A stretch of 64,000 nucleotides of DNA from Melampsora larici-populina 98AG31. Lineage: Eukaryota; Basidiomycota; Pucciniomycetes; Pucciniales; Melampsoraceae. Under the pieces are notes generated by a model. The model was not told the DNA's origin, searched no databases, and worked only from the letters and a program-made list of their open reading frames with translations. A program made the translations under genes and the position numbers. The stretch is from NCBI RefSeq assembly GCF_000204055.1, contig NW_006768775.1, forward strand, positions 584,815-648,814. Reading direction: 5' to 3'. Shown here one piece after another: positions 1-64,000 of the stretch (the first letter of the stretch is position 1; each line of letters opens with the position of its first letter).

Positions 1-3000
1 CTTCTGATTCAGTTGAAATCTCTTCTTCTATCTTTCTTTCTTGTTCTATGATACGATCGATAGATTCAGATTCTGGAAGAGTGATATCACCTACAATCGT
101 TCGATCGTCTTCGTCTTCTTCAGCTAGTTCTTCTGCTTCTTCTTCAACTAGTTCTTCTGATTCTTCTTCAACTAATTCTTCTGATTCTTGGTCTGGCGAT
201 TCTTGTGGATCCTCTTCCGGAGCTTCTGGTATGGTCTTCTCACTGAAAACTTCTTTAGTAAATCTGATTGTGTTTGTGGGAATATCACCGTCACTACTAC
301 TACCACTGCTACTCAACTCGAGTTGGTGATCATTTTGTATCCTTCCATTTGTCAAAGGATGATGATCATCTTTAAGTTTAGGAGATGGGAATTTAGGACT
401 ACCTCCTTGCCATCTACGTCCACCAGCAAATGCGACTGGACGAGTAAATCGACTGTGTAGAGACGCAGAAGAACAGCACAACACAAGGGGCAAGGATCAG
501 CACAATCGACTGCAGAAAAAAATTGTAGAGCAACATTTACAAACCTAACAATTCGTGATGCCAAAATCGCCGTACATTTACTCCACCAAACTTTCCATGC
601 TTCTCCAACAATCTTTCTACCATCCATATCTTCAGCTTGTCTTCTCATTTTACGTACAGGTACTAAAGTTCTCCAATGTGAAAAGGTGTTGGATTTGATT
701 TGATGTCGATCAAATTCAATAGCAGGAAGTATCAGTGAATTTTGACGCCAAGTTGTGATTGATCTGCGTTTGGTCTGGATCACATTATTGGTTTTCACAC
801 TTAGTTCCTTGTAGAGTAAAATGTCATTCCAGCCGAAGGTACATGATGTGGATAAATAGAATCAGAAGCAGGATGAGTTGATATTCGATGATTATTCGCG
901 TCAGAGCTCTCAGCCAGCTTTCTGGTTCATTACCATAGATCGTTATGGCATATGAGATGATGTTTGGTGTAAAACAAGAAAACTCACTTGAGACATTAAA
1001 TCTCTCTGCACATAGGCATCAATCCATCGTTCCCAAAAATTCCGAATAGTAGCTTGACGTTGTTCGTCAAGCCAATTTTCCAATTGTTCTTTTCGTAACT
1101 TTGAATCCATGGCTTTCACCCTCCAAAACTCAAGCATCGCATCTCTTTGTTCTACGTAAACATAATCTATAGTCAATAAGAAAGGACAGATCCGGGAGAG
1201 CTGATCAACAAGTACTCACCAATTCTTTGGATTTCTGCGAATCCTTTGGCTAGATCTCCAAGCCGTTGGATTTCTTTGAATTTTGCTACCCATATATCAA
1301 ACCGTGAGCTAATTTGTTTGTATCGGATCAAATACCAAATACGTCAGTCATGATGGAATCTTGCAGAAACACCGAGTTGAGTTGATCTGATCATGCTTAC
1401 CTCAGTAGATCGACTGCAAATTCCCTTGCAACTTGTATCAGCTGACCACGTAATCGTACCACTTTCGACACCCATATCGACATCACGAAAGTTTTATGGT
1501 GCTAAAAAATGACAAATTATCAGACATCATAGGTAGAATACCGCGGGACATCAATGAAAGGATCATTACCCGATCCAATTTCAGCTGAAAGTTTGCAATT
1601 AGAGTTTTCTCCCATCTTTGCCTTCGCATTTTTCTCGTCCATTCTATTCAAAGATCAAATATGTCAGAAGAAGTAAACCAGAATCCTTATCTTTTGCTGA
1701 TGAGATATTGAAGGAATGAAAAGAGCGTACCCTCAAATGTATCTTTCATCGTCACCACCTTGCGTCGCTTGACCCATTTAAGGATCTTTCCTCTTCGGTA
1801 ACGTTTCAACCAAATACCTAGGAACCGTTCGCTTAAGAGCGTATCACGAGTCATGGCCGCCTTTTTCTGTCTATCACACTGCCGTCTGACATTTGTTTGC
1901 CATTGATCGAGACAGAGCTTCCGAAGTTTTGATTGGTGATGTCGATTCGCCAGTGGAAGAAGGGTTTGTTGATAGTGCAGGAAACGTAGATGCCATTGTC
2001 GAATGATCAAAGACTGTTGACGTCGTTGAAGCTTTTGTTCCAAGACTTGTCCAGCACCTGTTCATTGAAAATCAGTCCGCTTGAGATTTATACCTGATCA
2101 AGTTTGAATTATAAACACTAATTTCAAACGGTGATAGTATACACATACCTTGAAGTACAAATCGAACGCAATGAAGTTTACGACTCCAGCAATCCATCGT
2201 ATTCCTTGACACCCTTGAGGATTGTATTCGTCTGAGCAGTGCACCTCTTTCTATGATCATCCATCGATTCATCATTCTACTCAATAAATTCTCATCCCTA
2301 ATTAAAATGATACGATTCGCTCGCTTCTCAAGCCGCTAAGACAATACCACTAGAAAAGTCAGTCAGGTCGTGTAAACGGCTACGAGCTCGAAGCTACCAG
2401 AGCAGTACATCCCATTGGAAAAAAACAGATCAGGTAAATGTCTCTCACATTCAATTTAGAGAGATGCCGCCTCCATGCTGTCAACCATCTCTGTCCCGTA
2501 GAGTTTTGTGAGAATTGTCTAGATTGTCGATCCCAAAGGCTGAATCGAGTAGTTCAGATCAGCGACAGAGATACCTCGACTTTTCATTCTTGGATCTAGC
2601 AGACTATCACTCACGCCATCTGATGCCATTTACGCATAAAACCAGTCAAAAGTCGTGATTCATGACGACAGACCAAAGTCCGCTCCTGAATTTTCCACTG
2701 GGTCCTCGCTCGCCATCGTGCAATCTGCCGCCTTGTCTCAGCTTTAGTTTTGATATCTATCAGGAATGCATCGGCTAAGTTGCTAGCACGACGAAGTTTT
2801 GAGACGCGAGCTAGCCAGTGAGTAAGTGCTTGATGTCTGAGTAGATCAGCCCGAGTACGTTCCGCTCGCGCGGCTCGTGCTTTCAGCCACCATAGCTGAA
2901 AAGATCCGTTCGAAATTAAGTTAGTCAGGTATTAAAATTAACACGCGTCTGAATAAGGCAGTGGGACCTACGGCTATTGCTTCACCAACCCATTTTTGCT

Positions 3001-3990
3001 GCTGATGTTGGAGGTGATCAGCAGCAAGTTGGGCAAGATACTGTTTCCACCGTTTATGTCGACTTTCCTCTGTTGCCTCACGCCATTTTGTAAGCGTAGC
3101 AAATTTCATCCTTGAGTTCCATATTAAGTATGTGTATAGAAGACAAATCAGTTTCTATTGATGAAGGAAAGACGCGTAAATGCACCTTACCTAGTTCGAG
3201 CTACACCTTCTACCATCCTTACTTCTCGTCGCCTTTTACCTACTTTTGCACGCCATCTTCTCCACATCCTTCCAGAGACAAGCAGGGTATGTGCACGTTC
3301 CACTTCAGTCAAAGTGAGTGTGAACCGGCGGGTACGAAGGCTCCATAGATGAAGTGTCCGAATTCGAAGATGTTCTGAACGAAATTGATCGGAAAGCGCG
3401 TCAAGAGGATCTAGAAGTTTAGAACTCGGAGATGATCGGGATTGGAACCGGTCAATTACGTTGGGAGTTGATTGAATTGATGGTCGTGGTTGGAACCGGT
3501 CAATTACATTGGGAGTTGATTGAATTGGAAAAAGCGATCCTCTCCGTAATGAGGGAGATGAAATGAGAGGTGATCGAGTAGGCGCGATGATGGTAGTGGT
3601 GCCCTCTTCTTCTTGATCGGAATGCTCCGTTCCATTGGGTTGACTAGGCGCGATTGAACTGAATGATCCCTCTGGTAGTTCACTTTCTTCAAACAAGCCT
3701 TGATCTACACAAACGCGAGACCATTTTTCACTCCAATCTGTACCGGAAACAAGACTGAGTTTGAGTAAAAGTGAATAAAACCGATCATCCAGACGTGGGT
3801 CAAGTTGATGAAGTGCCAAAACACGCTGATATGGATCCAGGAGAGCACTGAAGATACTAGAACCCGGTGGTGCTTGCAAGATGATCTCGTTTAAGATTTC
3901 AGCATCTCTTGGTGATACAATTGGAAAGGATGGTCTTGAACTTGAAGCTGATGATGAAGCTGATGAATTAATTGAAAAACTAAAAACCAT
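1..3990 (-). CDS. Sfi1-like centrin-binding spindle-pole protein, partial (C-terminus beyond window)
   Basis: Sfi1 is a long helical scaffold that binds centrin along its length and builds the half-bridge of the fungal spindle pole body. What I see: exon after exon carries the spaced hydrophobic/Trp pattern of Sfi1 repeats, such as IIRQWHLRF, CLDQWQTNV, FLGIWLKRY, TLTKWREA, ARWRARTQW and MLEFWRVKA. The N-terminal 265 residues hold a Ser-rich start and a conserved-looking helical block; the C-terminal part is acidic (repeated SEELVEEE) and still open at the left edge. My model joins 3191-3990, 2972-3110, 2615-2895, 2449-2539, 2149-2335, 1731-2057, 1570-1643, 1401-1501, 1220-1308, 988-1166, 545-807 and 1-452; all phases agree, giving about 990 residues in the window. 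The least certain joint is 808-987. The start is the first ATG of the long first exon. Confidence 0.8.
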
Positions 3991-5138
3991 GTTCTCTTCC
4001 TCAGAAATGTTGAAGTGGTCAACAGTCAGTCAAGTACAACAACATTTGGTCAACTGTCAACACACAGATACATATGTACACAGATATATGCGGGTCACGA
4101 GTTTCGCAAAGTCCGCAGCATCCAGATAACACTCAAAATTCTCAATTCTGTATTTGGAAAGACGTGTCTCCTTGGATCATATGTACCCAGAAGCACACAG
4201 CTCAACCAAAGCTAGCATGCAGTTGATCTTATGCAAAAGGAATATGTATTCTTATTATTTGTATGCGCTGATTTACTTGATCAATTTCCAGCCTTGCCCC
4301 ACAGAGATCCATATACCTGATACTACACAAAACCCAACCCAACCTTTATGGGGCTTGGAAGGAACATCTGTTAGCATATTTCAGCATACCTTGGTTCCAT
4401 GCTTTTTATGTCTCCATCACCAGTAATGGTGGGTGCGCAAAGGATTCAGGGAGTCCTCTTTGTTAGCTTGACCAAACTCTCATAACCCCTTGGGAAGAGT
4501 ATTGAAAATTCTCTATTTGTTAGAGTCAGTACATATGTAGATAGGATATTCAGGGCGTAATCAAAATCACCACAGGTTGTTTTCCTTTCCACAGCCAACA
4601 GATACCTGGTATCAAATAAAGATTGCACAGCAAAGCATGGTATCTCCACTTGATCGCCATTGAATTCAAATGCAATTCAAACATCACAAAGCAAAGCTAG
4701 GTTCATCTCCTCCAGTGACCTATAATGTGCTGTAAGTTCTTCTAACAGAAGGTAGATGTGGGTGTTTGATTGATAAAGTAAGTAGTGTTGGCAAACATAA
4801 AAGAAGCAAAATTGAAGATATAAATGATGTTGATGTCATTAGCAAAACAAGAAAAGACAAGCGGACATGATGAAAGAAAAGATGGACATAAATGATATGA
4901 TAATCAGAGACACATGAATCAGGAGGAAATACTTTACACCAACCATTTGAATAATTTTCATTCATGTTTCATCTAAAATTATATATACTATTTCGGTTAT
5001 ATTTCACTTTATCTGACATATGTTATGTCTGATTGAACACAAGTCTTAGTCTTACTGTAATTTTCAATTCAACTACATTTAAGTTTTCTCATATCCTTTT
5101 ATCTTGTTTCTCATTTTGTAGGTCAGCACCTTCCCCAA
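3991..5138. other. Intergenic region, AT-rich
   Basis: I see no coding frame with continuity across splice sites, no repeat structure and no RNA gene. It is the probable promoter side of the Sfi1-like gene near 4000. Confidence 0.5.
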
Positions 5139-5250
5139 TACAGTCGACTCTTGATGTAAGCATATCGATGGTCAACAGATACACCTTGCCTATATTGCGC
5201 GATGCATAATTTTAAAAGCATAATACAGTCAACTCTTGATGTAAGCAAGC
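5139..5250. repeat. Two pogo/Tigger-like transposon end sequences in direct orientation
   Basis: TA followed by CAGTCGACTCTTGATGTAAG begins at 5139, and TA followed by CAGTCAACTCTTGATGTAAG begins at 5224. The TA dinucleotide and the CAGTc.ACTCt start resemble terminal inverted repeats of pogo/Tigger elements. No opposite-strand copy or transposase was found nearby, so these are best read as remnants. Confidence 0.45.
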
Positions 5251-5537
5251 TCGACGTAGAACAGTTTCTGGAAATCAAAATTGCGCTTCTTGCATGAGTG
5301 AGTGGGACCATCTACATAATTCACCAGAATAATCTTTGAGAGAAGGTCCAACTTCTCAAATTTGGATTTCAGAGGTTGTCTTCCAACAAGTAGATAAAAG
5401 TCTGGATCCTTGAAATCTATTTCTTGGACACATCTGCAATAATGTGGAATTCTATATACAGGAACAGCACTAGTCAAGGTGCACGAGTGCCCAAGAGCCA
5501 GGATCTCTCTAGCACTAGTGATTATTGCTAACCCCAA
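5229..5537 (-). pseudogene. Decayed paralogue of the short coding segment at 6330-6554
   Basis: The translated minus strand contains DFKDPDFYLLVGRQPLKSKF, which aligns without gaps to SKDHDFHLTVEGEPLKFKLG in the 6330-6554 segment. The upstream part has no matching start or signal peptide. It looks like a duplicated and decayed terminal piece of a gene family that includes the adjacent locus. Function unknown. Confidence 0.45.
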
Positions 5538-5539
5538 GC

Positions 5540-6250
5540 CTAGCTCAGTAAAACATCAGAACAACACTCCAAATAGAAATGAAACAGAGATACAATCAAA
5601 ATATAAAGAAAAGAGATAGTTCATGAGGAAGTAAATGAAATGAAAACAGTTAACACTAGGCACAGTTTAAAAACTTGAGTGTCACACTGACATGCTCAAA
5701 CAAAAGACATCTTGTAGAGAGTGAATCCAAGCTTCAAATGAGTTTAGGTGCCATGCACAGGAAGTCCTTTTTGAGTTCCTCAGGCAGTGAGACCATTAGA
5801 CATAGGAAGTCTGATCTCCCTTCCTGAGACTAAAGGGGTGCTGGCATTTTACACAAAGAAACTGAATAAGAAAATTTTCCAAACCTCTCTGTGGGCATAT
5901 GTTGATGTGGGACAGTAAAATGCACACTGTGAGGCCTAACTCATAGAACCAACAGAACAAGCCCCCAATTGAGATTGAAACAGAGATATTTGGATAGAAC
6001 AAAAAGAGACATGTGAGGAAAGAAAAGAAACAAAAACAAAAACAAAACCACAAGTACAATTTAAAGCAATTGATAATTACACCTGCCACACTTGTGTGGT
6101 GTAACCTTACATAATCATATCTTGGCTTCATCCTCTTCTTTGATAAATCATCATCTCTTGCCCTTGTACAAGTGGGCACAGAAAAGATATGACACCCTCA
6201 GGGCCCAAAGATCACTACAGTGTGTGTAGTATGAGCCAGTCTAGCCCTGG
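5540..6250. repeat. Diverged duplicated non-coding segments
   Basis: Stretches around 5540-5640 and 5930-6060 share an ordered set of words (CTAA.CC..., GAAACAGAGATA, GAGGAA..AAA), suggesting an old local duplication that also spread the coding fragment at 5229-5537 and 6330-6554. The long minus-strand frame at 5796-6179 is low-complexity and is not supported as a gene. Confidence 0.35.
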
Positions 6251-6329
6251 GGGTGACCCATACTTTCTGTGTCTGCTTGTACATTGAGTTCCTCAACTTG
6301 GAAGATCTATTGTATGATTTTGATGAACT

Positions 6330-6554
6330 TCAATCAAAAAGATCTTCAATGTCTGACTCTAAGGAATGAACTTTTCTCATGAATGAGGGAGACGGCAAAG
6401 ACCATGATGGGAATTCTCCTGAATTCTCTTTGAGATAAGGTCTAGCTTCCTGATTTTTGACATTAAATCTGATCTTTCCCAATTTGAATTTCAGAGGTTC
6501 TCCTTCAACAGTCAAATGGAAATCATGATCTTTGGATTTCAATTCTTTCGCCAT
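6330..6554 (-). CDS. Short unrecognised coding segment, possible terminal exon or remnant
   Basis: A 74-codon frame rich in charged residues (start MAKELKSKDHDF, end SLESDIEDLFD). It lies just downstream of the stop of the secreted-protein gene at 6634 on the same strand and has a decayed relative at 5229-5537. It may be an alternative last exon of the secreted gene or a leftover from another family member; no splice joint that keeps both frames was obvious. No domain recognised. Confidence 0.35.
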   Translation of the reverse strand: MAKELKSKDHDFHLTVEGEPLKFKLGKIRFNVKNQEARPYLKENSGEFPSWSLPSPSFMRKVHSLESDIEDLFD

Positions 6555-6633
6555 ATCTTCAATTGCCGTGTAATCTTGCTGGTTTCCATTGAGTTGAATA
6601 GCTTTGAAAATCTATCATGAGTTGTGATAGACA

Positions 6634-8696
6634 TCAATAAAAATGATCTGCACTGTCCAAGAAAGTAGAAACTCTATCACTCACATTCTCAGCTTTCTGC
6701 AGAAAGCCATCAAAGCGGGAAGCCACAATATGAAGACTCCCTTCTTCATGAGATGTAGATTTTCTTGCAGTTCTGAGAAGTTTGGCGGCTTTCTGGATAG
6801 TTGTTCTAAATACAACGGAATCTTTCATCTTCCTCACAAAATCTTGTGCACATCCAGACTCAAAATTGACTAGGTAGTAGATGAATTCAAGGCTCATTTC
6901 ATAAACCTCATGAACTGAAGCAGCTTTCTGGGCCCCTTGCAAATTCTTCATGGCTTGATCATAGTAGTCATTCTTCACAACTCCCTTGCTTGTAGGCGGC
7001 CAATTTCGAAGAGAAGTCCTTAGGTCTTTGATATTTTGTTCCTTGGAGTTTTGCATCTTGTTCATTAACTGGTAGAGCACAGACTTTTGAAGGTAGTCGG
7101 GATCTGAAGATTTTTGTGAGATCATAATGATGAGAACAGGTGACATTGTGATAATGGGAAAAGTGCTTACTTTTAACCGGCAGCATCCATTGATATTCGC
7201 CAAATTTGAAGTCAGCATCTGGGACTCTGCCATACGGATATAATTGGGACCAGTCGCGCAATGAGTGCTTAGGTCTGAATTGTTCTGGGTACCTTTGAAT
7301 GGATTCTTGGAGTTCAGCTTCCTGACAAGGAAATATGAGATGAAATGCAGCCAAAAAATTATGATGTTCAAGGGTAGATCTTTCATTTTCTTGAGAGTGA
7401 ATGTGGCTGTAAACACGATTTAACAGTTCATCGCCACCAGCTTCGGAGGTCTTTCCTAAGGTCTGTTCTTCGTGCCAACCCTCTATCATTCTAACATACT
7501 CGTGTGACTCGTCAACTTCTGGTCGAAATTTCAAATATTCAATCATGTCTTTCTTTGCAAAAGGGAAGTGGATCTTTCTGAAGAAGGAATAATCTTGTAG
7601 CAGAGTGATGAAAATCTTTTGAGCTTGAGATGAATGATTTAGTATATGTTGAAATATAGCTTTAGAATAATCTCCTTCCCATTCACCTAGGTTGGTATTC
7701 TTGAAGAAGTATTTGAAATCATTGATAAGCTGTGATAATTCCCTTTCATTATCGGGTAGTTGACTTTTCAGTAAATGTTTCGAGATGGGCTCATAGATTG
7801 TGGTCAACAAACACGGATATTTTGCGTCCTTTGTCGAGTCGTAATGCCCAAGTAACGCGGCCCGCTGAAGGAGCTCCTCCAATCCTACAGATCAATCACC
7901 AGTCTCAGACTCTATCCTGTAAACAACAGTATCCTCTCAGGAACAAATGGCTTACCTTTACTGGACTCTTCTGCTGAAATATGCTCTTCTCCTAGCCAAA
8001 GCGACTCAAATCTCTTTGTCATACAAAATTCGAAGTCTAAAATCAAATTAACAGTTTCAACTTATTCTGCTAATGGAGAATAATTTGTACGACAGACTAA
8101 CTCGCAGCAGCTTGGATCTCTAGAACCACTTGATTACTCCAGGGCATTTTTGAAAACTCTGCTTCTTCTGTCATTTGTTGATCTTCGGGTTCTGGCGGCA
8201 GGTACCTTGAAATTGCAGCCAATATCCCCACGATCCAAGATCTTTCCTTTTCATTGCAACCTACTTCAGAATGGAAAGACCTTACAGCTAGTCTGATACA
8301 GTCATCCACTGTGGCTTTATTACCTTCAAGCCAACTGCCCCACAGCTCTGGAGTCGGGTTCAGCGTTGAGACGAGCGACATCACCTTGTCGGCTAGATAT
8401 TTTACGGTCTCATTGTTGGTTTCCGCCTTGACTACTTCACTTTTGCGGAAGAAAGCTGCGTATGGTGTGATTTTGATTGGCGATGGAAGTTTGTTCACCC
8501 CTTTGATGGTATCAGTTACTTCTGAAGAAGTGTGATCTGGTACAAAACTGGATTTATCCACCAATTGGGGTACGAAAAGATTTTCGACTAATGTTTTGGT
8601 GTGATCAATGTCTGTTGAATGGGTCGGGCCACATTGAACAAATAAGGCTGGAAAGAGATGTAATGCGAATAATACGGAGGAAAAACCAGACATCAT
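6634..8696 (-). CDS. Putative secreted protein of unknown function, 619 aa
   Basis: Model: exons 8102-8696, 7956-8036, 7171-7884 and 6634-7103, all with GT..AG introns and matching phases, giving 620 codons including the stop. The first 22 residues have an N-terminal signal-peptide pattern: a short start, the hydrophobic core VLFALHLFPALFV, then C-G-P. The mature part is mostly helical and charged, has few cysteines and no membrane span, and resembles no enzyme I know. Rust fungi carry many lineage-specific secreted proteins, so a role outside the cell or at the host interface is possible, but this is inference. The start is the first ATG of a tandem ATG ATG, placed directly before the signal core. 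Confidence 0.7.
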
Positions 8697-9984
8697 CTCG
8701 TCTCCTTTTGGAGGCTCTTGCGTGTTGGAGAACTAAAGATTGTGTGAGACTAGCCTACTTATAATCACATTGGAAGTTTCAGGATCAGCATGAATGATGA
8801 AGCTGCTCCTCGCAGAGATGAATGGCGCGCGTCACGCCTTGCAGAGTTGTAAAATCGATGCTCATCTAAAGTAAAGCGGTAGCGCAGCATTTAACAGGTA
8901 AGTATTGACTTCATATTCAAGGCTTTTCAGTTGAAAATGCTGTGTAAGTTTTCTGACAGGAAAATTGGTCGTAAACGCTTGGGAGCTTGTGAGCAAGTCG
9001 AGTATGTACATATGACTATGTGTGTATCATTGATTTCAGAATCTGAAAATGGCCTTTTTGTGGGGCCAATTAAGCTGCGTATTCGGGGTCTAGGTTTGAG
9101 TGAGACTCGGAGTCAAACCATTCAGAGAGCATACTGTTGGCTCATTGGAAAGACCAACCTCTTGTGCGGCACCTTCAAGTATGTACCAGCCTCTTCAAAT
9201 ACACACATTTGAATGGGCCATATAGATTATGAATGTAGTTGAAGGGGCTGGCAAGTACGGGAGGTGTCACTACGTAAGGCTGGCATTACGATTTTCTTGA
9301 CAAGACCTGCGGTGGCAACCCCGATGATTTCAAGCTAGTCAAGCAATTGATAAGTAGCGCCAGGGCACCGTGCCAGAAAGAATTTCTAGGCAATGTGTGC
9401 TGGGAACAATCTACTTCATATCAAACCAGGAAGAGAAGACTTTTGAAGTAGGGACAGGTTCCTGGTTTAATGCCTCATGTCCAAAATATCTGCCAAGAAT
9501 TCTGATATATCATAATCATTCCGTATGTATCGTAAAAACTTTCATCAACATTTTTCCTTTTAAATAGATCTATCTACAAAATATCCTATTTTTTTCTTTC
9601 CTTCCTTGGATACAGTTGAAGACAAATAACGGAAAAAATTGATAATTTAGTACAGGTTAACAAAACAAGAAAACATATACATTTGTTTGATAATTGCCAA
9701 GAAAAGATAAATAAGACGAGAATAGAATAAAAACCCGAGCTGATAACAAAAACCTCTTGAGGTATTTTTAAGGTTACGATAGTTTAAATAATTTGATTTT
9801 GCTGATTTGCGAAAAGTTTTTCGTATGTTTTTTGGGGGATAACGACTGCAGCGTATTTGTACCATTTCTTGATTTTCATATTTTGAACAAGCTGCATACT
9901 TTTGCGTGATTTTTTTTACAATGCAGTGGACGGACTCTTCAATTCACTTCTCGATCGACGAAAACGGGAATAATTTAAGATCTT
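8697..9984. other. Intergenic region between divergent-looking unit ends
   Basis: Probable promoter of the secreted-protein gene (from 8697) and the 3' flank of the zinc-finger gene (to 9984). Short frames at 8931-9212 and 9370-9567 lack splice support or recognisable motifs. Confidence 0.4.
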
Positions 9985-11055
9985 TTAATAAAACGATCTG
10001 TTTGAAGAGGAGGTTAGATGATGATGATGTTGTGCTCGATAATGAGTCTTTGCATGACGTTTAGCGTTCGAAGCTGTGGTAAAAGCTTTTTCACAACCGG
10101 CCTAGTAGGAACAGAAGCGATGGATATGTTAGTTGTGTGATATCGTTATGAAACATAAAAAAGGTTGACTCACGAGCGGACATGCGTAAGGTCGCTCTCC
10201 AGTGTGGGTAACTAAACAAAAAATCAAAACAAGGATCAACGACGCCGGCTCGATACCGGAGAATCTTTTTGATCGGACATACTTTGATGTTGTGTGAGTG
10301 TCTATATAAAACACAAGAAGGTGACATGATAAGTAAAGTTGTAGATTGTTGATCAAACATGGCATTCAGATTTCAGAGATCTGACTGTACTGACCGTTTG
10401 TCTTTGAAAGGCCCGTCCACAAGTTTGGCAACTGGAATACATTTCGCGGTAAGTTTTGAGAAGCATGCGAAAAATGAAAGGAGGAAGTCACGTACGTGTA
10501 TTTTTTAACAGGAGGCGGAGAACTCTGAGAGCCAGAAACTGATGGGGACGTCGAGCTAGATGATGATTGTCGAGAGAGTGACAAACTCCAAAGTGATGAA
10601 TTCTCAAGCGGCGAGTTAAAAGACGAACTGCTCGTCGTTACACTCGGACTCTTCTCAAATCCTAGAGGCCCAGTTGGATAAGGAACTTGTAAATGGTAAA
10701 GTTGATCCTGCGGGTAGGGCGTAGGTTCGTATGGTAGCGCTGGTGGTTCGAGAGTGTAGTAATCGGCCGCTGGCCATTGAGGTTGACTCATCGATAATGT
10801 GCTAGCTTCAAGCTCCATGTTGGGGTGCGCAGGATGAGGCTCCCAATAATTAGCCCAATCTGGGTCACAGCTTGCCAAAAGCGCGGAAAAGTTTTCAGAT
10901 GATGGCACGGCGGTGTCGAAATTGTGAGCCGACATCATCCTTGGTGCATGCATATCAACTGGGAACATTTGGTGTGGCGGTGTGGTCCAAGCAGCCTGCG
11001 CTGGAATTACTGTGTCGTTCGGGGTAGATGGATCGAAGGGTATGTAGGACTCCAT
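9985..11055 (-). CDS. Two-finger C2H2 zinc-finger transcription factor, 256 aa
   Basis: Model: exons 10496-11055, 10395-10431, 10283-10301, 10174-10211 and 9985-10101; 771 nt, all phases consistent. The first 186 residues are a Pro/Ser/Gln-rich, acidic, disordered region typical of an activation domain. They are followed by finger 1 (C-x2-C-x12-H-x3-H, KYTCQTCGRAFQ), the canonical linker HTGERPYAC, and finger 2 (C-x4-C-x12-H-x3-H, CEKAFTTASNAKRH), then a short HHHH and Ser-rich tail. Finger 1 is spread over four exons, one only 19 bp long. It should be a nuclear, sequence-specific DNA-binding protein; its targets cannot be told. Confidence 0.85.
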
Positions 11056-12054
11056 TTCGTTTAGCTAGGGTGAAAGCGGCGGTAAGAGGCGTTTGCTGGA
11101 TCGCAATAAAAAACTGAAATCAAGATAAGGCCTTGGGTTCCGGTATGATTCAAGAAACTATGTCGATGAAATAAGTGACTGTATATAGAACAGGGGGATA
11201 AATGTGAGGTGCTTCGCAGCTAAACCGCTTACAAAATGTTGCTACAAAATCACTACAGAAAGTATCATATACGGATATACTGATTGAGATGATTGATCCT
11301 AGTGCTCCTACTGTCTCTGACAGAGGAGTTGTAAGGAAACCGGGTTGCAAGGATCTATAATCGACTCAACAAAAAAAATATCCCTCAGGTTAATTTACTG
11401 GGATTAATTTTGGGATGATGGATAGATAGTGCAGAGGATGCGTTGAACAGGACGTAGGAGGATGTGCAAAGAACGGTGAGAGGAAGGATGAAAAATAGTG
11501 AGATGGGCTGGTTTTAAGTCATGATGGTAGGATATAGATCGCATCACGAACCCAAAAATGGCACACAGTCTCCCACCCTCCAAGCTGAAATGCACGTTGT
11601 TTGGCTCATGGTTGACTTTACAACCTAGCAGAGCTAGATACCATTATTGACCACGCGATCGGTCGAAAATGACATCAACCAAGGTTCACCGGGGTGGTAT
11701 GCCAAAGGTTGGAAGTGAAGGGCGGAATCTTGGGGACCGAGTTATTCTACAGAGACTTGGTCACTAAGAGGATGCGTTCATTGATGATCTTTCTGCTAGT
11801 GATGACGGATCCTCGTCGGTGTGCACGAAGTCTTATGAATAGAAAAACCCATAAATCGAACTTCGAAGGAATCGCGACTATGAGACCTAAATTCAATCCC
11901 GCATGCCATTAATTCTTGAAGTCTAGTTTACATAGTCTGTATGATTATATCCTAAATGAAACACAGCTCTGGTCTCTCTTGATAAACATCTCGAAATTTC
12001 TTCTATACGTGGGAGGAGATGATGGCTCAGGCTCACAATCACAAGATCTAATTT
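11056..12054. other. Upstream region of the zinc-finger gene
   Basis: No supported gene. The short frames at 11150-11350, 11404-11595 and 11694-11912 show no motif or splice continuity. Confidence 0.4.
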
Positions 12055-12187
12055 GATTGGTTATCTTAACCAAGGTACGACTTAAGATGTAGGTCCATGA
12101 CCAAAAGGTTCTAAGTGGTGGGGAAACTGTACAACTGTACGATGTACACTTCTGGTCTGGGAAATTCACCTGTCAGAGAATTTTCAG
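12055..12187 (+). repeat. Ngaro repeat A1 (133 bp)
   Basis: Identical by eye to A2 at 18213-18345. Starts GATTGGTTATCTTAACC and ends GAGAATTTTCAG. Left terminus of the element. Confidence 0.9.
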
Positions 12188-12320
12188 CCTCCGCACCAAA
12201 TCCCTGAAGTACCTTTGAAGATCCCAAGACATTCAAACTTTTATATACGGAACTCAACGAGTTTTTTATTATTATCGTTAGACTTAAATCCAAAGAAGAA
12301 GTTTAAAGTTTAGAATAGCC

Positions 12321-14605
12321 ATGGCATCATTCAACGAAGAGATGGAATCTACAAAAAACAAGATAACAGCTGCCGGAACCAAAATTAAAATTACAAAGAA
12401 GCCGAAGCAGCCGCAAAAAACAGGAACGAGGAGCCAGGCAAAGAATGCCGAGACCAATGATAGCGACGGACAACAAAAAGGTACACAAGGAACAGCAGAG
12501 ACCCAAGAAAAAACGCAAGGAACGTCAACGTCAATCACGGCAGAAGCATCAACGTCGAATGCCAACGTAAACCAAGGAGAAGAGGAAGAGGAGGCGAGAG
12601 ATGACAAGGAGTTGGGGAGTAGCGCTACAAAGAGGAAGGAGGAGAGAGAAGGGAGCACATCAGAGGATGGTGAGTAAAGAGCGTTTCTGAATACAAGAAT
12701 TCCTTTCCAAGCAACCCCCTCCTAGAAAACAACTTTCCACACGCCAAACCAAAGGGAAGTCTCCCGTACCTCCCCATCCACACTTCTCTATTTCCTCTCG
12801 CCGTCTTTTCCCCTTTATTTCCTGGAATATGAGACGGCGTCGAAAGGGATCCAACGGATCCACAGCAGCCCCAACGCGGGGGAGGAAATCGGGAAAGGAA
12901 CGAGGAAGTGTACCAGTCACACAAAAAAAATGAGGCCGGAGTGGGCTATACCGCTACCAAAAAGAACGGGGAAAGACAACGATTAAATCAGTTGCAAACC
13001 CAAAAGAAAAATACCCTGTGGGAAAAGATCAAATATACATACAATCAAAGCAAACAAAGAGTTGTTCAATCCAATATCCCACTAACCCACTCTATTAAGA
13101 GGGGGAAAAAGAAAGGTGGAAACAGCTAGCTGATAAACATGTCCTTCGCCGCATGAAAATTATGACACGCAGACGAGAGCGAGCAATCGAGGAAGTCCAA
13201 ATGGATGAGGAGAACAGAAAACGAGTATTATTTCGGCGACGCCCAACGAGCAGACGAGATGCTGAGGGCGTTCAACGCAGTGTACGGGGGAGATCACCCA
13301 ACACAAGACGACAGAGACAGAGTCACCAACAACCCGATGAACGTGGCAAAGGACCCGGAAGGTGTCGTACGTGAGGAGCATCAACAAGAGAACCGCCGCC
13401 CGCGGACCGAGTCTTTAGTGGCAGGCAGCGATAGCGCCAGTGATAGCGGAAGCGAGGCGGAAGCTAGACCTGTGAAGAAAGTGGAGGTGGAGAAGTCAGA
13501 GAGAGTAGTCTTGAGGAAAGACAAAAAGCCGATAGAGAAGGCAAGCGAGAGCAGCGAGGATGAAGGCTCAGGTACGCACAAAACATACCAAGCAGAGGTA
13601 GACAGCCCGTACTGACAGAAGAGCTATACGCACACAGAAACCAAAGACGGTATAACCTACATGATAGGAAAACCGATCGAAGGAAACATACTCCTCCCAT
13701 TAACGCCATACTTTGACTCGAAGATGAGGACTCTCAAAGCTTACGTTCAACTGACGGTTTTCGACCCAGCATGGATCGAAAAAGACCATCGACAGGTCGG
13801 TAAGAAGAAAACAAAAACCATCAAAGAGCTCCAGGAGGACGATACGACGGCCACATTTTCAGGCTTGACACCTCCAGAGGAATTGTTGATGACATATGGT
13901 TTCTGGACAGACGCCATGGATCTATTCATAAGATACCTGGAGACAGAGTACGACAAACCTGTAGCGGAAAAGATGTTTAGACGACATAAAGAGAACGTTG
14001 TAAGCATAAAAAGATCTACGAAGTGCTGGATGGTTGCCCTCAGGTACTGTATGAAAGTCCGACTAGTGGTAATGGTAGTGAAGAAGGTTAAAGGCAAGAG
14101 GGTTATGATAGACGCTGGCTACCTTCACGAAGACATCCTGCGAGAAGCGAAAGAGGAGGCAGAGAACAACGGGAACGGAAATTCCAAGAAAATCCTTACG
14201 TACCAGGAGGAGGTAAGGAAAATTTTGACCCGGTAACTGGACTGACGAAGTCCGGAGCGAAACGGAACTTCGTGCAAGCCAACAACACCAACACAAGTGA
14301 GTGAAGAGAATGTTCAGATTCGAATTCAAGAGACAGAAGCATTGAATAATAGTCCATTTCCGTGTTGAAGCTGGAGCAGGACCGTCCTACAACGCCGGAA
14401 GATCAATGGGTTATCAGGGTAACAACTGGGTTCCGAACTACAACGCGAAAAGGGCGAAGGGATTCTGGAATTCCGGACAGAGGACTGATCCGATCCAAGT
14501 TTTCGAAGGCGGCGCAAGCGGGAAAGGAAAGGGAGTCGGAGCCTGGAATGCAAAGGGGAAAGCGTCAGGAGGCGAGAACAGAAACACAGAAGAGCAGACT
14601 AAGCA
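12321..14605 (+). CDS. Gag-like protein of the Ngaro element, spliced, probably spliced on to RT
   Basis: Begins MASFNEEMESTKNK. Proposed exons: 12321-12669, 13173-13571, 13638-about 14190, then to 14296, and 14371-14605. The 503-bp first intron (GTGAGT..CGCAG) and the 66-bp second intron (GTACGC, branch CTGAC, ACACAG) restore one frame; the second removes an apparent TGA at 13613. The 74-bp intron 14297-14370 joins the segments ending NNTNT and beginning GAGPSYN. Around 14160-14194 the reading frame shifts from frame 2 to frame 1 without a clear intron, so a frameshift or a missed splice remains. The N-terminal half is charged and disordered, the middle (13661-14180) a compact helical domain, the C-terminus Gly/Asn-rich. 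A donor GTAAGT at 14606 suggests splicing into the RT frame. Confidence 0.6.
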
Positions 14606-14710
14606 GTAAGTGTAGAGAGCCGAGAAACCTGAAGGGCCCAGTAGAAGGCCCCCCCTCCCTCCTTTCTCTCTTGTACCTATGATGCGCGAATAGATGAGAT
14701 ACATAGTGAA

Positions 14711-16717
14711 ATGACATACCATGTTCCAAAATGCTTTAGCCCATGTAGCTCCCCCTCGAGCGCGGAAAACACGCGAGAATTGAGAGTACAACGTGCCACC
14801 TCCCGAGGCGCGCATGAAGCCGCAAAAGGAAGCGATGGCCGAGAGGTACAGGCGGTGGTTCTAGAAGCACAGCCAGGTAGCAATTCGGAAGAACGCCCAC
14901 AGCTAGAGGAGGCAGGTAGACCAGTTCTGGACATCTACTCCAGACCAGTACCGATACTATCGGAGAGTTTACCGGAAAAAGGCTACAAGATGAACAGGAA
15001 GTGGCCGACAACCGTGAAGTGCGAGATGAATTTAGAGATGTGGGAGAAAGCTTTACGAGACCTGAACTTGATGGAGAAACACGGATATGTTTTGCAAGGT
15101 TTCAGAAGAGGTTTCACTCAAGGAATCCCACAGCATAGGTTAGGAGACAGGGAATTCTACTCACCGATGAACCACGTGACGAACGAAAAAGACAAAGAGG
15201 AGATCCGGGCAAAACTGTCCAAGGAGTTGGAAGCAGGACGGATGTACGGGCCATTCACGGAGGCTGAGGTACTAGGAACCCTGGGATTCTTCCGAACCAG
15301 TCCGATGGGTATGGTCACCAATAACGATGGATCGACTAGAGCCATAAACGACCTATCTTACCCGAAAAGAGAAAAAGACCTGACGTCAGTAAACTCGCTA
15401 GTAGACAAGGAGGATTTTAAGACTAGTTGGGACGATTTTAAAACCGTAGCAACCTTTTTTAGCAAAGAAGGGGGAATCCTCGAACTAGGGATATTCGATC
15501 GGGAAAAGGCCTACCGGCAAATCCCAACGAACCCCGACCAATGGCGCTATCTGATGCTGAGGACTGCAGAGGGTAGGATCGTTCTAGACACTAGGGTGTC
15601 ATTCGGAGGAGTGGCCGGTTGTGGGAGTTTCGGCGGACCTGCGGACGCGTGGCGAGACATTATGAAGAGAAAATTCAATTTCACGGAAGTCTTCCGCTGG
15701 GTGGACGACAACCTGTTTGTGAGGAGGGCAGGTGGAGAGAATCCAGTGTCGATGAAGGAAGTTGTAGCCGCGAGTGCAGAGTTGGGAGTGAAGACGAACG
15801 AAGGAAAGTACTCGGAGTTCTGCACAGAGCAGAAGTATATCGGATTTATATGGAATGGGACGGACAAGTCAGTAAGGCTGCCAGAATACAAGAGAATGGA
15901 AAGGCTGAGACAAATACGAGACGCGATAGAAAACAAAGGAACTCACACCCACAAAGCGATCCAGAAGCTGACGGGAAGACTTGACCACGTAACGTACATG
16001 CTACCACAGATGAAGTGCTATAATGTCGGACTGTACAGCATGTTAGCAGGGTGGAAGAACGAGTTAGCGTTGAGAGGAATGCCAAAGGAAGTGAAAGAAG
16101 ACCTCAGGGAGTGGGAAGAAGTACTGGAGAAGTTCGAGAACCACCGGCTAATACCGAAAAAAGGCATCGAAAACATAGGATGGGTAGGCGACGCGTCGAC
16201 AAGTTTTGGAATCGGTGTAATGGTCGGTAAGCACTGGACACAGCTGAAGTTGAGGACAGGTTGGAACCAAGTAGACGAAAGAGGGGTGAAGAGAGGAATC
16301 GCGTGGCTTGAAACGGTGGCAGTACGAGTCGGAGTAGAGATGATACGAAACCTGTTAGAGACAAAAGGAAGGAGGTTTTTAGTCCTGACTGACAATACCG
16401 GTACGGAAGCGGTCATCAGAAACAGCAAGTCTAGAGACAGAGCCGTAAACGACGAGTGGAAGTTGCTGCAGAAGGAGTTGACTTACCTAGGCTGCGAGAT
16501 AGAAGAAAAATACGTTAAGACGGGCGACAACAACGCAGACCAGCTATCCAGAGGAGAACGAGGGACCAAAAAATCGTCACATTTCCTCAAACCGCCAATC
16601 CCGCCACACCTTCGAGAATACATCAGATACGAAACAAAAGAAGAGTATGAAAAAAGACAAAGCATACTTCGAGAAGGCCGTAGGGAAAGAGGACACTTGG
16701 AAAGGCCTCGTGACTGA
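14711..16717 (+). CDS. Reverse transcriptase and RNase H of the Ngaro element
   Basis: A 668-codon frame (frame 2). RT motifs: LGIFDREKAYRQI (first catalytic Asp), the Gly-rich VSFGGVAGCGSFGG, and FRWVDDNLFV (VDDN, the other two Asp). The RNase H domain follows with GDASTSFGIGVM (D), the helix WLETVAV (E), LTDNTGTEAV (D) and GDNNADQLSRG (D). All catalytic acidic residues are present, so it looks active. It copies element RNA into DNA. The true N-terminus probably comes from upstream Gag exons via acceptors at 14707 or 14740; the ATG at 14711 is only the first in frame. The last 71 bp overlap the recombinase frame. Confidence 0.85.
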   Translation: MTYHVPKCFSPCSSPSSAENTRELRVQRATSRGAHEAAKGSDGREVQAVVLEAQPGSNSEERPQLEEAGRPVLDIYSRPVPILSESLPEKGYKMNRKWPTTVKCEMNLEMWEKALRDLNLMEKHGYVLQGFRRGFTQGIPQHRLGDREFYSPMNHVTNEKDKEEIRAKLSKELEAGRMYGPFTEAEVLGTLGFFRTSPMGMVTNNDGSTRAINDLSYPKREKDLTSVNSLVDKEDFKTSWDDFKTVATFFSKEGGILELGIFDREKAYRQIPTNPDQWRYLMLRTAEGRIVLDTRVSFGGVAGCGSFGGPADAWRDIMKRKFNFTEVFRWVDDNLFVRRAGGENPVSMKEVVAASAELGVKTNEGKYSEFCTEQKYIGFIWNGTDKSVRLPEYKRMERLRQIRDAIENKGTHTHKAIQKLTGRLDHVTYMLPQMKCYNVGLYSMLAGWKNELALRGMPKEVKEDLREWEEVLEKFENHRLIPKKGIENIGWVGDASTSFGIGVMVGKHWTQLKLRTGWNQVDERGVKRGIAWLETVAVRVGVEMIRNLLETKGRRFLVLTDNTGTEAVIRNSKSRDRAVNDEWKLLQKELTYLGCEIEEKYVKTGDNNADQLSRGERGTKKSSHFLKPPIPPHLREYIRYETKEEYEKRQSILREGRRERGHLERPRD

Positions 16718-17786
16718 ACACTTAGTGAAGGGGGCCTGGACAGAAAACACGAAGAAAAGTTACAACAGCGCAATTCAAAAGTTCAAGGCTTATGTAGAGA
16801 GTACAGGTAGAGAATTCATTTACGAGAACCCAATGACGGAAGAGGACGTATATGGGTTCGTGGTTTGGGCAGGGCCGTCGGAAGTCGAGAAGAAGTCAGG
16901 TCCGTTGAGAGAAATTAAGGCGAAGACAGTAGAAAAGTACTTGGCAGGTCTGAAGGCGTGGCACGTGGCAAAGCACCTCACCCAACCAAAGCTAGACAAA
17001 CAACTAATAGACTGGCTGTTGAGATCGTCGGAAAGGAGCAAAGAGAAAAAAGCGATGACAGGAGGAAGAGAGAAAAAACCGATAAAGGTCCAACAGCTAT
17101 TCGAGATGATGGCAGGATTGAACGGGAAGTCGAAGACGCACGACCTAGCGATGACAATAGCGGTGTGCGCATTCTGGGGAATGGCGCGGCTCGGCGAACT
17201 CATAAGGGGAACGATAGAGGAAGGAGCCATAAAGCTAGAGGACGTGAGTTTCGAAGAATCACCGCGGGGTAGGACAGCGAAGCTGAGACTATGGAAGGCC
17301 AAGACGGCCAAACCGGGTGAAGTACAGGTCATAAAGTAAGAAACGGTGTCTAAAACAGAGAAGGAACAGTAGCTAACGTCCGTTTTGTTGGGCGATTACA
17401 GATTGGTCAAACAGAAGTCAGTCCTAGACCCGGTAGCAGTTCTAGAGAAATGGATCAAAGCAGAGCACCCGAACAAGAACGGAAAGGAGATGCTGTTCTC
17501 ATACTTAGAAGACGGGGAACGTCAAACCATATCGAAAATGCGATTCACGAAGATAATGGAGAGCATATGGGGTAGTCACGGAGTAGGGAAAGGCGAATGG
17601 TCAGGCCACTCGTTCAGAGTAGGAGGAGCCTCTTTAAGGATGAATCTCGGATGGAACAAGGAAAAAATAATGAAAGCGGGACACTGGAGATCGAACGCAA
17701 TAGACGTGTATTTAAAAGATTTCAGAGAGGAAGAGAAAGAGGAGACAAAAGAGTTTCTGTGGCTAATAGACAGGAGAAATAGATGA
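16647..17786 (+). CDS. Tyrosine recombinase of the Ngaro element
   Basis: Two exons, 16647-17335 and 17402-17786, joined by a 66-bp intron with GTAAGA, branch GCTAAC and TTACAG; the frame is kept. The N-terminal core-binding region (SYNSAIQKFKAYVE) precedes the catalytic domain. Catalytic set visible: Arg in ARLGEL, His and Arg in HSFRVGGAS, His in AGHWRS, and the nucleophile Tyr in AIDVYLKDF. This enzyme integrates the circular DNA intermediate by strand exchange rather than by DDE integration, which explains the absence of target duplications. It begins inside the RT frame in another register. Apparently intact. Confidence 0.85.
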
Positions 17787-17922
17787 AAGAGGAAGAGTCG
17801 TGTACTAACGACAAGTGACAATAAGGTTTTTTACATGCAAACATTGAAATAAGATAAAGTTTTCCAATTGCATAGAAAGCCAAGCGAGAAGCTTGTAGAT
17901 CCTCAGTAGGTACAGTTTTTAA

Positions 17923-18214
17923 ATAGGTGACCTCACATAGAGTTTGCGGGTTACTCAACGGGTTGAGACTCTAGGCAAATATCACCGAATGGGGTGCTGA
18001 GTAACCCACAAACTTTAGGGATCGGCGAACCAAACGGGCCTGCACATCGCAAACACGGTAGTTTTTTAACCGTGGCGAAAAAGAGGCGCAGACCCGGGAC
18101 CGGGCTCCCCCGAACCGCTCCTAACTCAGCCTTGCGAAGGGCCAAGCTAGGAGCCCTAAAGAGGTATATAAAAAATTAAGTGCTCACTCCAGATAAGAGC
18201 ATCGTGTGAATGGA
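17923..18214 (+). repeat. Ngaro repeat B1 (292 bp)
   Basis: Matches B2 (18346-18637) at all but one position by eye. Contains inverted segments (GCGGGTTACTCA and TGAGTAACCCAC) able to fold. Overlaps the first bases of A2, as expected for the junction in this class. Confidence 0.9.
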
Positions 18215-18345
18215 TTGGTTATCTTAACCAAGGTACGACTTAAGATGTAGGTCCATGACCAAAAGGTTCTAAGTGGTGGGGAAACTGTACAACTGTACGA
18301 TGTACACTTCTGGTCTGGGAAATTCACCTGTCAGAGAATTTTCAG
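18213..18345 (+). repeat. Ngaro repeat A2 (133 bp)
   Basis: Second copy of the A repeat, embedded between B1 and B2. Confidence 0.9.
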
Positions 18346-18637
18346 ATAGGTGACCTCACATAGAGTTTGCGGGTTACTCAACGGGTTGAGACTCTAGGCA
18401 AATATCACCGAATGGGGTGCTGAGTAACCCACAAACTTTAGGGATCGGCGAACCAAACGGGCCTGCACATCGCAAACACGGTAGTTTTTTAACCGTGGCG
18501 AAAAAGAGGCGCAGACCCGGGACCGGGCTCCCCCGAACCGCTCCTAACTCAGCCTTGCGAAGGGCCAAGCTAGGAGCCCTAAAGAGGTATATAAAAAATT
18601 AAGTGCTCACTCCAGATAAGAGCATTGTGTGAATGGA
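18346..18637 (+). repeat. Ngaro repeat B2 (292 bp), right terminus
   Basis: Second copy of the B repeat; the homology to B1 ends at GTGTGAATGGA, after which host sequence begins. Confidence 0.9.
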
Positions 18638-19944
18638 ATGGAAATCGTGCACGAAATAGTGAAGTGTGCTCAAGATTTGGCCAAAATCAAGTTCAGCTTG
18701 CAATACAAAATATTGACATATATTCATTCCTTTGATACCATTTACGATGGTTAGCTCAGCTAGCTCAAGTTGCTCTTCACCGCCAAGGCGGCTAGGACTT
18801 CTTAGTCAGGTTCAATGCACTGTTGAACCGATTTATTCACTCACTTGATCATCTCTCTTGTTCCGGCCGGATGAGGGCTTGATGTTTCCAATGCCATCCG
18901 CGAGCACTTTTGCTTTCTCTGCACGGCCATCCTCGGCCATTCCGGTAAGATCCATAAGGCTAAAAGGTCACACATTTGACAAGGAGACGGGGTACACCGT
19001 CGAGCAAGCTGCCTCACAAGGGGTCGCGCATCCTTCCGAGTATAGGGTTGATGTGAGAGCCAACTTTGGGAACCCTTTTGTCTGCTTCAGACGCTCCACT
19101 TCGCGTCGGAGACTTCGGTCACCGGTGATAATGACCACCCAGCAAAGATAGTTAGGCATGTGCTCACTTATAGATCAATTAGTCATGTCCACCTAGGTCC
19201 ATATATCCCAACCACAGAAGCAGTTTTCAAAGTTAGAAATCAAGTCGGTATTCAAATACCACGCTTATGCAAGTCACATCAGGTCACATCAGCATTTTCA
19301 ATGCGAAAAAGTAGTATTGATTTTTGAGATTTTTTGAGTGTGATTGATCCAACGCTTAATTTTTGTATACAATGCGTGATATTGGGGCAGACAAGATATT
19401 GCGGAAATTGTAAAAATTCAAGTAGAATTTGTATATCAACACGTCAAAAAAACTATATGTATGTAGGTGTAGTAATATGCAAAACACATGGTTTGTACAA
19501 AATTTATCAGAGCATCCACAGCCATGCCGTAAACTTGTAAAGTACGGAGGGTGACACACATTGTTTAGGGCAGTGTTTTTTTTCAAGTGCATGATGGCTG
19601 TATTGCATGAAACACTAACTAAACAAGTTAAAAAGTTAAAAAGAAAGGAAACTAGTTTACCTAGGAGGAGCGGCCATCTAGTCAGAGCAAAGGAGTTTGT
19701 TGTCCTTAGATTTTGATATATTCACTTTTTTTTTCTTGTGCAATTACTTTTTAAAAGGGTTTTTTTTCTTGTTGGTATCCACAGTGCTGAGCAGGCATTT
19801 GATCCACCTTCCCAACCCCCTATCATAGCGTCAACCGGAGTCACGGGGGAGAGAGGAAGGTGCTTTTGGGTGTGGGGAACAGTGGTGAGAACCGTACTGA
19901 GTTTCTGGATGTTGCCAATTCTAAAACCAGCTAAAAAGCTATTG
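18638..19944. other. Spacer between the Ngaro and KDZ elements
   Basis: No supported gene. A 97-codon frame at 18858-19151 has no recognisable motif. The segment 19662-19705 (GGAGGAGCGGCC...GTTGTCC) is an inverted copy of about 39827-39868 on the far side of the KDZ element, so both belong to an older target element. Confidence 0.4.
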
Positions 19945-20083
19945 AGCTGCCACAATGGTTATTATCCGCCAAACTCTGTAACAAGGTTAAGCAGTACACT
20001 GTTTCTGATGTTTTTCAATCAACCCCAGTTACACAAGAATTTATCAGCAATTTGATGATATGAATTTAAGGAAAAGAAAACTG
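19945..20083 (+). repeat. Left copy of a flanking direct repeat (target-derived)
   Basis: GCTGCCACAATGGTTATTAT... through ...TTTATCAGCAATTTG closely matches 39687-39796 beyond the right end of the KDZ element, in the same orientation. Its last eight bases, GAAAACTG (20076-20083), are the left target-site duplication. The KDZ element therefore inserted next to or within a pair of tandem units. Confidence 0.7.
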
Positions 20084-20302
20084 CACCTGTAGCGCCTAGA
20101 CTTCACGACTAGTATCCGGAAGAAAATGAAACATTTTGGTCGGATAAAAGCCGATGTTCCCTATGAAAACTGCCGACGCGTCCGACTAGTCGGGCGCCAG
20201 ATTTTTTTCAAGTTTTTTTGGGCAAGTCCTCTCCTCAGACGCGTCCGACACCACTGTTTTCCCTCCAAGTCCATACACCTCACATGAACTTCACAAGTTC
20301 AC
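20084..20302 (+). repeat. Left terminal inverted repeat of the KDZ element
   Basis: About 219 bp, matching the reverse complement of 39465-39682 with scattered differences. By eye it contains some 14 CpG dinucleotides, including two GACGCGTCCGAC boxes and GTCGGGCGCC, in an otherwise CpG-poor neighbourhood. Confidence 0.9.
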
Positions 20303-20563
20303 TAAACTTCAAATCCTACCTAAGATCGAACTACACAGAGTTCACACATCAAGATTGACTTCACAAGAAGACATAAGACACATAACATACCCCCACTGAA
20401 AATTTACCCCAACGAACGAATTCCCTCCCAAAGATCGAATTTCACAAACCAGTCAACAACTTCACCAATTCACAACTCACAAGTCTTGAGGAAGCAAAGA
20501 TTCACAAACTCACCCCTTCACATAACTCGATCTCCTCTATACACTCGATACCCACTTCACACC

Positions 20564-23314
20564 ATGGACAACCACATACCCCAAAACCCCCATCAATCCG
20601 ATTCAAACTACATCCCAATTGACAAAGAAGGAAATCCTTTACTTCAAATACCACCCACTGGAACTTTCATCAAAGACCTCGAAGCCATGTACGACTACAT
20701 CGACCCTCTTACGATCCCTCATGGATACAAGTTGTCTGTTCTAGACTCACGCTACTTCCCGATCGATGCGTACATCGACTTCAAGTGTTACAAAGGGCCG
20801 ACTCGTCATGCAAGATCACCAGGAGACTGTCCATTTTCTGCTCAAGCAGATTGAAAATCTATCAAGGATTCATGGATACTCACCATCAAAAATCCATATC
20901 ACAATCACCCAAAATCTACTACCAAACTATCTTATCATCGACCAAAGAAGACCAGAACACCAAAATCGATAACAACTGAAACTGAACCCACTATCAATCC
21001 AACCAACCAAACCAAGACCCTTCCTCTTTCAAAACGATACTCCGATATCATTAGGCGCATGAAGACCCTTGGGGAAACAATGCAAACTTCCCTCCTCGAT
21101 CGTCTCGAAGAACAGCTCATCATTGCAGAGACGGATGCAATCACAAATGAACATTTGGAGAAAGAAGCACAAGACATAATCAAAATGGAATCAAGAATGC
21201 AGGATCTCCAGAAAGAAGACTTGAAAATCCGAATCAAACTTCCAAAGAAAGCATCCACACCTATCGATCCTACCGAGACACTTCCACACCAACAGCCCCC
21301 GAAGGTGGCTATCGAAGTAGATCAGGCCAAAACTGATGCATTGATGCCTTCAAAGGTGAGTTCATTTGATCATTCACTTAATAAATGGACAATAAACTGA
21401 TCAATTAATAATTGATTTTTTGTAATACCTCAAGACTCACATCGCATCCAAGACTCACATCGCATCACCATTTCCAGCCAGCCCCCCTCCTGCTTCACTG
21501 ATACCACCAGACTTGAACTTCCAGAAACCTGCCGAACCACCGATGTCAACACCTCCTCCTCTTAATTTTGAAGCTGAAGACGATGACAATGAAGGAGACC
21601 ATTTTGAGACCCCAAACGAACATTTTCCCATCATCCCCACTTTACATGGAAGCATGCAAAACCAACTATCGCCAATTATCGAAAGACGTGTTCATGAAGA
21701 ACCTTTGGGCGCAATCGAGGTCCCAAAAGATCAGCCGGAACCCCCTTTGAAACCAGTCGAATCACCACAGTACAAACAAGAAAATGACTTACCTGCTCCT
21801 TTGACCAAAAAGCGGAACACACAAAAATTAGGCAAAAAAGTAGGCAAAGGTCCTTCCAAGAAAGCTCAAGAACAAAAACAACTCAAGAACTCAACCAACC
21901 TTCCTCTCCACGAGCCTACTTCCAAGAAGCAGAAGAACAAGACTCCCATCGATCAAGTCACTCTTAATGCCCTTCAGGACAAGGAAAAATCGAAAGAGCA
22001 ACTTAAGCCCCCTATTATAACTCGATCCAAGAAACGCACTCAAGGCCAAGACTCCATTCAAAATCCCAAAGTACCTACAGTTTCTCTTCCTCCAACCAAG
22101 AAGCCCAAAAAAAGGAAATCCCAGGAAACCATGGTCATTCCTACCCGTTCCTCTACTCGAATTAAACGCCTCCTTACCACCCCGGATGACTCCTCTAACA
22201 ACACCTTGGCTAATAAGGCATCGGTTAATCAATCACCGAGCAAATCAATCCAATCGAACATTCATGAAGAATCAAGTAGAGTTAACTCCAAGACTCAAAA
22301 GAAGTTATGTCCTTGAGCTGAAAATTTGCCAACCAAAACTCCTCCTCCAATTGTAAGTCCTTAATACCCATTCTTATAAAGTTTCAAGCATGAGACCTTA
22401 TTAATTGCTTAATATGTACCTTCATCATTACAGACCGAAACCGAAAATCATCCTGAAAATGATTCGGCTCAAGTGGACCCATCTATCCAGGTATGTTATG
22501 TTGGTCAGGCTACTTTACAACAACAGAATCCTACACTAACTATACTTGAACTGTACATTGCTCATAGTCTCTACCTTATATCGATGACATTCCCTCCTAC
22601 CTGTACCCATTCTTACGGAATGTTACAGATGTCCCACCCGATGGCCTTTGCGCATTTTCTTCTATCGCAGTTTCTCTGGGTCGTACACCGGATCAAGCAA
22701 CCACCATCCGTAGCGAGCTTGAACACGAGGTTTTAACCCGATATGATTGGTATGAGAAACACACACCCACTTTCTGTATCAATTACGATGTCAAAAGGAT
22801 TCTTGCAATACTACAAAACCCAGAAGACTCGGCCGGCCGAGACCTTTGGTTACCGATGCCAGGTGCCACAACAATCATTGCGAATACTTACCAGCAACCG
22901 GTCATCTTCTACACGAATAATCTCGCAGCAACCATGCATACCCTTCCTTTCTTTTCGCCTCTCCCCTCCGATATCCACCCTATCATCATCGCGCATGTGG
23001 CAGGCGTTCCTTATGTCTCCCTTGACGTAGCCATCGACGAATCATTACCTATACCTCACCCAAATCCCGAGTGGTATCATTTACATGATTCATGCGCAGA
23101 TGGTTGGGATGGCTTATATTGCTCAAATGTGGCGGTTTTTGCTAAATTAGCAAAGGCTAGTAGGGAAGCAAGAAAGACCCAGTGGGCCCAAAGTCGTGCA
23201 GGTTTACCCGAACCCGATGCGATATCCCTGGCCTCCACGGAGGAAACAAATGATGATACAAATCAAGAGGTAGAAGATGATCAAGATGAAGATAGTTTTA
23301 GCTTCCACTCTTAA
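20564..23314 (+). CDS. FAR1-like zinc finger plus OTU-like cysteine protease, accessory gene of the KDZ element (two in-frame TGA)
   Basis: Exons 20564-21355, 21435-22352, 22434-22490 and 22568-23314; phases agree, 838 codons. Residues about 75-115 hold a FAR1/WRKY-GCM1-type zinc site (FKC..., DCPFSA, W-I-L-T-I, HNHP), a DNA-binding fold often met in transposons. A coiled, acidic then Lys/Pro-rich linker follows. From about residue 610 there is an OTU-like protease signature: DVPPDGLCAFSSIA with Cys 617 as presumed nucleophile and WYHLHD as a possible His region. OTU enzymes cleave ubiquitin or similar chains, or process proteins; the substrate here is unknown. In-frame TGA codons at 20852 (codon 97) and 22314 (codon 558) break it, while the frame stays coding on both sides. 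A TATA-like start region was not obvious. Confidence 0.65.
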
Positions 23315-23439
23315 CCTTCCATGTATGTTGATATATATATGAATGTTAAGCAACCTCCTCAAACATGTAGGATTCCAATATCCCGATGCGAAAACTGTTT
23401 CCTTTCACAATAGTAAAGACGTGAATATGAAAATTTCGG

Positions 23440-25960
23440 TAAACTAGATGCATGACTTGTCATTCACAATGTAATGTGAATGACAAGTTCAAATTCGAGT
23501 TCACATTGAAACCTTCAAATGTGAACAATATACAAAGCTGAGTTGTGAACATTTCGGAGTTCACATTGAATTCTGAACTAAATAAGTTTTGTGAACTTCC
23601 TTCACTTACAATTATTTGTGAACTTCTCAAGAGCAACAAATAATTGTTAAAACTTATATGTCTGAATTTTTTTCAAAGGAAAGGTATCACTCTCAGTTCT
23701 TATTTCAAGTATTTTGATCATTGTGAACCCAATATGTAGTTCAAACTCCAACTCGCCATGCTCAGATTGAAAGTTAGCTGTAGTTCACAATATGTAGTTC
23801 ACAACGGGTTTTGAAAGACATAAAAAGGTCACATTGAATCTTCTAATTTCTATGTAGTTCACATTAAGTATTTCGCAATGCTCGGTATTTCAAATAACAA
23901 AGAAAGAAGTTCAATCTTTGTTAACTACATAAAAAGCATAAGAAATGCGATCTTTGCATGGAGGTCAGAATCAGTTGTGAACTGGCAGTTCACAATCGGT
24001 TGTGAACTGCTAATTGTTGTAAACTGCAAATTCACAACTGATTGTGAATTACCAAGTACACAATGCAGTTCACAAAGAATCAGTTGTGAACTGGCAGTTC
24101 ACAATCAGTTCACAACTGATTGTGAACTGCTAATTTTTGTAAATTAGCAGTTCACAACTAATTGTGAACTGCATATTCACAATGCTTTGTGAACCCATCA
24201 AAAGGTTCACAACTGATTGTGAACTTAGAATTAGGAGCAGTTCACCATCAGTGGTGAACTATCTATGTAGTTCACTTTGCGAATCACATAAGTTCATAAG
24301 TTCACAACTAACTACATAGACTGCAAACCTCCCATTGTGAACTGCTCGAATTCGAAGTTCAAGTTCAAAACTGACGAATCACATAAGTTCATAAGTTCAC
24401 AACTAACTACATAGACTGCAAACCTCCCATTGTGAACTGCTCGAATTCGAAGTTCAAGTTCAAAACTGAAATTGTGAACTAGCTCGATGAGCCTATGGTC
24501 CTCAGAATCTGTTCTGAATTCAGCATTTAGTTTGTAGTTAGTTTCTGACTGAACTGCCCAAATTGAAAGTTTGCAACCTTCCATTTCGATTTTAGGAATT
24601 CTGAAAGTTCAATAATTTTTCTTAACTACCAAAAAACACTGGGATATTTGATTGTGATCTTTGCATGCAGTTCACAATTGGTTGTGAACTGCCAATTCAG
24701 AATTTGCCAATTTCATACTGATTGTGAACTTAGATTTGAGTTCACACTATTCACAGTCAGTTGTGAACTGTAGTTTCAGTCTTAATTCTGCATGTTTAGC
24801 ATATAAGTTCATAAGTTCACAACTAAAGCTCACAACCCATTTTGAACTGGTCAAATTCATGATCTAGTTCACAACTGAAATTGTGACCTAGCTCTATGTG
24901 GTCGAAATCAAAAGTCATCAACCTATGGTGGACCTCACCATAGGTTTTGAAGTCAGGATGTAGTTTGTAGTTAGTTTGTGATGGGCCCAAAATAAAAGTT
25001 CACAAATTTATCATCAAGTTGTGAAGTTCCGAATTTAGTCAATAATTGTGAACTGACAAAATGAGCCGATGATCAAAAGTGAACTCTCTATCCAAATTTG
25101 ACCTATCTATCCAGTTTACCATCAGTTGTGAACTCAGTCTATAGGTAGTAATTACAACTTGCTTCATAGGTAGTTTTGAACTTTCAAGAAAGTTCACAAG
25201 TGCCTATCAGAAAGTTCATATCGAATTGTGAACTTTCAATATGTTCACATTTACTTGGGAAAACTTTGATTTGGATGTGCACAATTTTGAACTTCCAAAT
25301 CAAACTGATAATCTCATCTTAAAACTCAATTCGGCTCACAATGAGTTGTGAACTCAGTATGTAGTTTGTAATTGAAAGTTCACAACTTTCAAGAAAGGCA
25401 GTTGTGAACTTTCAAGAAGGTTCACAACTTGCTTTCTTGGAAGTTGTGAACTTTGCCGCTCACAACCGCTCACAATGAGTTGTGAACTCAGTATGTAGTT
25501 TGTAAATTCTTGAAAGTTCACAACTTTCTGCATAGGTAGTTGTGAACTTTCATCAAAGTTCACCAATTGCTTCGTAGGTAGTTGTGAACTTTCTGCATAG
25601 GTAGTTGTGAAGTTTCAAGAAAGTTCACAACTTGGTTCATAGGTAGTTGTGAACTTTCAAGTAACTTCACAACTATCTATGCGGAAATTTCTTAGCAAAT
25701 TGTGAACTTTCAATATCTTCACTTTCAGTTGGGTACCCCCTTTGGAAGTTCACAATTGTGAACCTCCAAATCAAACTGATAATCTCATCTCAAACTCAAA
25801 ACTCAAAGCGGCTCACAACCGCTCACAATGAGTGGCTCACAATGAGTTGTGAACTCAGTATGTAGTTTGTAATGTGAACTGCTCATATTGAAAGATCACA
25901 TCTGACTTTATTCACAGATCGCTTTGTTTGGTGAACTTATCATGTATTCATGGAATCGTT
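23440..25960. repeat. Dense array of TTGTGAAC / GTTCACAA motifs
   Basis: The 8-mers GTTCACAA and TTGTGAAC (often extended to AGTTCACAA or TTGTGAACT) recur every 20-60 bp in both orientations, frequently paired into palindromes such as GTTCACAACTGATTGTGAAC. It contains an exact-looking duplication of about 92 bp (24288-24379 and 24380-24471). No coding frame is supported. CpG is sparse. The same motif fills 35150-36110, 38940-39470 and part of 20280-20540, always inside the KDZ element. Confidence 0.85.
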
Positions 25961-26254
25961 TGTGATGGATATATTTAGTTCAAGATGAATTGGGGACTAC
26001 TCAGATGGCAAAAATAGCATGGTGAGCTACTTGGAGCTAATGATTCATTCTAGTATAGTATTCTTTCTATTGGTCTCCACCAATAAGTCCAGATTAAATA
26101 GGGAACTAGGATCGAACAATTGGATTATAAGCTGAAAGAAACAAAAGTATAATAGAATGGGATCAAAGTAAAAGTAGTAGAATAGATTGGGATCTTTTTG
26201 ATATAATGTAATATGTTCTTGATATAAGATCAATGAAATGCAACTGAGGTAAAT
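25961..26254. other. 3' flank of the TET/JBP gene
   Basis: AT-rich, no gene; probably holds the 3' untranslated region of the minus-strand dioxygenase gene. Confidence 0.4.
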
Positions 26255-27515
26255 CTAGAAATCATTTCGCCATATGCCTAACTTGATAGCCAATTTCTTC
26301 ATCTTGAGATGAGCTTGTTCCGCATAACCAGTCAAAACCCTTGCTTGATATGCTTGTCCTTCGCTTTCACTCATCGCCTCTTGCTGGATTTTGACTTTCT
26401 CAAGGCGGTTGACCAATGCCTGGGAGATTTGACAAGAGCAACCGAAACGTGTGATTTCGGCCGACTCTGGTTGGACTTGTTCCTTCAATGCATTGTAAGT
26501 TTTGGAGCGCGAAGTGTGATGATGGACTTGAGAGTTCCACAACATTTCAACTACTCCATCGGAAGAATCCAAATCGACCTCTAGGTTGTAGTCATCAAGC
26601 ACGAAGCGAGCCCCAATACAGTTCCCTCGTGAAGCTGTATCACCTCGCAAGTATAGCTCACCCGTACCCCGGTTGATTAAAGTAAACAAACCAAAGGCAT
26701 ATTTGGATGCATCTTTATCTTTGTGTTTTTTATTGGTAAATTCATCAAAGGTAACTACAATGTTCGAGCCAAAGACCTTGGAGTTGGGTGAAACATAGAA
26801 GGATTCGCTTGCCCAAGAAGGGGCATTCGTTCGACTGGCAAGGGCAGCATTAGACTCGAAGGCGTATAAGGAAAGGCCACTGAATCTCTCAGCGAAGAAG
26901 GATTCGATAGCGGGCAGGTTACCCTGTCTTTTCAGGTCGGCCTCCATCTTCCAGAGGTCATTTGCAGTCGTGGCATTCCAAGTATAGTGACCTAAGGAAA
27001 AGTCATGTGAGTGATGTTCTTTTATTCTTAATCTTGGGTCAGCCAGACTGACCTCCTTTGACCTCCGTATCATAACCAGGACGAAAACCGGCAGCAAACA
27101 TTCGACCATATTTGCGACCGAGTCTCCTTGCCCGGTAGGTAGCTCCATTATTTTTCACTTCGCCTCTAGCTTTGGCATGCTGGTAGATCGTGCTGATTGA
27201 ATGATTATAAGCATTGTAAATCTCCTCGGAGACACTCCCCTTCTCTACAAATCGTACAACCAGCAGTAGCTCAGATGTATCATAATCAAGACAAACAACT
27301 GTGCCATATGTTAAACTGAAGCGAGGCTTCCCATAACTTCGTCCCTTCCGAAAAAACAGGAACTTCGAGTCCATGGGGAGACCGTAGAGACTGATGAGAT
27401 TGGCCTTTTGAATAGCTCGTTGATTGGGTGGAGGTTTGGATGGACGTTCAAGGTGCTTCTGGAGTGATCGATTAAGACGGGATTGTAGGGTAGCTGGTGA
27501 CTTGTACTTGGGCAT
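26255..27515 (-). CDS. TET/JBP-family 2-oxoglutarate and Fe(II)-dependent dioxygenase, 399 aa
   Basis: Exons 27053-27515 and 26255-26991, intron GTCAGT..CCTTAG; 1200 nt, intact. The family oxidises the methyl group of 5-methylcytosine (or of thymine in JBP) in DNA. What I see: a basic N-terminus, a conserved block around residues 40-150 (RKGRSYGKPR, YRARRLGRKYGRMF), then the double-stranded beta-helix. The HxD iron motif is H244-K-D246 in FTNKKHKDKDASKYAFGL, the distal His lies in VHHHT (311-313), and the 2OG-binding Arg is probably R336 in ITRFGCS. SSDGVVEMLWNS before the distal His is characteristic of fungal TET proteins. It lies antisense to the other genes of the transposon. It is the only one of the four without an in-frame stop. 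Confidence 0.85.
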
Positions 27516-29028
27516 GGTAAAGATGGAGAACTTGATGAAGTGTGAAAAATATGATGAATACGAATGGGATGTTTGAATAATACTGAATGATTACGATGAG
27601 ATAAAACAATTGAAGAGGGGTTCGAAAAGCTGATAGAATGAGACTAGGATACTATAAGATCACTGGAAGAATATCTTTGATATGTTGCAGTCGATTCCAA
27701 TAAGGCGATAGAAATTAACCACCACTTCCTCCTATTAACAACTCAGGCTAACAATCTTATTAGACTCCCTTTCTAGCTTCTGAATTATGCGTCGCGATGA
27801 TCCAAGGTCCGAAGCATGCAAAGGAAGTCTTATAAGGTGTTCACTGGTCAGAAGATAGAAAGGTAGTTATTCACCAAAGCCAAATCGATGGAATGATATG
27901 TGGGATGGATATTTTGCGATCGAACCCTGGGGAATATATGTATTTCGAAGAGACATAACCGTGTGTCTTTTGGTCATTCAATCAAAAGTTCTGTTTCCTT
28001 TTCCTACAAAGTCCACATTCTGAATTGAATTGCCTAGACGAAATTTCTCACCCGTATATCATTTTCCTATTATAGTATAGGACACACCCTGAATACTTAA
28101 TAGGACTATATATCTATATAGTACAGGATACTCTCACAAGTTCTCACAAGTGTTTGTGAGAGTATTGATTCCATCACCCAATTGATTCCATCATGAGAGT
28201 ATTGATTCCATCACCCAACCTGTATGACAATAGGATCGAAAGCGATACCATTAGTATTTAAACACGAAATGGTTTGGAAGGGGTTTTGAACCACCCCTTC
28301 CGAACCATTTCGTGTTTCCACTTCCGTCGAAGTGATACTGATGCTGAAACCTGAAGCTCAATTGCCATTGAGCGCTGTACTTCGGACAGTCGGAATTGTA
28401 TTGGACAGCTGTCAGAGTCTCTCAAGGGACTCCCAAATGAAACTGGAGCAACCAACCCAGAGTTAACCCCTTCTGCGATTGGCATCCTGGAATTTCCACC
28501 ATACATATATATTGGAAAGTATTTTGTTGAACTCTGGTTTCACATTGATCATCTTTAATGTCCTGAATGATTTATCAAGGTCAACTATTATTTCGTATCT
28601 ACAGGGGTAGATACATTATTCACATGTTCAACATATGTAGAGTAATACTCAAGATACAATATTGTCATGTTCAACACGTGTAGAATAATACTCATTTTGA
28701 TCAACCAGGATGAAAAGTTCTGGTTGATACACAAAACCTTTGCTCATAGGAGGGTTGGTTGCAGTGGTAGTTGAGACAGAGACCATTAGCTCTTTAAATA
28801 TTTGCAATATTTAAGCTAAATAAAAATATTATGATAAGCATGAACTAATTGTTGCGGTATATATATGCTCACTTGAATTAAAGACTTCATTTGGTCAAAA
28901 CTTGGGCAGAGATATCATTTGATCATTTTGTAAGATTTTTCAGCGATGGGTACATCACCCCCATGAACCCAGAAGTGCTTTGGCATGAGGTTTGAAAGAG
29001 TTACTAAGATATATGTGCTAATTGCAGG
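27516..29028. other. Intergenic region inside the KDZ element
   Basis: Likely contains the promoter of the dioxygenase gene (upstream of 27515). The repeated phrase ATTGATTCCATCA occurs near 28165, 28183 and 28204. An 82-codon minus frame at 28258-28506 overlaps a hairpin and has no support. Confidence 0.45.
28259..28316. repeat. Near-perfect hairpin, about 25-bp stem
   Basis: AAACACGAAATGGTTTGGAA at 28260 is mirrored by TTCCGAACCATTTCGTGTTT ending near 28316, with a loop of a few bases and one G/T-type mismatch. It could be a small fold-back repeat or a strong RNA stem. Confidence 0.7.
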
Positions 29029-29090
29029 GGTAAGTGCTTCCAACTGCAAATTTTTAAGATGTGGAAAATTTGCAGTTGGAAGCACTTACC
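29029..29090. repeat. Hairpin with 26-bp stem and about 9-nt loop
   Basis: GGTAAGTGCTTCCAACTGCA (29029 on) is the reverse complement of TGCAGTTGGAAGCACTTACC (ending 29090). The stem looks perfect by eye. It sits immediately before the 182-bp tandem array. Confidence 0.8.
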
Positions 29091-29101
29091 TGAGTGTGGT
29101 A

Positions 29102-30425
29102 CCAGGGTTAATTGGCCCCAGAAACATTTCTCAACACTCAGATCTACAATATGATGAGTGTGGACAAAGATATTTACAAATATGTGCTATTTGTTAATAT
29201 AAGTGTGTACAACTTATATTAACAACAGGTGTACAACACTTGGTCAAGAATATCACTTGACCACATTGAACATGGTGATGTCCCAGTGGTAATAACCCCC
29301 CAGGAACATCGATCAACACTCAGAACTACAATATGATGAGTGTGGACAAAGATATTTACAAATATGTGCTATTTGTTAATATAAGTGTGTACAACTTATA
29401 TTAACAACAGGTGTACAACACTTGGTCAAGAATATCACTTGACCACATTGAACATGGTGATGTCCCAGTGGTAATAACCCCCCAGGAACATCTATCAACA
29501 CTCAGAAGTCCAATATGATGAGTGTGGAAAAAGATATTAACAAATATGTGCTATTTGCACATATAAGTGTGTACTTTAGTCAAATACTACACTTGTACAA
29601 GACTTGGTCAATAAGGTCACTTGAGCACATTGAAAATGGTGATGTCCCAGGGGTAATAACCCCCCAGGAATATTTATCAACACTCAGAACTCCAATATGA
29701 TGAGTGTGGAAAAAGATATTAACAAATATGTGCTATTTGCACATATAAGTGTGTTCTTTAGTCAAATACTACACGTGTACATCACTTGGTCAATAAGGTC
29801 ACTTGAGCACATTGAAAATGGTGATCTCCCAGGGGTAATAACCCCCCAGGAATATTTATCAACACTCAGAACTCCAATATGATGAGTGTGGAAAAAGACA
29901 TGAACAAATATGTGCTATTTGCACATATAAGTGTGTACTTTAGTCAAATACTACACTTGTACAACACTTGGTCAATAAGGTCACTTGAGCACATTGAAAA
30001 TGGTGATCTCCCAGGGGTAATAACCCCCCAGGAACATTTATCAACACTCAGAACTCCAATATGATGAGTGTGGAAAAAGATATTAATAAGTATGTGCTAT
30101 TTGCAAATATAAGTGTGTACTTGAGTCAAATACTACACTTGTACAACATTTGGTCAATAAGGTCACTTGAGCCCATTGAAAATGGTGATCTCCCAGGGGT
30201 AATAACCCCCCAGGAACATTTATCAACACTCAGAACTCCAATATGATGAGTGTGGAAAAAGATATTAACAAATATGTGCTATTTGCAAATATAAGTGTGT
30301 ACTTGAGTATTCAACTCAAGTAACACTGACTTGATCAAGAATATCACTTGAACAAATATTATAAAAGTGTGGTCCCAGGTTACATTGACACCTAGTTACA
30401 TTTATCAACACTCAGAAGTCCAATT
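29102..30425 (+). repeat. Tandem array of a 182-bp unit, about seven copies
   Basis: Unit starts marked by ATGATGAGTGTGGA lie at about 29152, 29333, 29515, 29697, 29879, 30061 and 30243, so the period is 181-183 bp. Middle copies are nearly identical; the outer ones diverge. Each unit contains a 61-codon frame, but 182 is not a multiple of three and there is no splice logic, so coding is unlikely. Conserved words include GGTAATAACCCCCCAGGAA and TCAACACTCAGAA. Confidence 0.9.
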
Positions 30426-31382
30426 TGAAGAGTGTTGAAAAAGACATTAAGGAAAAAGAAATGCTATTTGCACGGGTCTGTCTGCATTTGAGTCAAATAC
30501 TACACAAGAACTATAACCTGTACATTAGACCACATTGAACACAATTAGACCACATTGAACACATGACTGTAGTTCAATGTTTTCAATTACAATTAATTGT
30601 AAGACCTATGATTGAAATTGAGACTGGTAAGAACCTAGTCTCTCAATCACAATCAATTCTAACACGTATGATTTTAATTGAGACTGTCCACTTTGGGCTC
30701 CATACTATGGGGCCCAGTTTTTACTCTTATAAATTTAATAGAGACTGTGCACTATGGGAGCCTTCATAGTATGGGTGTTTGCCTCGTTGAGACATAAAGT
30801 GGGCAAATTAGTCCATTAGTCTGAAAACACTGGGTGGACCCCTGCGCTGGCCCGTGCCAACTGATTATTGCCATTCTTGTTTATTTTCCCAGATTGGAAC
30901 AACATCTTGCCATATGAGATCATCATATCGTAGTTTGGAGAATCATTTACCTTTCAAAGAAAAGGAGGTGGTGATAGTACAGTGATCTCACTATGGGTAA
31001 TTATTTGATCTGTAGTCACAGGTGAAGCAGACCAATAGTTCACCTGTATGACTGGACTCAAATCGAAGCCCAATGGGGTACAATCACAATGTGACAGTAC
31101 GCAATCAATAGAGGATTAGAAATACTGCACTCAATTTGAAGACCAATTGGGTACTGTCACCTACTGTCACCATCTGACAGCACCCAATTGATCATATCAA
31201 ATTGATATCTTCACACTAATGAGAAATATTGACGAATTGGGCATATGAGCCTAAAATCATTACCGTCTGAAGTGCTTTGGACTCTGGTTAACCCAGATGA
31301 GTAATTTTGGACTCCGACAATTACAAACCGCCCTCAAATACCTTTTTACTTCAGACAACTCACTCGTTCAAGTCATCCAGCC
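30426..31382. other. Upstream region of the KDZ transposase gene
   Basis: No gene. Contains partial repeats (ATTAGACCACATTGAACACA twice near 30530-30562) and several short palindromes near 31010-31200. Probable promoter of the transposase. Confidence 0.45.
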
Positions 31383-34300
31383 ATGGGTGGAAGAAAAGGG
31401 AGATCTATAGGATGTCCTTTAGGTCCTTCTTCCAAAAAAAGAAGACAACCAGAGCCACAAGGTTCCAGCCAGATCATTGCAGATTTGGATGCCAGCGAGG
31501 CACGTTGGGTCGACCAGCAGTCTCAACGCTTGAACAACCGACCAGTGGCGCCTAACACTGCAATGCAACATGAACAACTACAGCCTTCAACTTCCGACCA
31601 AGTCGAACATGCTTTTGAATGGGACCAGATTTCCGATATCAATCCAGAGGAAGAATATCTCATCAATCACAATATCCCAGACGACCCCACTGAAGAGCCA
31701 CCTGAAGTTACTAACTTTGGTGACTACGTGAAAGGATCATCATACAAACGAAAACAAATCAAAGAGGCCAGGAATTGGGCCAAGGTCTTTGGGCCAATGT
31801 TCCTCGAATTCATGGTAGGTTCCAAGCGCACCACTCAATGGGGGCTAGAAACCTGGAACCAGGATTATAACAAGTCTTGTGCTTGTGGACCTGGGAAACA
31901 TCGAATGAGAAAAGTAGACATGGTGGACCATACAAGTAATCTCGAATTTCATTGCACCATTTCCTTGCTTATTTATACCACTCATGCTGACTTTGAACAG
32001 CTCGTATGCAGCAGACAATTGAATTTTGTGACTGTATCCCAGACCAAGTGAGGCTGATACGGATGGGATACATTGGAGGATCTCCAATTCATCCGGAAAC
32101 TGCTTTTTCAATCAGGCTCTTGAGGCTTCACCATAGTCTATGGAAATATTGCTCACTTCGAACTCAGGGCTTCTCACTTGGCCTTGATGAGTTCTTGGAT
32201 TCAGCCAACCCACTCATTTTGGTCGCCAGTTCAAGTGAGGTAAGTCATTTTCCTGTCATTCATTAAAAGTTTATTAATCCTTTTAACTATCAATACCCAT
32301 CACATCAGCCTCGAAGGTGGAGACGCCCTTTATCATTAGCTATAGATGCATACAGACAAATGGTTCGATACGAGGAAGAGTTGACAATACGTGCACTAGG
32401 ACTTACAACCATGGAGAGGCTGGCCATGAATTGCCCCCGGTGTTTTGGACCTCTTCAAGATAACCCTGAGCCTGATGAGCCGGACTATATAGTATGTGTT
32501 GACGGCAACTTTCAGCATCGGAGACACAAGGCTGCAAGCCGGGAGTATGAAGAAGTGGGCATCAGGATTCCACCTCTATTCATTAAACCCGAGAAAGTTG
32601 AAGAATGGGAGCCAGTTAAGAATAAACATGTCATCCAAAATAACGTATGTTTCTTCTGAGATGAGACGTTTGCAGCTCCACCTCTGATTTCCCAGCTGAA
32701 ATCAGTGGAGTTCCTCAGGACCGATGCTCTGTGCAGCACACTGCAGCTGCAGATCAGCGAGGTGGCTCAACATGGAAAGCAGCCGATGAGACTGGCCTAA
32801 TTGGGATGGCCTGTCGACATGATCATGTCCTGAGTTTTGTTAATGTTGTTCAGAGTGGCGAACGGTGAGTTTCTGTTCAGATTTCACACTTCCAGCGCCT
32901 GATGAATATTGATGAAAAACTCAATCCAGGCAATACTACATACTATCTATGATTGATAAACTGTTGCACGAGACGGCTGAGCCAGGGAAACCTAGGAAAA
33001 GGGTTGGTATTTTGTATGATATTGGGTGTACTTTGGAAAAAAGCATCATGAAGGTACTGAGTATATCTTTGAACCAATTTCGAGTGGCCACTAATGTTTG
33101 CCACAATTCAGAATAAGATCTTTCAAGCCCAATGTGCAGAACGAGGCCTGAAGTTTGGAACCAGTGCGTTTCATGCCTTTGTTCATGAGTGGGGTTGTCA
33201 GCTGCGTTACAATCCCCGTATGAACAAAGGCTGGGGACGTTCAGATGGGGAAGGTTTGGAAAGAATATGGTCATACCTATCTCCTCTCGTTAGCCCACTG
33301 CGATATTCGACAAAGCAGCATCGGCTGGATGCTCTGCATTTAAAAGCGACTCATCGAAATGAAGTCACACGCACCAATGCAGGTGAGAAAGCTTTGTTTG
33401 CAATGACCTTAACACATCTGGAGTGAGCTGATTTGGTTTTGGTATCAGTGCGAGCATCTTGGATTAAAGTTAAAGAATCCGAGCAACTTCTCAACCAAGC
33501 GAACAACAAACTGAATGAACTTGAAGTAGAAAAACCTATCTACACATGTGAGTATTTTGCTGGGCAATGGGAGCGACAAAAGACGTGCCAGCTTGAAGCT
33601 ATGTCGAATATCACTTTAAAAAAGTTAGAGGAAAAGCTGGTTGAGCTACTTGACCAAGAAGAAAAGTTGAAAGAAGCTCAGTGAGTTTCCAATTTCAGGC
33701 AGTGTGAACATGAGAAACTGACAGTGGTAATGCATATTAGCACTGAACTTAAACGCCTACAGCGCAAAACTCGTAGAAATTGGACAGACAATGATGTGTT
33801 AGAGATGAGCACGCTCCCCGCTTCGATTGTGGTGATGGAGACTGCTGCCCAGAAAATGCGTGCAGAGTTAGGTGATCCAGAATTCCGGCGAATTAAACAG
33901 AACACAAGTAGGTCATTTGAACTTTGATGCAATCAAACAAGGGATATATTAATAATATGTGGTTTGATTTCATAGCGGACAAAGGGAAGGCCCTAATTCG
34001 AGTTAGGCTGGCCAAGACGAAACTTTATGAGGCCAAAGTAGGCATTGTGGAGGCTCAGAAACGGTGGGACAAATGCGGTTTGGGTGCATGGCACTTCCAT
34101 CAACCAAACCAATATATATCTGTTGACTCCTGGTTTGACGAACACTAGGTACATCCGTCCAGCAGAGCTTGAAGACTATGATGACGAAAAAACAACTCCA
34201 GTTCAGGCGGAAATGGACCACTTATAATGAACAAGCCACCCTGTATAATGACATCCGACCAGTCAGCAATCTCCCATGTCCAACTTTGGAGGAGGCGAAG

Positions 34301-35017
34301 GCACTGCCCTTTGAGGATTGTTTTTGGAATGTAGGCGCTCTATCTCATCCTTTGGAGATGTGGGCTAATGATCCAGGCACAAAGGATGGTATTCAAGCCT
34401 ACTTGCTGCAAAGGAGCTGTAAGGAAGAGCTTCGTCGTCTAGGTCGTGAATCACAGCAAATGACCCTTGCCGCGCTAAGAACAGAGGAGCAGATGCAAGA
34501 TCTGCTAAGGGTATGTAATAGTGGTACGTACTCTACTATCAAATGTCTGACAAAACATGAATATTTCTTGACCTTTCTTACGTCTCTTTCGGCAGAGTGG
34601 GAACCTGAGCATGGTGGGAAGGCCCTGATTGAAATGATCCAACCCGGGCAGCGAATATCCAAAGACATCTGGGAAGATTGTATCGATGTTTTGAAGGCAT
34701 TTCACAAGAATACGCTTCAACATCTTTGCCGAACATGGATGTCCTGGAGCTCATCGTTGGTTTGCCTCCTAAGGTACACCATCAAGTACACTCCAGTTGA
34801 TAGAGATTCTTTGGAAACAATAGTTATTCGTTGGCTAGGACTCATTGAGAGGACTAAAACGACTTGGTCAGAGCTTGTCAAGCTCAAAAGTTATGAAACT
34901 TCGGCTCTCGATGAACTGGATATCACTGAGCAGAATTTTCTGATTGGAGAGGATGTTGGGGAAGAACATGATATGTTGCTTGAACCTGATGATATTGAAG
35001 ATGAAGATTTTATATGA
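31383..35017 (+). CDS. KDZ-superfamily transposase, many exons, one in-frame TGA
   Basis: Exons 31383-31935, 32001-32239, 32309-32644, 32719-32864, 32930-33053, 33112-33382, 33449-33907, 33976-34077 and 34149-35017 (an extra intron near 34511-34597 is possible). The N-terminus is basic with a Cys-rich zinc-binding region (SCACGPGKHR, FCDCIP), followed by the KDZ hallmarks GGSPIHPETAFSIRLL, VCVDGNFQHRRH, DETGLIGMACRHD, VGILYDIGC, SAFHAFVHEWGCQ and SDGEGLERIWSYL. Candidate catalytic acids are Asp at 32501, Asp at 33018 and Glu/Asp of DGEGLER near 33244. The C-terminal third is a coiled, acidic domain. A TGA at 33681 interrupts the frame after the catalytic part, with coding continuing directly (VSNFRQCEHEK). 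It should cut and join the element ends. Confidence 0.82.
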
Positions 35018-36307
35018 CTCCACGTAATGAAATTACTCCACAAATCAACCTGCAAATGGTTATGAGCTTTGATCTAGGATTCACTGGGTAATATCAAGTG
35101 GTGAGCCAATTATTTACTTCACAACAATGCCTTTTAAAGTGAAGATGCATGTGTGAACTTGAGATCTAGTTCACAAGTGTTTGTGAAGTAGAACTATATC
35201 TGGGAAGGCATTGTGAACGAGACCCAGTTAGTTCACAAAGAGGTGTGAAGTGGATCTCAAGTTCACCAAACCAGATCACAAAAGTTTGTGAACTTCAAGG
35301 TCATGATGCATCAGAGATCTAGTTCACAATCATTTGTGAAGTAGACATCATCTGGGAAGGCTTTGTGAACTAGGGAGCCAGTTAGTTCACAAAGCGGTGT
35401 GAAGTGGATCTCAACTTCACCATTCCAGTTCACAAAAGTTTGTGAGATTCAAGGTCAGGATGCATTGGAGAACTAGTTCACAATCATTTGTGAAGTAGAT
35501 ATCCGTGAACTAACCGGGATAATTGTGAACCAGCGACCCGGTGTGTTCACCAAGAGGTGTGAGCTAGATCTGTAGTTCACCGAACCAGTTCACAAATGTT
35601 TGTGAACTAGATCTCAAGGTCATGAGTGAACAGAGATCTAGTTCACAAACATCTGTGAACTAGATATCCGTCAATTGGATCATTGTGAAGTTCAGATTGT
35701 GAAATTCACTTTCAGACTCAGTGATCCAGTTCAGCAAACCATCAGTGGTGAACTACATTTCAACTTCACAAATACTCTGTGAACCAGTTCGCATTTCATG
35801 GTTCACAAGATGTTGTGAGCTAGATCTCACTAGATAACCAGGTCACAATTTATAATGTACCAAGTTCAGACCTTTTTGTGAGCAGGACTTTGTGAAACTA
35901 CTTATGATCATTCGACCGAATTCTACTCAACTTTAAATTTTTGATGATGAGAAAGTTCACAAGGACTTTTTAACTTGTGATTTACAATTGTGAGCTATGA
36001 AACCTGAGAATCTGAATTGTGAAGTTGAGCAGCAGTTCACACAATCTATTGTGAACTTGAGATGTCATGAGAGTTTTGTGAGGTAGAAGAGTTCACAAAA
36101 TAATGATTTTTCGATGTTTCGATGTGGACATGTATGTGAACCGGCTTACCCATGTAAACTCCGAATGAGAGGAGGGTATTTCACAAGTCACTCATGTCTC
36201 TATCGATTTAAAGGCCACCCGTTCCGCCCCATCCCAGTTTGGTCACATACACAAACCTCATTCATCTTCACAAAACTTTATTCATCTCTTCTGTCATATC
36301 TCATATC
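35018..36307. repeat. Second TTGTGAA/TTCACAA motif array
   Basis: From about 35110 to 36100 the motifs TTGTGAACT and AGTTCACAA recur at short spacing in both orientations, also arranged in 170-190 bp higher-order units (compare AGATCTAGTTCACAA at 35161, 35327 and 35633). No coding frame. The last 200 bp before 36308 hold the presumed promoter of the HMG-like gene. Confidence 0.8.
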
Positions 36308-38436
36308 ATGTCGCGCACCACTCGTTCTGGTGCTAGAGTATCACCACCTCCCAAGGCAAGCTCAGGAACTCGAGTGGTGCGAGGCAATAAGTCCAAAGCT
36401 CTAGCAGGTCCAAGTAGGAGACCAACTAGAAAATCCAATCGAAGTACAAGTCACTCTTCCCGCAAAAAGAAGGCTCCTGTTCTCGAGACCGATCCGGTCG
36501 AGGTCGATAGTCAAAGTGAAGATGATTTACCGGATGATGAGGATATTTACAAAGAGTTGGAATCAGAGGATGAAGAATCCGATACTGCGGACGACTCCGA
36601 CAATGAAGTTATTGAAGCCTTGGCCAGAAGGCAACCGAAATCCAAAAAACACACCCGAACTGGAAGGAGCAATGCCAGAAGAGTCCCTCTGGATGAATCT
36701 CATGACGCCTCCCTTGCTAATGCTGAAGATGACCCGGACGACTTCACTAGACGCCTTGAAGCCCAGTTTGCCAAGAGCCCAACCAATCGACTGGAAAACC
36801 TGGATGTTGATGACGAGGTGCATGATAATTCAGTCCTGCCAACGGTTGAAAATTATAAAGGCCTAGTGAAGGAGTGGACAAGAAAGCGTATTACATCAGT
36901 TCAGGATTTGCAGAAAAAGGTGACCTCAGTTCCCCCCCATATCCTAACTGAAGCAAAAGCCATCAAGAAACTTTATAAACATCACAAGAGGATGCTGGCG
37001 ATGATGGGTAACATCACGACATATACCTTGGATAAAGCTTTGTAAATGATTTTTTTTTTCCGTAGTTGGACCAAACTGATATACGGTTATACGGTTAAAA
37101 TCATTCATTTAGGGGCGAGCTCGGAGGTACTCGGTTTCCTGATGCATATCGTCTTTGGTTGAAATTTTCCATTGAGGCTCGAAAACTGAAAAGTTAGTAC
37201 ATGTATTTATTTAGCAATATACTGTTTGATGCTGATCTTGTTTTTGCTACAATGGAATGGCAGTGCCCCGCAAATACCAGGCTGGAAAGGCATTAGGACA
37301 ACGAAACCGTAAGCTTGGTGCTGCCTGGAAAGCCCTGTCGGTGAATCAAAAGCGTGTGTTTCACCCGCGGGTCTTCTACACCTTGTCTGGCCTTCCTGCG
37401 CCAACTAGCGACTTCGACACTGATGATGAAGAAAATGGACCAACCGACTTGTCTCCTGACGAACGTGAGGAGCTTCAAGGGATATATGATGAGTCTGTGT
37501 GTTCTTCAAAGGTTCGCCAGGTGTATGCAAAGGCATCGAGTGGTATAACGGAAGGGTGAACAGTTCCCAAGTACAATCAACTATCATTGAAGTGCGTTGA
37601 GAAGCTGCATAATCAGGTACGTGTTGTGTAATGTTTGTTATTGTATTATATGTTATTCTATTATATCAAGCAAGTTCAGTTCTCATTTTCTTGCTTCCTA
37701 CCCTACAAGATTGAAAACGAGGCAAATCGTATGGACTTTGGGTACTATTTCCTTGCTTCTAGTACCCATCCTGCTACTGGAGGTGATTCTGCGGATCCAG
37801 GGTGGTGTAAGGAGTTTACGTCGAATGAAGAGTTGGCAGATTACGTGCGTATGAAGAGCAATTTCCCGACTATATTTGCTGCACAGACCCAAGGTATTTC
37901 CGTCGACAAAGTCATTGCTAGTGCAATTGGGAAAACAGAAAAAATGAAAATGAACTGTAAGCGTGTGGACCCTGGTGATAAGGTGAAGAGTGACTTGGCA
38001 GCATTGTTGAAATCTGATTTAGGTGAGTGGGGTGATTAACATTTCCTATGATGATGACTAACTATAACATTATTCTGCAGGGAAAGTGTTAAAATTTGTC
38101 CCACCAGGGTTTCCTCGTGGACCGGACCCAGGGAAGCTTTTGTTGGATAAGGGATGGAAGGTGAAGATCAAGCAGTTGCCTGGCTCTAGCCTACCCCCCG
38201 AAGTGTTGAAATTAGGCTTTAATGCAATGAACAGTCGCCGGTCGCTCTGGTTGAATGATCTCCAGGCTGGCCTATTTCGATTCGAGAAGATTCCCGAGGA
38301 CGAGGATGATGATTTGGATTACATGGTCACTGATCATCAGGAGGAACCATTGGAAAAAGATGAAGAGCTCACGGTTGGAATTGAGGAGGAACTAGAGTGG
38401 AATGGAATTGGTGAAGATGAGACTTATGAGGCTTAA
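36308..38436 (+). CDS. HMG-box-like accessory protein of the KDZ element (one in-frame TGA)
   Basis: Exons 36308-37041, 37113-37192, 37264-37616, 37710-38022 and 38081-38436; all phases agree, 612 codons. The N-terminal 180 residues are disordered, first basic (RRPTRKSNRSTSH) then acidic (DDLPDDEDIYKELESEDEE). Residues about 250-310 look like an HMG box: TRFPDAYRLWLKF, KLGAAWKALSVNQKRVF. A conserved-looking but unrecognised C-terminal domain follows (RMDFGYYFLASSTHPATGG, FVPPGFPRGPDPG) with an acidic tail. An HMG box would bend or bind DNA, plausibly helping transposition. A TGA at 37557 (codon 370) breaks the frame, with coding (TVPKYNQLSLK) continuing on the other side. Start chosen at MSRTTRSG, after an untranslated leader. 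Confidence 0.6.
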
Positions 38437-38900
38437 ATGTTTTTTCCTGCTCTCATCACTTTGGTTTTTTGGCTTTCTTGCCCAGTTTCTCTCTTTCTCA
38501 GGCTGCTCACTTTGGATCTTAGCGCTTTTCTTGTTACTTTAATGAGGGATCAAATTTATATGAAATGTGTCACAAGTATTATTTTGATAGTTGTGCAACT
38601 AAAGTGAGTACCATGTGTAAATGGTATCAGGTCTTACAAGTAAGTCTCTAAATTTCTCTATACTACATGGGGTAATGCATACCTGCAATCTAGAATTTAG
38701 AAATATATCAATCGTTTCACCAATGAAGATTGATCATTCAGGGATTCTCGATCAGTTGTTGATGGATTGTGGAAGCCTTTATAACCAAGATAGATACTAA
38801 AGGCGTTCTCTTTCTCTTGGATGTTATATTTCTTCATATCGAAGATTGGATCAATCAATGGGAAATTCGAGGTTCTTTTGAGGTGATCAAATTGTTGAGT
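38437..38900. other. Non-coding spacer inside the KDZ element
   Basis: AT-rich, no gene recognised; 3' flank of the HMG-like gene. Confidence 0.4.
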
Positions 38901-39464
38901 TGTGAATCTGGAGTTATATGAATGAAGGTGGTGAAGTAATCTTGACTAGTGTGAACAGTTGACTTTTGGGTGTGAACTGGTAACTTGGAGTGAGCGAGTG
39001 GGTGTTCTCGAGTTTTGTTGTGAACTGTTAACTGTTGAGTGTGAACTAACTCAAGTGAGTGAGTGAGTGAGTGGGTGTTCTCGAGTTTTGTTGTGAACTG
39101 TTCCTGTAGGTGTGAACTGTGGGGTTGAGTGTGAACTGTTAACTGTTGAGTGTGAACTAACTCAAGTGAGTGAGTGAGTGGGTGTTCTTGAGTTTTGTTG
39201 TGAACTGTTCCTGTAGGTGTGAACTGTTGGGTTGAGTGTGAACTGTTAACTGTTGAGTGTGAACTAACTCAAGTGAGTGAGTGTGTGGGTGTTCTCGAGT
39301 TTTGTTGTGAACTGTGCCTGATAGGTGTGAACTGGTAACTTGGGTGAGTGAGCAAGTTGGTGTTGTCGAGTTTTGATTGATTGTGAACTGTTCCTGGTAG
39401 GTGTGAACTGTTGACTGTGGTGTGTGAGCTGCACGGTCAACTTGGTCTCTGGTTATGAAAGCAG
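38901..39464. repeat. Subterminal tandem repeats adjoining the right TIR
   Basis: Units containing TTCTCGAGTTTTGTTGTGAA recur near 39005, 39076, 39184 and 39292, mixed with GTGAGTGAGTGAG and TGTGAACTGTTAACTGTTGA. The core is the same TTGTGAAC motif as in the internal arrays. These could be transposase or accessory-protein binding sites close to the terminus. Confidence 0.8.
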
Positions 39465-39682
39465 GTGAACTTGTGAAGTTCATGTGAGGTGTATGGACTT
39501 GGAGGGAAAACAGTGGTGTCGGACGCGTCTGAGGAGAAAACTTGCCCAAAAAACCTTGAAAAAATCTGGCGCCCGACTAGTCGGACGCGTCGGCGATTTT
39601 TATAGGGAACATCGGCTTTTATCCAATCAAAATGTCTCATTTTCTTTCGAATACTAGTCGTGAAGTCTAGGCGCTAGAGGTG
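39465..39682 (-). repeat. Right terminal inverted repeat of the KDZ element
   Basis: About 218 bp, the reverse complement of 20084-20302, CpG-dense. Followed at once by the right target duplication GAAAACTG (39683-39690). Confidence 0.9.
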
Positions 39683-39956
39683 GAAAACTGCCACAGCGGT
39701 TGTTATCCGTCAAAGTCTGCAACAAGATTAAACAGTACACTGTTTCTGATGTTTTTAATCAATCCCAGTCACATGAGAATTTATCAGCGATTTGTTTTGG
39801 TTTTTAGAATTGAATCTATCTTTTCATCTTGTGACAACTTGTCCTTTGCTCTGTGGCCGTCCTCCCTGGTTTTGTTCCTGTGTGTATGATCAAAAATGCA
39901 CAAATATTTTAGTATTACAAATAGGGCAGTGTTTGGGGTATGAATTCAGAAAGATG
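39683..39956 (+). repeat. Right copy of the flanking direct repeat and older target element
   Basis: 39687-39796 matches 19948-20055. The stretch 39827-39868 is an inverted copy of 19662-19705. Together they indicate an older repeated element into which the KDZ transposon inserted. Confidence 0.6.
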
Positions 39957-40165
39957 TACAGTCCCCTGCCAAAATTATATGTGATTTCAAATTTTGCACC
40001 TTGCCTCCACATCACTACACATACAAAAGAAATAAAGTACACAACTCAAAGTACTACATAAAGCAAAAAATTGTCCTGATTGAGTCTATGGCTTGCAGCT
40101 ATATACACCAGCCTGAATGAAAAACATTGATAAACTGTAAACTCACTGGGTATGAAAGGGAGGTC

Positions 40166-42204
40166 TCACCAATGAGTTGGGCCGCCTTTGTTTTTGATGA
40201 ATTCATTGATTCCCTCGGGCATAGATGCGGCCAAAGATTTTAGTGTTGTGTTAGGGATGGCCCACCATTGCTTGACAATTGCTGAGATCATTTCTTCGCG
40301 TGATCGAGGCTTTTTCTTCTTGGAAACTTTGTCTTTGAGGATCTTCCAGAGATTTTCAATCGGGTTGAGATCAGGACTATTAGCCGGCAAGTCAAGCTTG
40401 AGCAGAGAGTGTTGGTCCCGCCAGTTTGCCTTTTTACTCTGATGCACCGGAGCTCCATCCTCCATAAGTATGAGGTTTGTCGGACAATTGGGACTGCTGA
40501 TTAATTCTGAAAGACACTTTTCATAGACTAATTCAACATAGTCCGATGAAAGAGTACAACTGGGAGGCATCACAATGATTAGAAGTCGAAAATTTGCAGT
40601 GAATGCACTGCATAGCATCACAGATGTTCAACCGCTTTGAAAAGTGGGGACCAGGCAGTCAACAAGGTACTTTTCATATGGCATTCTCCAGACTAAAACT
40701 TGTCTGGAGTTCTTCCCAATTTCAAAGTAGCATTTGTCTGTCCAAATTACCCTACTCCTGTAAGGGTAGTGGCTCTTTGAAAGGAGGCTACACTCACTAA
40801 ATGGTGGTATTGGGACTATTTGTGTGGTGAAGTATAATAAATATTATTATATTTCAGAGTATAACTAGTTACAAGGGTAGAGGAAGAAGAGAGAGATAAT
40901 AAGAGAGATGATATGAGTATGAGAGGAGTAGTAGAAGGTTGAAAAACTAAGAGTCTGCTAGGACAAATCCTGGCAGACTACAGTTAGTTGACTCTTAAAG
41001 AAGAGTTTTGATTTACAATTGAGTAAGGGATGAGAACAGGATCCCAATGTTCTCCAATATCCTTCTTGGTAATTGGATAAAGAGTGATTATGAAGATCAC
41101 TATCTTGGTTATCTCTTAGAGGTCACCAACCTGTTTGGTTATTATCTTGGAGGTCACCAACCTATTGGTTATTATCTCAGAGGTCACCAACCTAGTATAG
41201 AAACTACTTAGGGGAGGTAGAGGATCCAGAAGGGAAGTATATAACTTACTTGGATCTAGTCTGGAATAATCAAGGTAGTATAGAATTTCAATGAATCACT
41301 AGTATTACTATTTGTAATACTCTTGATTTTTATTCTATTGGAACTCTTGATGGTTCTTTAGAAATAGGTATGTATAAACTGGTTTTTCTTTGGGGATGAA
41401 GCAGGTTCTGGTTTATATATTCTAGCTTTTAAACCTAGTATTGTGATATACACAATGTTTACAATATTAGGTTTGTATTTAATATTTTAATGTTTTTATG
41501 ATTACGTACACTTAATGTTATGTTATGTAATCATTAAGTGTTTCATATAAGATAAGCCTGTTTTAACTCTTGATATTGAGTTATGAGATGTTACTAGTGT
41601 TTTTGTATGTAATTTTATATGTTACATGTTATTTCTTGGGTATATGCATATGTAACTAGAGGTCATATATGTTTTTCTTAAATGTTACATATATATTATA
41701 GGCTGTATGTACATGTAATTATATTTCTAGGTGATGGCTATATATCATAGGTTAGCATTTGGGTACATGTGTATGTACTCAGGGCTGACAACTCCAGTCT
41801 TCAACAGTGAAGTGTTTGTACTTTTTAGCATATTCTAGACGTCTCTGTTTGTGTATGTCATTGAGAGCTGGCTTCTTTACTGCTACACATGCACGCATAC
41901 CCAATTTGTGGATCTCCCTCTGAACAGTTTGTGAGCTGACGTTGGTAGGAATTAGCTAAGTGATTTCCAATACTGTAGCCCTTCTATTTTTCTTGAGAAT
42001 TTGCTTCAGACATTGTTCATCGCGTTTGGTGAATTTTTGAGGTCGTCCAGCGTGGTTTTCACTAGTTATGGTGCCAGCATTCTTAAACTTTGCTATCACG
42101 GTATATACAGTTGATGGTGGGTAGCCTAGTTTGGTTGCAGTTTCCATGCCTTGGAGACCTCCTTTGTGCAATCCAATAATTCTAGCCTTCTCTTCGGATG
42201 TCAA
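40166..42204 (-). pseudogene. Tc1-like DDE transposase, interrupted and mutated
   Basis: The N-terminal helix-turn-helix segments are at 41956-42204 (MTSEEKARIIGLHKGG, LGYPPSTVYTVIAKF, HAGRPQKFTKRD) and continue to about 41800 (VSSQTVQREIHKLGM, HFTVEDW). The catalytic half resumes at about 40755 (RVIWTDKCYFEIGKN) and runs to 40166, with LMEDGAPVHQS (second Asp) and SPDLNPIENLWKIL (third catalytic position region). There is a stop within the first half near 41955 and another near 40622. The break between halves is exactly the solo LTR insertion. Not functional. Confidence 0.85.
40759..41790. mobile_element. Solo LTR (1,032 bp) inserted in the Tc1-like element
   Basis: Begins TGTAAGGGTAGTGG and ends AGGGCTGACA (TG..CA ends), with a perfect 5-bp duplication ACTCC on each side (40754-40758 and 41791-41795). 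No internal coding domains are present, so it is a solo LTR left by recombination. AT-rich interior with GAGGTCACCAACCT repeated near 41120, 41150 and 41190. Family (Copia or Gypsy) undetermined. Confidence 0.85.
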
Positions 42205-42624
42205 AGATCATGTCTTCATATTGTGTTGGAGAGATGAGGTGTGGTGGTTGGGAGAAACAGTGGTTCAAGAACAGCAGTTCTCTGAGCTCAGGCAGAAATA
42301 CCTTAAAGTATACGTAAATTTGGCAGGGGACTGTACAGTGGGTAAACCCAAGTACGTGTTCCAACTTGCCCTGCGAAATCCAAATTTTACCTTTTGGGTC
42401 AAAGACGGGGCACTGAATATGAATGTTTGGGACTGGGACCCAAACCAGTGAAAAGACAATACATGCATGAATCTGAAAATATGATACTGAAGACAAGAAA
42501 TATTGTTTTATTTTTTTAGGGTCTCAGATTTTTGGACCTGAGCCTTATGTACTTAGCTAGGTCCTAGGCTCATAGCTAGTTGTTTAGGCTTATACTGGGA
42601 GGTAGCTAAGCACTACACACAGCC

Positions 42625-43228
42625 AGGACCCAGGAATGCCCCTATAAAGGGTAGTGATCTGGATAAGTGCTTTTACAGTACCCGCGGCGTTACCATTCAT
42701 GGGATACGAGCAGCTCTGATCATTTCTGCCCAATTATAATTTTGATTATTGCCATCCTCTTAAACCTGTGACATCTTGGGTTGAGTGTCAGTGCGTGAGG
42801 CCAGTGACAAGCTTGATCAAGCTAGCTTGAAGAGAGACCAGGATTGTCGGAAATGCAAAGAAATATTTATATCGTTTATCAAATATTCTTATTGCTTCGA
42901 TTCTTATCGCTTCCATCAAACCTTGCTGATGCCTTCAAGCGCCGCCGCCAAAGAGAATTTCTTCACCCTTTTTAGATATGTTGTTGCAATCTAAATCACT
43001 TGTGTAGTTTCAAATGTCAGACCGGAGGGTTCGTTCAGATTTGGAGTTGTCAAAGGAGGTGAAAGGCTCCAAAAAAGTCTGTGTAAAGATTAAACTGTTC
43101 TTACAGCTATGGGTGAAGCCAGGTTTAGACCTGGAAAGACTTGGTGTTTTTGCAGGACCGGAGTTCCGAGGGTACTGTAAAAGCACTTATCCAGATCACT
43201 ACCCTTTATAGGGGCATTCCTGGGTCCT
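42625..43228. mobile_element. 604-bp non-autonomous hAT-like MITE
   Basis: Inverted ends of about 60 bp beginning AGGACCCAGGAATGCCCC (left), mirrored by GGGGCATTCCTGGGTCCT (right), flanked by a perfect 8-bp duplication ACACAGCC (42617-42624 and 43229-43236). The 8-bp duplication suggests hAT mobilisation. No coding capacity of note. Confidence 0.85.
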
Positions 43229-44340
43229 ACACAGCCCCCAATCACAAGTCACTGGCAGGCCAGTGCCTCCCACCGACCCTAGTAAGTTATGAGAAAGTTA
43301 TGAGAAAGTTATGAAATGGATATCAAATGGATAACATCCATTGATTGAGAATTTGTTGAGAAGTGGTTGGGAGACCACCAAAATTGAGATGATGTCATAC
43401 AGCATCATAAACCTGTACAAACCTGCTCCTGTATTTCCCCACCAAGAATATATAGTTTATTAACCTTTGTGACATAAATTGATTGAGTTATTGAGGTTTG
43501 AAAAAAAATCACGGACAAAAAATACTATTTTTGCACTATACCTAAGAATTGATTCTGGAATATCTTCCAGCTTCATCAATATACATACACAAAAAAATTG
43601 ATATTCCTTTTCAAAACATGTTTCTCCACATTTTTGTCCCCTAAAGCCTTCCTGTATGGGCAGTATTTCTACATGTAATTCCTGAATGTGTCTGCAAGTT
43701 TGATTTTCTGATGTTCTTTGCCCCAAGAAAAAATTTGAGGGAACATATTGCCAAAATCATTCTGAATTTGATTGATGTACATGTAGATGGTATTTGACAA
43801 AAATTTCTGCCATAAACTTTGCCATATTCTGCCTAGAAACAAAGAGTCAATCACATTGTTGACTGCTCATGTACACACCACAATTACATATAGAAATACT
43901 GCCCATACAGGAAGGTTCTAGGGGACAAAAATGTGGAGAAACATGTTTTCAAAAGGAATATCAATTTTTTTGTGTATGTATATTGATGAAGCTGGAAGAT
44001 ATTCCAGAATCAATTCTTAGGTATAGTACAAAAATAGTATTTTTTGTCCGTGATTTTTTTTCAAACCTCAATAACTCAGTCAATTTATGTCACAAAGGTT
44101 AATAAACTATATATTCTTGGTGGGGAAATACAGGAGCAGGTTTGTACAGGTTTATGATGCTGTATGACATCATCTCAATTTTGGTGGTATGACATATTTT
44201 GCTGGTAACTGACCCAAAACATCTTGATAGCAGATGGATGTTATGCTGAAAACCAATTGAAGTTTTGTTGAAAACATTTTGGAGACATCGGATGTACTGG
44301 CCTGCCAGTGACCAGTAGTTGGGGGCTGTGACAGGTCACG
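43229..44340. repeat. Foldback element with long inverted arms
   Basis: Arms about 43378-43680 and 43885-44190 are near-perfect reverse complements, separated by about 200 bp; outer shorter matches (CACTGGCAGGCCAGT near 43241, ACTGGCCTGCCAGTG near 44298, and ACAGCCCCCAA/TTGGGGGCTGT) extend the symmetry. The MITE at 42625 sits in its left edge. Both arms encode the same frame (RGQKCGETCF, EDIPESILRYS) on opposite strands, probably a captured coding scrap. A transcript would form a long double-stranded RNA. Confidence 0.85.
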
Positions 44341-47096
44341 CTCACACCCAGCGCCTTTTTTGTGGCCGTGGCCTGACATGATGTGGCCCAGTGTGGCCTT
44401 TCATTTAAACAACCTAAGATCCTCATTTCAAGTTGCTAATCCCTGCTTAAGATGATCTTTAAGGGGGCTTTAACTGATTTCAATGCTCTGTGAAGCCCAT
44501 GAAGGGGTTGGGGTGAGGGCCATGCGTGGCCTAATCCCTGGCCCTTGCCATGGGCCACTCCAGGGCACCTTGTGGCTTCGTGGCACCGGGTGTGAGCATG
44601 AACTACAGGGTGATACTCACCGACTTAAAGCTGAGCTTTGTGCTCAGCACATTATATTGGTCACTACTTTCATTAAGAAAACCACTATTTACCACCCGGA
44701 ATCAAAAAAACCGATGCCCCTAGGCCGGATACCACCCAGGCTGTAAATGACTTTCTGCCCGGTAATATGAGTAGCTTTGGAATGTGCTTCACTCTGAATG
44801 CTATTGGGTGTTTTCATAGTAATCTCATAATTAATCACCACATTTAAGCCTTGAGAAGCTTCATAGCAATCTCACGATTGATCACCACATTTGTTCAATG
44901 TTCTGTTTGAGGATCGGTCTTCTCTGGAAGACTTCATTGTGGGCGCCTCTCAGAAATTGTCCCTCCTTTAAATACGCTTGCAGATGTTAGTTTTTCATCC
45001 CCTCCAAATTATGTTCAATGATTGAACACCTCACTCATATACATTGCTTCATTTTGAATTCATATGTGGTAACAAGATGTAAGACAATATGAACTTCAAA
45101 GAAAGATGAAAGGAAACAACACAAGCGTGACAACAATTGATAAGATCAGAGTGAATTCAAACTACAACTGGCAGATTTGCCCAGACTTCCAGCTCTTTGT
45201 GAGATACCTTGATCCATACAGGAACTTGAGTCCTTTCAAGCATCTCCAAGTTTCACACCTTTCCATAAACTTCTGGAAATGGTACTAAATCATTCCCACC
45301 TCCCAAACTGACAAAGTGTTCATTGTTGACAAATGCGAGTATTATCAGAGCTTGTTTGTTGGGAGGTGTTTGATATGGGAAGAAGGTGTAACAGTTGGTT
45401 CTAAAGGGAGTGAAAAGTATAACCGGACGGTGTAGAACTTAAAGCTCAACAAGAGCTTTACAGAGCTTAAAGAGGGATAATCTACTAATATAACTAACTA
45501 GTAGAAGTTGCCTAAGACTGCCTCTTTGAAAGAATCAACACGGGGTTTTGCTGAATTCTGGGATAAGGCACCAGAGAAATTGTCTCAATACTTAAGTCAA
45601 GTATTATTCCCGTGATTTTTAGAAATAAAGAAATCTCAACACTGCTATAGTGTTATTCCAATCTGAGCACAACAGAACACAATTTTAATTACTATCAAAG
45701 CAAAAATCAGTTTGATTGTTATTCCAAAGAAGACTCATAGTCTTATCACACATAAAGAAATCTCTCCTTTGATATAAAGGGGCAATTTAGTGAACTTGGT
45801 ACTGCTAAAGTAATTTAATAATGATTAAAAACACTCTAACAAAAGTATAAGATGAGTAAAAAAGGGGAACAAAGGCACGTAAATTCCCTAACAATAGTAT
45901 ATAACCCTCCAACAATCCTCAATAATGGTCAACAGCCTCCAAAAACCTTCAACAACCGTCAAAAATCAATAGAAATCCCCCAATGTAACCATATGATGTC
46001 ATATATATTATTGTTTGTAAGGATTCAAGGCGTGAATTTAATCAATTGATGTTAATAAATGATGAACAGATCTTCTTATGATGAATACAAGTGATTTTTT
46101 CTTAATATTCATAGCTGAAATCCATTTTTGGAATTACAATTTTTTTGTAAAGTTGTTCAATTTTGGATTACTATAGCTCATTAGATAGCCCTCGTGATAC
46201 TGATCATTTATCACCCCCATATGACCTATTTCAGATGAGTGATGAATAAGTTATTGAGCTGTAAAGATTGAGAAACTAAGCTTTTGTCATGTAAATGTTA
46301 TATGTAACCACCAAATTTGAAATTCACTCCAGTTTCTTTGTTGCCTTATAGCTTTTCCACTAATCCTTCCTTACTAATGATTTAAATGCTGTACATTATG
46401 AAACCAATGATTCTGCGTCGAATGAACTATCACACGCCCAATTCTGACAAGTTTTAACATATGTAATTAGCTGAAAACCTCCATTTTTGATGAATTTTGA
46501 CTATTTTCACGTCTAATAATGATTTTTCTTCTATCAAAAGATCATCCCACAGCATTCAAATAAATCACATAACCCCAAAATCATTCTGAAAAACCCTTGA
46601 CACAATCAATCCATCAATGACATCACTACACAGGAATTAATACCATAGTACCCCTTTTCAAAATCCCCTGTTTCTTGAATAATTTCACACCTCCCTTATC
46701 AACCCTTGTGATTAAAGTTGATGATGACTAATGTTGTACCTCTCTTTCATAATAAAACCTTCCTGAACCAATAACTCTCATAATAATAACCTAAAAACCA
46801 TTTTCCAGTCTTTCATACCCATATTTTCGAAATTTCCTTCCACTTTTCTAACATTGTCCTTCTTTTTTCATTCTTTTCATAACAGTTTCCATTCTTTAAG
46901 ATCCAAACTAAATGTTCTTCTTCTTCCAATTCCTTCTTACTAATTCTTTTAATTTGATTTTCACTCTTATACTATTTTTATTGATCTTTTCAAATTTTTC
47001 TTTTCTCTTAAATGTTCTTATCAAATGATTATGTAAGTATATGATTCAAAAGATAATGAAATGAAGATTACAAATCAACTTTGGGGCCCTTGATGA
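44341..47096. other. AT-rich region, nothing recognised
   Basis: No supported gene, no clear repeat. Short frames such as 44483-44746 and 45106-45288 have no motif or splice support. Confidence 0.45.
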
Positions 47097-47513
47097 CTAA
47101 TAAATCCAACAATAAATTTGCCTTTGACTAAAAATACAAATTTTCCAATAAGTTTTAAACTTTTTGCTTAAGTAGAGATCTTGCTCACCACAACGGTCAA
47201 ACACACTGGCAATGATGTACCCCAGTGCTGGCATCCTCAACCAGTATGTGCTGGTGCAAGAAACCCCCTCATAATCAAGCCCACCTTGGATTTCTTGTAC
47301 AAATTTTGCTGCCATTGATTGCTGGACCTTTGTATTCCTCCGGGGTCGTTTGGATGGTGTAGACATTGACTTGACATGATCTTCAGGGTATAACATGAGT
47401 TCAGCTTGCAAAGTTTTCTGGACAACTAGGTAGGCATCTCCTGAAAACATATCCATTGATGCTGCAATTGCATAAAATCCACAATTCCCAAAAGCTGGTG
47501 CATTATGAATCAT
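47097..47513 (-). pseudogene. OTU-domain fragment, probably from a MULE-type transposon protein
   Basis: The frame contains FGNCGFYAIAASM (an OTU nucleophile motif; family usual DGNCGFRA, the Asp here replaced by Phe) and STYWLRMPALGYIIASVF, the block that in MULE-associated OTU domains reads like W-mxdxGxliA. It is short (138 codons) and lacks upstream context. It may be the detached C-terminal part of the degenerate MULE whose transposase lies at 57.5-60.9 kb on the same strand, separated by later insertions; that link is inference. Confidence 0.55.
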
Positions 47514-50500
47514 TCATATTAAACGTCAACCAGCAATTCAAACAAAATAGACAAATTAATACAAAATCTACAAATCCTCCACTTTTTAGCAGAAGAAATC
47601 CTGGTTTTGACCACCCGAAGTTTTGTCCTCGAGATAATTACTTTTGATTTCCTTATTATTGCTCTTAACACTTACCTTGATGATCATACATCAAAGGATC
47701 ACATCAGGATTTGGTCGCAATCAGTCAATCTGTGGCCATCTAATCATCATGTAGAAACTTCAGATTGGACCATTAGCGCCATTTGTGATTTTTACACATG
47801 AGTGATCAGAAACCATTTGGTGAGAATTAGCAGCTTCATTGGACGTTTGTTAACAGTTTTTCATTTCTCCATTATTCAGGTTTCAAAAGCTCAGATCAAG
47901 CCTCTGACTCGATTCAATCGAGTTCCAGCCTGTAAGTCCCTCTCTTTTCCTCCATCTTTTCTTTTCTTTTCTTTCTTCTATTTGCTTCCACCATGCTGAT
48001 CTCCTTTCATCTTATTTTGCATTCATCAGTCATCAACTCTCAAAACCAAAAAAATCGATTTTTAGATTCATTGTCAAGTTTCAACTCTCCTCCTCCCTCT
48101 GTCGTCTATTTCTTGTACACTGCTAACAATCTATTGCTTGACCTTCTTGGTCCTAGACTCTCAAATTCGATTTTCGATTTTCAGCTTCTTTGGCAGGTAG
48201 CTTCATTCTATTTGATCACTTTGAGGAATCAAATGACCTCATCCCTTCATCCCTTTTGTTATATACTTGCCATTTCAACCTGTAACTCTCTTCCTAGGTG
48301 AGTCTGAATCGATGATTTGATTTCCATATCACTTCCAACCTTAAAGGGTTTCAAGCAGTCTCACTAATTCATCCATATCTTCCTCACTATATCTCCATGA
48401 TATTTACCTTTTCATTAGATGATATTTTTTATTTTAGATTTCGCTTTTGACTGTTCAATCAACTGTTCAATCAATTTCAATTTCAATTTTGGTAATTCAT
48501 CCCCTTTTTTGTTGCTTCTTTATTCATTCCACTAACTCCTCACTTTTCTTGGCTTTCTCATTTAGTTACTGGATCTATTTGTGCAAATTTGATTTTGGCC
48601 ATTTGAATGGTTTGTTTTCCTTCTGTTGAATAGTTCATTTTCTTTTGTTTCTTATGGTCTGTGTCTTCCATGCATACTAATCTCTTAATCTACATCCCCT
48701 TGGTACCCAGAAATCAAACTCCTTCAGTAGCTTATCACTTCAATTTCATTCCAATCTATAAGCCATCTTTCATTTCGATTTTGGTGCTTGATCAATTGAT
48801 GATGGTGTTTCCAAGCAAGTAAGTACTCAATCATATGTGTTTGCTTTCTTTTGATCTGTTCATACTGATCATATCTTCACCTTTCTACACTCTCTCTTCT
48901 TTGCTTCAGACATCTGTATTGCAAATCTGATTTTGGATTATGATTCATTGGATCACTTAGTTTTCATTTATCAGGTAATTTTTTATATCCTTGATTTATT
49001 TGCTTTCATTCTTTTATTTCAACTCTCTCAATGCTAACTGAGTAAACTTTTTCATTTTACTCTGATTCATTTCATTTATAGGCCAGTCCCTTTTACTGTA
49101 GTTTCCCTCCACCAATCTCAGTATCTTTTCTAAATCCATCACCATCTCAAGTCCAAATCAATTGTTGATCCTGAGTCTTGATTACCTAGATAAGTTTTTC
49201 TCTATCTCTTTCTAATCTATACATTCTTCCTCTCTTCTACAGTCATACTGACATCATGTTGCCTCTTTCACCACTCTCCTGTCTTGGCTTCTAGGATTAG
49301 TACCTAGCTTTCGATTTTGAGTTTGACTGCATTTGATGTATTTATTTTTTTAGTTTTCTACCATTAGCTAAGTTGTTCTACACATTTTCTATTGTGGCTT
49401 CCTGTTCCTTCCCCACTATATTGTTCTTTCCAGTGATTATTCACATTGGATTTCAATTCCAGATCTTGAGTGAACAGGTGTTGTGGTTGATTCCTATTAT
49501 CTTTCCTTTGTTTATGAATTTGAGTTTGTTCTACATGTACTTATTCTTGGTGTATTTTATTTTGCTTTGAGAAATAATTTTTTTTGTATTGATAACAACA
49601 GATCCTCATGATCAGAAGAGTTCCAGAAAAGCCTGGAGAAAAAGCCAAAGTGTATATTTAATTCCTTGATACAGAAATAAGAATATAACAAAAAATGTAT
49701 TAGAATAATTTGAGTGGTTTTAGGATTTGATTTCCACAATGCATGAGTTTTGTATTTGTATTATTTGACCCAGAGAATACCTGTGAGGTTTTGAATACCT
49801 CACCAGACATATCACCTGCTTTATCACCATATTCATTGTTCCTGGAGTCACAAACCCATGGGAACTTTACTTTTGAGAGGTGCAATATTAACCACTAGAT
49901 TAAACATATCATGAATTATCCCAATAATCAATGGCTGAGTCTTGATGTACCAAAAGAAGCCCCCCAAACATTGGTGCTGTCCTCATCCCTATGCCCATGC
50001 ATGTGAGCATCAGAATCTTAATGCAACATGTTTTTCATATCTGGTAATGTTCAACTTCTGTGGTTCAAAATGTATGACTATATTTTTCAAACTTTGCGCT
50101 CTGGCTGATGATCCGTCTATGCTCACTTGGAGCTTGCCCAAGTTCAATGGACAATCTCACCCTCTCAGTCAATGCTACAATTTTGGAACATGACACCTGA
50201 TTTTGTACCATGATTCTTCTTGAATTACAAGGGTGTACATTGTCTAGCTTATATTGCTACCATAGCAAATGATCCAAGCTATTGCTGGATTTTTTCTACT
50301 GTTGAATAAGAAAGGAGTGGCACACCTCACATCCACCTCACAATCTTTACAAATATGCAGCTCCATCTTTTTTCATTTTACTGGGTTGCCTGATCCAAAT
50401 CCCCCACATTTTTAGATTGTGAGCGCCAATCAAGGGACGACTTGGCGCGTAAGTCCATGACTGAGAGATGACGTACAGATGTGGAATTTTCTCATATGCT

Positions 50501-50600
50501 TGTAGCGGGTGGAACAGGTGGGAAGTAGCCCAATAGTCAAGTTGAAAATTTCCTCCAAAGATTTAACGCTCCCACCCGCGCGCAAGTAGAGAAACGGAAG
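47514..50600. other. Pyrimidine-rich plus strand, no gene recognised
   Basis: From 47.8 to 49.6 kb the plus strand is unusually rich in T and C runs, giving many hydrophobic short frames that have no consistent splice structure. No repeat boundaries seen. Not annotated as coding. Confidence 0.4.
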
Positions 50601-51290
50601 TCATCACTCAGGACTTGCAAGTCTTTGATTTATTACAGATCTTTTTAAAATACCACCCAGCCCACCCAGGCAAAGCCAAGACCAGCCGGTTGTGGATGGT
50701 GAGAGGTTTTCTCACCAACGCAAAACCAGAGGGCCGGCGGCGGCGCCCCCCGTATCTGCTTAAGAGCTGTTGGGATTAGACAACAGCTTTTAAGCCCTGG
50801 TTGGTATTTCTAAGGATGTAATAAAATCATACATACAAATATGAACAAAATGGATTGGAAGTCCTAACTAAGGAACAACTTAGGACATAGTTCCATGAAA
50901 GAGTTTTTGGTGTATGAGGTATAAACCCATAAACCAACACCTGAGCTTTCAAACCAAGAGTCTGAAATTTGATATACAAAATCTCAGACCTCACACCTCA
51001 TCACATCTCTAAAAAATCTCATTCATCACATAATCAATTCAAAGTGGTGAAATTGAAATTTCAAATCCAACTCACCCACCCAGCTGGGTGGAGGATCAGC
51101 ATGAAGTCATTGGTAATTATACCATGACACAAAAGTGAGCTGATCCCCTGCCCGGGCTCCCCCAAATTCACTTCTACCTCAGCCGTGATTACATGCCAAG
51201 GTAGAAGTTCAGGAGGAATATATTTTTGCAAATCAAATATATTAATTTATGTACATTTAAAGTCTGTTAAGCTTTAATATGCACATGATA
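50601..51290 (+). repeat. Diverged Ngaro-like terminal repeats, no coding part
   Basis: 50853-50915 (GATTGGAAGTCCTAACTAAG...) follows the pattern of the Ngaro A repeat at 12055 (GATTGGTTATCTTAACCAAG), including later ACTTA.GA.....GTCCATGA-like words. 51138-51210 has GCCCGGGCTCCCCC followed by a stem CTTCTACCTC...GGTAGAAG, like the B repeat (ACCGGGCTCCCCC then CTCCTAACTC...GCTAGGAG). Upstream 50735-50805 has a comparable GGCGCCCCCC plus stem CTTAAGAGCTGTTG / CAACAGCTTTTAAG. It looks like a B1-A2-B2 type remnant of a related YR element. Confidence 0.55.
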
Positions 51291-53568
51291 AGTATTCTTA
51301 CCAAGAAGTGAGAAACTCACAGAATGGATGCTAATTCCTGTAAGTGATGGAAGAAACAAACTTCCACAGATTTTAGTCTTTGTAATTCTGATTAATTTGA
51401 TACAAGTTCAACCTATGCCAAGCAATTCTGTGTTTCTCGGTAAAATCCATGAACCTCTCCCTACTCATTTCTGAAATTGAACAATTTATGTTGACTATGA
51501 TTTCCACCGCTATAAATTCCCCATTGTTTGTACTTTCATAGCAGATGTACTGTAACTGTGAGACCTTGATTTGCACAGTCAACTTTGTGCTTTGCGGTCA
51601 GGTTGTGATTGATACCATGTAGTAGCTGAGAGCTGGTATTATGAAACATTGAGTATGAGTATTTTTAACTGAATCAATAACCCAGTTGGCATGGACTAGG
51701 ATCCTCAATAAAATACCCCAGTTACATTACTGATGGAATATGCTTGAGATCTGCCAATTAATTAGGAATTGTTATCTATTAGGTTAGGCGTTCAGGCTTA
51801 GGTCAGGATATATGGTAAGGCACTTTTAAGCACAACACATGCTCACTTTGGGACTCATTGACAAATTCTCCTCCAGCTACAACACTGTCTTTTATTGTTT
51901 GCAGTGACTGTGCATGACTACAAGAATGTAATCCAATGCCACAGCCTTAAAGCACAACAGGGCATTTTCAAAGGTGATACACATGAGGAATGTCATTTAT
52001 GCTTCATGCTAGAGATATGTATCAACATGGAAATTGTCAATCCAAATAGAATCCCCCAAACAGAATACTTAAAATATTGTGATATGTCCAGTAAAGTCCT
52101 AAATAACTACTTGAATCATCCATGATATCATCAGCAACCATTCCTGTGTTGTTGGCCAGACCTTGTCAGAAGTACATATTTTACATCAAATGATCAATAG
52201 CCACACCATTGTTTTTTTGTGAAAGGATGTTATATCAATGTAGCTTTGCTTTGTAGATGTGGTCAATCCTGCAATACATGACTGGATTTCGATTAATGAA
52301 TCACAGATACACACTTTGGAATCTTCTGAGATGATGTACCAACCCTGAGGAGCTGTACTCAATAACATCCTTTGCTCTTGAATATTGTCCGACTCTGAGT
52401 TTACCACAACTCTGGAAGCCCATGGAGGCAGCTATAGATAGTGTATCAGCATGTCAAGATTAGAACAAGTGCAACATAAATTAGCAGTGCGGAACCCACA
52501 GCCCAATTGTGCCATAATATCACAAAGACCTTTCTACGGTCAAGGGGATATCAAATAAAATGAACAACAACTGCTTCCTCCTGGAGCTTATTGACGCAAA
52601 GTTGTCAAATTCAAAGGTCTGTTTTGTTTTGTTTTGTTTTTACTGTGGTTTCTGAAAGTCTTACTTACACAAAAAAGTGACTTCCCATCACTCTTTCTTT
52701 TATTCATTAATCTGATTGTAACTATTCTGGAAATCACAGCACTCCAGACCAATTGTTATTGTCCTGTCTTGAACTTTGATCTCTCTTTGTCAACCCATGA
52801 ACTTCAAGATTTTCACAGAAGGCAAAGACAAGATCATATTTACCAAAATCACTGTGTGTTTTATCATCATTATATTCAAATCACAACCCTTCATTAGATT
52901 GGTTGGTCCATTTGCTACATTGTCTCAAGCATTCAAATGAAATGAAAAAAGAATTTTCAAGCCAAAAATTACAGTCAATTGAGATCAAACAAAATTATCA
53001 AAGGCATAAAGAAAGCAGTAGCGACGTATTTTGATCTATGAGGATGGAATCATGAACCTCACATAGAATAGATAAAAAACCCTCTGTTTGTGATTTTGAA
53101 GTCCATGTTTTTGGTTCTGTGTATTTGAGTGAACAAGATTGATGTCTGTATTTAATCTCATGCAGCAGTTAATTTGATCACACAAACAGCCAGAATTAGA
53201 AATATTGAACTCTAACACATTCCAGAGAGTATTTTGTGATGAGTCAAAGTAGAGCCTCACAGAAACTAATGATGGTCACATCAGGTTTTCAGATCTCTTC
53301 ACTTATGGATCAAAATGATCTATTGAGATTGACGGTATTTCCATTCTGGGTAAATTCTTTGTAGTTGCAATGAATTCAAGATATGATACACAATCAACCT
53401 GAAATGAACAACTTATTGAACCAATATATTACCATTGGCCTATTTATTCAAATTTGGATTCCAAAGATCTATTATGACACAAATGTAGAAGAATTTGATT
53501 TGAAAAAAAATCATTATAAACAGAGATAGAAGGCATTCTATCACAAGAGATGCTACTACACTATGGCA
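51291..53568. other. Unrecognised AT-rich region
   Basis: Minus frames at 51373-51582, 52186-52407 and 53036-53260 and plus frames at 51895-52125 and 52634-52897 show no family motif or splice continuity. They could be scraps of decayed transposon genes, but I cannot support a gene. Confidence 0.35.
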
Positions 53569-53854
53569 ATAACAAGTTCAAAACCCAATTGAACCAAATT
53601 TTGGTGTCTGGGTTCCAAATTTCCTTGCATTGTGAATTTTGTTTGCAATACATTTGTAATACATTTGAAAATTTACCTCATGTGGTACTCTGTTGCCCCG
53701 TGTATACAGCTTCATCATACAACCCCAATCACAACCATCCAACCATCTTTCCTTTTTCATGCATCCTCAGTCTTGATCCTCTATACATTGGTGAATCTGT
53801 GGTGACTAATGTTGAAAGAAGTTGCTGTTGTATGATGTAGCTGTACATACACTG

Positions 53855-56100
53855 TAACGCTTGGACCGCAACGTAATCTACTGTAGCGTGGTGGAGAATC
53901 CATAACGCTACGGTAGAGCGTTGTAAGTCACTACCGCTCCGTACCGTTAAGTGTAGACCACCGTATTGACCCTTCGACTTTGGTACGGTCCGACCGTAAC
54001 GCGCCGTACCGTAACCGGTATTTTTGGCTTGAACAACGGTCATGACGGTGGTTTTTTTTAAAAAATGTACAAGAATTTAAATTTCAAAGAAAAGTTCAAT
54101 ACAAAGGAAGTGGAACGAGAGACAAGAGATTGATGAACAAGAATAGAGAGAAGAGAAAGCCAAGTAAAAAAAAAAATTGTTACATTACACAGTAAATTGT
54201 ATAATGAAAAACATAAATATAAAACAATCAATTACTTCTTTACCTTCTTCTTCAGCTGTGCCTCGTGTTCTTTAAGGTACTTTACCGCATCTTGAAACTT
54301 ATCTGTGGGTACGATTCCGCACTTGATCCACTCTTTACAACCCACCTTCCGAGTGATAGTATTTGGAAAGGATGGAACCTTGACCCGGTGCAGCAACATC
54401 TGCAGCCGAGGAAAACGAGCGCTCAACACAGCAAGTGGTTGCCGAGATGGACAAGTAGTCCCGTGCAATCGAAGCCAGCACCGGAAAGGACTTCTCATGT
54501 TTCTGACAAAGTTACATAGTCAGATTGGTTTATCACTCTCAAGACTCCATTCAAAGAGACTTACTCTCCACCAGTCGAAAGGTTTTTTGTCAGGCAATAT
54601 TCCAAACTTTCCTGCCAAATAATCCACCAGCTCATGTTCATATTGAGATGGTGGTGCAATATTATCGGACCCAGCCGCAAACATATCAAATTCGTCGATT
54701 GCAGTAGGTACTATTGTGTTGATGATTATCGGATTGTCGGCCACTTTGGCTTTCCATTCGATCACTCGATCTCCAAAGACCGCATGAATAGTGTCCTTTG
54801 CTTGATCAATTGCAAGAGGATAAAAATCCTTGAAGAACTTCAACCGTCTTCGAGGGTTAAGGATGGTGGCGATGAGGATGATCTCCGTGTCTGTTACAGT
54901 TAGCAATCGAGTCTTGTAGTATTAAATATAAGTTGGGTTTATAATGTTTTCTACTTACCTCCTCTCCTGGGACATACACTGGGTCTTTAAAGAAAGATAG
55001 TAAGTCCTTGACTTTGTCCGAGGTACCACATCGAAAGGAAGTTTTAGGGCCTTCTTCATTGGTTACTTGATCAATATCAACATCTATCAGAGCGGTGAAG
55101 TTCTACAGAAAAAAAAAACTTGAATGATCAAAAGAAGCATATTGGAAGAGCGATAGATAGAAAACGAAGAGATTGTCAATCACCTTAATTGCAGGAGCTC
55201 GTCTCCTCTTGGTAGCTTTCTTGTTACGACTCTTGTTCTTCCTTTTCTTAGGCGGGGCTGATTGAGATGAATTGGTTTGTTTTTTGTTTTTGTGAGACTT
55301 AGTTGGTGTTGGATCTGATGACTGTTCGTCATCAGATGGACTCGGAGTACCTGCTGCTTGAAAATCCGAACCATTGCCTTCTTCATCATCGGATGCGACG
55401 GTGATGGGTCTGGCTGGTCGAGTTAAAGCAGCTCGCGAATCGCCTGAGGTTGATACAAAGCCAGAGTCTTGTCGGCGAGGGCTGGCTTGTGTGGATCGAC
55501 GAGTCGTTTCGGGTATGAGTAGGTTGTTTGATGAAGCACTACGTGGTGGGCTATCCTCCATGATAGTCGAGGGAGACGAAATAAAAAAACCAAAATGTTA
55601 AAAAGAAAATAAAAAGGTTTTAAAATGGCGAGTGGTTGAGTGGATCAAGATGGAATGAAAAAACTGTTGATTTTAATACGAGTAGAGGAGGGACAAAAAA
55701 AAATTAGGAATGAAGAAAAGGGTTTGACTTACCAGCATATGATTAGCTGACCATGACCTGCGTAAACTATGCAGGGAAACAAAGATCGAATCAGGACTTT
55801 GACGTCCCTTGCGTTGAAGTCGAGAGCCATGGGGTACTAGGTAGACCTCCTCAACGCATGGGCTTGGGAACCTTGGCTCTTATTGGGGAAAAACCCGTAG
55901 TCAACCGTTATGACTACGGGTTTCGGTACGGTTACCGTTGTCAATTGACGGCGTTCTCGTTATGTCTACCGTAACCACTTTTGCCTACATGGGGTTACAG
56001 TACGGTGGTACCGTACTGCTCAATGGGCCAGCGCGTTACGGTGCAGACCGTGCCGTAACTTGCCGTTTCCCATTTTCATCACGCTGAGGTCCTAGCGTTG
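53855..56100 (-). mobile_element. hAT-like element, internally deleted, copy 1
   Basis: CpG-rich ends TAACGCTTGGACCGCAACGT (left) and ACGCTGAGGTCCTAGCGTTG (right) match the ends of copy 2 at 62516-63566. Both copies share hairpins such as CCGTAGTCAACCGT...ACTACGGG. It encodes N- and C-terminal parts of a hAT transposase but not the central catalytic region. A clean 8-bp duplication was not seen. Confidence 0.7.
54240..55561 (-). pseudogene. hAT transposase remnant
   Basis: The N-terminal piece (55103-55561) is Ser-rich then strongly basic (PPKKRKNKSRNKK). A middle piece near 54960-55100 reads KDLLSFFKDPVYVPGEE. 54520-54906 carries ATILNPRRRLKFF and ELVDYLAGKFGILPDKKPFDWW, and 54350-54485 carries YLSISATTCCVERSFSSA, the hAT C-terminal dimerisation block (family pattern: LxWW, then ATS..SERxFS). 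The BED finger and much of the catalytic domain are missing, so it is a deletion derivative. Confidence 0.75.
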
Positions 56101-56250
56101 ATATTACACAGAGCCAGCAGAGTACCACTCAAGGAAGATTGGCAAACATTTTTCACACAAGTTGTCAGCAAAATCCACAATTTGAAGAAATTTTGAACCT
56201 GGACACCAAAATTTGGCTCAATTGGGTTTTGAACTGAATGATTCCCGCAG

Positions 56251-57514
56251 ACCAATATAGATTTTGAACTCATAATTTTGAGGAAATTTTTTCAATAATG
56301 ATTAGTTGTAAGCTTAAAATTTGACAGGTATACTGTTGAAATTCACATCTGTGGTTCCCTCAAGTCTTTTCCTCATCTCTGTGTGATATAATTTTTCTCA
56401 TGATTTGGATTCATTTTATCACTTTTTTCAAATTAAATGTTGAAAGACCTGTACCTTCCAATAGAGTTTTATCTTTCTTGCTTTAGTGATGCTTCAACTA
56501 GCATAGGCTATGACAGCATGTGAAGATTGATCTAAGATGAGCCCTTTGTATGAGCGCGGCGCCCGCCGCTCAATTTGGCTAGTTGATTTTATGTATGGTG
56601 AAATATTTGCTGGAAGTTGTTGCAACATCAAATCCTAGTTGGTTGTGAATGGTCGGTTTTTGGATCCTTGAGATTTCTCAAGCACCTTGACCTTGTCCTT
56701 GTACTACACAGGAAAGACAATGGTACCAAATCTTTGACTTTCTTCAAGGGTGGCTTTGACCTTAGGATTGTTTTGAGGTAATGCAAGATCCTCTGTGATC
56801 AGTGATAGGGTGATTTCGGAAAGCAGCACTTGTCAAATGAAGCAGTTGGTGGTAAGTGGTGCTACATCTTCCTTGGTGAGGGGGTGTTTTGATGAGGCTG
56901 ATAAGAATAGTGAATCCAGCTTCAATAAAATTATTTCCAATTCTCTATATCCATAGCTGAAAGAAATTGTCAGAGGTCATACAGTATGGAAGGCAATTGG
57001 AAATGGTGGATTTACTATCCAGGTTGCTCCACCTCAAAATCATCATCCATACTCATCATCTGATGACTACCAGTTTTCCTCTTCTCTCTTGCAAGGTCCA
57101 AATAAGACGATTGCATCTGACACTTGATGATTTTCAAAAGGATGCCCACGTGAGACCCTATTTGACTGTTGTAAACACACAATTCAGCTATGTCAGCTTT
57201 CTGGGTTTCAGACCCCAAGACGCAAGATTGTGTTAGAAACATACCTTTCAACGTTTTTGAAGTCTATAGACGTGGGCCATCCCTGACTAATACCCTGAGG
57301 TATGACATCACACTTGGCTTTGTGGAGTTGACAAAAAGATGCCCCTTTTATGGACTAAAGACAGACAAGAGATCAAAATTCAGTCATTGGGTTTTCAATA
57401 AAGTAAGTAGTTTTACTCACAGGTAGTTTCATCTCTCCAGAGTGTCCGATGCCCTTAGTAATGTTTGGCAGTGCTAGGAGTTCGGCCTACATCAATAAGA
57501 GTTTTGTTTGAAGG
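56251..57514. other. Unrecognised region left of the MULE transposase
   Basis: No supported gene. Frames at 56967-57236 (+), 57015-57251 (-) and 57190-57426 (+) overlap each other without motifs; part may be the decayed continuation of the MULE protein. Confidence 0.35.
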
Positions 57515-58989
57515 TTACAAAGGCATTGCTTTGTTGCAAAATGGACAAAGTATCTTGCCATTGTCTGATTTGGGCCAAAGGTTTGAAACATCACTATCTT
57601 CCTTTGAATTTTCATCAACTTCCTGAACAACATCTGAATTGGAGCCATCATCCTCTTCATTCTCAATTTTGTCAACTTGCTGAATATTTTCTTTGCAAGT
57701 GTCAATCCAATGGCCTGCTTTGCCACACTGACTACATTTGTAAACCCGCTTGGCAATAGCAATAGAAGGACATGTAATAGAAGGAAGTGCATCATTGGTT
57801 TCTTCATCTGATTGTTTCTTTTCAATATCTTCAATCACATCATGAACTGAGACATAGTTGTCAAGGTCATATTTGAACTTGTACAAAAGTTTAGGAGATG
57901 TTGTTCTTGAATTTCCACGCTCGCTACACATTCCACATTTGTTAACATGTTTCTTCTTGGTCTCTTCTACTTCATGCTGTGATTTCAATCAGCCATTTTT
58001 AGATGTAGCTGTTTTTTTGCCATTGCGTGGAGGACCTTTGTTGTTGAGCTACACCATGGGAGATAATATTGGGACTAGAGAGCAGTGGCTGGTCTTGATC
58101 AGATTGATCTCTTCATAGATCTTCCAAAGTGAATGTTCAGGAAGCTGAAGGATTAAGTTGAAGTTGGAACGTGCAGCGGCTATGAGTCCTTTGCAGAATT
58201 CAGGAGCAATGTCCATGACCAGTTGCCATTGATCATGGATATGATTGAGTGAAAGGAATGTTGAAACTTCACGTTTGGCCACAATTTTGTGTGAACAAGG
58301 CAGTCCCCAGCTCGTCCTGAAAGATCCAGAGCAGGGCTTGTTGATGGGCTGAGAGAGGAGCTTGTACTGTTCCATGATCCTCCCGATTGCAAAATGGGTG
58401 ATTGTTCCATGAAATTCTTCAAGAAATTTGGGTACATCTTGAAGCGTTTTGCCATGTTCTATTCCTATTAAAACGGTAATCTCATTGTATTGGTGCTCAC
58501 CATGGCGTTTGAAACCTTTAAAACAAGTTAAAAAGTCATTGTTCCAACCTTCCATAAAAGATTTGAATCCAAAATGGCTACCTTCTACTCAAGAGGTAGG
58601 AGAATTCCCAAAATGTGGAGTTGAAGACGTGAACAGGTGAACAAATTTGTTTGTTTGGTGAAGCCAAGTACATTCAAGGTATGTGAGAATATCCTGTTTT
58701 TGAGCAATTGCAGTCATTGCTTTCAAGTTGGTATGATAATCTCCAGGATTTGTTGAAAATCAGAACTTGTTCCATGTGGCAATGAATGTATCCCAGTCAG
58801 AACCTAATTGCTTCTTACAATTTTTACTGATGTTTTCATTGATGTGCCAGATGCACAGAATGTGAGTTGATTCGGGGAAAACTGTTGCAATGACGTTATA
58901 TAGAGCCGGTTCCGCAATTGTAACAAAGGTCTTGGGCAGCCGCACATGGGTGGATTTTGGATGTTTGATCTCAGGCTCAGGTTCTTGTA

Positions 58990-60324
58990 CAGTGCCCTCC
59001 AAAAATTTTACGTACAGTGCACATCTGCTCTGTATGTAGGGTCATCAAAAATGTTTCAAAGGGACCAATAACTACACTCTTGATGACAAACTTTTTTGCA
59101 ATGCATTTCTAAGCATTCTCCTCACTATGGGCAGTGCTCAGGCTATGTGTTTAGAACAACATATTTCAGTAGAATCAAAGCAGAATCAGCACCGAGTTGC
59201 ACCCCCTTTAGCTTTTATCACCGCTCGAATCCGTTCAGGCATTGAAGAAACAAGTGACTTGAGCTCGCTTTCTGGGATAGCCATCCACTTAGACACCAGA
59301 AGATGATACATCTCTTGTTGAGACTTTGGTCACTTTTCCTTGGAAATTGAGCTCTTGAGGATCTTCCAAAGGTTCTCGATTGGGTTGAGATCCGGACTGT
59401 TTGCAGGCCAGTCCAACTTGAGGATTGAATGACTGGCATGCCATTCCTTTGAAGCCTGACTCCGATGAACTGGAGCACCATCCTCCATCAAGATGAGGGC
59501 AGAAGGACAGCAAGGATGGGTCACAAAAGGTTTCAAAGCCCGCTCATAGACAGTCAAGATGAAGTTGGAAGAAGAACATTGTCCAGGTGGAATTAAGACA
59601 AGAGGAATCTTGCAAAATGAAGTAAAAGCACCCCAGACCATGACTGAAGATCAACCACTTTGGAAACTTGGGGTGAGACAATCCAATTCAAACTTTTCAT
59701 TACTCTTTCACCGCACTCGCACTGGGCCTGACATCTTTCCAATCTCAAAGGATGACTCATCAGTCCAATTGATCACTCGTTCCCAGTCCTCCACAGTCCA
59801 TTCTTTGTATGCTAGAGCAAAACCTAATCGTTTCCGACAATGTTGAACACTCAGGTAAGGCTTTTTGACTGCAATGCAAGAATTGAAACCAAGGTCTTTG
59901 ATCTTGGCTCTAAGAGTGTTATGACAGACTCAAGTTGGGATCTGAGCTGAGATTTCCAAAAGTGTACTCCGCCTATCTTTCCTCAAGGTTCGTTTTAGAG
60001 TTCTTTGATTGCGATCAGTGAGCTTCTTGGGTCTACCAGCGTGATTCTGAGGGTTGGTGGTGGCGTTCTTTTGGTAGTTTGAAAGCACTGTTGATCCCGT
60101 TGATCGAGGATGGTTCAGTTATTTTGCAATTTGACCCATTGTGAGCCTAGACTTCCTTGCACCAACTATTTCAGCCCTCATCTCAGATGTCAGGGATCAT
60201 GTCTTCATGATTTGGTGTTGATGGGAGACGGTGTGATATTGTATTGGACTCTTATTTGTAGCACTAGTACTTCAACACACAGCTGTATTTACAAAACTGT
60301 ACGTAAAAATTTTGGAGGGCACTG
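58990..60324 (-). mobile_element. Second Tc1/mariner-like element, inserted in the MULE gene
   Basis: Ends CAGTGCCCTCCAAAAATTTT (58990) and its inverted partner GGAGGGCACTG (to 60324). The left side is preceded by TA; the right side has GA instead of TA, most simply a base change after insertion. Removing it rejoins the MULE reading frame (…TAVQ then EPEPEIK). Size 1,335 bp. Confidence 0.88.
59185..60208 (-). pseudogene. Tc1-like transposase, degenerate
   Basis: HTH region near 60.0-60.2 kb (MRAEIVGARKSRL, HAGRPKKLTDRN), then WTVEDWERVI, WTDESSFEIGKMS (first Asp), ILMEDGAPVHRS (second Asp) and SPDLNPIENLWKIL (third position), ending near RAVIKAKGGATRC. Several stops (for example near 60118, 59940 and 59335) break it. 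Related to, but clearly different from, the copy at 39.96-42.33 kb, so the two belong to separate subfamilies. Confidence 0.82.
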
Positions 60325-60869
60325 GACAGCAGTGGCTGGAATGTTGATATCATTTGGAATCCTATCAGTTGCAATATTATCATTAAAAATAATTTCCTTC
60401 AGTTGACACATAGCCCATTCATATTGCTCTGCAACTTCACTGTGCATGAAACAAAGTGTAAAAGTAAAAGACTTGTGTGAATTAGTTGTACCAACAATAT
60501 GGAGGAGTGGTAAGTTGAACCGGTTTGATTTGTAAGTGCAGTCAAGTCCGAGTACTGTAGGGAAACGGCAAGTGAGACAAATAGCATCAGGGCTTGCAAA
60601 AAGAAACAATTGAAGGGTGCCGTTTGCTGAAGTGACGGTGCAGAAGGCCCAGTTGATCTCGGTGACTAAATCAAATAGGCCTTGGATAGGAGTTCTTCTG
60701 TTGAGACAACATCATAACATTTAATCCCAAAGCCACTTCGCTTACAAAACTTGACAAAATACACAAGCATCCCCTGTGTCCCCCATGAAATGGTTTTGGC
60801 CTTTGCTCCAAAATCAACCGGAAACTTGTGTTGCAGGGTCATTTCCATTTTCCCAACATCTTCCATCAT

Positions 60870-62515
60870 GATACATGCCTTTCAACATTGATTTTCATCC
60901 GCCTGCAATACCCTTGACCAGTCCATTCTACACAGCGCGGAATTTCAACATTTCACCACCTGCACATTTTTCCCGATTGCGTCAAATTAACAAGTCACCG
61001 TAATATCAAACTCTATTGAGAACTGCTATCATACAACACCCCATTTTCCAATGGTATTGGAATGCATCACACCGTCAGCTCAATCACTGGAAAGCAATCA
61101 ATACTCACACTCATACACTTCTCCTCCACAAGACATGTGGCAATTCATCAAGGACAGCATTGACCATCAACACAGAAATCATAGTCACAAGATATCTGCC
61201 ATTTCATGTGGTGATTTTCTGCATTTCAATCACCGCGTATACAACTCAGGAGACCTCCATCAGAAAATTACCCTATCAATTCAACATATCTTTTGATATG
61301 GGCGCTAGCCTGTTCACGATTTCATGCCGCTGTGAACGTGTCAAACCAGCGTTCACACCCCTACTTTTGATCGATTTGCTTTTAAGATGCTGTTGTCCTT
61401 TCTTACTTTGCTAAGTTCTGTTGCTGGATAATATAACTGAAATGATCATTATTTTGATCGATTGTTGAACCATTGCTTCAATATATGCTTTCTCCTTCCC
61501 TTGAGCTTGCTTTTGCATTTGTTCTCAGATTCAACTCAAGACTGGTAGTGATCTCAAATTTGCTCGATCTTTAGCTTCATTTCAAGATCTAACTAACAAG
61601 CCTTTTTTGATCTTGATCGTCTGTCACACATCAAAAGCAATTACTGCGTTAAAATCTCCTCAATTTTGATTAGTTACCTCGATCCATTGGTCTTGATCGC
61701 ATTGATCAGAAGGTCTGATTGGGGAAGGTATGTTTGTTCAAACTCATTGAGTGTCTAGCTTTTTCCCAAGAAACTGACAATACATTTTAATTTATGTTCA
61801 TTCTCCACAGCATCCTCAGATCACGATTTCAAACTAATCATCTTCAAATACAACCTCAGAATGTGATATCTCACTTCCTCTTCACCAACTCCAAGAATCT
61901 CCAAGTAAAATAAGGATCAATGAGGGATCCATTCTAGATCACCTTTTAGTAGTGGAAAAGTTGTGATGACTCAGTTACCTTCCAAAAGTAAATAATTCAC
62001 TTCATATGGAAACAATCTGCTACTTCTGGCTCGGGGCATAGAGAGATTTGGAAACAAGAGGATCATGGTATAAAATATTTACTTAAAAGTAAGTTGAACT
62101 GTTGAATTATCTTTCAGAACCAGCTTTTTATGAAGTGACAAGGTTTAGGAAGGTGTCTCATTATTGGTTTGGGTGGGGGTGTTTTCAAATAGATATCAAT
62201 CACAGCACAATTTTTTGCACTTGACTTCTTGCAACTTCAAGTGAATTGATCAAAACATGATGATACGTAAAGAACTCCAATTTTTAGATCGTTTTTGACT
62301 CATTGATTCCTAAACAAGCTCATAAAAACAAACTCTAATCTACAAACCATCAACCTCACTCTACAAATGATCGATCTCACTTTATAAATCATCAACCTTG
62401 TTTCAATCTAGGACTCCCAAGTACAATCTGAAAAAGTCCCACTTGAATTCTGTTTCTGATCTTTCAAATGACTTGCAATCTCAATGATGGCCCAAAATAT
62501 TAACAAACCTATCAC
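60870..62515. other. No gene recognised
   Basis: AT-rich. A 132-codon plus frame at 61016-61414 has no motif and no splice support. Probably contains the decayed 5' end of the MULE. Confidence 0.4.
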
Positions 62516-63566
62516 CAACGCTCGGATCTCAACGTAACGCGATGTATTACGGTGTATATGTGACTACGTTACGGTAGACCGTTGGCATTGGCTACTGTTT
62601 TGTAACGTTATCAGGTGGGTACCGTAGCACAAAGTTCAATACGGCACAGGCAGAGCGTACCATACCGTACCTAAATGGGCTTTTGTGCCCCAGATTACGG
62701 TTGATTGCGGTGAAACAGTGATAAAATTGATAAAATTGAAAAAATCAATAAAAATCGATAAAAATCGATAAAAATCGATCTAGGTTGTAGTTTCAATCCA
62801 TCATAAAATGGTCCAAGTGCTTTTGGACATGCCATACTCAAATCACGATTAGCTTGATGTCAACTTGCCTCTTCTCCTGACAGCAAGACACCTGGATGGG
62901 TTGCACAACCCAATAATCTGAAATTACAGAACGATGATCGTGAGTGAGTCCTTTCATTAAAGACGTAAAACAAAGATGTAGTACGGAACAAAGTGACAGC
63001 AGAAGACCAAGCCAAAAAGTATTCAATCATCAAATCCTTCACCACCGTATCTTTGACAACCGACCCTTTTTGATGATTCACCATCATCTCACTAAGTTGA
63101 GCCAGTTTATCTTTAATCCAACTTGAGCAAACTTGATTGCTCTCAACTGAACCTGTGGTAGAATTCCTTGATCGATTTGTGTATCGAGCACAATCAATAA
63201 GTAACTCTTTAACTCTCTCAAATTGCAATCTCGTTCAAAAGTTCCTTTAGGCGCTCAAAAGCAACTCAAGCATATTGTTTGATATCAACTTGTGCTAATT
63301 TACACATCAAACCACTCCATCGAAGTCTGAACTTTGTACCAATTGAAGTTTTTAACAGAACCCGTAGTCAACCGTAGTGACTACGGGTTTTGTCGCGGGT
63401 ACCGCAATGTGATGGCCCGTAATCGTAATCAGGACCGTCACGGGATTCCTTAACCATGCATTGCGGTACGGAGGTACCATAGTGTCCAGAGGCTGATAGC
63501 GGTACAGCGTGGGCCGTAATTTACCGTACCGCTGACCGTAGTCATTGCGCTGAGGTCCGGGTGTTG
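62516..63566. mobile_element. Non-autonomous hAT-like element, copy 2 (1,051 bp)
   Basis: Ends CAACGCTCGGATCTCAACGT and CTGAGGTCCGGGTGTTG match those of copy 1; flanked by CTATCAC on both sides (62509-62515, 63567-63573), a 7-bp match consistent with an 8-bp hAT duplication with one changed base. Contains GTAACG/CGTTAC-rich subterminal sequence. A 122-codon minus frame (62860-63228) is not recognisable as transposase. Confidence 0.75.
62735..62785. repeat. Short tandem repeat AAAAATCGAT
   Basis: GATAAAATT-type units pass into three perfect AATAAAAATCGAT-like units. Simple sequence inside the hAT copy. Confidence 0.7.
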
Positions 63567-63573
63567 CTATCAC

Positions 63574-64000
63574 TAATCCCTCAAACCAGCTCAAACCACT
63601 CAATTAAAATCTATCGTTTCTATTTACCGCTTTGAAAATCATTCACTTTAAGTTGTGCATGCTCTAAATTTGCCAGCCTCTTGCTGCCAATATCTCAAAC
63701 TAATAACACTACAAGAAAGATAATATTTTCTGGGCAGAAAATTAAATTATTGATACACAAAAATATTGAGAGGCCAGGAGGAGAGCAAAAGATGAATAAA
63801 AATATGCATCTTGTTCCCTGCGTTGAGAGCTTCACTCTGCATATTTTTCCGTATTTTTACAGTCCATATTGATAAGTGTACTAACAATAAACCTTCACAA
63901 TCATCCAATTACAACCTGTAACAAGCACTGAAATTTGGCTCATTAGTGTTTAGAGAAACTTTGACTTCTGAATACTCATACTTTTCATTCCGTCCAAACG
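63574..64000. other. Right flank, nothing recognised
   Basis: AT-rich; a 63-codon frame at 63681-63872 has no support. Confidence 0.4.

Follow-up and report, generated by a model that had tools for sequence, protein, structure and literature searches.

Positions 20084-39682 of the window (the whole stretch of Melampsora larici-populina DNA that was analysed, 64,000 nucleotides) are a KDZ transposon bounded by inverted ends, with an 8-bp target duplication. Its gene set recurs in other copies and is under purifying selection, and family-specific motif arrays accompany close relatives of its OTU gene. These intergenic arrays are the element's most unusual feature and were missing from an earlier, sequence-only reading. 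They turn that reading's idea of chromatin rewriting into a specific self-targeting model: with what we judge to be nearly an even chance, the element evades methylation silencing through a FAR1-OTU protein that binds its own arrays and a TET enzyme that demethylates there.

Ends, insertion and copies of the element

The features of the element, by window position, are:

20076..20083, no strand: target-site duplication, left copy (GAAAACTG)
20084..20302, plus strand: left terminal inverted repeat, 219 bp
20324..23314, plus strand: gene with FAR1/AFT-like zinc motif and OTU-like domain, ORF pieces 20324-20854, 20855-21400, 21426-22316 and 22568-23314
22568-23314, plus strand: OTU-like domain of that gene, its last ORF piece
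23498..25880, no strand: motif array A (AGTTCACA/TGTGAACT), in the gap where the 3' ends of OTU and TET converge
26256..27515, minus strand: TET/JBP (2OG-FeII_Oxy_6) dioxygenase gene, exons 27515-27053 and 26991-26256, 399 codons, complete
31383..35017, plus strand: KDZ transposase gene, last splice near 34510-34596 (approximate), exons in the next two lines
31383-31935, 32001-32239, 32309-32644, 32719-32864, 32930-33053, plus strand: KDZ exons, first part
33112-33382, 33449-33680, 33741-33907, 33976-34083, 34149 onward, plus strand: KDZ exons, continued
35152..36097, no strand: motif array B, between the KDZ 3' end and the HMG-like gene
36308..38436, plus strand: HMG-like gene, ORF pieces 36212-37045, 37236-37559, 37632-38039 and 38068-38436
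exon 1 end, 37113-37192, 37264 onward, plus strand: HMG-box-like stretch within the HMG-like gene
38971..39409, no strand: subterminal motif array C, same-orientation copies
39465..39682, minus strand: right terminal inverted repeat, 218 bp, pairing with the left end
39683..39690, no strand: target-site duplication, right copy (GAAAACTG), a perfect match to the left copy

The inverted ends and perfect duplication of the sequence-only reading were confirmed. The termini are 94% identical over 219/218 bp (12 mismatches and 1 gap in the alignment). Two diverged paralogs of the flanking repeat, on C5 (L020) and at C11:84.6 kb (L021), are empty sites: each continues across the junction and has the target site once, which supports a true insertion; a third flanking-repeat copy (L022) gave no sensible alignment at the junction. 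The listing for Melampsora larici-populina in Kojima 2025 would place the element in the Dileera subgroup.

The structure had been thought to be single-copy, and it is not: a genome search with the terminus returned 8 matches at 5 loci. Both termini are present at 3 loci, each with a different 8-bp duplication. The C40 copy has all four genes and the duplication ATGAATAG. The C62 copy has the OTU, TET and HMG-like genes and the duplication CCTGTAAG, and the place of its KDZ gene reads N. The contig of the C32 copy ends partway through KDZ, and its OTU and TET genes are present. At C64 there is one terminus with the HMG-like 3' end only; neither a TET or OTU match nor a second terminus was found in the readable 10.3-24.6 kb of 30 kb, so this copy is truncated or rearranged. 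The test proposed in the sequence-only reading, further copies that carry this gene set beside duplications of other sequence, comes out positive with C40, C62 and C32, and C64 speaks against it. The gene order that recurs across copies is FAR1/AFT-OTU, TET, KDZ, HMG-like. A search of the related C48 family for exact termini with 11-mer pairs gave no match, an uninformative result because a mismatch hid even the established ends of the window element from this test.

The four genes and selection on them

The window copy is decayed, with broken FAR1-OTU and HMG-like frames and a complete TET gene. As the earlier reading had it, the TET/JBP gene is intact: the two-exon model has no internal stop in its 399 codons, matches PF20515 at 131.1 bits (E 7e-38; Pfam) and keeps the HxD motif. 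A precomputed PF20515 match is present in 20/20 relatives, the HxD His is found in 14/14 aligned proteins and the Asp in at least 90%, and the window protein has HxD and a downstream His, the latter judged by eye. The enzyme is a predicted 5-methylcytosine oxidiser. TET/JBP genes are numerous in fungal transposons, and this genome by itself contains at least 150 TET matches. The function of transposon TETs is described as without experimental validation in the portion of Kojima 2025 covered (PMC12730594).

The profile check also upheld the KDZ transposase, with PF18758 at 88.1 bits (cut-off 26.6) on 33073-33426, a second, sub-threshold match on 32267-32659 and a KDZ genome match at C11:617929. 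The two remaining genes are real and conserved, as proposed, but both frames are interrupted in the window copy. The HMG-like frame has a stop at 37559 and is open there in C40 and C62. It scores 14.2 bits against HMG_box_2, under the cut-off of 22.4, and is therefore named HMG-like only; the best PDB match of its profile is SSRP1 (E 0.051). The FAR1-OTU frame has a stop at 20854 and is open there in C40, C62 and C32. The labels FAR1, OTU and HMG are tentative, taken from weak profile matches and conserved residues.

The putative OTU Cys is present in 7/7 aligned sequences and the His in 6/7, the window copy being the one from which it is missing. The best PDB match of the domain is OTUD5 (E 0.02, weak). 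Profile scans of the gene pieces gave no Pfam OTU match to it, a comparison with plasmid records gave no match, and a length-filtered protein search, with full-length relatives outside the filter, returned one metagenomic relative. The FAR1 part was examined in C11 (window), C40, C62, C32, C48 and C3. FAR1/FHY3 and AFT zinc fingers are of the WRKY-GCM1 type. The zinc motif of the C3 family passes the Pfam AFT cut-off (21.9 vs 21.6 bits), as do those of 2 of 3 outside relatives; the focal-clade motif (C40) scores 14.1 bits, under the 21.6 cut-off. A distant OTU gene at C20 has a FAR1-like motif with a sub-threshold FAR1 match. The likeness to FAR1/FHY3 and AFT proteins lies in these matches, and the rust motif differs from them in being fused to an OTU-like domain and encoded by a transposon. 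A 615-aa hypothetical protein with this zinc-motif and OTU build is annotated in Melampsora americana.

Over 32 comparisons Ka/Ks was 0.05-0.47, so the gene pieces diverge under purifying selection: 0.05-0.10 for the TET ORF, 0.21-0.24 for the OTU domain, 0.17-0.47 for other FAR1-OTU pieces, 0.05-0.24 for KDZ pieces and 0.08-0.31 for HMG-like pieces. Together with the common gene order this disfavours the view that the genes are bystanders. The proposed four-gene unit holds in that the genes travel together in C40, C62 and C32 under such selection, with C64 as the exception.

Genome-wide, a TET gene lies near OTU in at least 60 of 150 cases (5.3 expected) and HMG near KDZ in at least 36 of 86 (3.0 expected), and at least 47 of 404 clusters have three or four gene kinds. 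These counts are lower bounds since 150 of 207 KDZ matches entered; 3 of 150 OTU and 1 of 87 HMG rows were dropped as second gene pieces. Close OTUs have TET within 12 kb at 39 of 61 and KDZ at 12 or more of the 61; in the set of 20 close loci, a listed KDZ match falls within 12 kb of at least 6. Although these KDZ counts are lower bounds, other transposons may also carry the module.

Motif arrays and the genes they accompany

Of the 82 copies of the motif AGTTCACA in the element, 81 lie outside gene spans, and the remaining 44.4 kb of the window have none; a Markov-2 control gave a mean of 2.4 and a maximum of 6 in 100 runs. The matching gaps of the relatives hold 65 (C40), 65 (C62) and 45 (C32) copies, and the position of array A is common to all four. 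In gap A the exact motif is found 49 times and any one-base neighbour at most 7 times. Motif copies point either way along the DNA, and many form dyads; a genome-wide count gave 200 for the dyad AGTTCACA-N(1-30)-TGTGAACT and 4 for the reversed control. Other families have other words. The C48 family has 32 copies of ACTTCACA and 14 of AGTTCACA in 18.9 kb, and the C3 family has 52 of ATTCACCC and 2 of AGTTCACA. The family tags are AGTTCACAA for the focal clade, ACTTCACAA for C48 and ATTCACCC for C3. Half-sites are related across these otherwise different arrays. The C3 word, TTCACCC, may be set beside the yeast Aft1 binding site, given as PyPuCACCCPu in the part of PMC7509046 covered.

A word repeated at least 6 times is present 3' of OTU at 15/20 close relatives versus 1/10 distant ones, a threshold chosen after the counts were seen and applied to loci that are related rather than independent (L033/L034, L042/L046, L043/L048). 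The five close loci with no array in the stretch read include one that is mostly N, and the array of the C57/C30 pair may sit further off, as at C3:558569. TET lies within 12 kb of 16/20 close and 4/10 distant OTU loci, so OTU class and TET are confounded. Arrays are present at 13/16 close loci with TET and 2/4 without, and at 1/4 distant loci with TET and 0/6 without. Nine of the ten distant loci are near a KDZ match.

Eight TET genes have no OTU or KDZ match listed inside 12 kb; their identity to the focal TET is 64-74%. One of them reaches the threshold, with another kind of word (AGTTCGAA 7x, ACTTCGAA 7x), and no TTCAC-type array was found in the 1.8 kb 3' of any; TET as the sole cause of the arrays is thereby disfavoured. 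KDZ or HMG as sole cause is disfavoured by KDZ-HMG clusters, and by most distant-OTU loci, that are without an array. FAR1 alone does not predict arrays, as the distant C20 gene also has a FAR1-like motif. Background tiles had an array in 0/25.

Proposed mechanism, rival readings and known systems

In the proposed mechanism, the predicted zinc-finger-OTU protein would bind the intergenic arrays of its own family and bring or license TET there, and TET would oxidise, and so remove, methylcytosine at the arrays. The OTU domain might strip ubiquitin from a silencing factor or histone, and the HMG-like protein might bend or open the DNA. The outcome would be self-limited demethylation: as each family has its own motif, demethylation would fall mostly on that family's elements, with the host spared and rivals unaided.

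The arrays could instead be sites at which the KDZ transposase, or an HMG-like partner, acts in synapsis or excision, with no common targeting of TET and FAR1-OTU. Other superfamilies commonly have subterminal sites for their transposases, and array C adjoins the right end. Arrays A and B, however, lie 3.4-5.8 kb from the nearer end, none of 10 regions taken from 5 KDZ-HMG clusters with no OTU/TET listed has an array, and 9/10 distant-OTU loci are arrayless though as many are near KDZ. In 14.2 kb of the C20 element, where KDZ and TET are both present, no word exceeds 8 copies, which is within the plain-window range. We consider this reading unlikely.

It is rather unlikely that the arrays are enhancer or replication elements through which FAR1-OTU activates the element's genes while TET acts everywhere untargeted. 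Their place in intergenic gaps would suit such a role, and for Agaricomycetes the portion of Kojima 2025 covered (PMC12730594) suggests that TETs act on many classes of transposon with no target specificity. Against it, promoters are not usually found where two 3' ends converge, as they do around gap A, and close OTUs are tied to TET. A reading of the arrays as neutral debris of tandem repeats, with the extra genes as passengers, is improbable. Some arrays do have tandem units, slippage multiplies short words, and C64 is without TET and OTU matches. Against this, pieces of all four genes are under purifying selection, one motif is kept in corresponding gaps although the alignable gap DNA of the window copy and C40 is only ~60% alike, and half-sites are related between otherwise different arrays.

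Iyer et al. 2014 reportedly precedes the Kojima account of rust TET+ Dileera transposons. The sequence-only reading had overstated the novelty of a complete element, since TET+ Dileera transposons with KDZ transposase, defined ends and 8-bp duplications, including some from Melampsora larici-populina, are in the portion of Kojima 2025 covered (PMC12730594); Zisupton-1_PGr and its relatives have the same transposase, TET, duplications and rust hosts. That main text, as far as covered, has no mention of OTU, HMG, FAR1, 'subterminal' or 'tandem repeat', nor were motif arrays or selection tests found in it. The family-specific arrays are what is new here, and newer than had been thought.

By analogy, the rust element would be a fungal counterpart of the Arabidopsis VANDAL/VANC anti-silencing system, for which the parts covered of Hosaka 2017 (PMC5735166) and Sasaki 2023 (PMC10398659) describe family-specific 8-9-base motifs, dense in noncoding DNA, fast motif turnover and an element-encoded candidate DNA-binding protein. 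Element-specific arrays in noncoding DNA are likewise present here. The rust element, however, belongs to another transposon class and another kingdom, has its own predicted methylcytosine-oxidising enzyme and OTU-like domain, and has motifs in both orientations, many as dyads. DUF1985 (VANC) was not found among the Pfam matches of the element pieces scanned, so the rust system at most works like VANC.

It is possible, rather than probable, that rust transposons have an addressed DNA-demethylation system, evolved independently of plants, in which a family-private tag, a zinc-finger-OTU reader and a directed TET act together and tag and reader co-diverge. Through such co-divergence many families could coexist in one genome, each activating only itself. 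The question addressed is how a transposon TET could act on its own element rather than on the whole genome, and family-private tag arrays tied to one OTU class offer a concrete, testable answer. If true, this may be a second origin of sequence-specific anti-silencing, would give epigenome research naturally matched DNA tags and readers, and would explain the persistence of many TET-carrying families in one rust genome.

Ends and copies of the transposon

The inverted ends of the focal KDZ transposon (window 20084-39682) are 94% identical in an end-to-end alignment, with 12 mismatches, 10 of them transitions, and one gap. A perfect 8-bp duplication, GAAAACTG, surrounds the element. The host site is a repeat built of ~107-bp units, and empty-site alignment showed a single copy of the site across the junction in two diverged copies of this repeat elsewhere; a third copy gave no sensible alignment there. 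The inverted ends and perfect duplication proposed in the sequence-only reading were thus borne out. So were its KDZ transposase and TET/JBP dioxygenase, since the Pfam profiles PF18758 and PF20515 both matched past their cut-offs.

Features of the element and its window neighbours
20084-20302, left inverted end, 219 bp
39465-39682, right inverted end, 218 bp
40166-40627, minus strand, fragment of a DDE_3 transposase (PF13358, 52.5 bits), a short way right of the element
14645-17339, plus strand, reverse transcriptase/RNase H-like long ORF, then a tyrosine-recombinase-like ORF (by eye only)

The DDE_3 piece looks Tc1/mariner-like by eye. The ORFs at 14645-17339 sit in a purine-rich stretch, with an AT skew of 0.32 at 12-16 kb. 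A diverged direct repeat of ~107 bp (19946-20053 and 39688-39794) flanks the element and belongs to a dispersed repeat that contains tandem units.

The element had been taken for single-copy. That claim fails: a search of the 98.3 Mb genome (243 contigs) found the terminus eight times, at five loci.

Elements bearing the terminus
C11 (window): both ends, 19599 bp, duplication GAAAACTG, arm identity 94%
C40: both ends, 17667 bp, duplication ATGAATAG, arm identity 85%
C62: both ends, 19036 bp, duplication CCTGTAAG, arm identity 88.5%
C32: reaches the contig end

The fifth contig, C64, has one terminus; 13.4 kb of the 30 kb examined is N, and the readable remainder holds no second terminus. The C62 and C32 copies are 98.7% identical across 8.1 kb from the terminus and have different flanks, so copying within this family is fairly recent. 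Long N stretches, possibly assembly gaps, lie within or beside two element copies (C62:263508-270814, C64:451143-459185 and C64:473544-478899).

Gene content and linkage

The gene order in the window is FAR1/AFT-OTU (+), TET (-), KDZ (+) and HMG-like (+). Further copies with this four-gene set and different 8-bp duplications had been sought as support. C40 retains all four genes and the three duplications differ, but C64 departs from the pattern: its TET and OTU gave no match, though expected within readable sequence, and only the 3' end of the HMG-like gene was matched, which indicates that this copy is truncated or rearranged. C62 retains three of the four genes, the place of KDZ being N, and C32 has OTU, TET and part of KDZ as far as the contig end.

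The window TET gene is complete, and its closest annotated relative, MELLADRAFT_61756, is 99% identical across 56% of it. The FAR1-OTU and HMG-like frames are interrupted at 20854 and 37559, respectively, and the OTU His is absent. Other copies carry interruptions of their own, none singled out. Ka/Ks was below 0.5 for every gene piece in 32 comparisons with C40, C62 and C32 (0.05-0.47 at Ks 0.4-1.6, by NG86, which is imprecise where Ks is high).

Linkage was counted genome-wide with at least 150 TET matches, 150 of 207 KDZ matches, 147 of the 150 listed OTU matches and 86 of the 87 listed HMG-like matches. Among the matches listed, pairs within 12 kb were in excess: TET with OTU 60/150 (5.3 expected), TET with KDZ 36/150 (5.2), HMG with KDZ 36/86 (3.0) and OTU with HMG 11/147 (3.0). 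Once matches to the focal KDZ and TET were included, three or four gene kinds occurred in 47 of 404 clusters of listed matches, in several orders. Thus the genes are common to many KDZ-linked clusters and have been recombined. Solitary listed matches (97 TET, 85 KDZ, 69 OTU, 31 HMG) arise partly because the matches listed are a lower bound, and partly because other rust transposon classes carry TET, according to parts of Kojima 2025 (PMC12730594).

Motif arrays and the FAR1-OTU gene

The commonest 8-mer of the focal element, AGTTCACA/TGTGAACT, has 82 copies there, 81 of them outside gene spans, and none in the 44.4 kb of window sequence outside the element. Some copies form dyads, AGTTCACA-N6-TGTGAACT. 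The word recurs in matching gaps of C40 (65 copies), C62 (65) and C32 (45), the last stopping short of gap B, between the KDZ 3' end and the HMG-like gene. Where the gaps of C11 and C40 can be aligned, they are only ~60% alike. In gap A, between the convergent OTU and TET 3' ends, the exact 8-mer has 49 copies in C11 and 31 in C40, against 7 and 3 for its commonest one-base neighbour. Genome-wide, dyads of half-sites 1-30 bases apart number at least 200, against 4 for the reversed pattern.

Related elements carry words of their own. The C48 element (OTU+, TET-, KDZ+; TET 71% identical to the focal one) has ACTTCACA 32 times and AGTTCACA 14 times in 18.9 kb, 3' of OTU and 3' of KDZ. The C3 element (OTU-, TET+, HMG-, KDZ+) has 52 copies of ATTCACCC. 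In the C20 element, with TET, KDZ and a distant OTU, no word exceeds 8 copies over 14.2 kb, much as in plain 19.6-kb window stretches, where the maxima are 9 and 14. Many AGTTCACA dyads are spread over 75 kb at C3:553395-628182, around a close OTU (C3:558569) and a TET (C3:568275).

Stretches of 1.4-1.8 kb on the 3' side of the OTU domain were read for 20 of the 61 close matches (E ≤1e-30), chosen and scored by the OTU domain rather than the FAR1 part, and for 10 distant ones (~30% identical). A word occurred at least six times at 15/20 close and 1/10 distant loci, shuffled maxima being 3-7. Without C49:492500, which is mostly N, the close count is 15/19 (Fisher p 0.001 against the distant 1/10, uncorrected for relatedness of loci). 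At a threshold of eight, 14 close loci and one distant locus have arrays. The tags vary by family yet retain TTCAC or TCCCAC half-sites (ACTTCACAA, GTTCACAAG, ACTTCACATC, ATTCACATAC, TCACCCATATGTGA, TCCCACATGTGGGA, TCACACAATTGTGA, CTTCACAC and others). The palindromic TCCCACATGTGGGA marks two related loci, its core word present 48 times in <1.8 kb of each. The sole distant locus with a repeated word (C32:835400-837125) has 10 copies of GGAGTGAA.

TET lies within 12 kb of 16/20 close and 4/10 distant OTU loci. Arrays were present at 13/16 close loci with TET and 2/4 without, and at 1/4 distant loci with TET and 0/6 without; OTU class thus predicts better than TET, though both are confounded. 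No TTCAC-type array was found at eight TET genes with neither OTU nor KDZ listed within 12 kb, and no array in 10 regions of five KDZ-HMG clusters lacking a listed OTU or TET, or in 25 background tiles. One of the eight TET genes has AGTTCGAA and ACTTCGAA seven times each on its 3' side (C10:1078897-1080700), possibly another tag system; AGTTCGAA occurs five times at a C55 locus. Among the matches listed, KDZ lies within 12 kb of only 6/20 close loci and of 12/61 close OTUs. The use of 150 of 207 KDZ matches explains part of this, but other transposons may also carry the module of OTU, TET and array.

A possible anti-silencing system

A Melampsora americana protein, DFH28DRAFT_1132990 (615 aa), aligns with the C3 protein at 54% across the whole query part, so in that species a single predicted protein contains both zinc motif and OTU. 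AFT is the best Pfam family for the zinc motif of C3, C40 and outside relatives; the hit passes the cut-off for C3 and for two of the three relatives and falls short for C40. The C3 tag includes CACCC, a resemblance, suggestive only, to the Aft1 site PyPuCACCCPu given in part of PMC7509046. The OTU label is based on a G-x-C stretch with a His further on, and on a PDB comparison in which OTUD5 scored best (E 0.02).

TET+ Dileera elements flanked by 8-bp duplications are already known, and TET+ Dileera are listed for M. larici-populina in parts of Kojima 2025, which propose that TETs carried by transposons act against silencing or hypermutation; Vandal is mentioned in its introduction, and its main-text parts report no motif arrays. 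Parts of PMC12062965 mention neither OTU nor HMG. Main texts in the open-licence literature yielded no report that such elements contain motif arrays or genes of the OTU, HMG or FAR1 kinds; Iyer et al. 2014 may describe accessory genes.

The arrays are putative landing sites for FAR1-OTU, which would bring or license TET onto the element. The OTU may take ubiquitin off a silencing factor, and the HMG-like protein may open DNA. As in the Arabidopsis VANDAL/VANC anti-silencing system, in the parts of Hosaka 2017 (PMC5735166) and Sasaki 2023 (PMC10398659) that describe it, the motifs are short, dense and noncoding, turn over fast and differ among related families. Unlike VANDAL/VANC, the rust element would carry its own predicted eraser enzyme.
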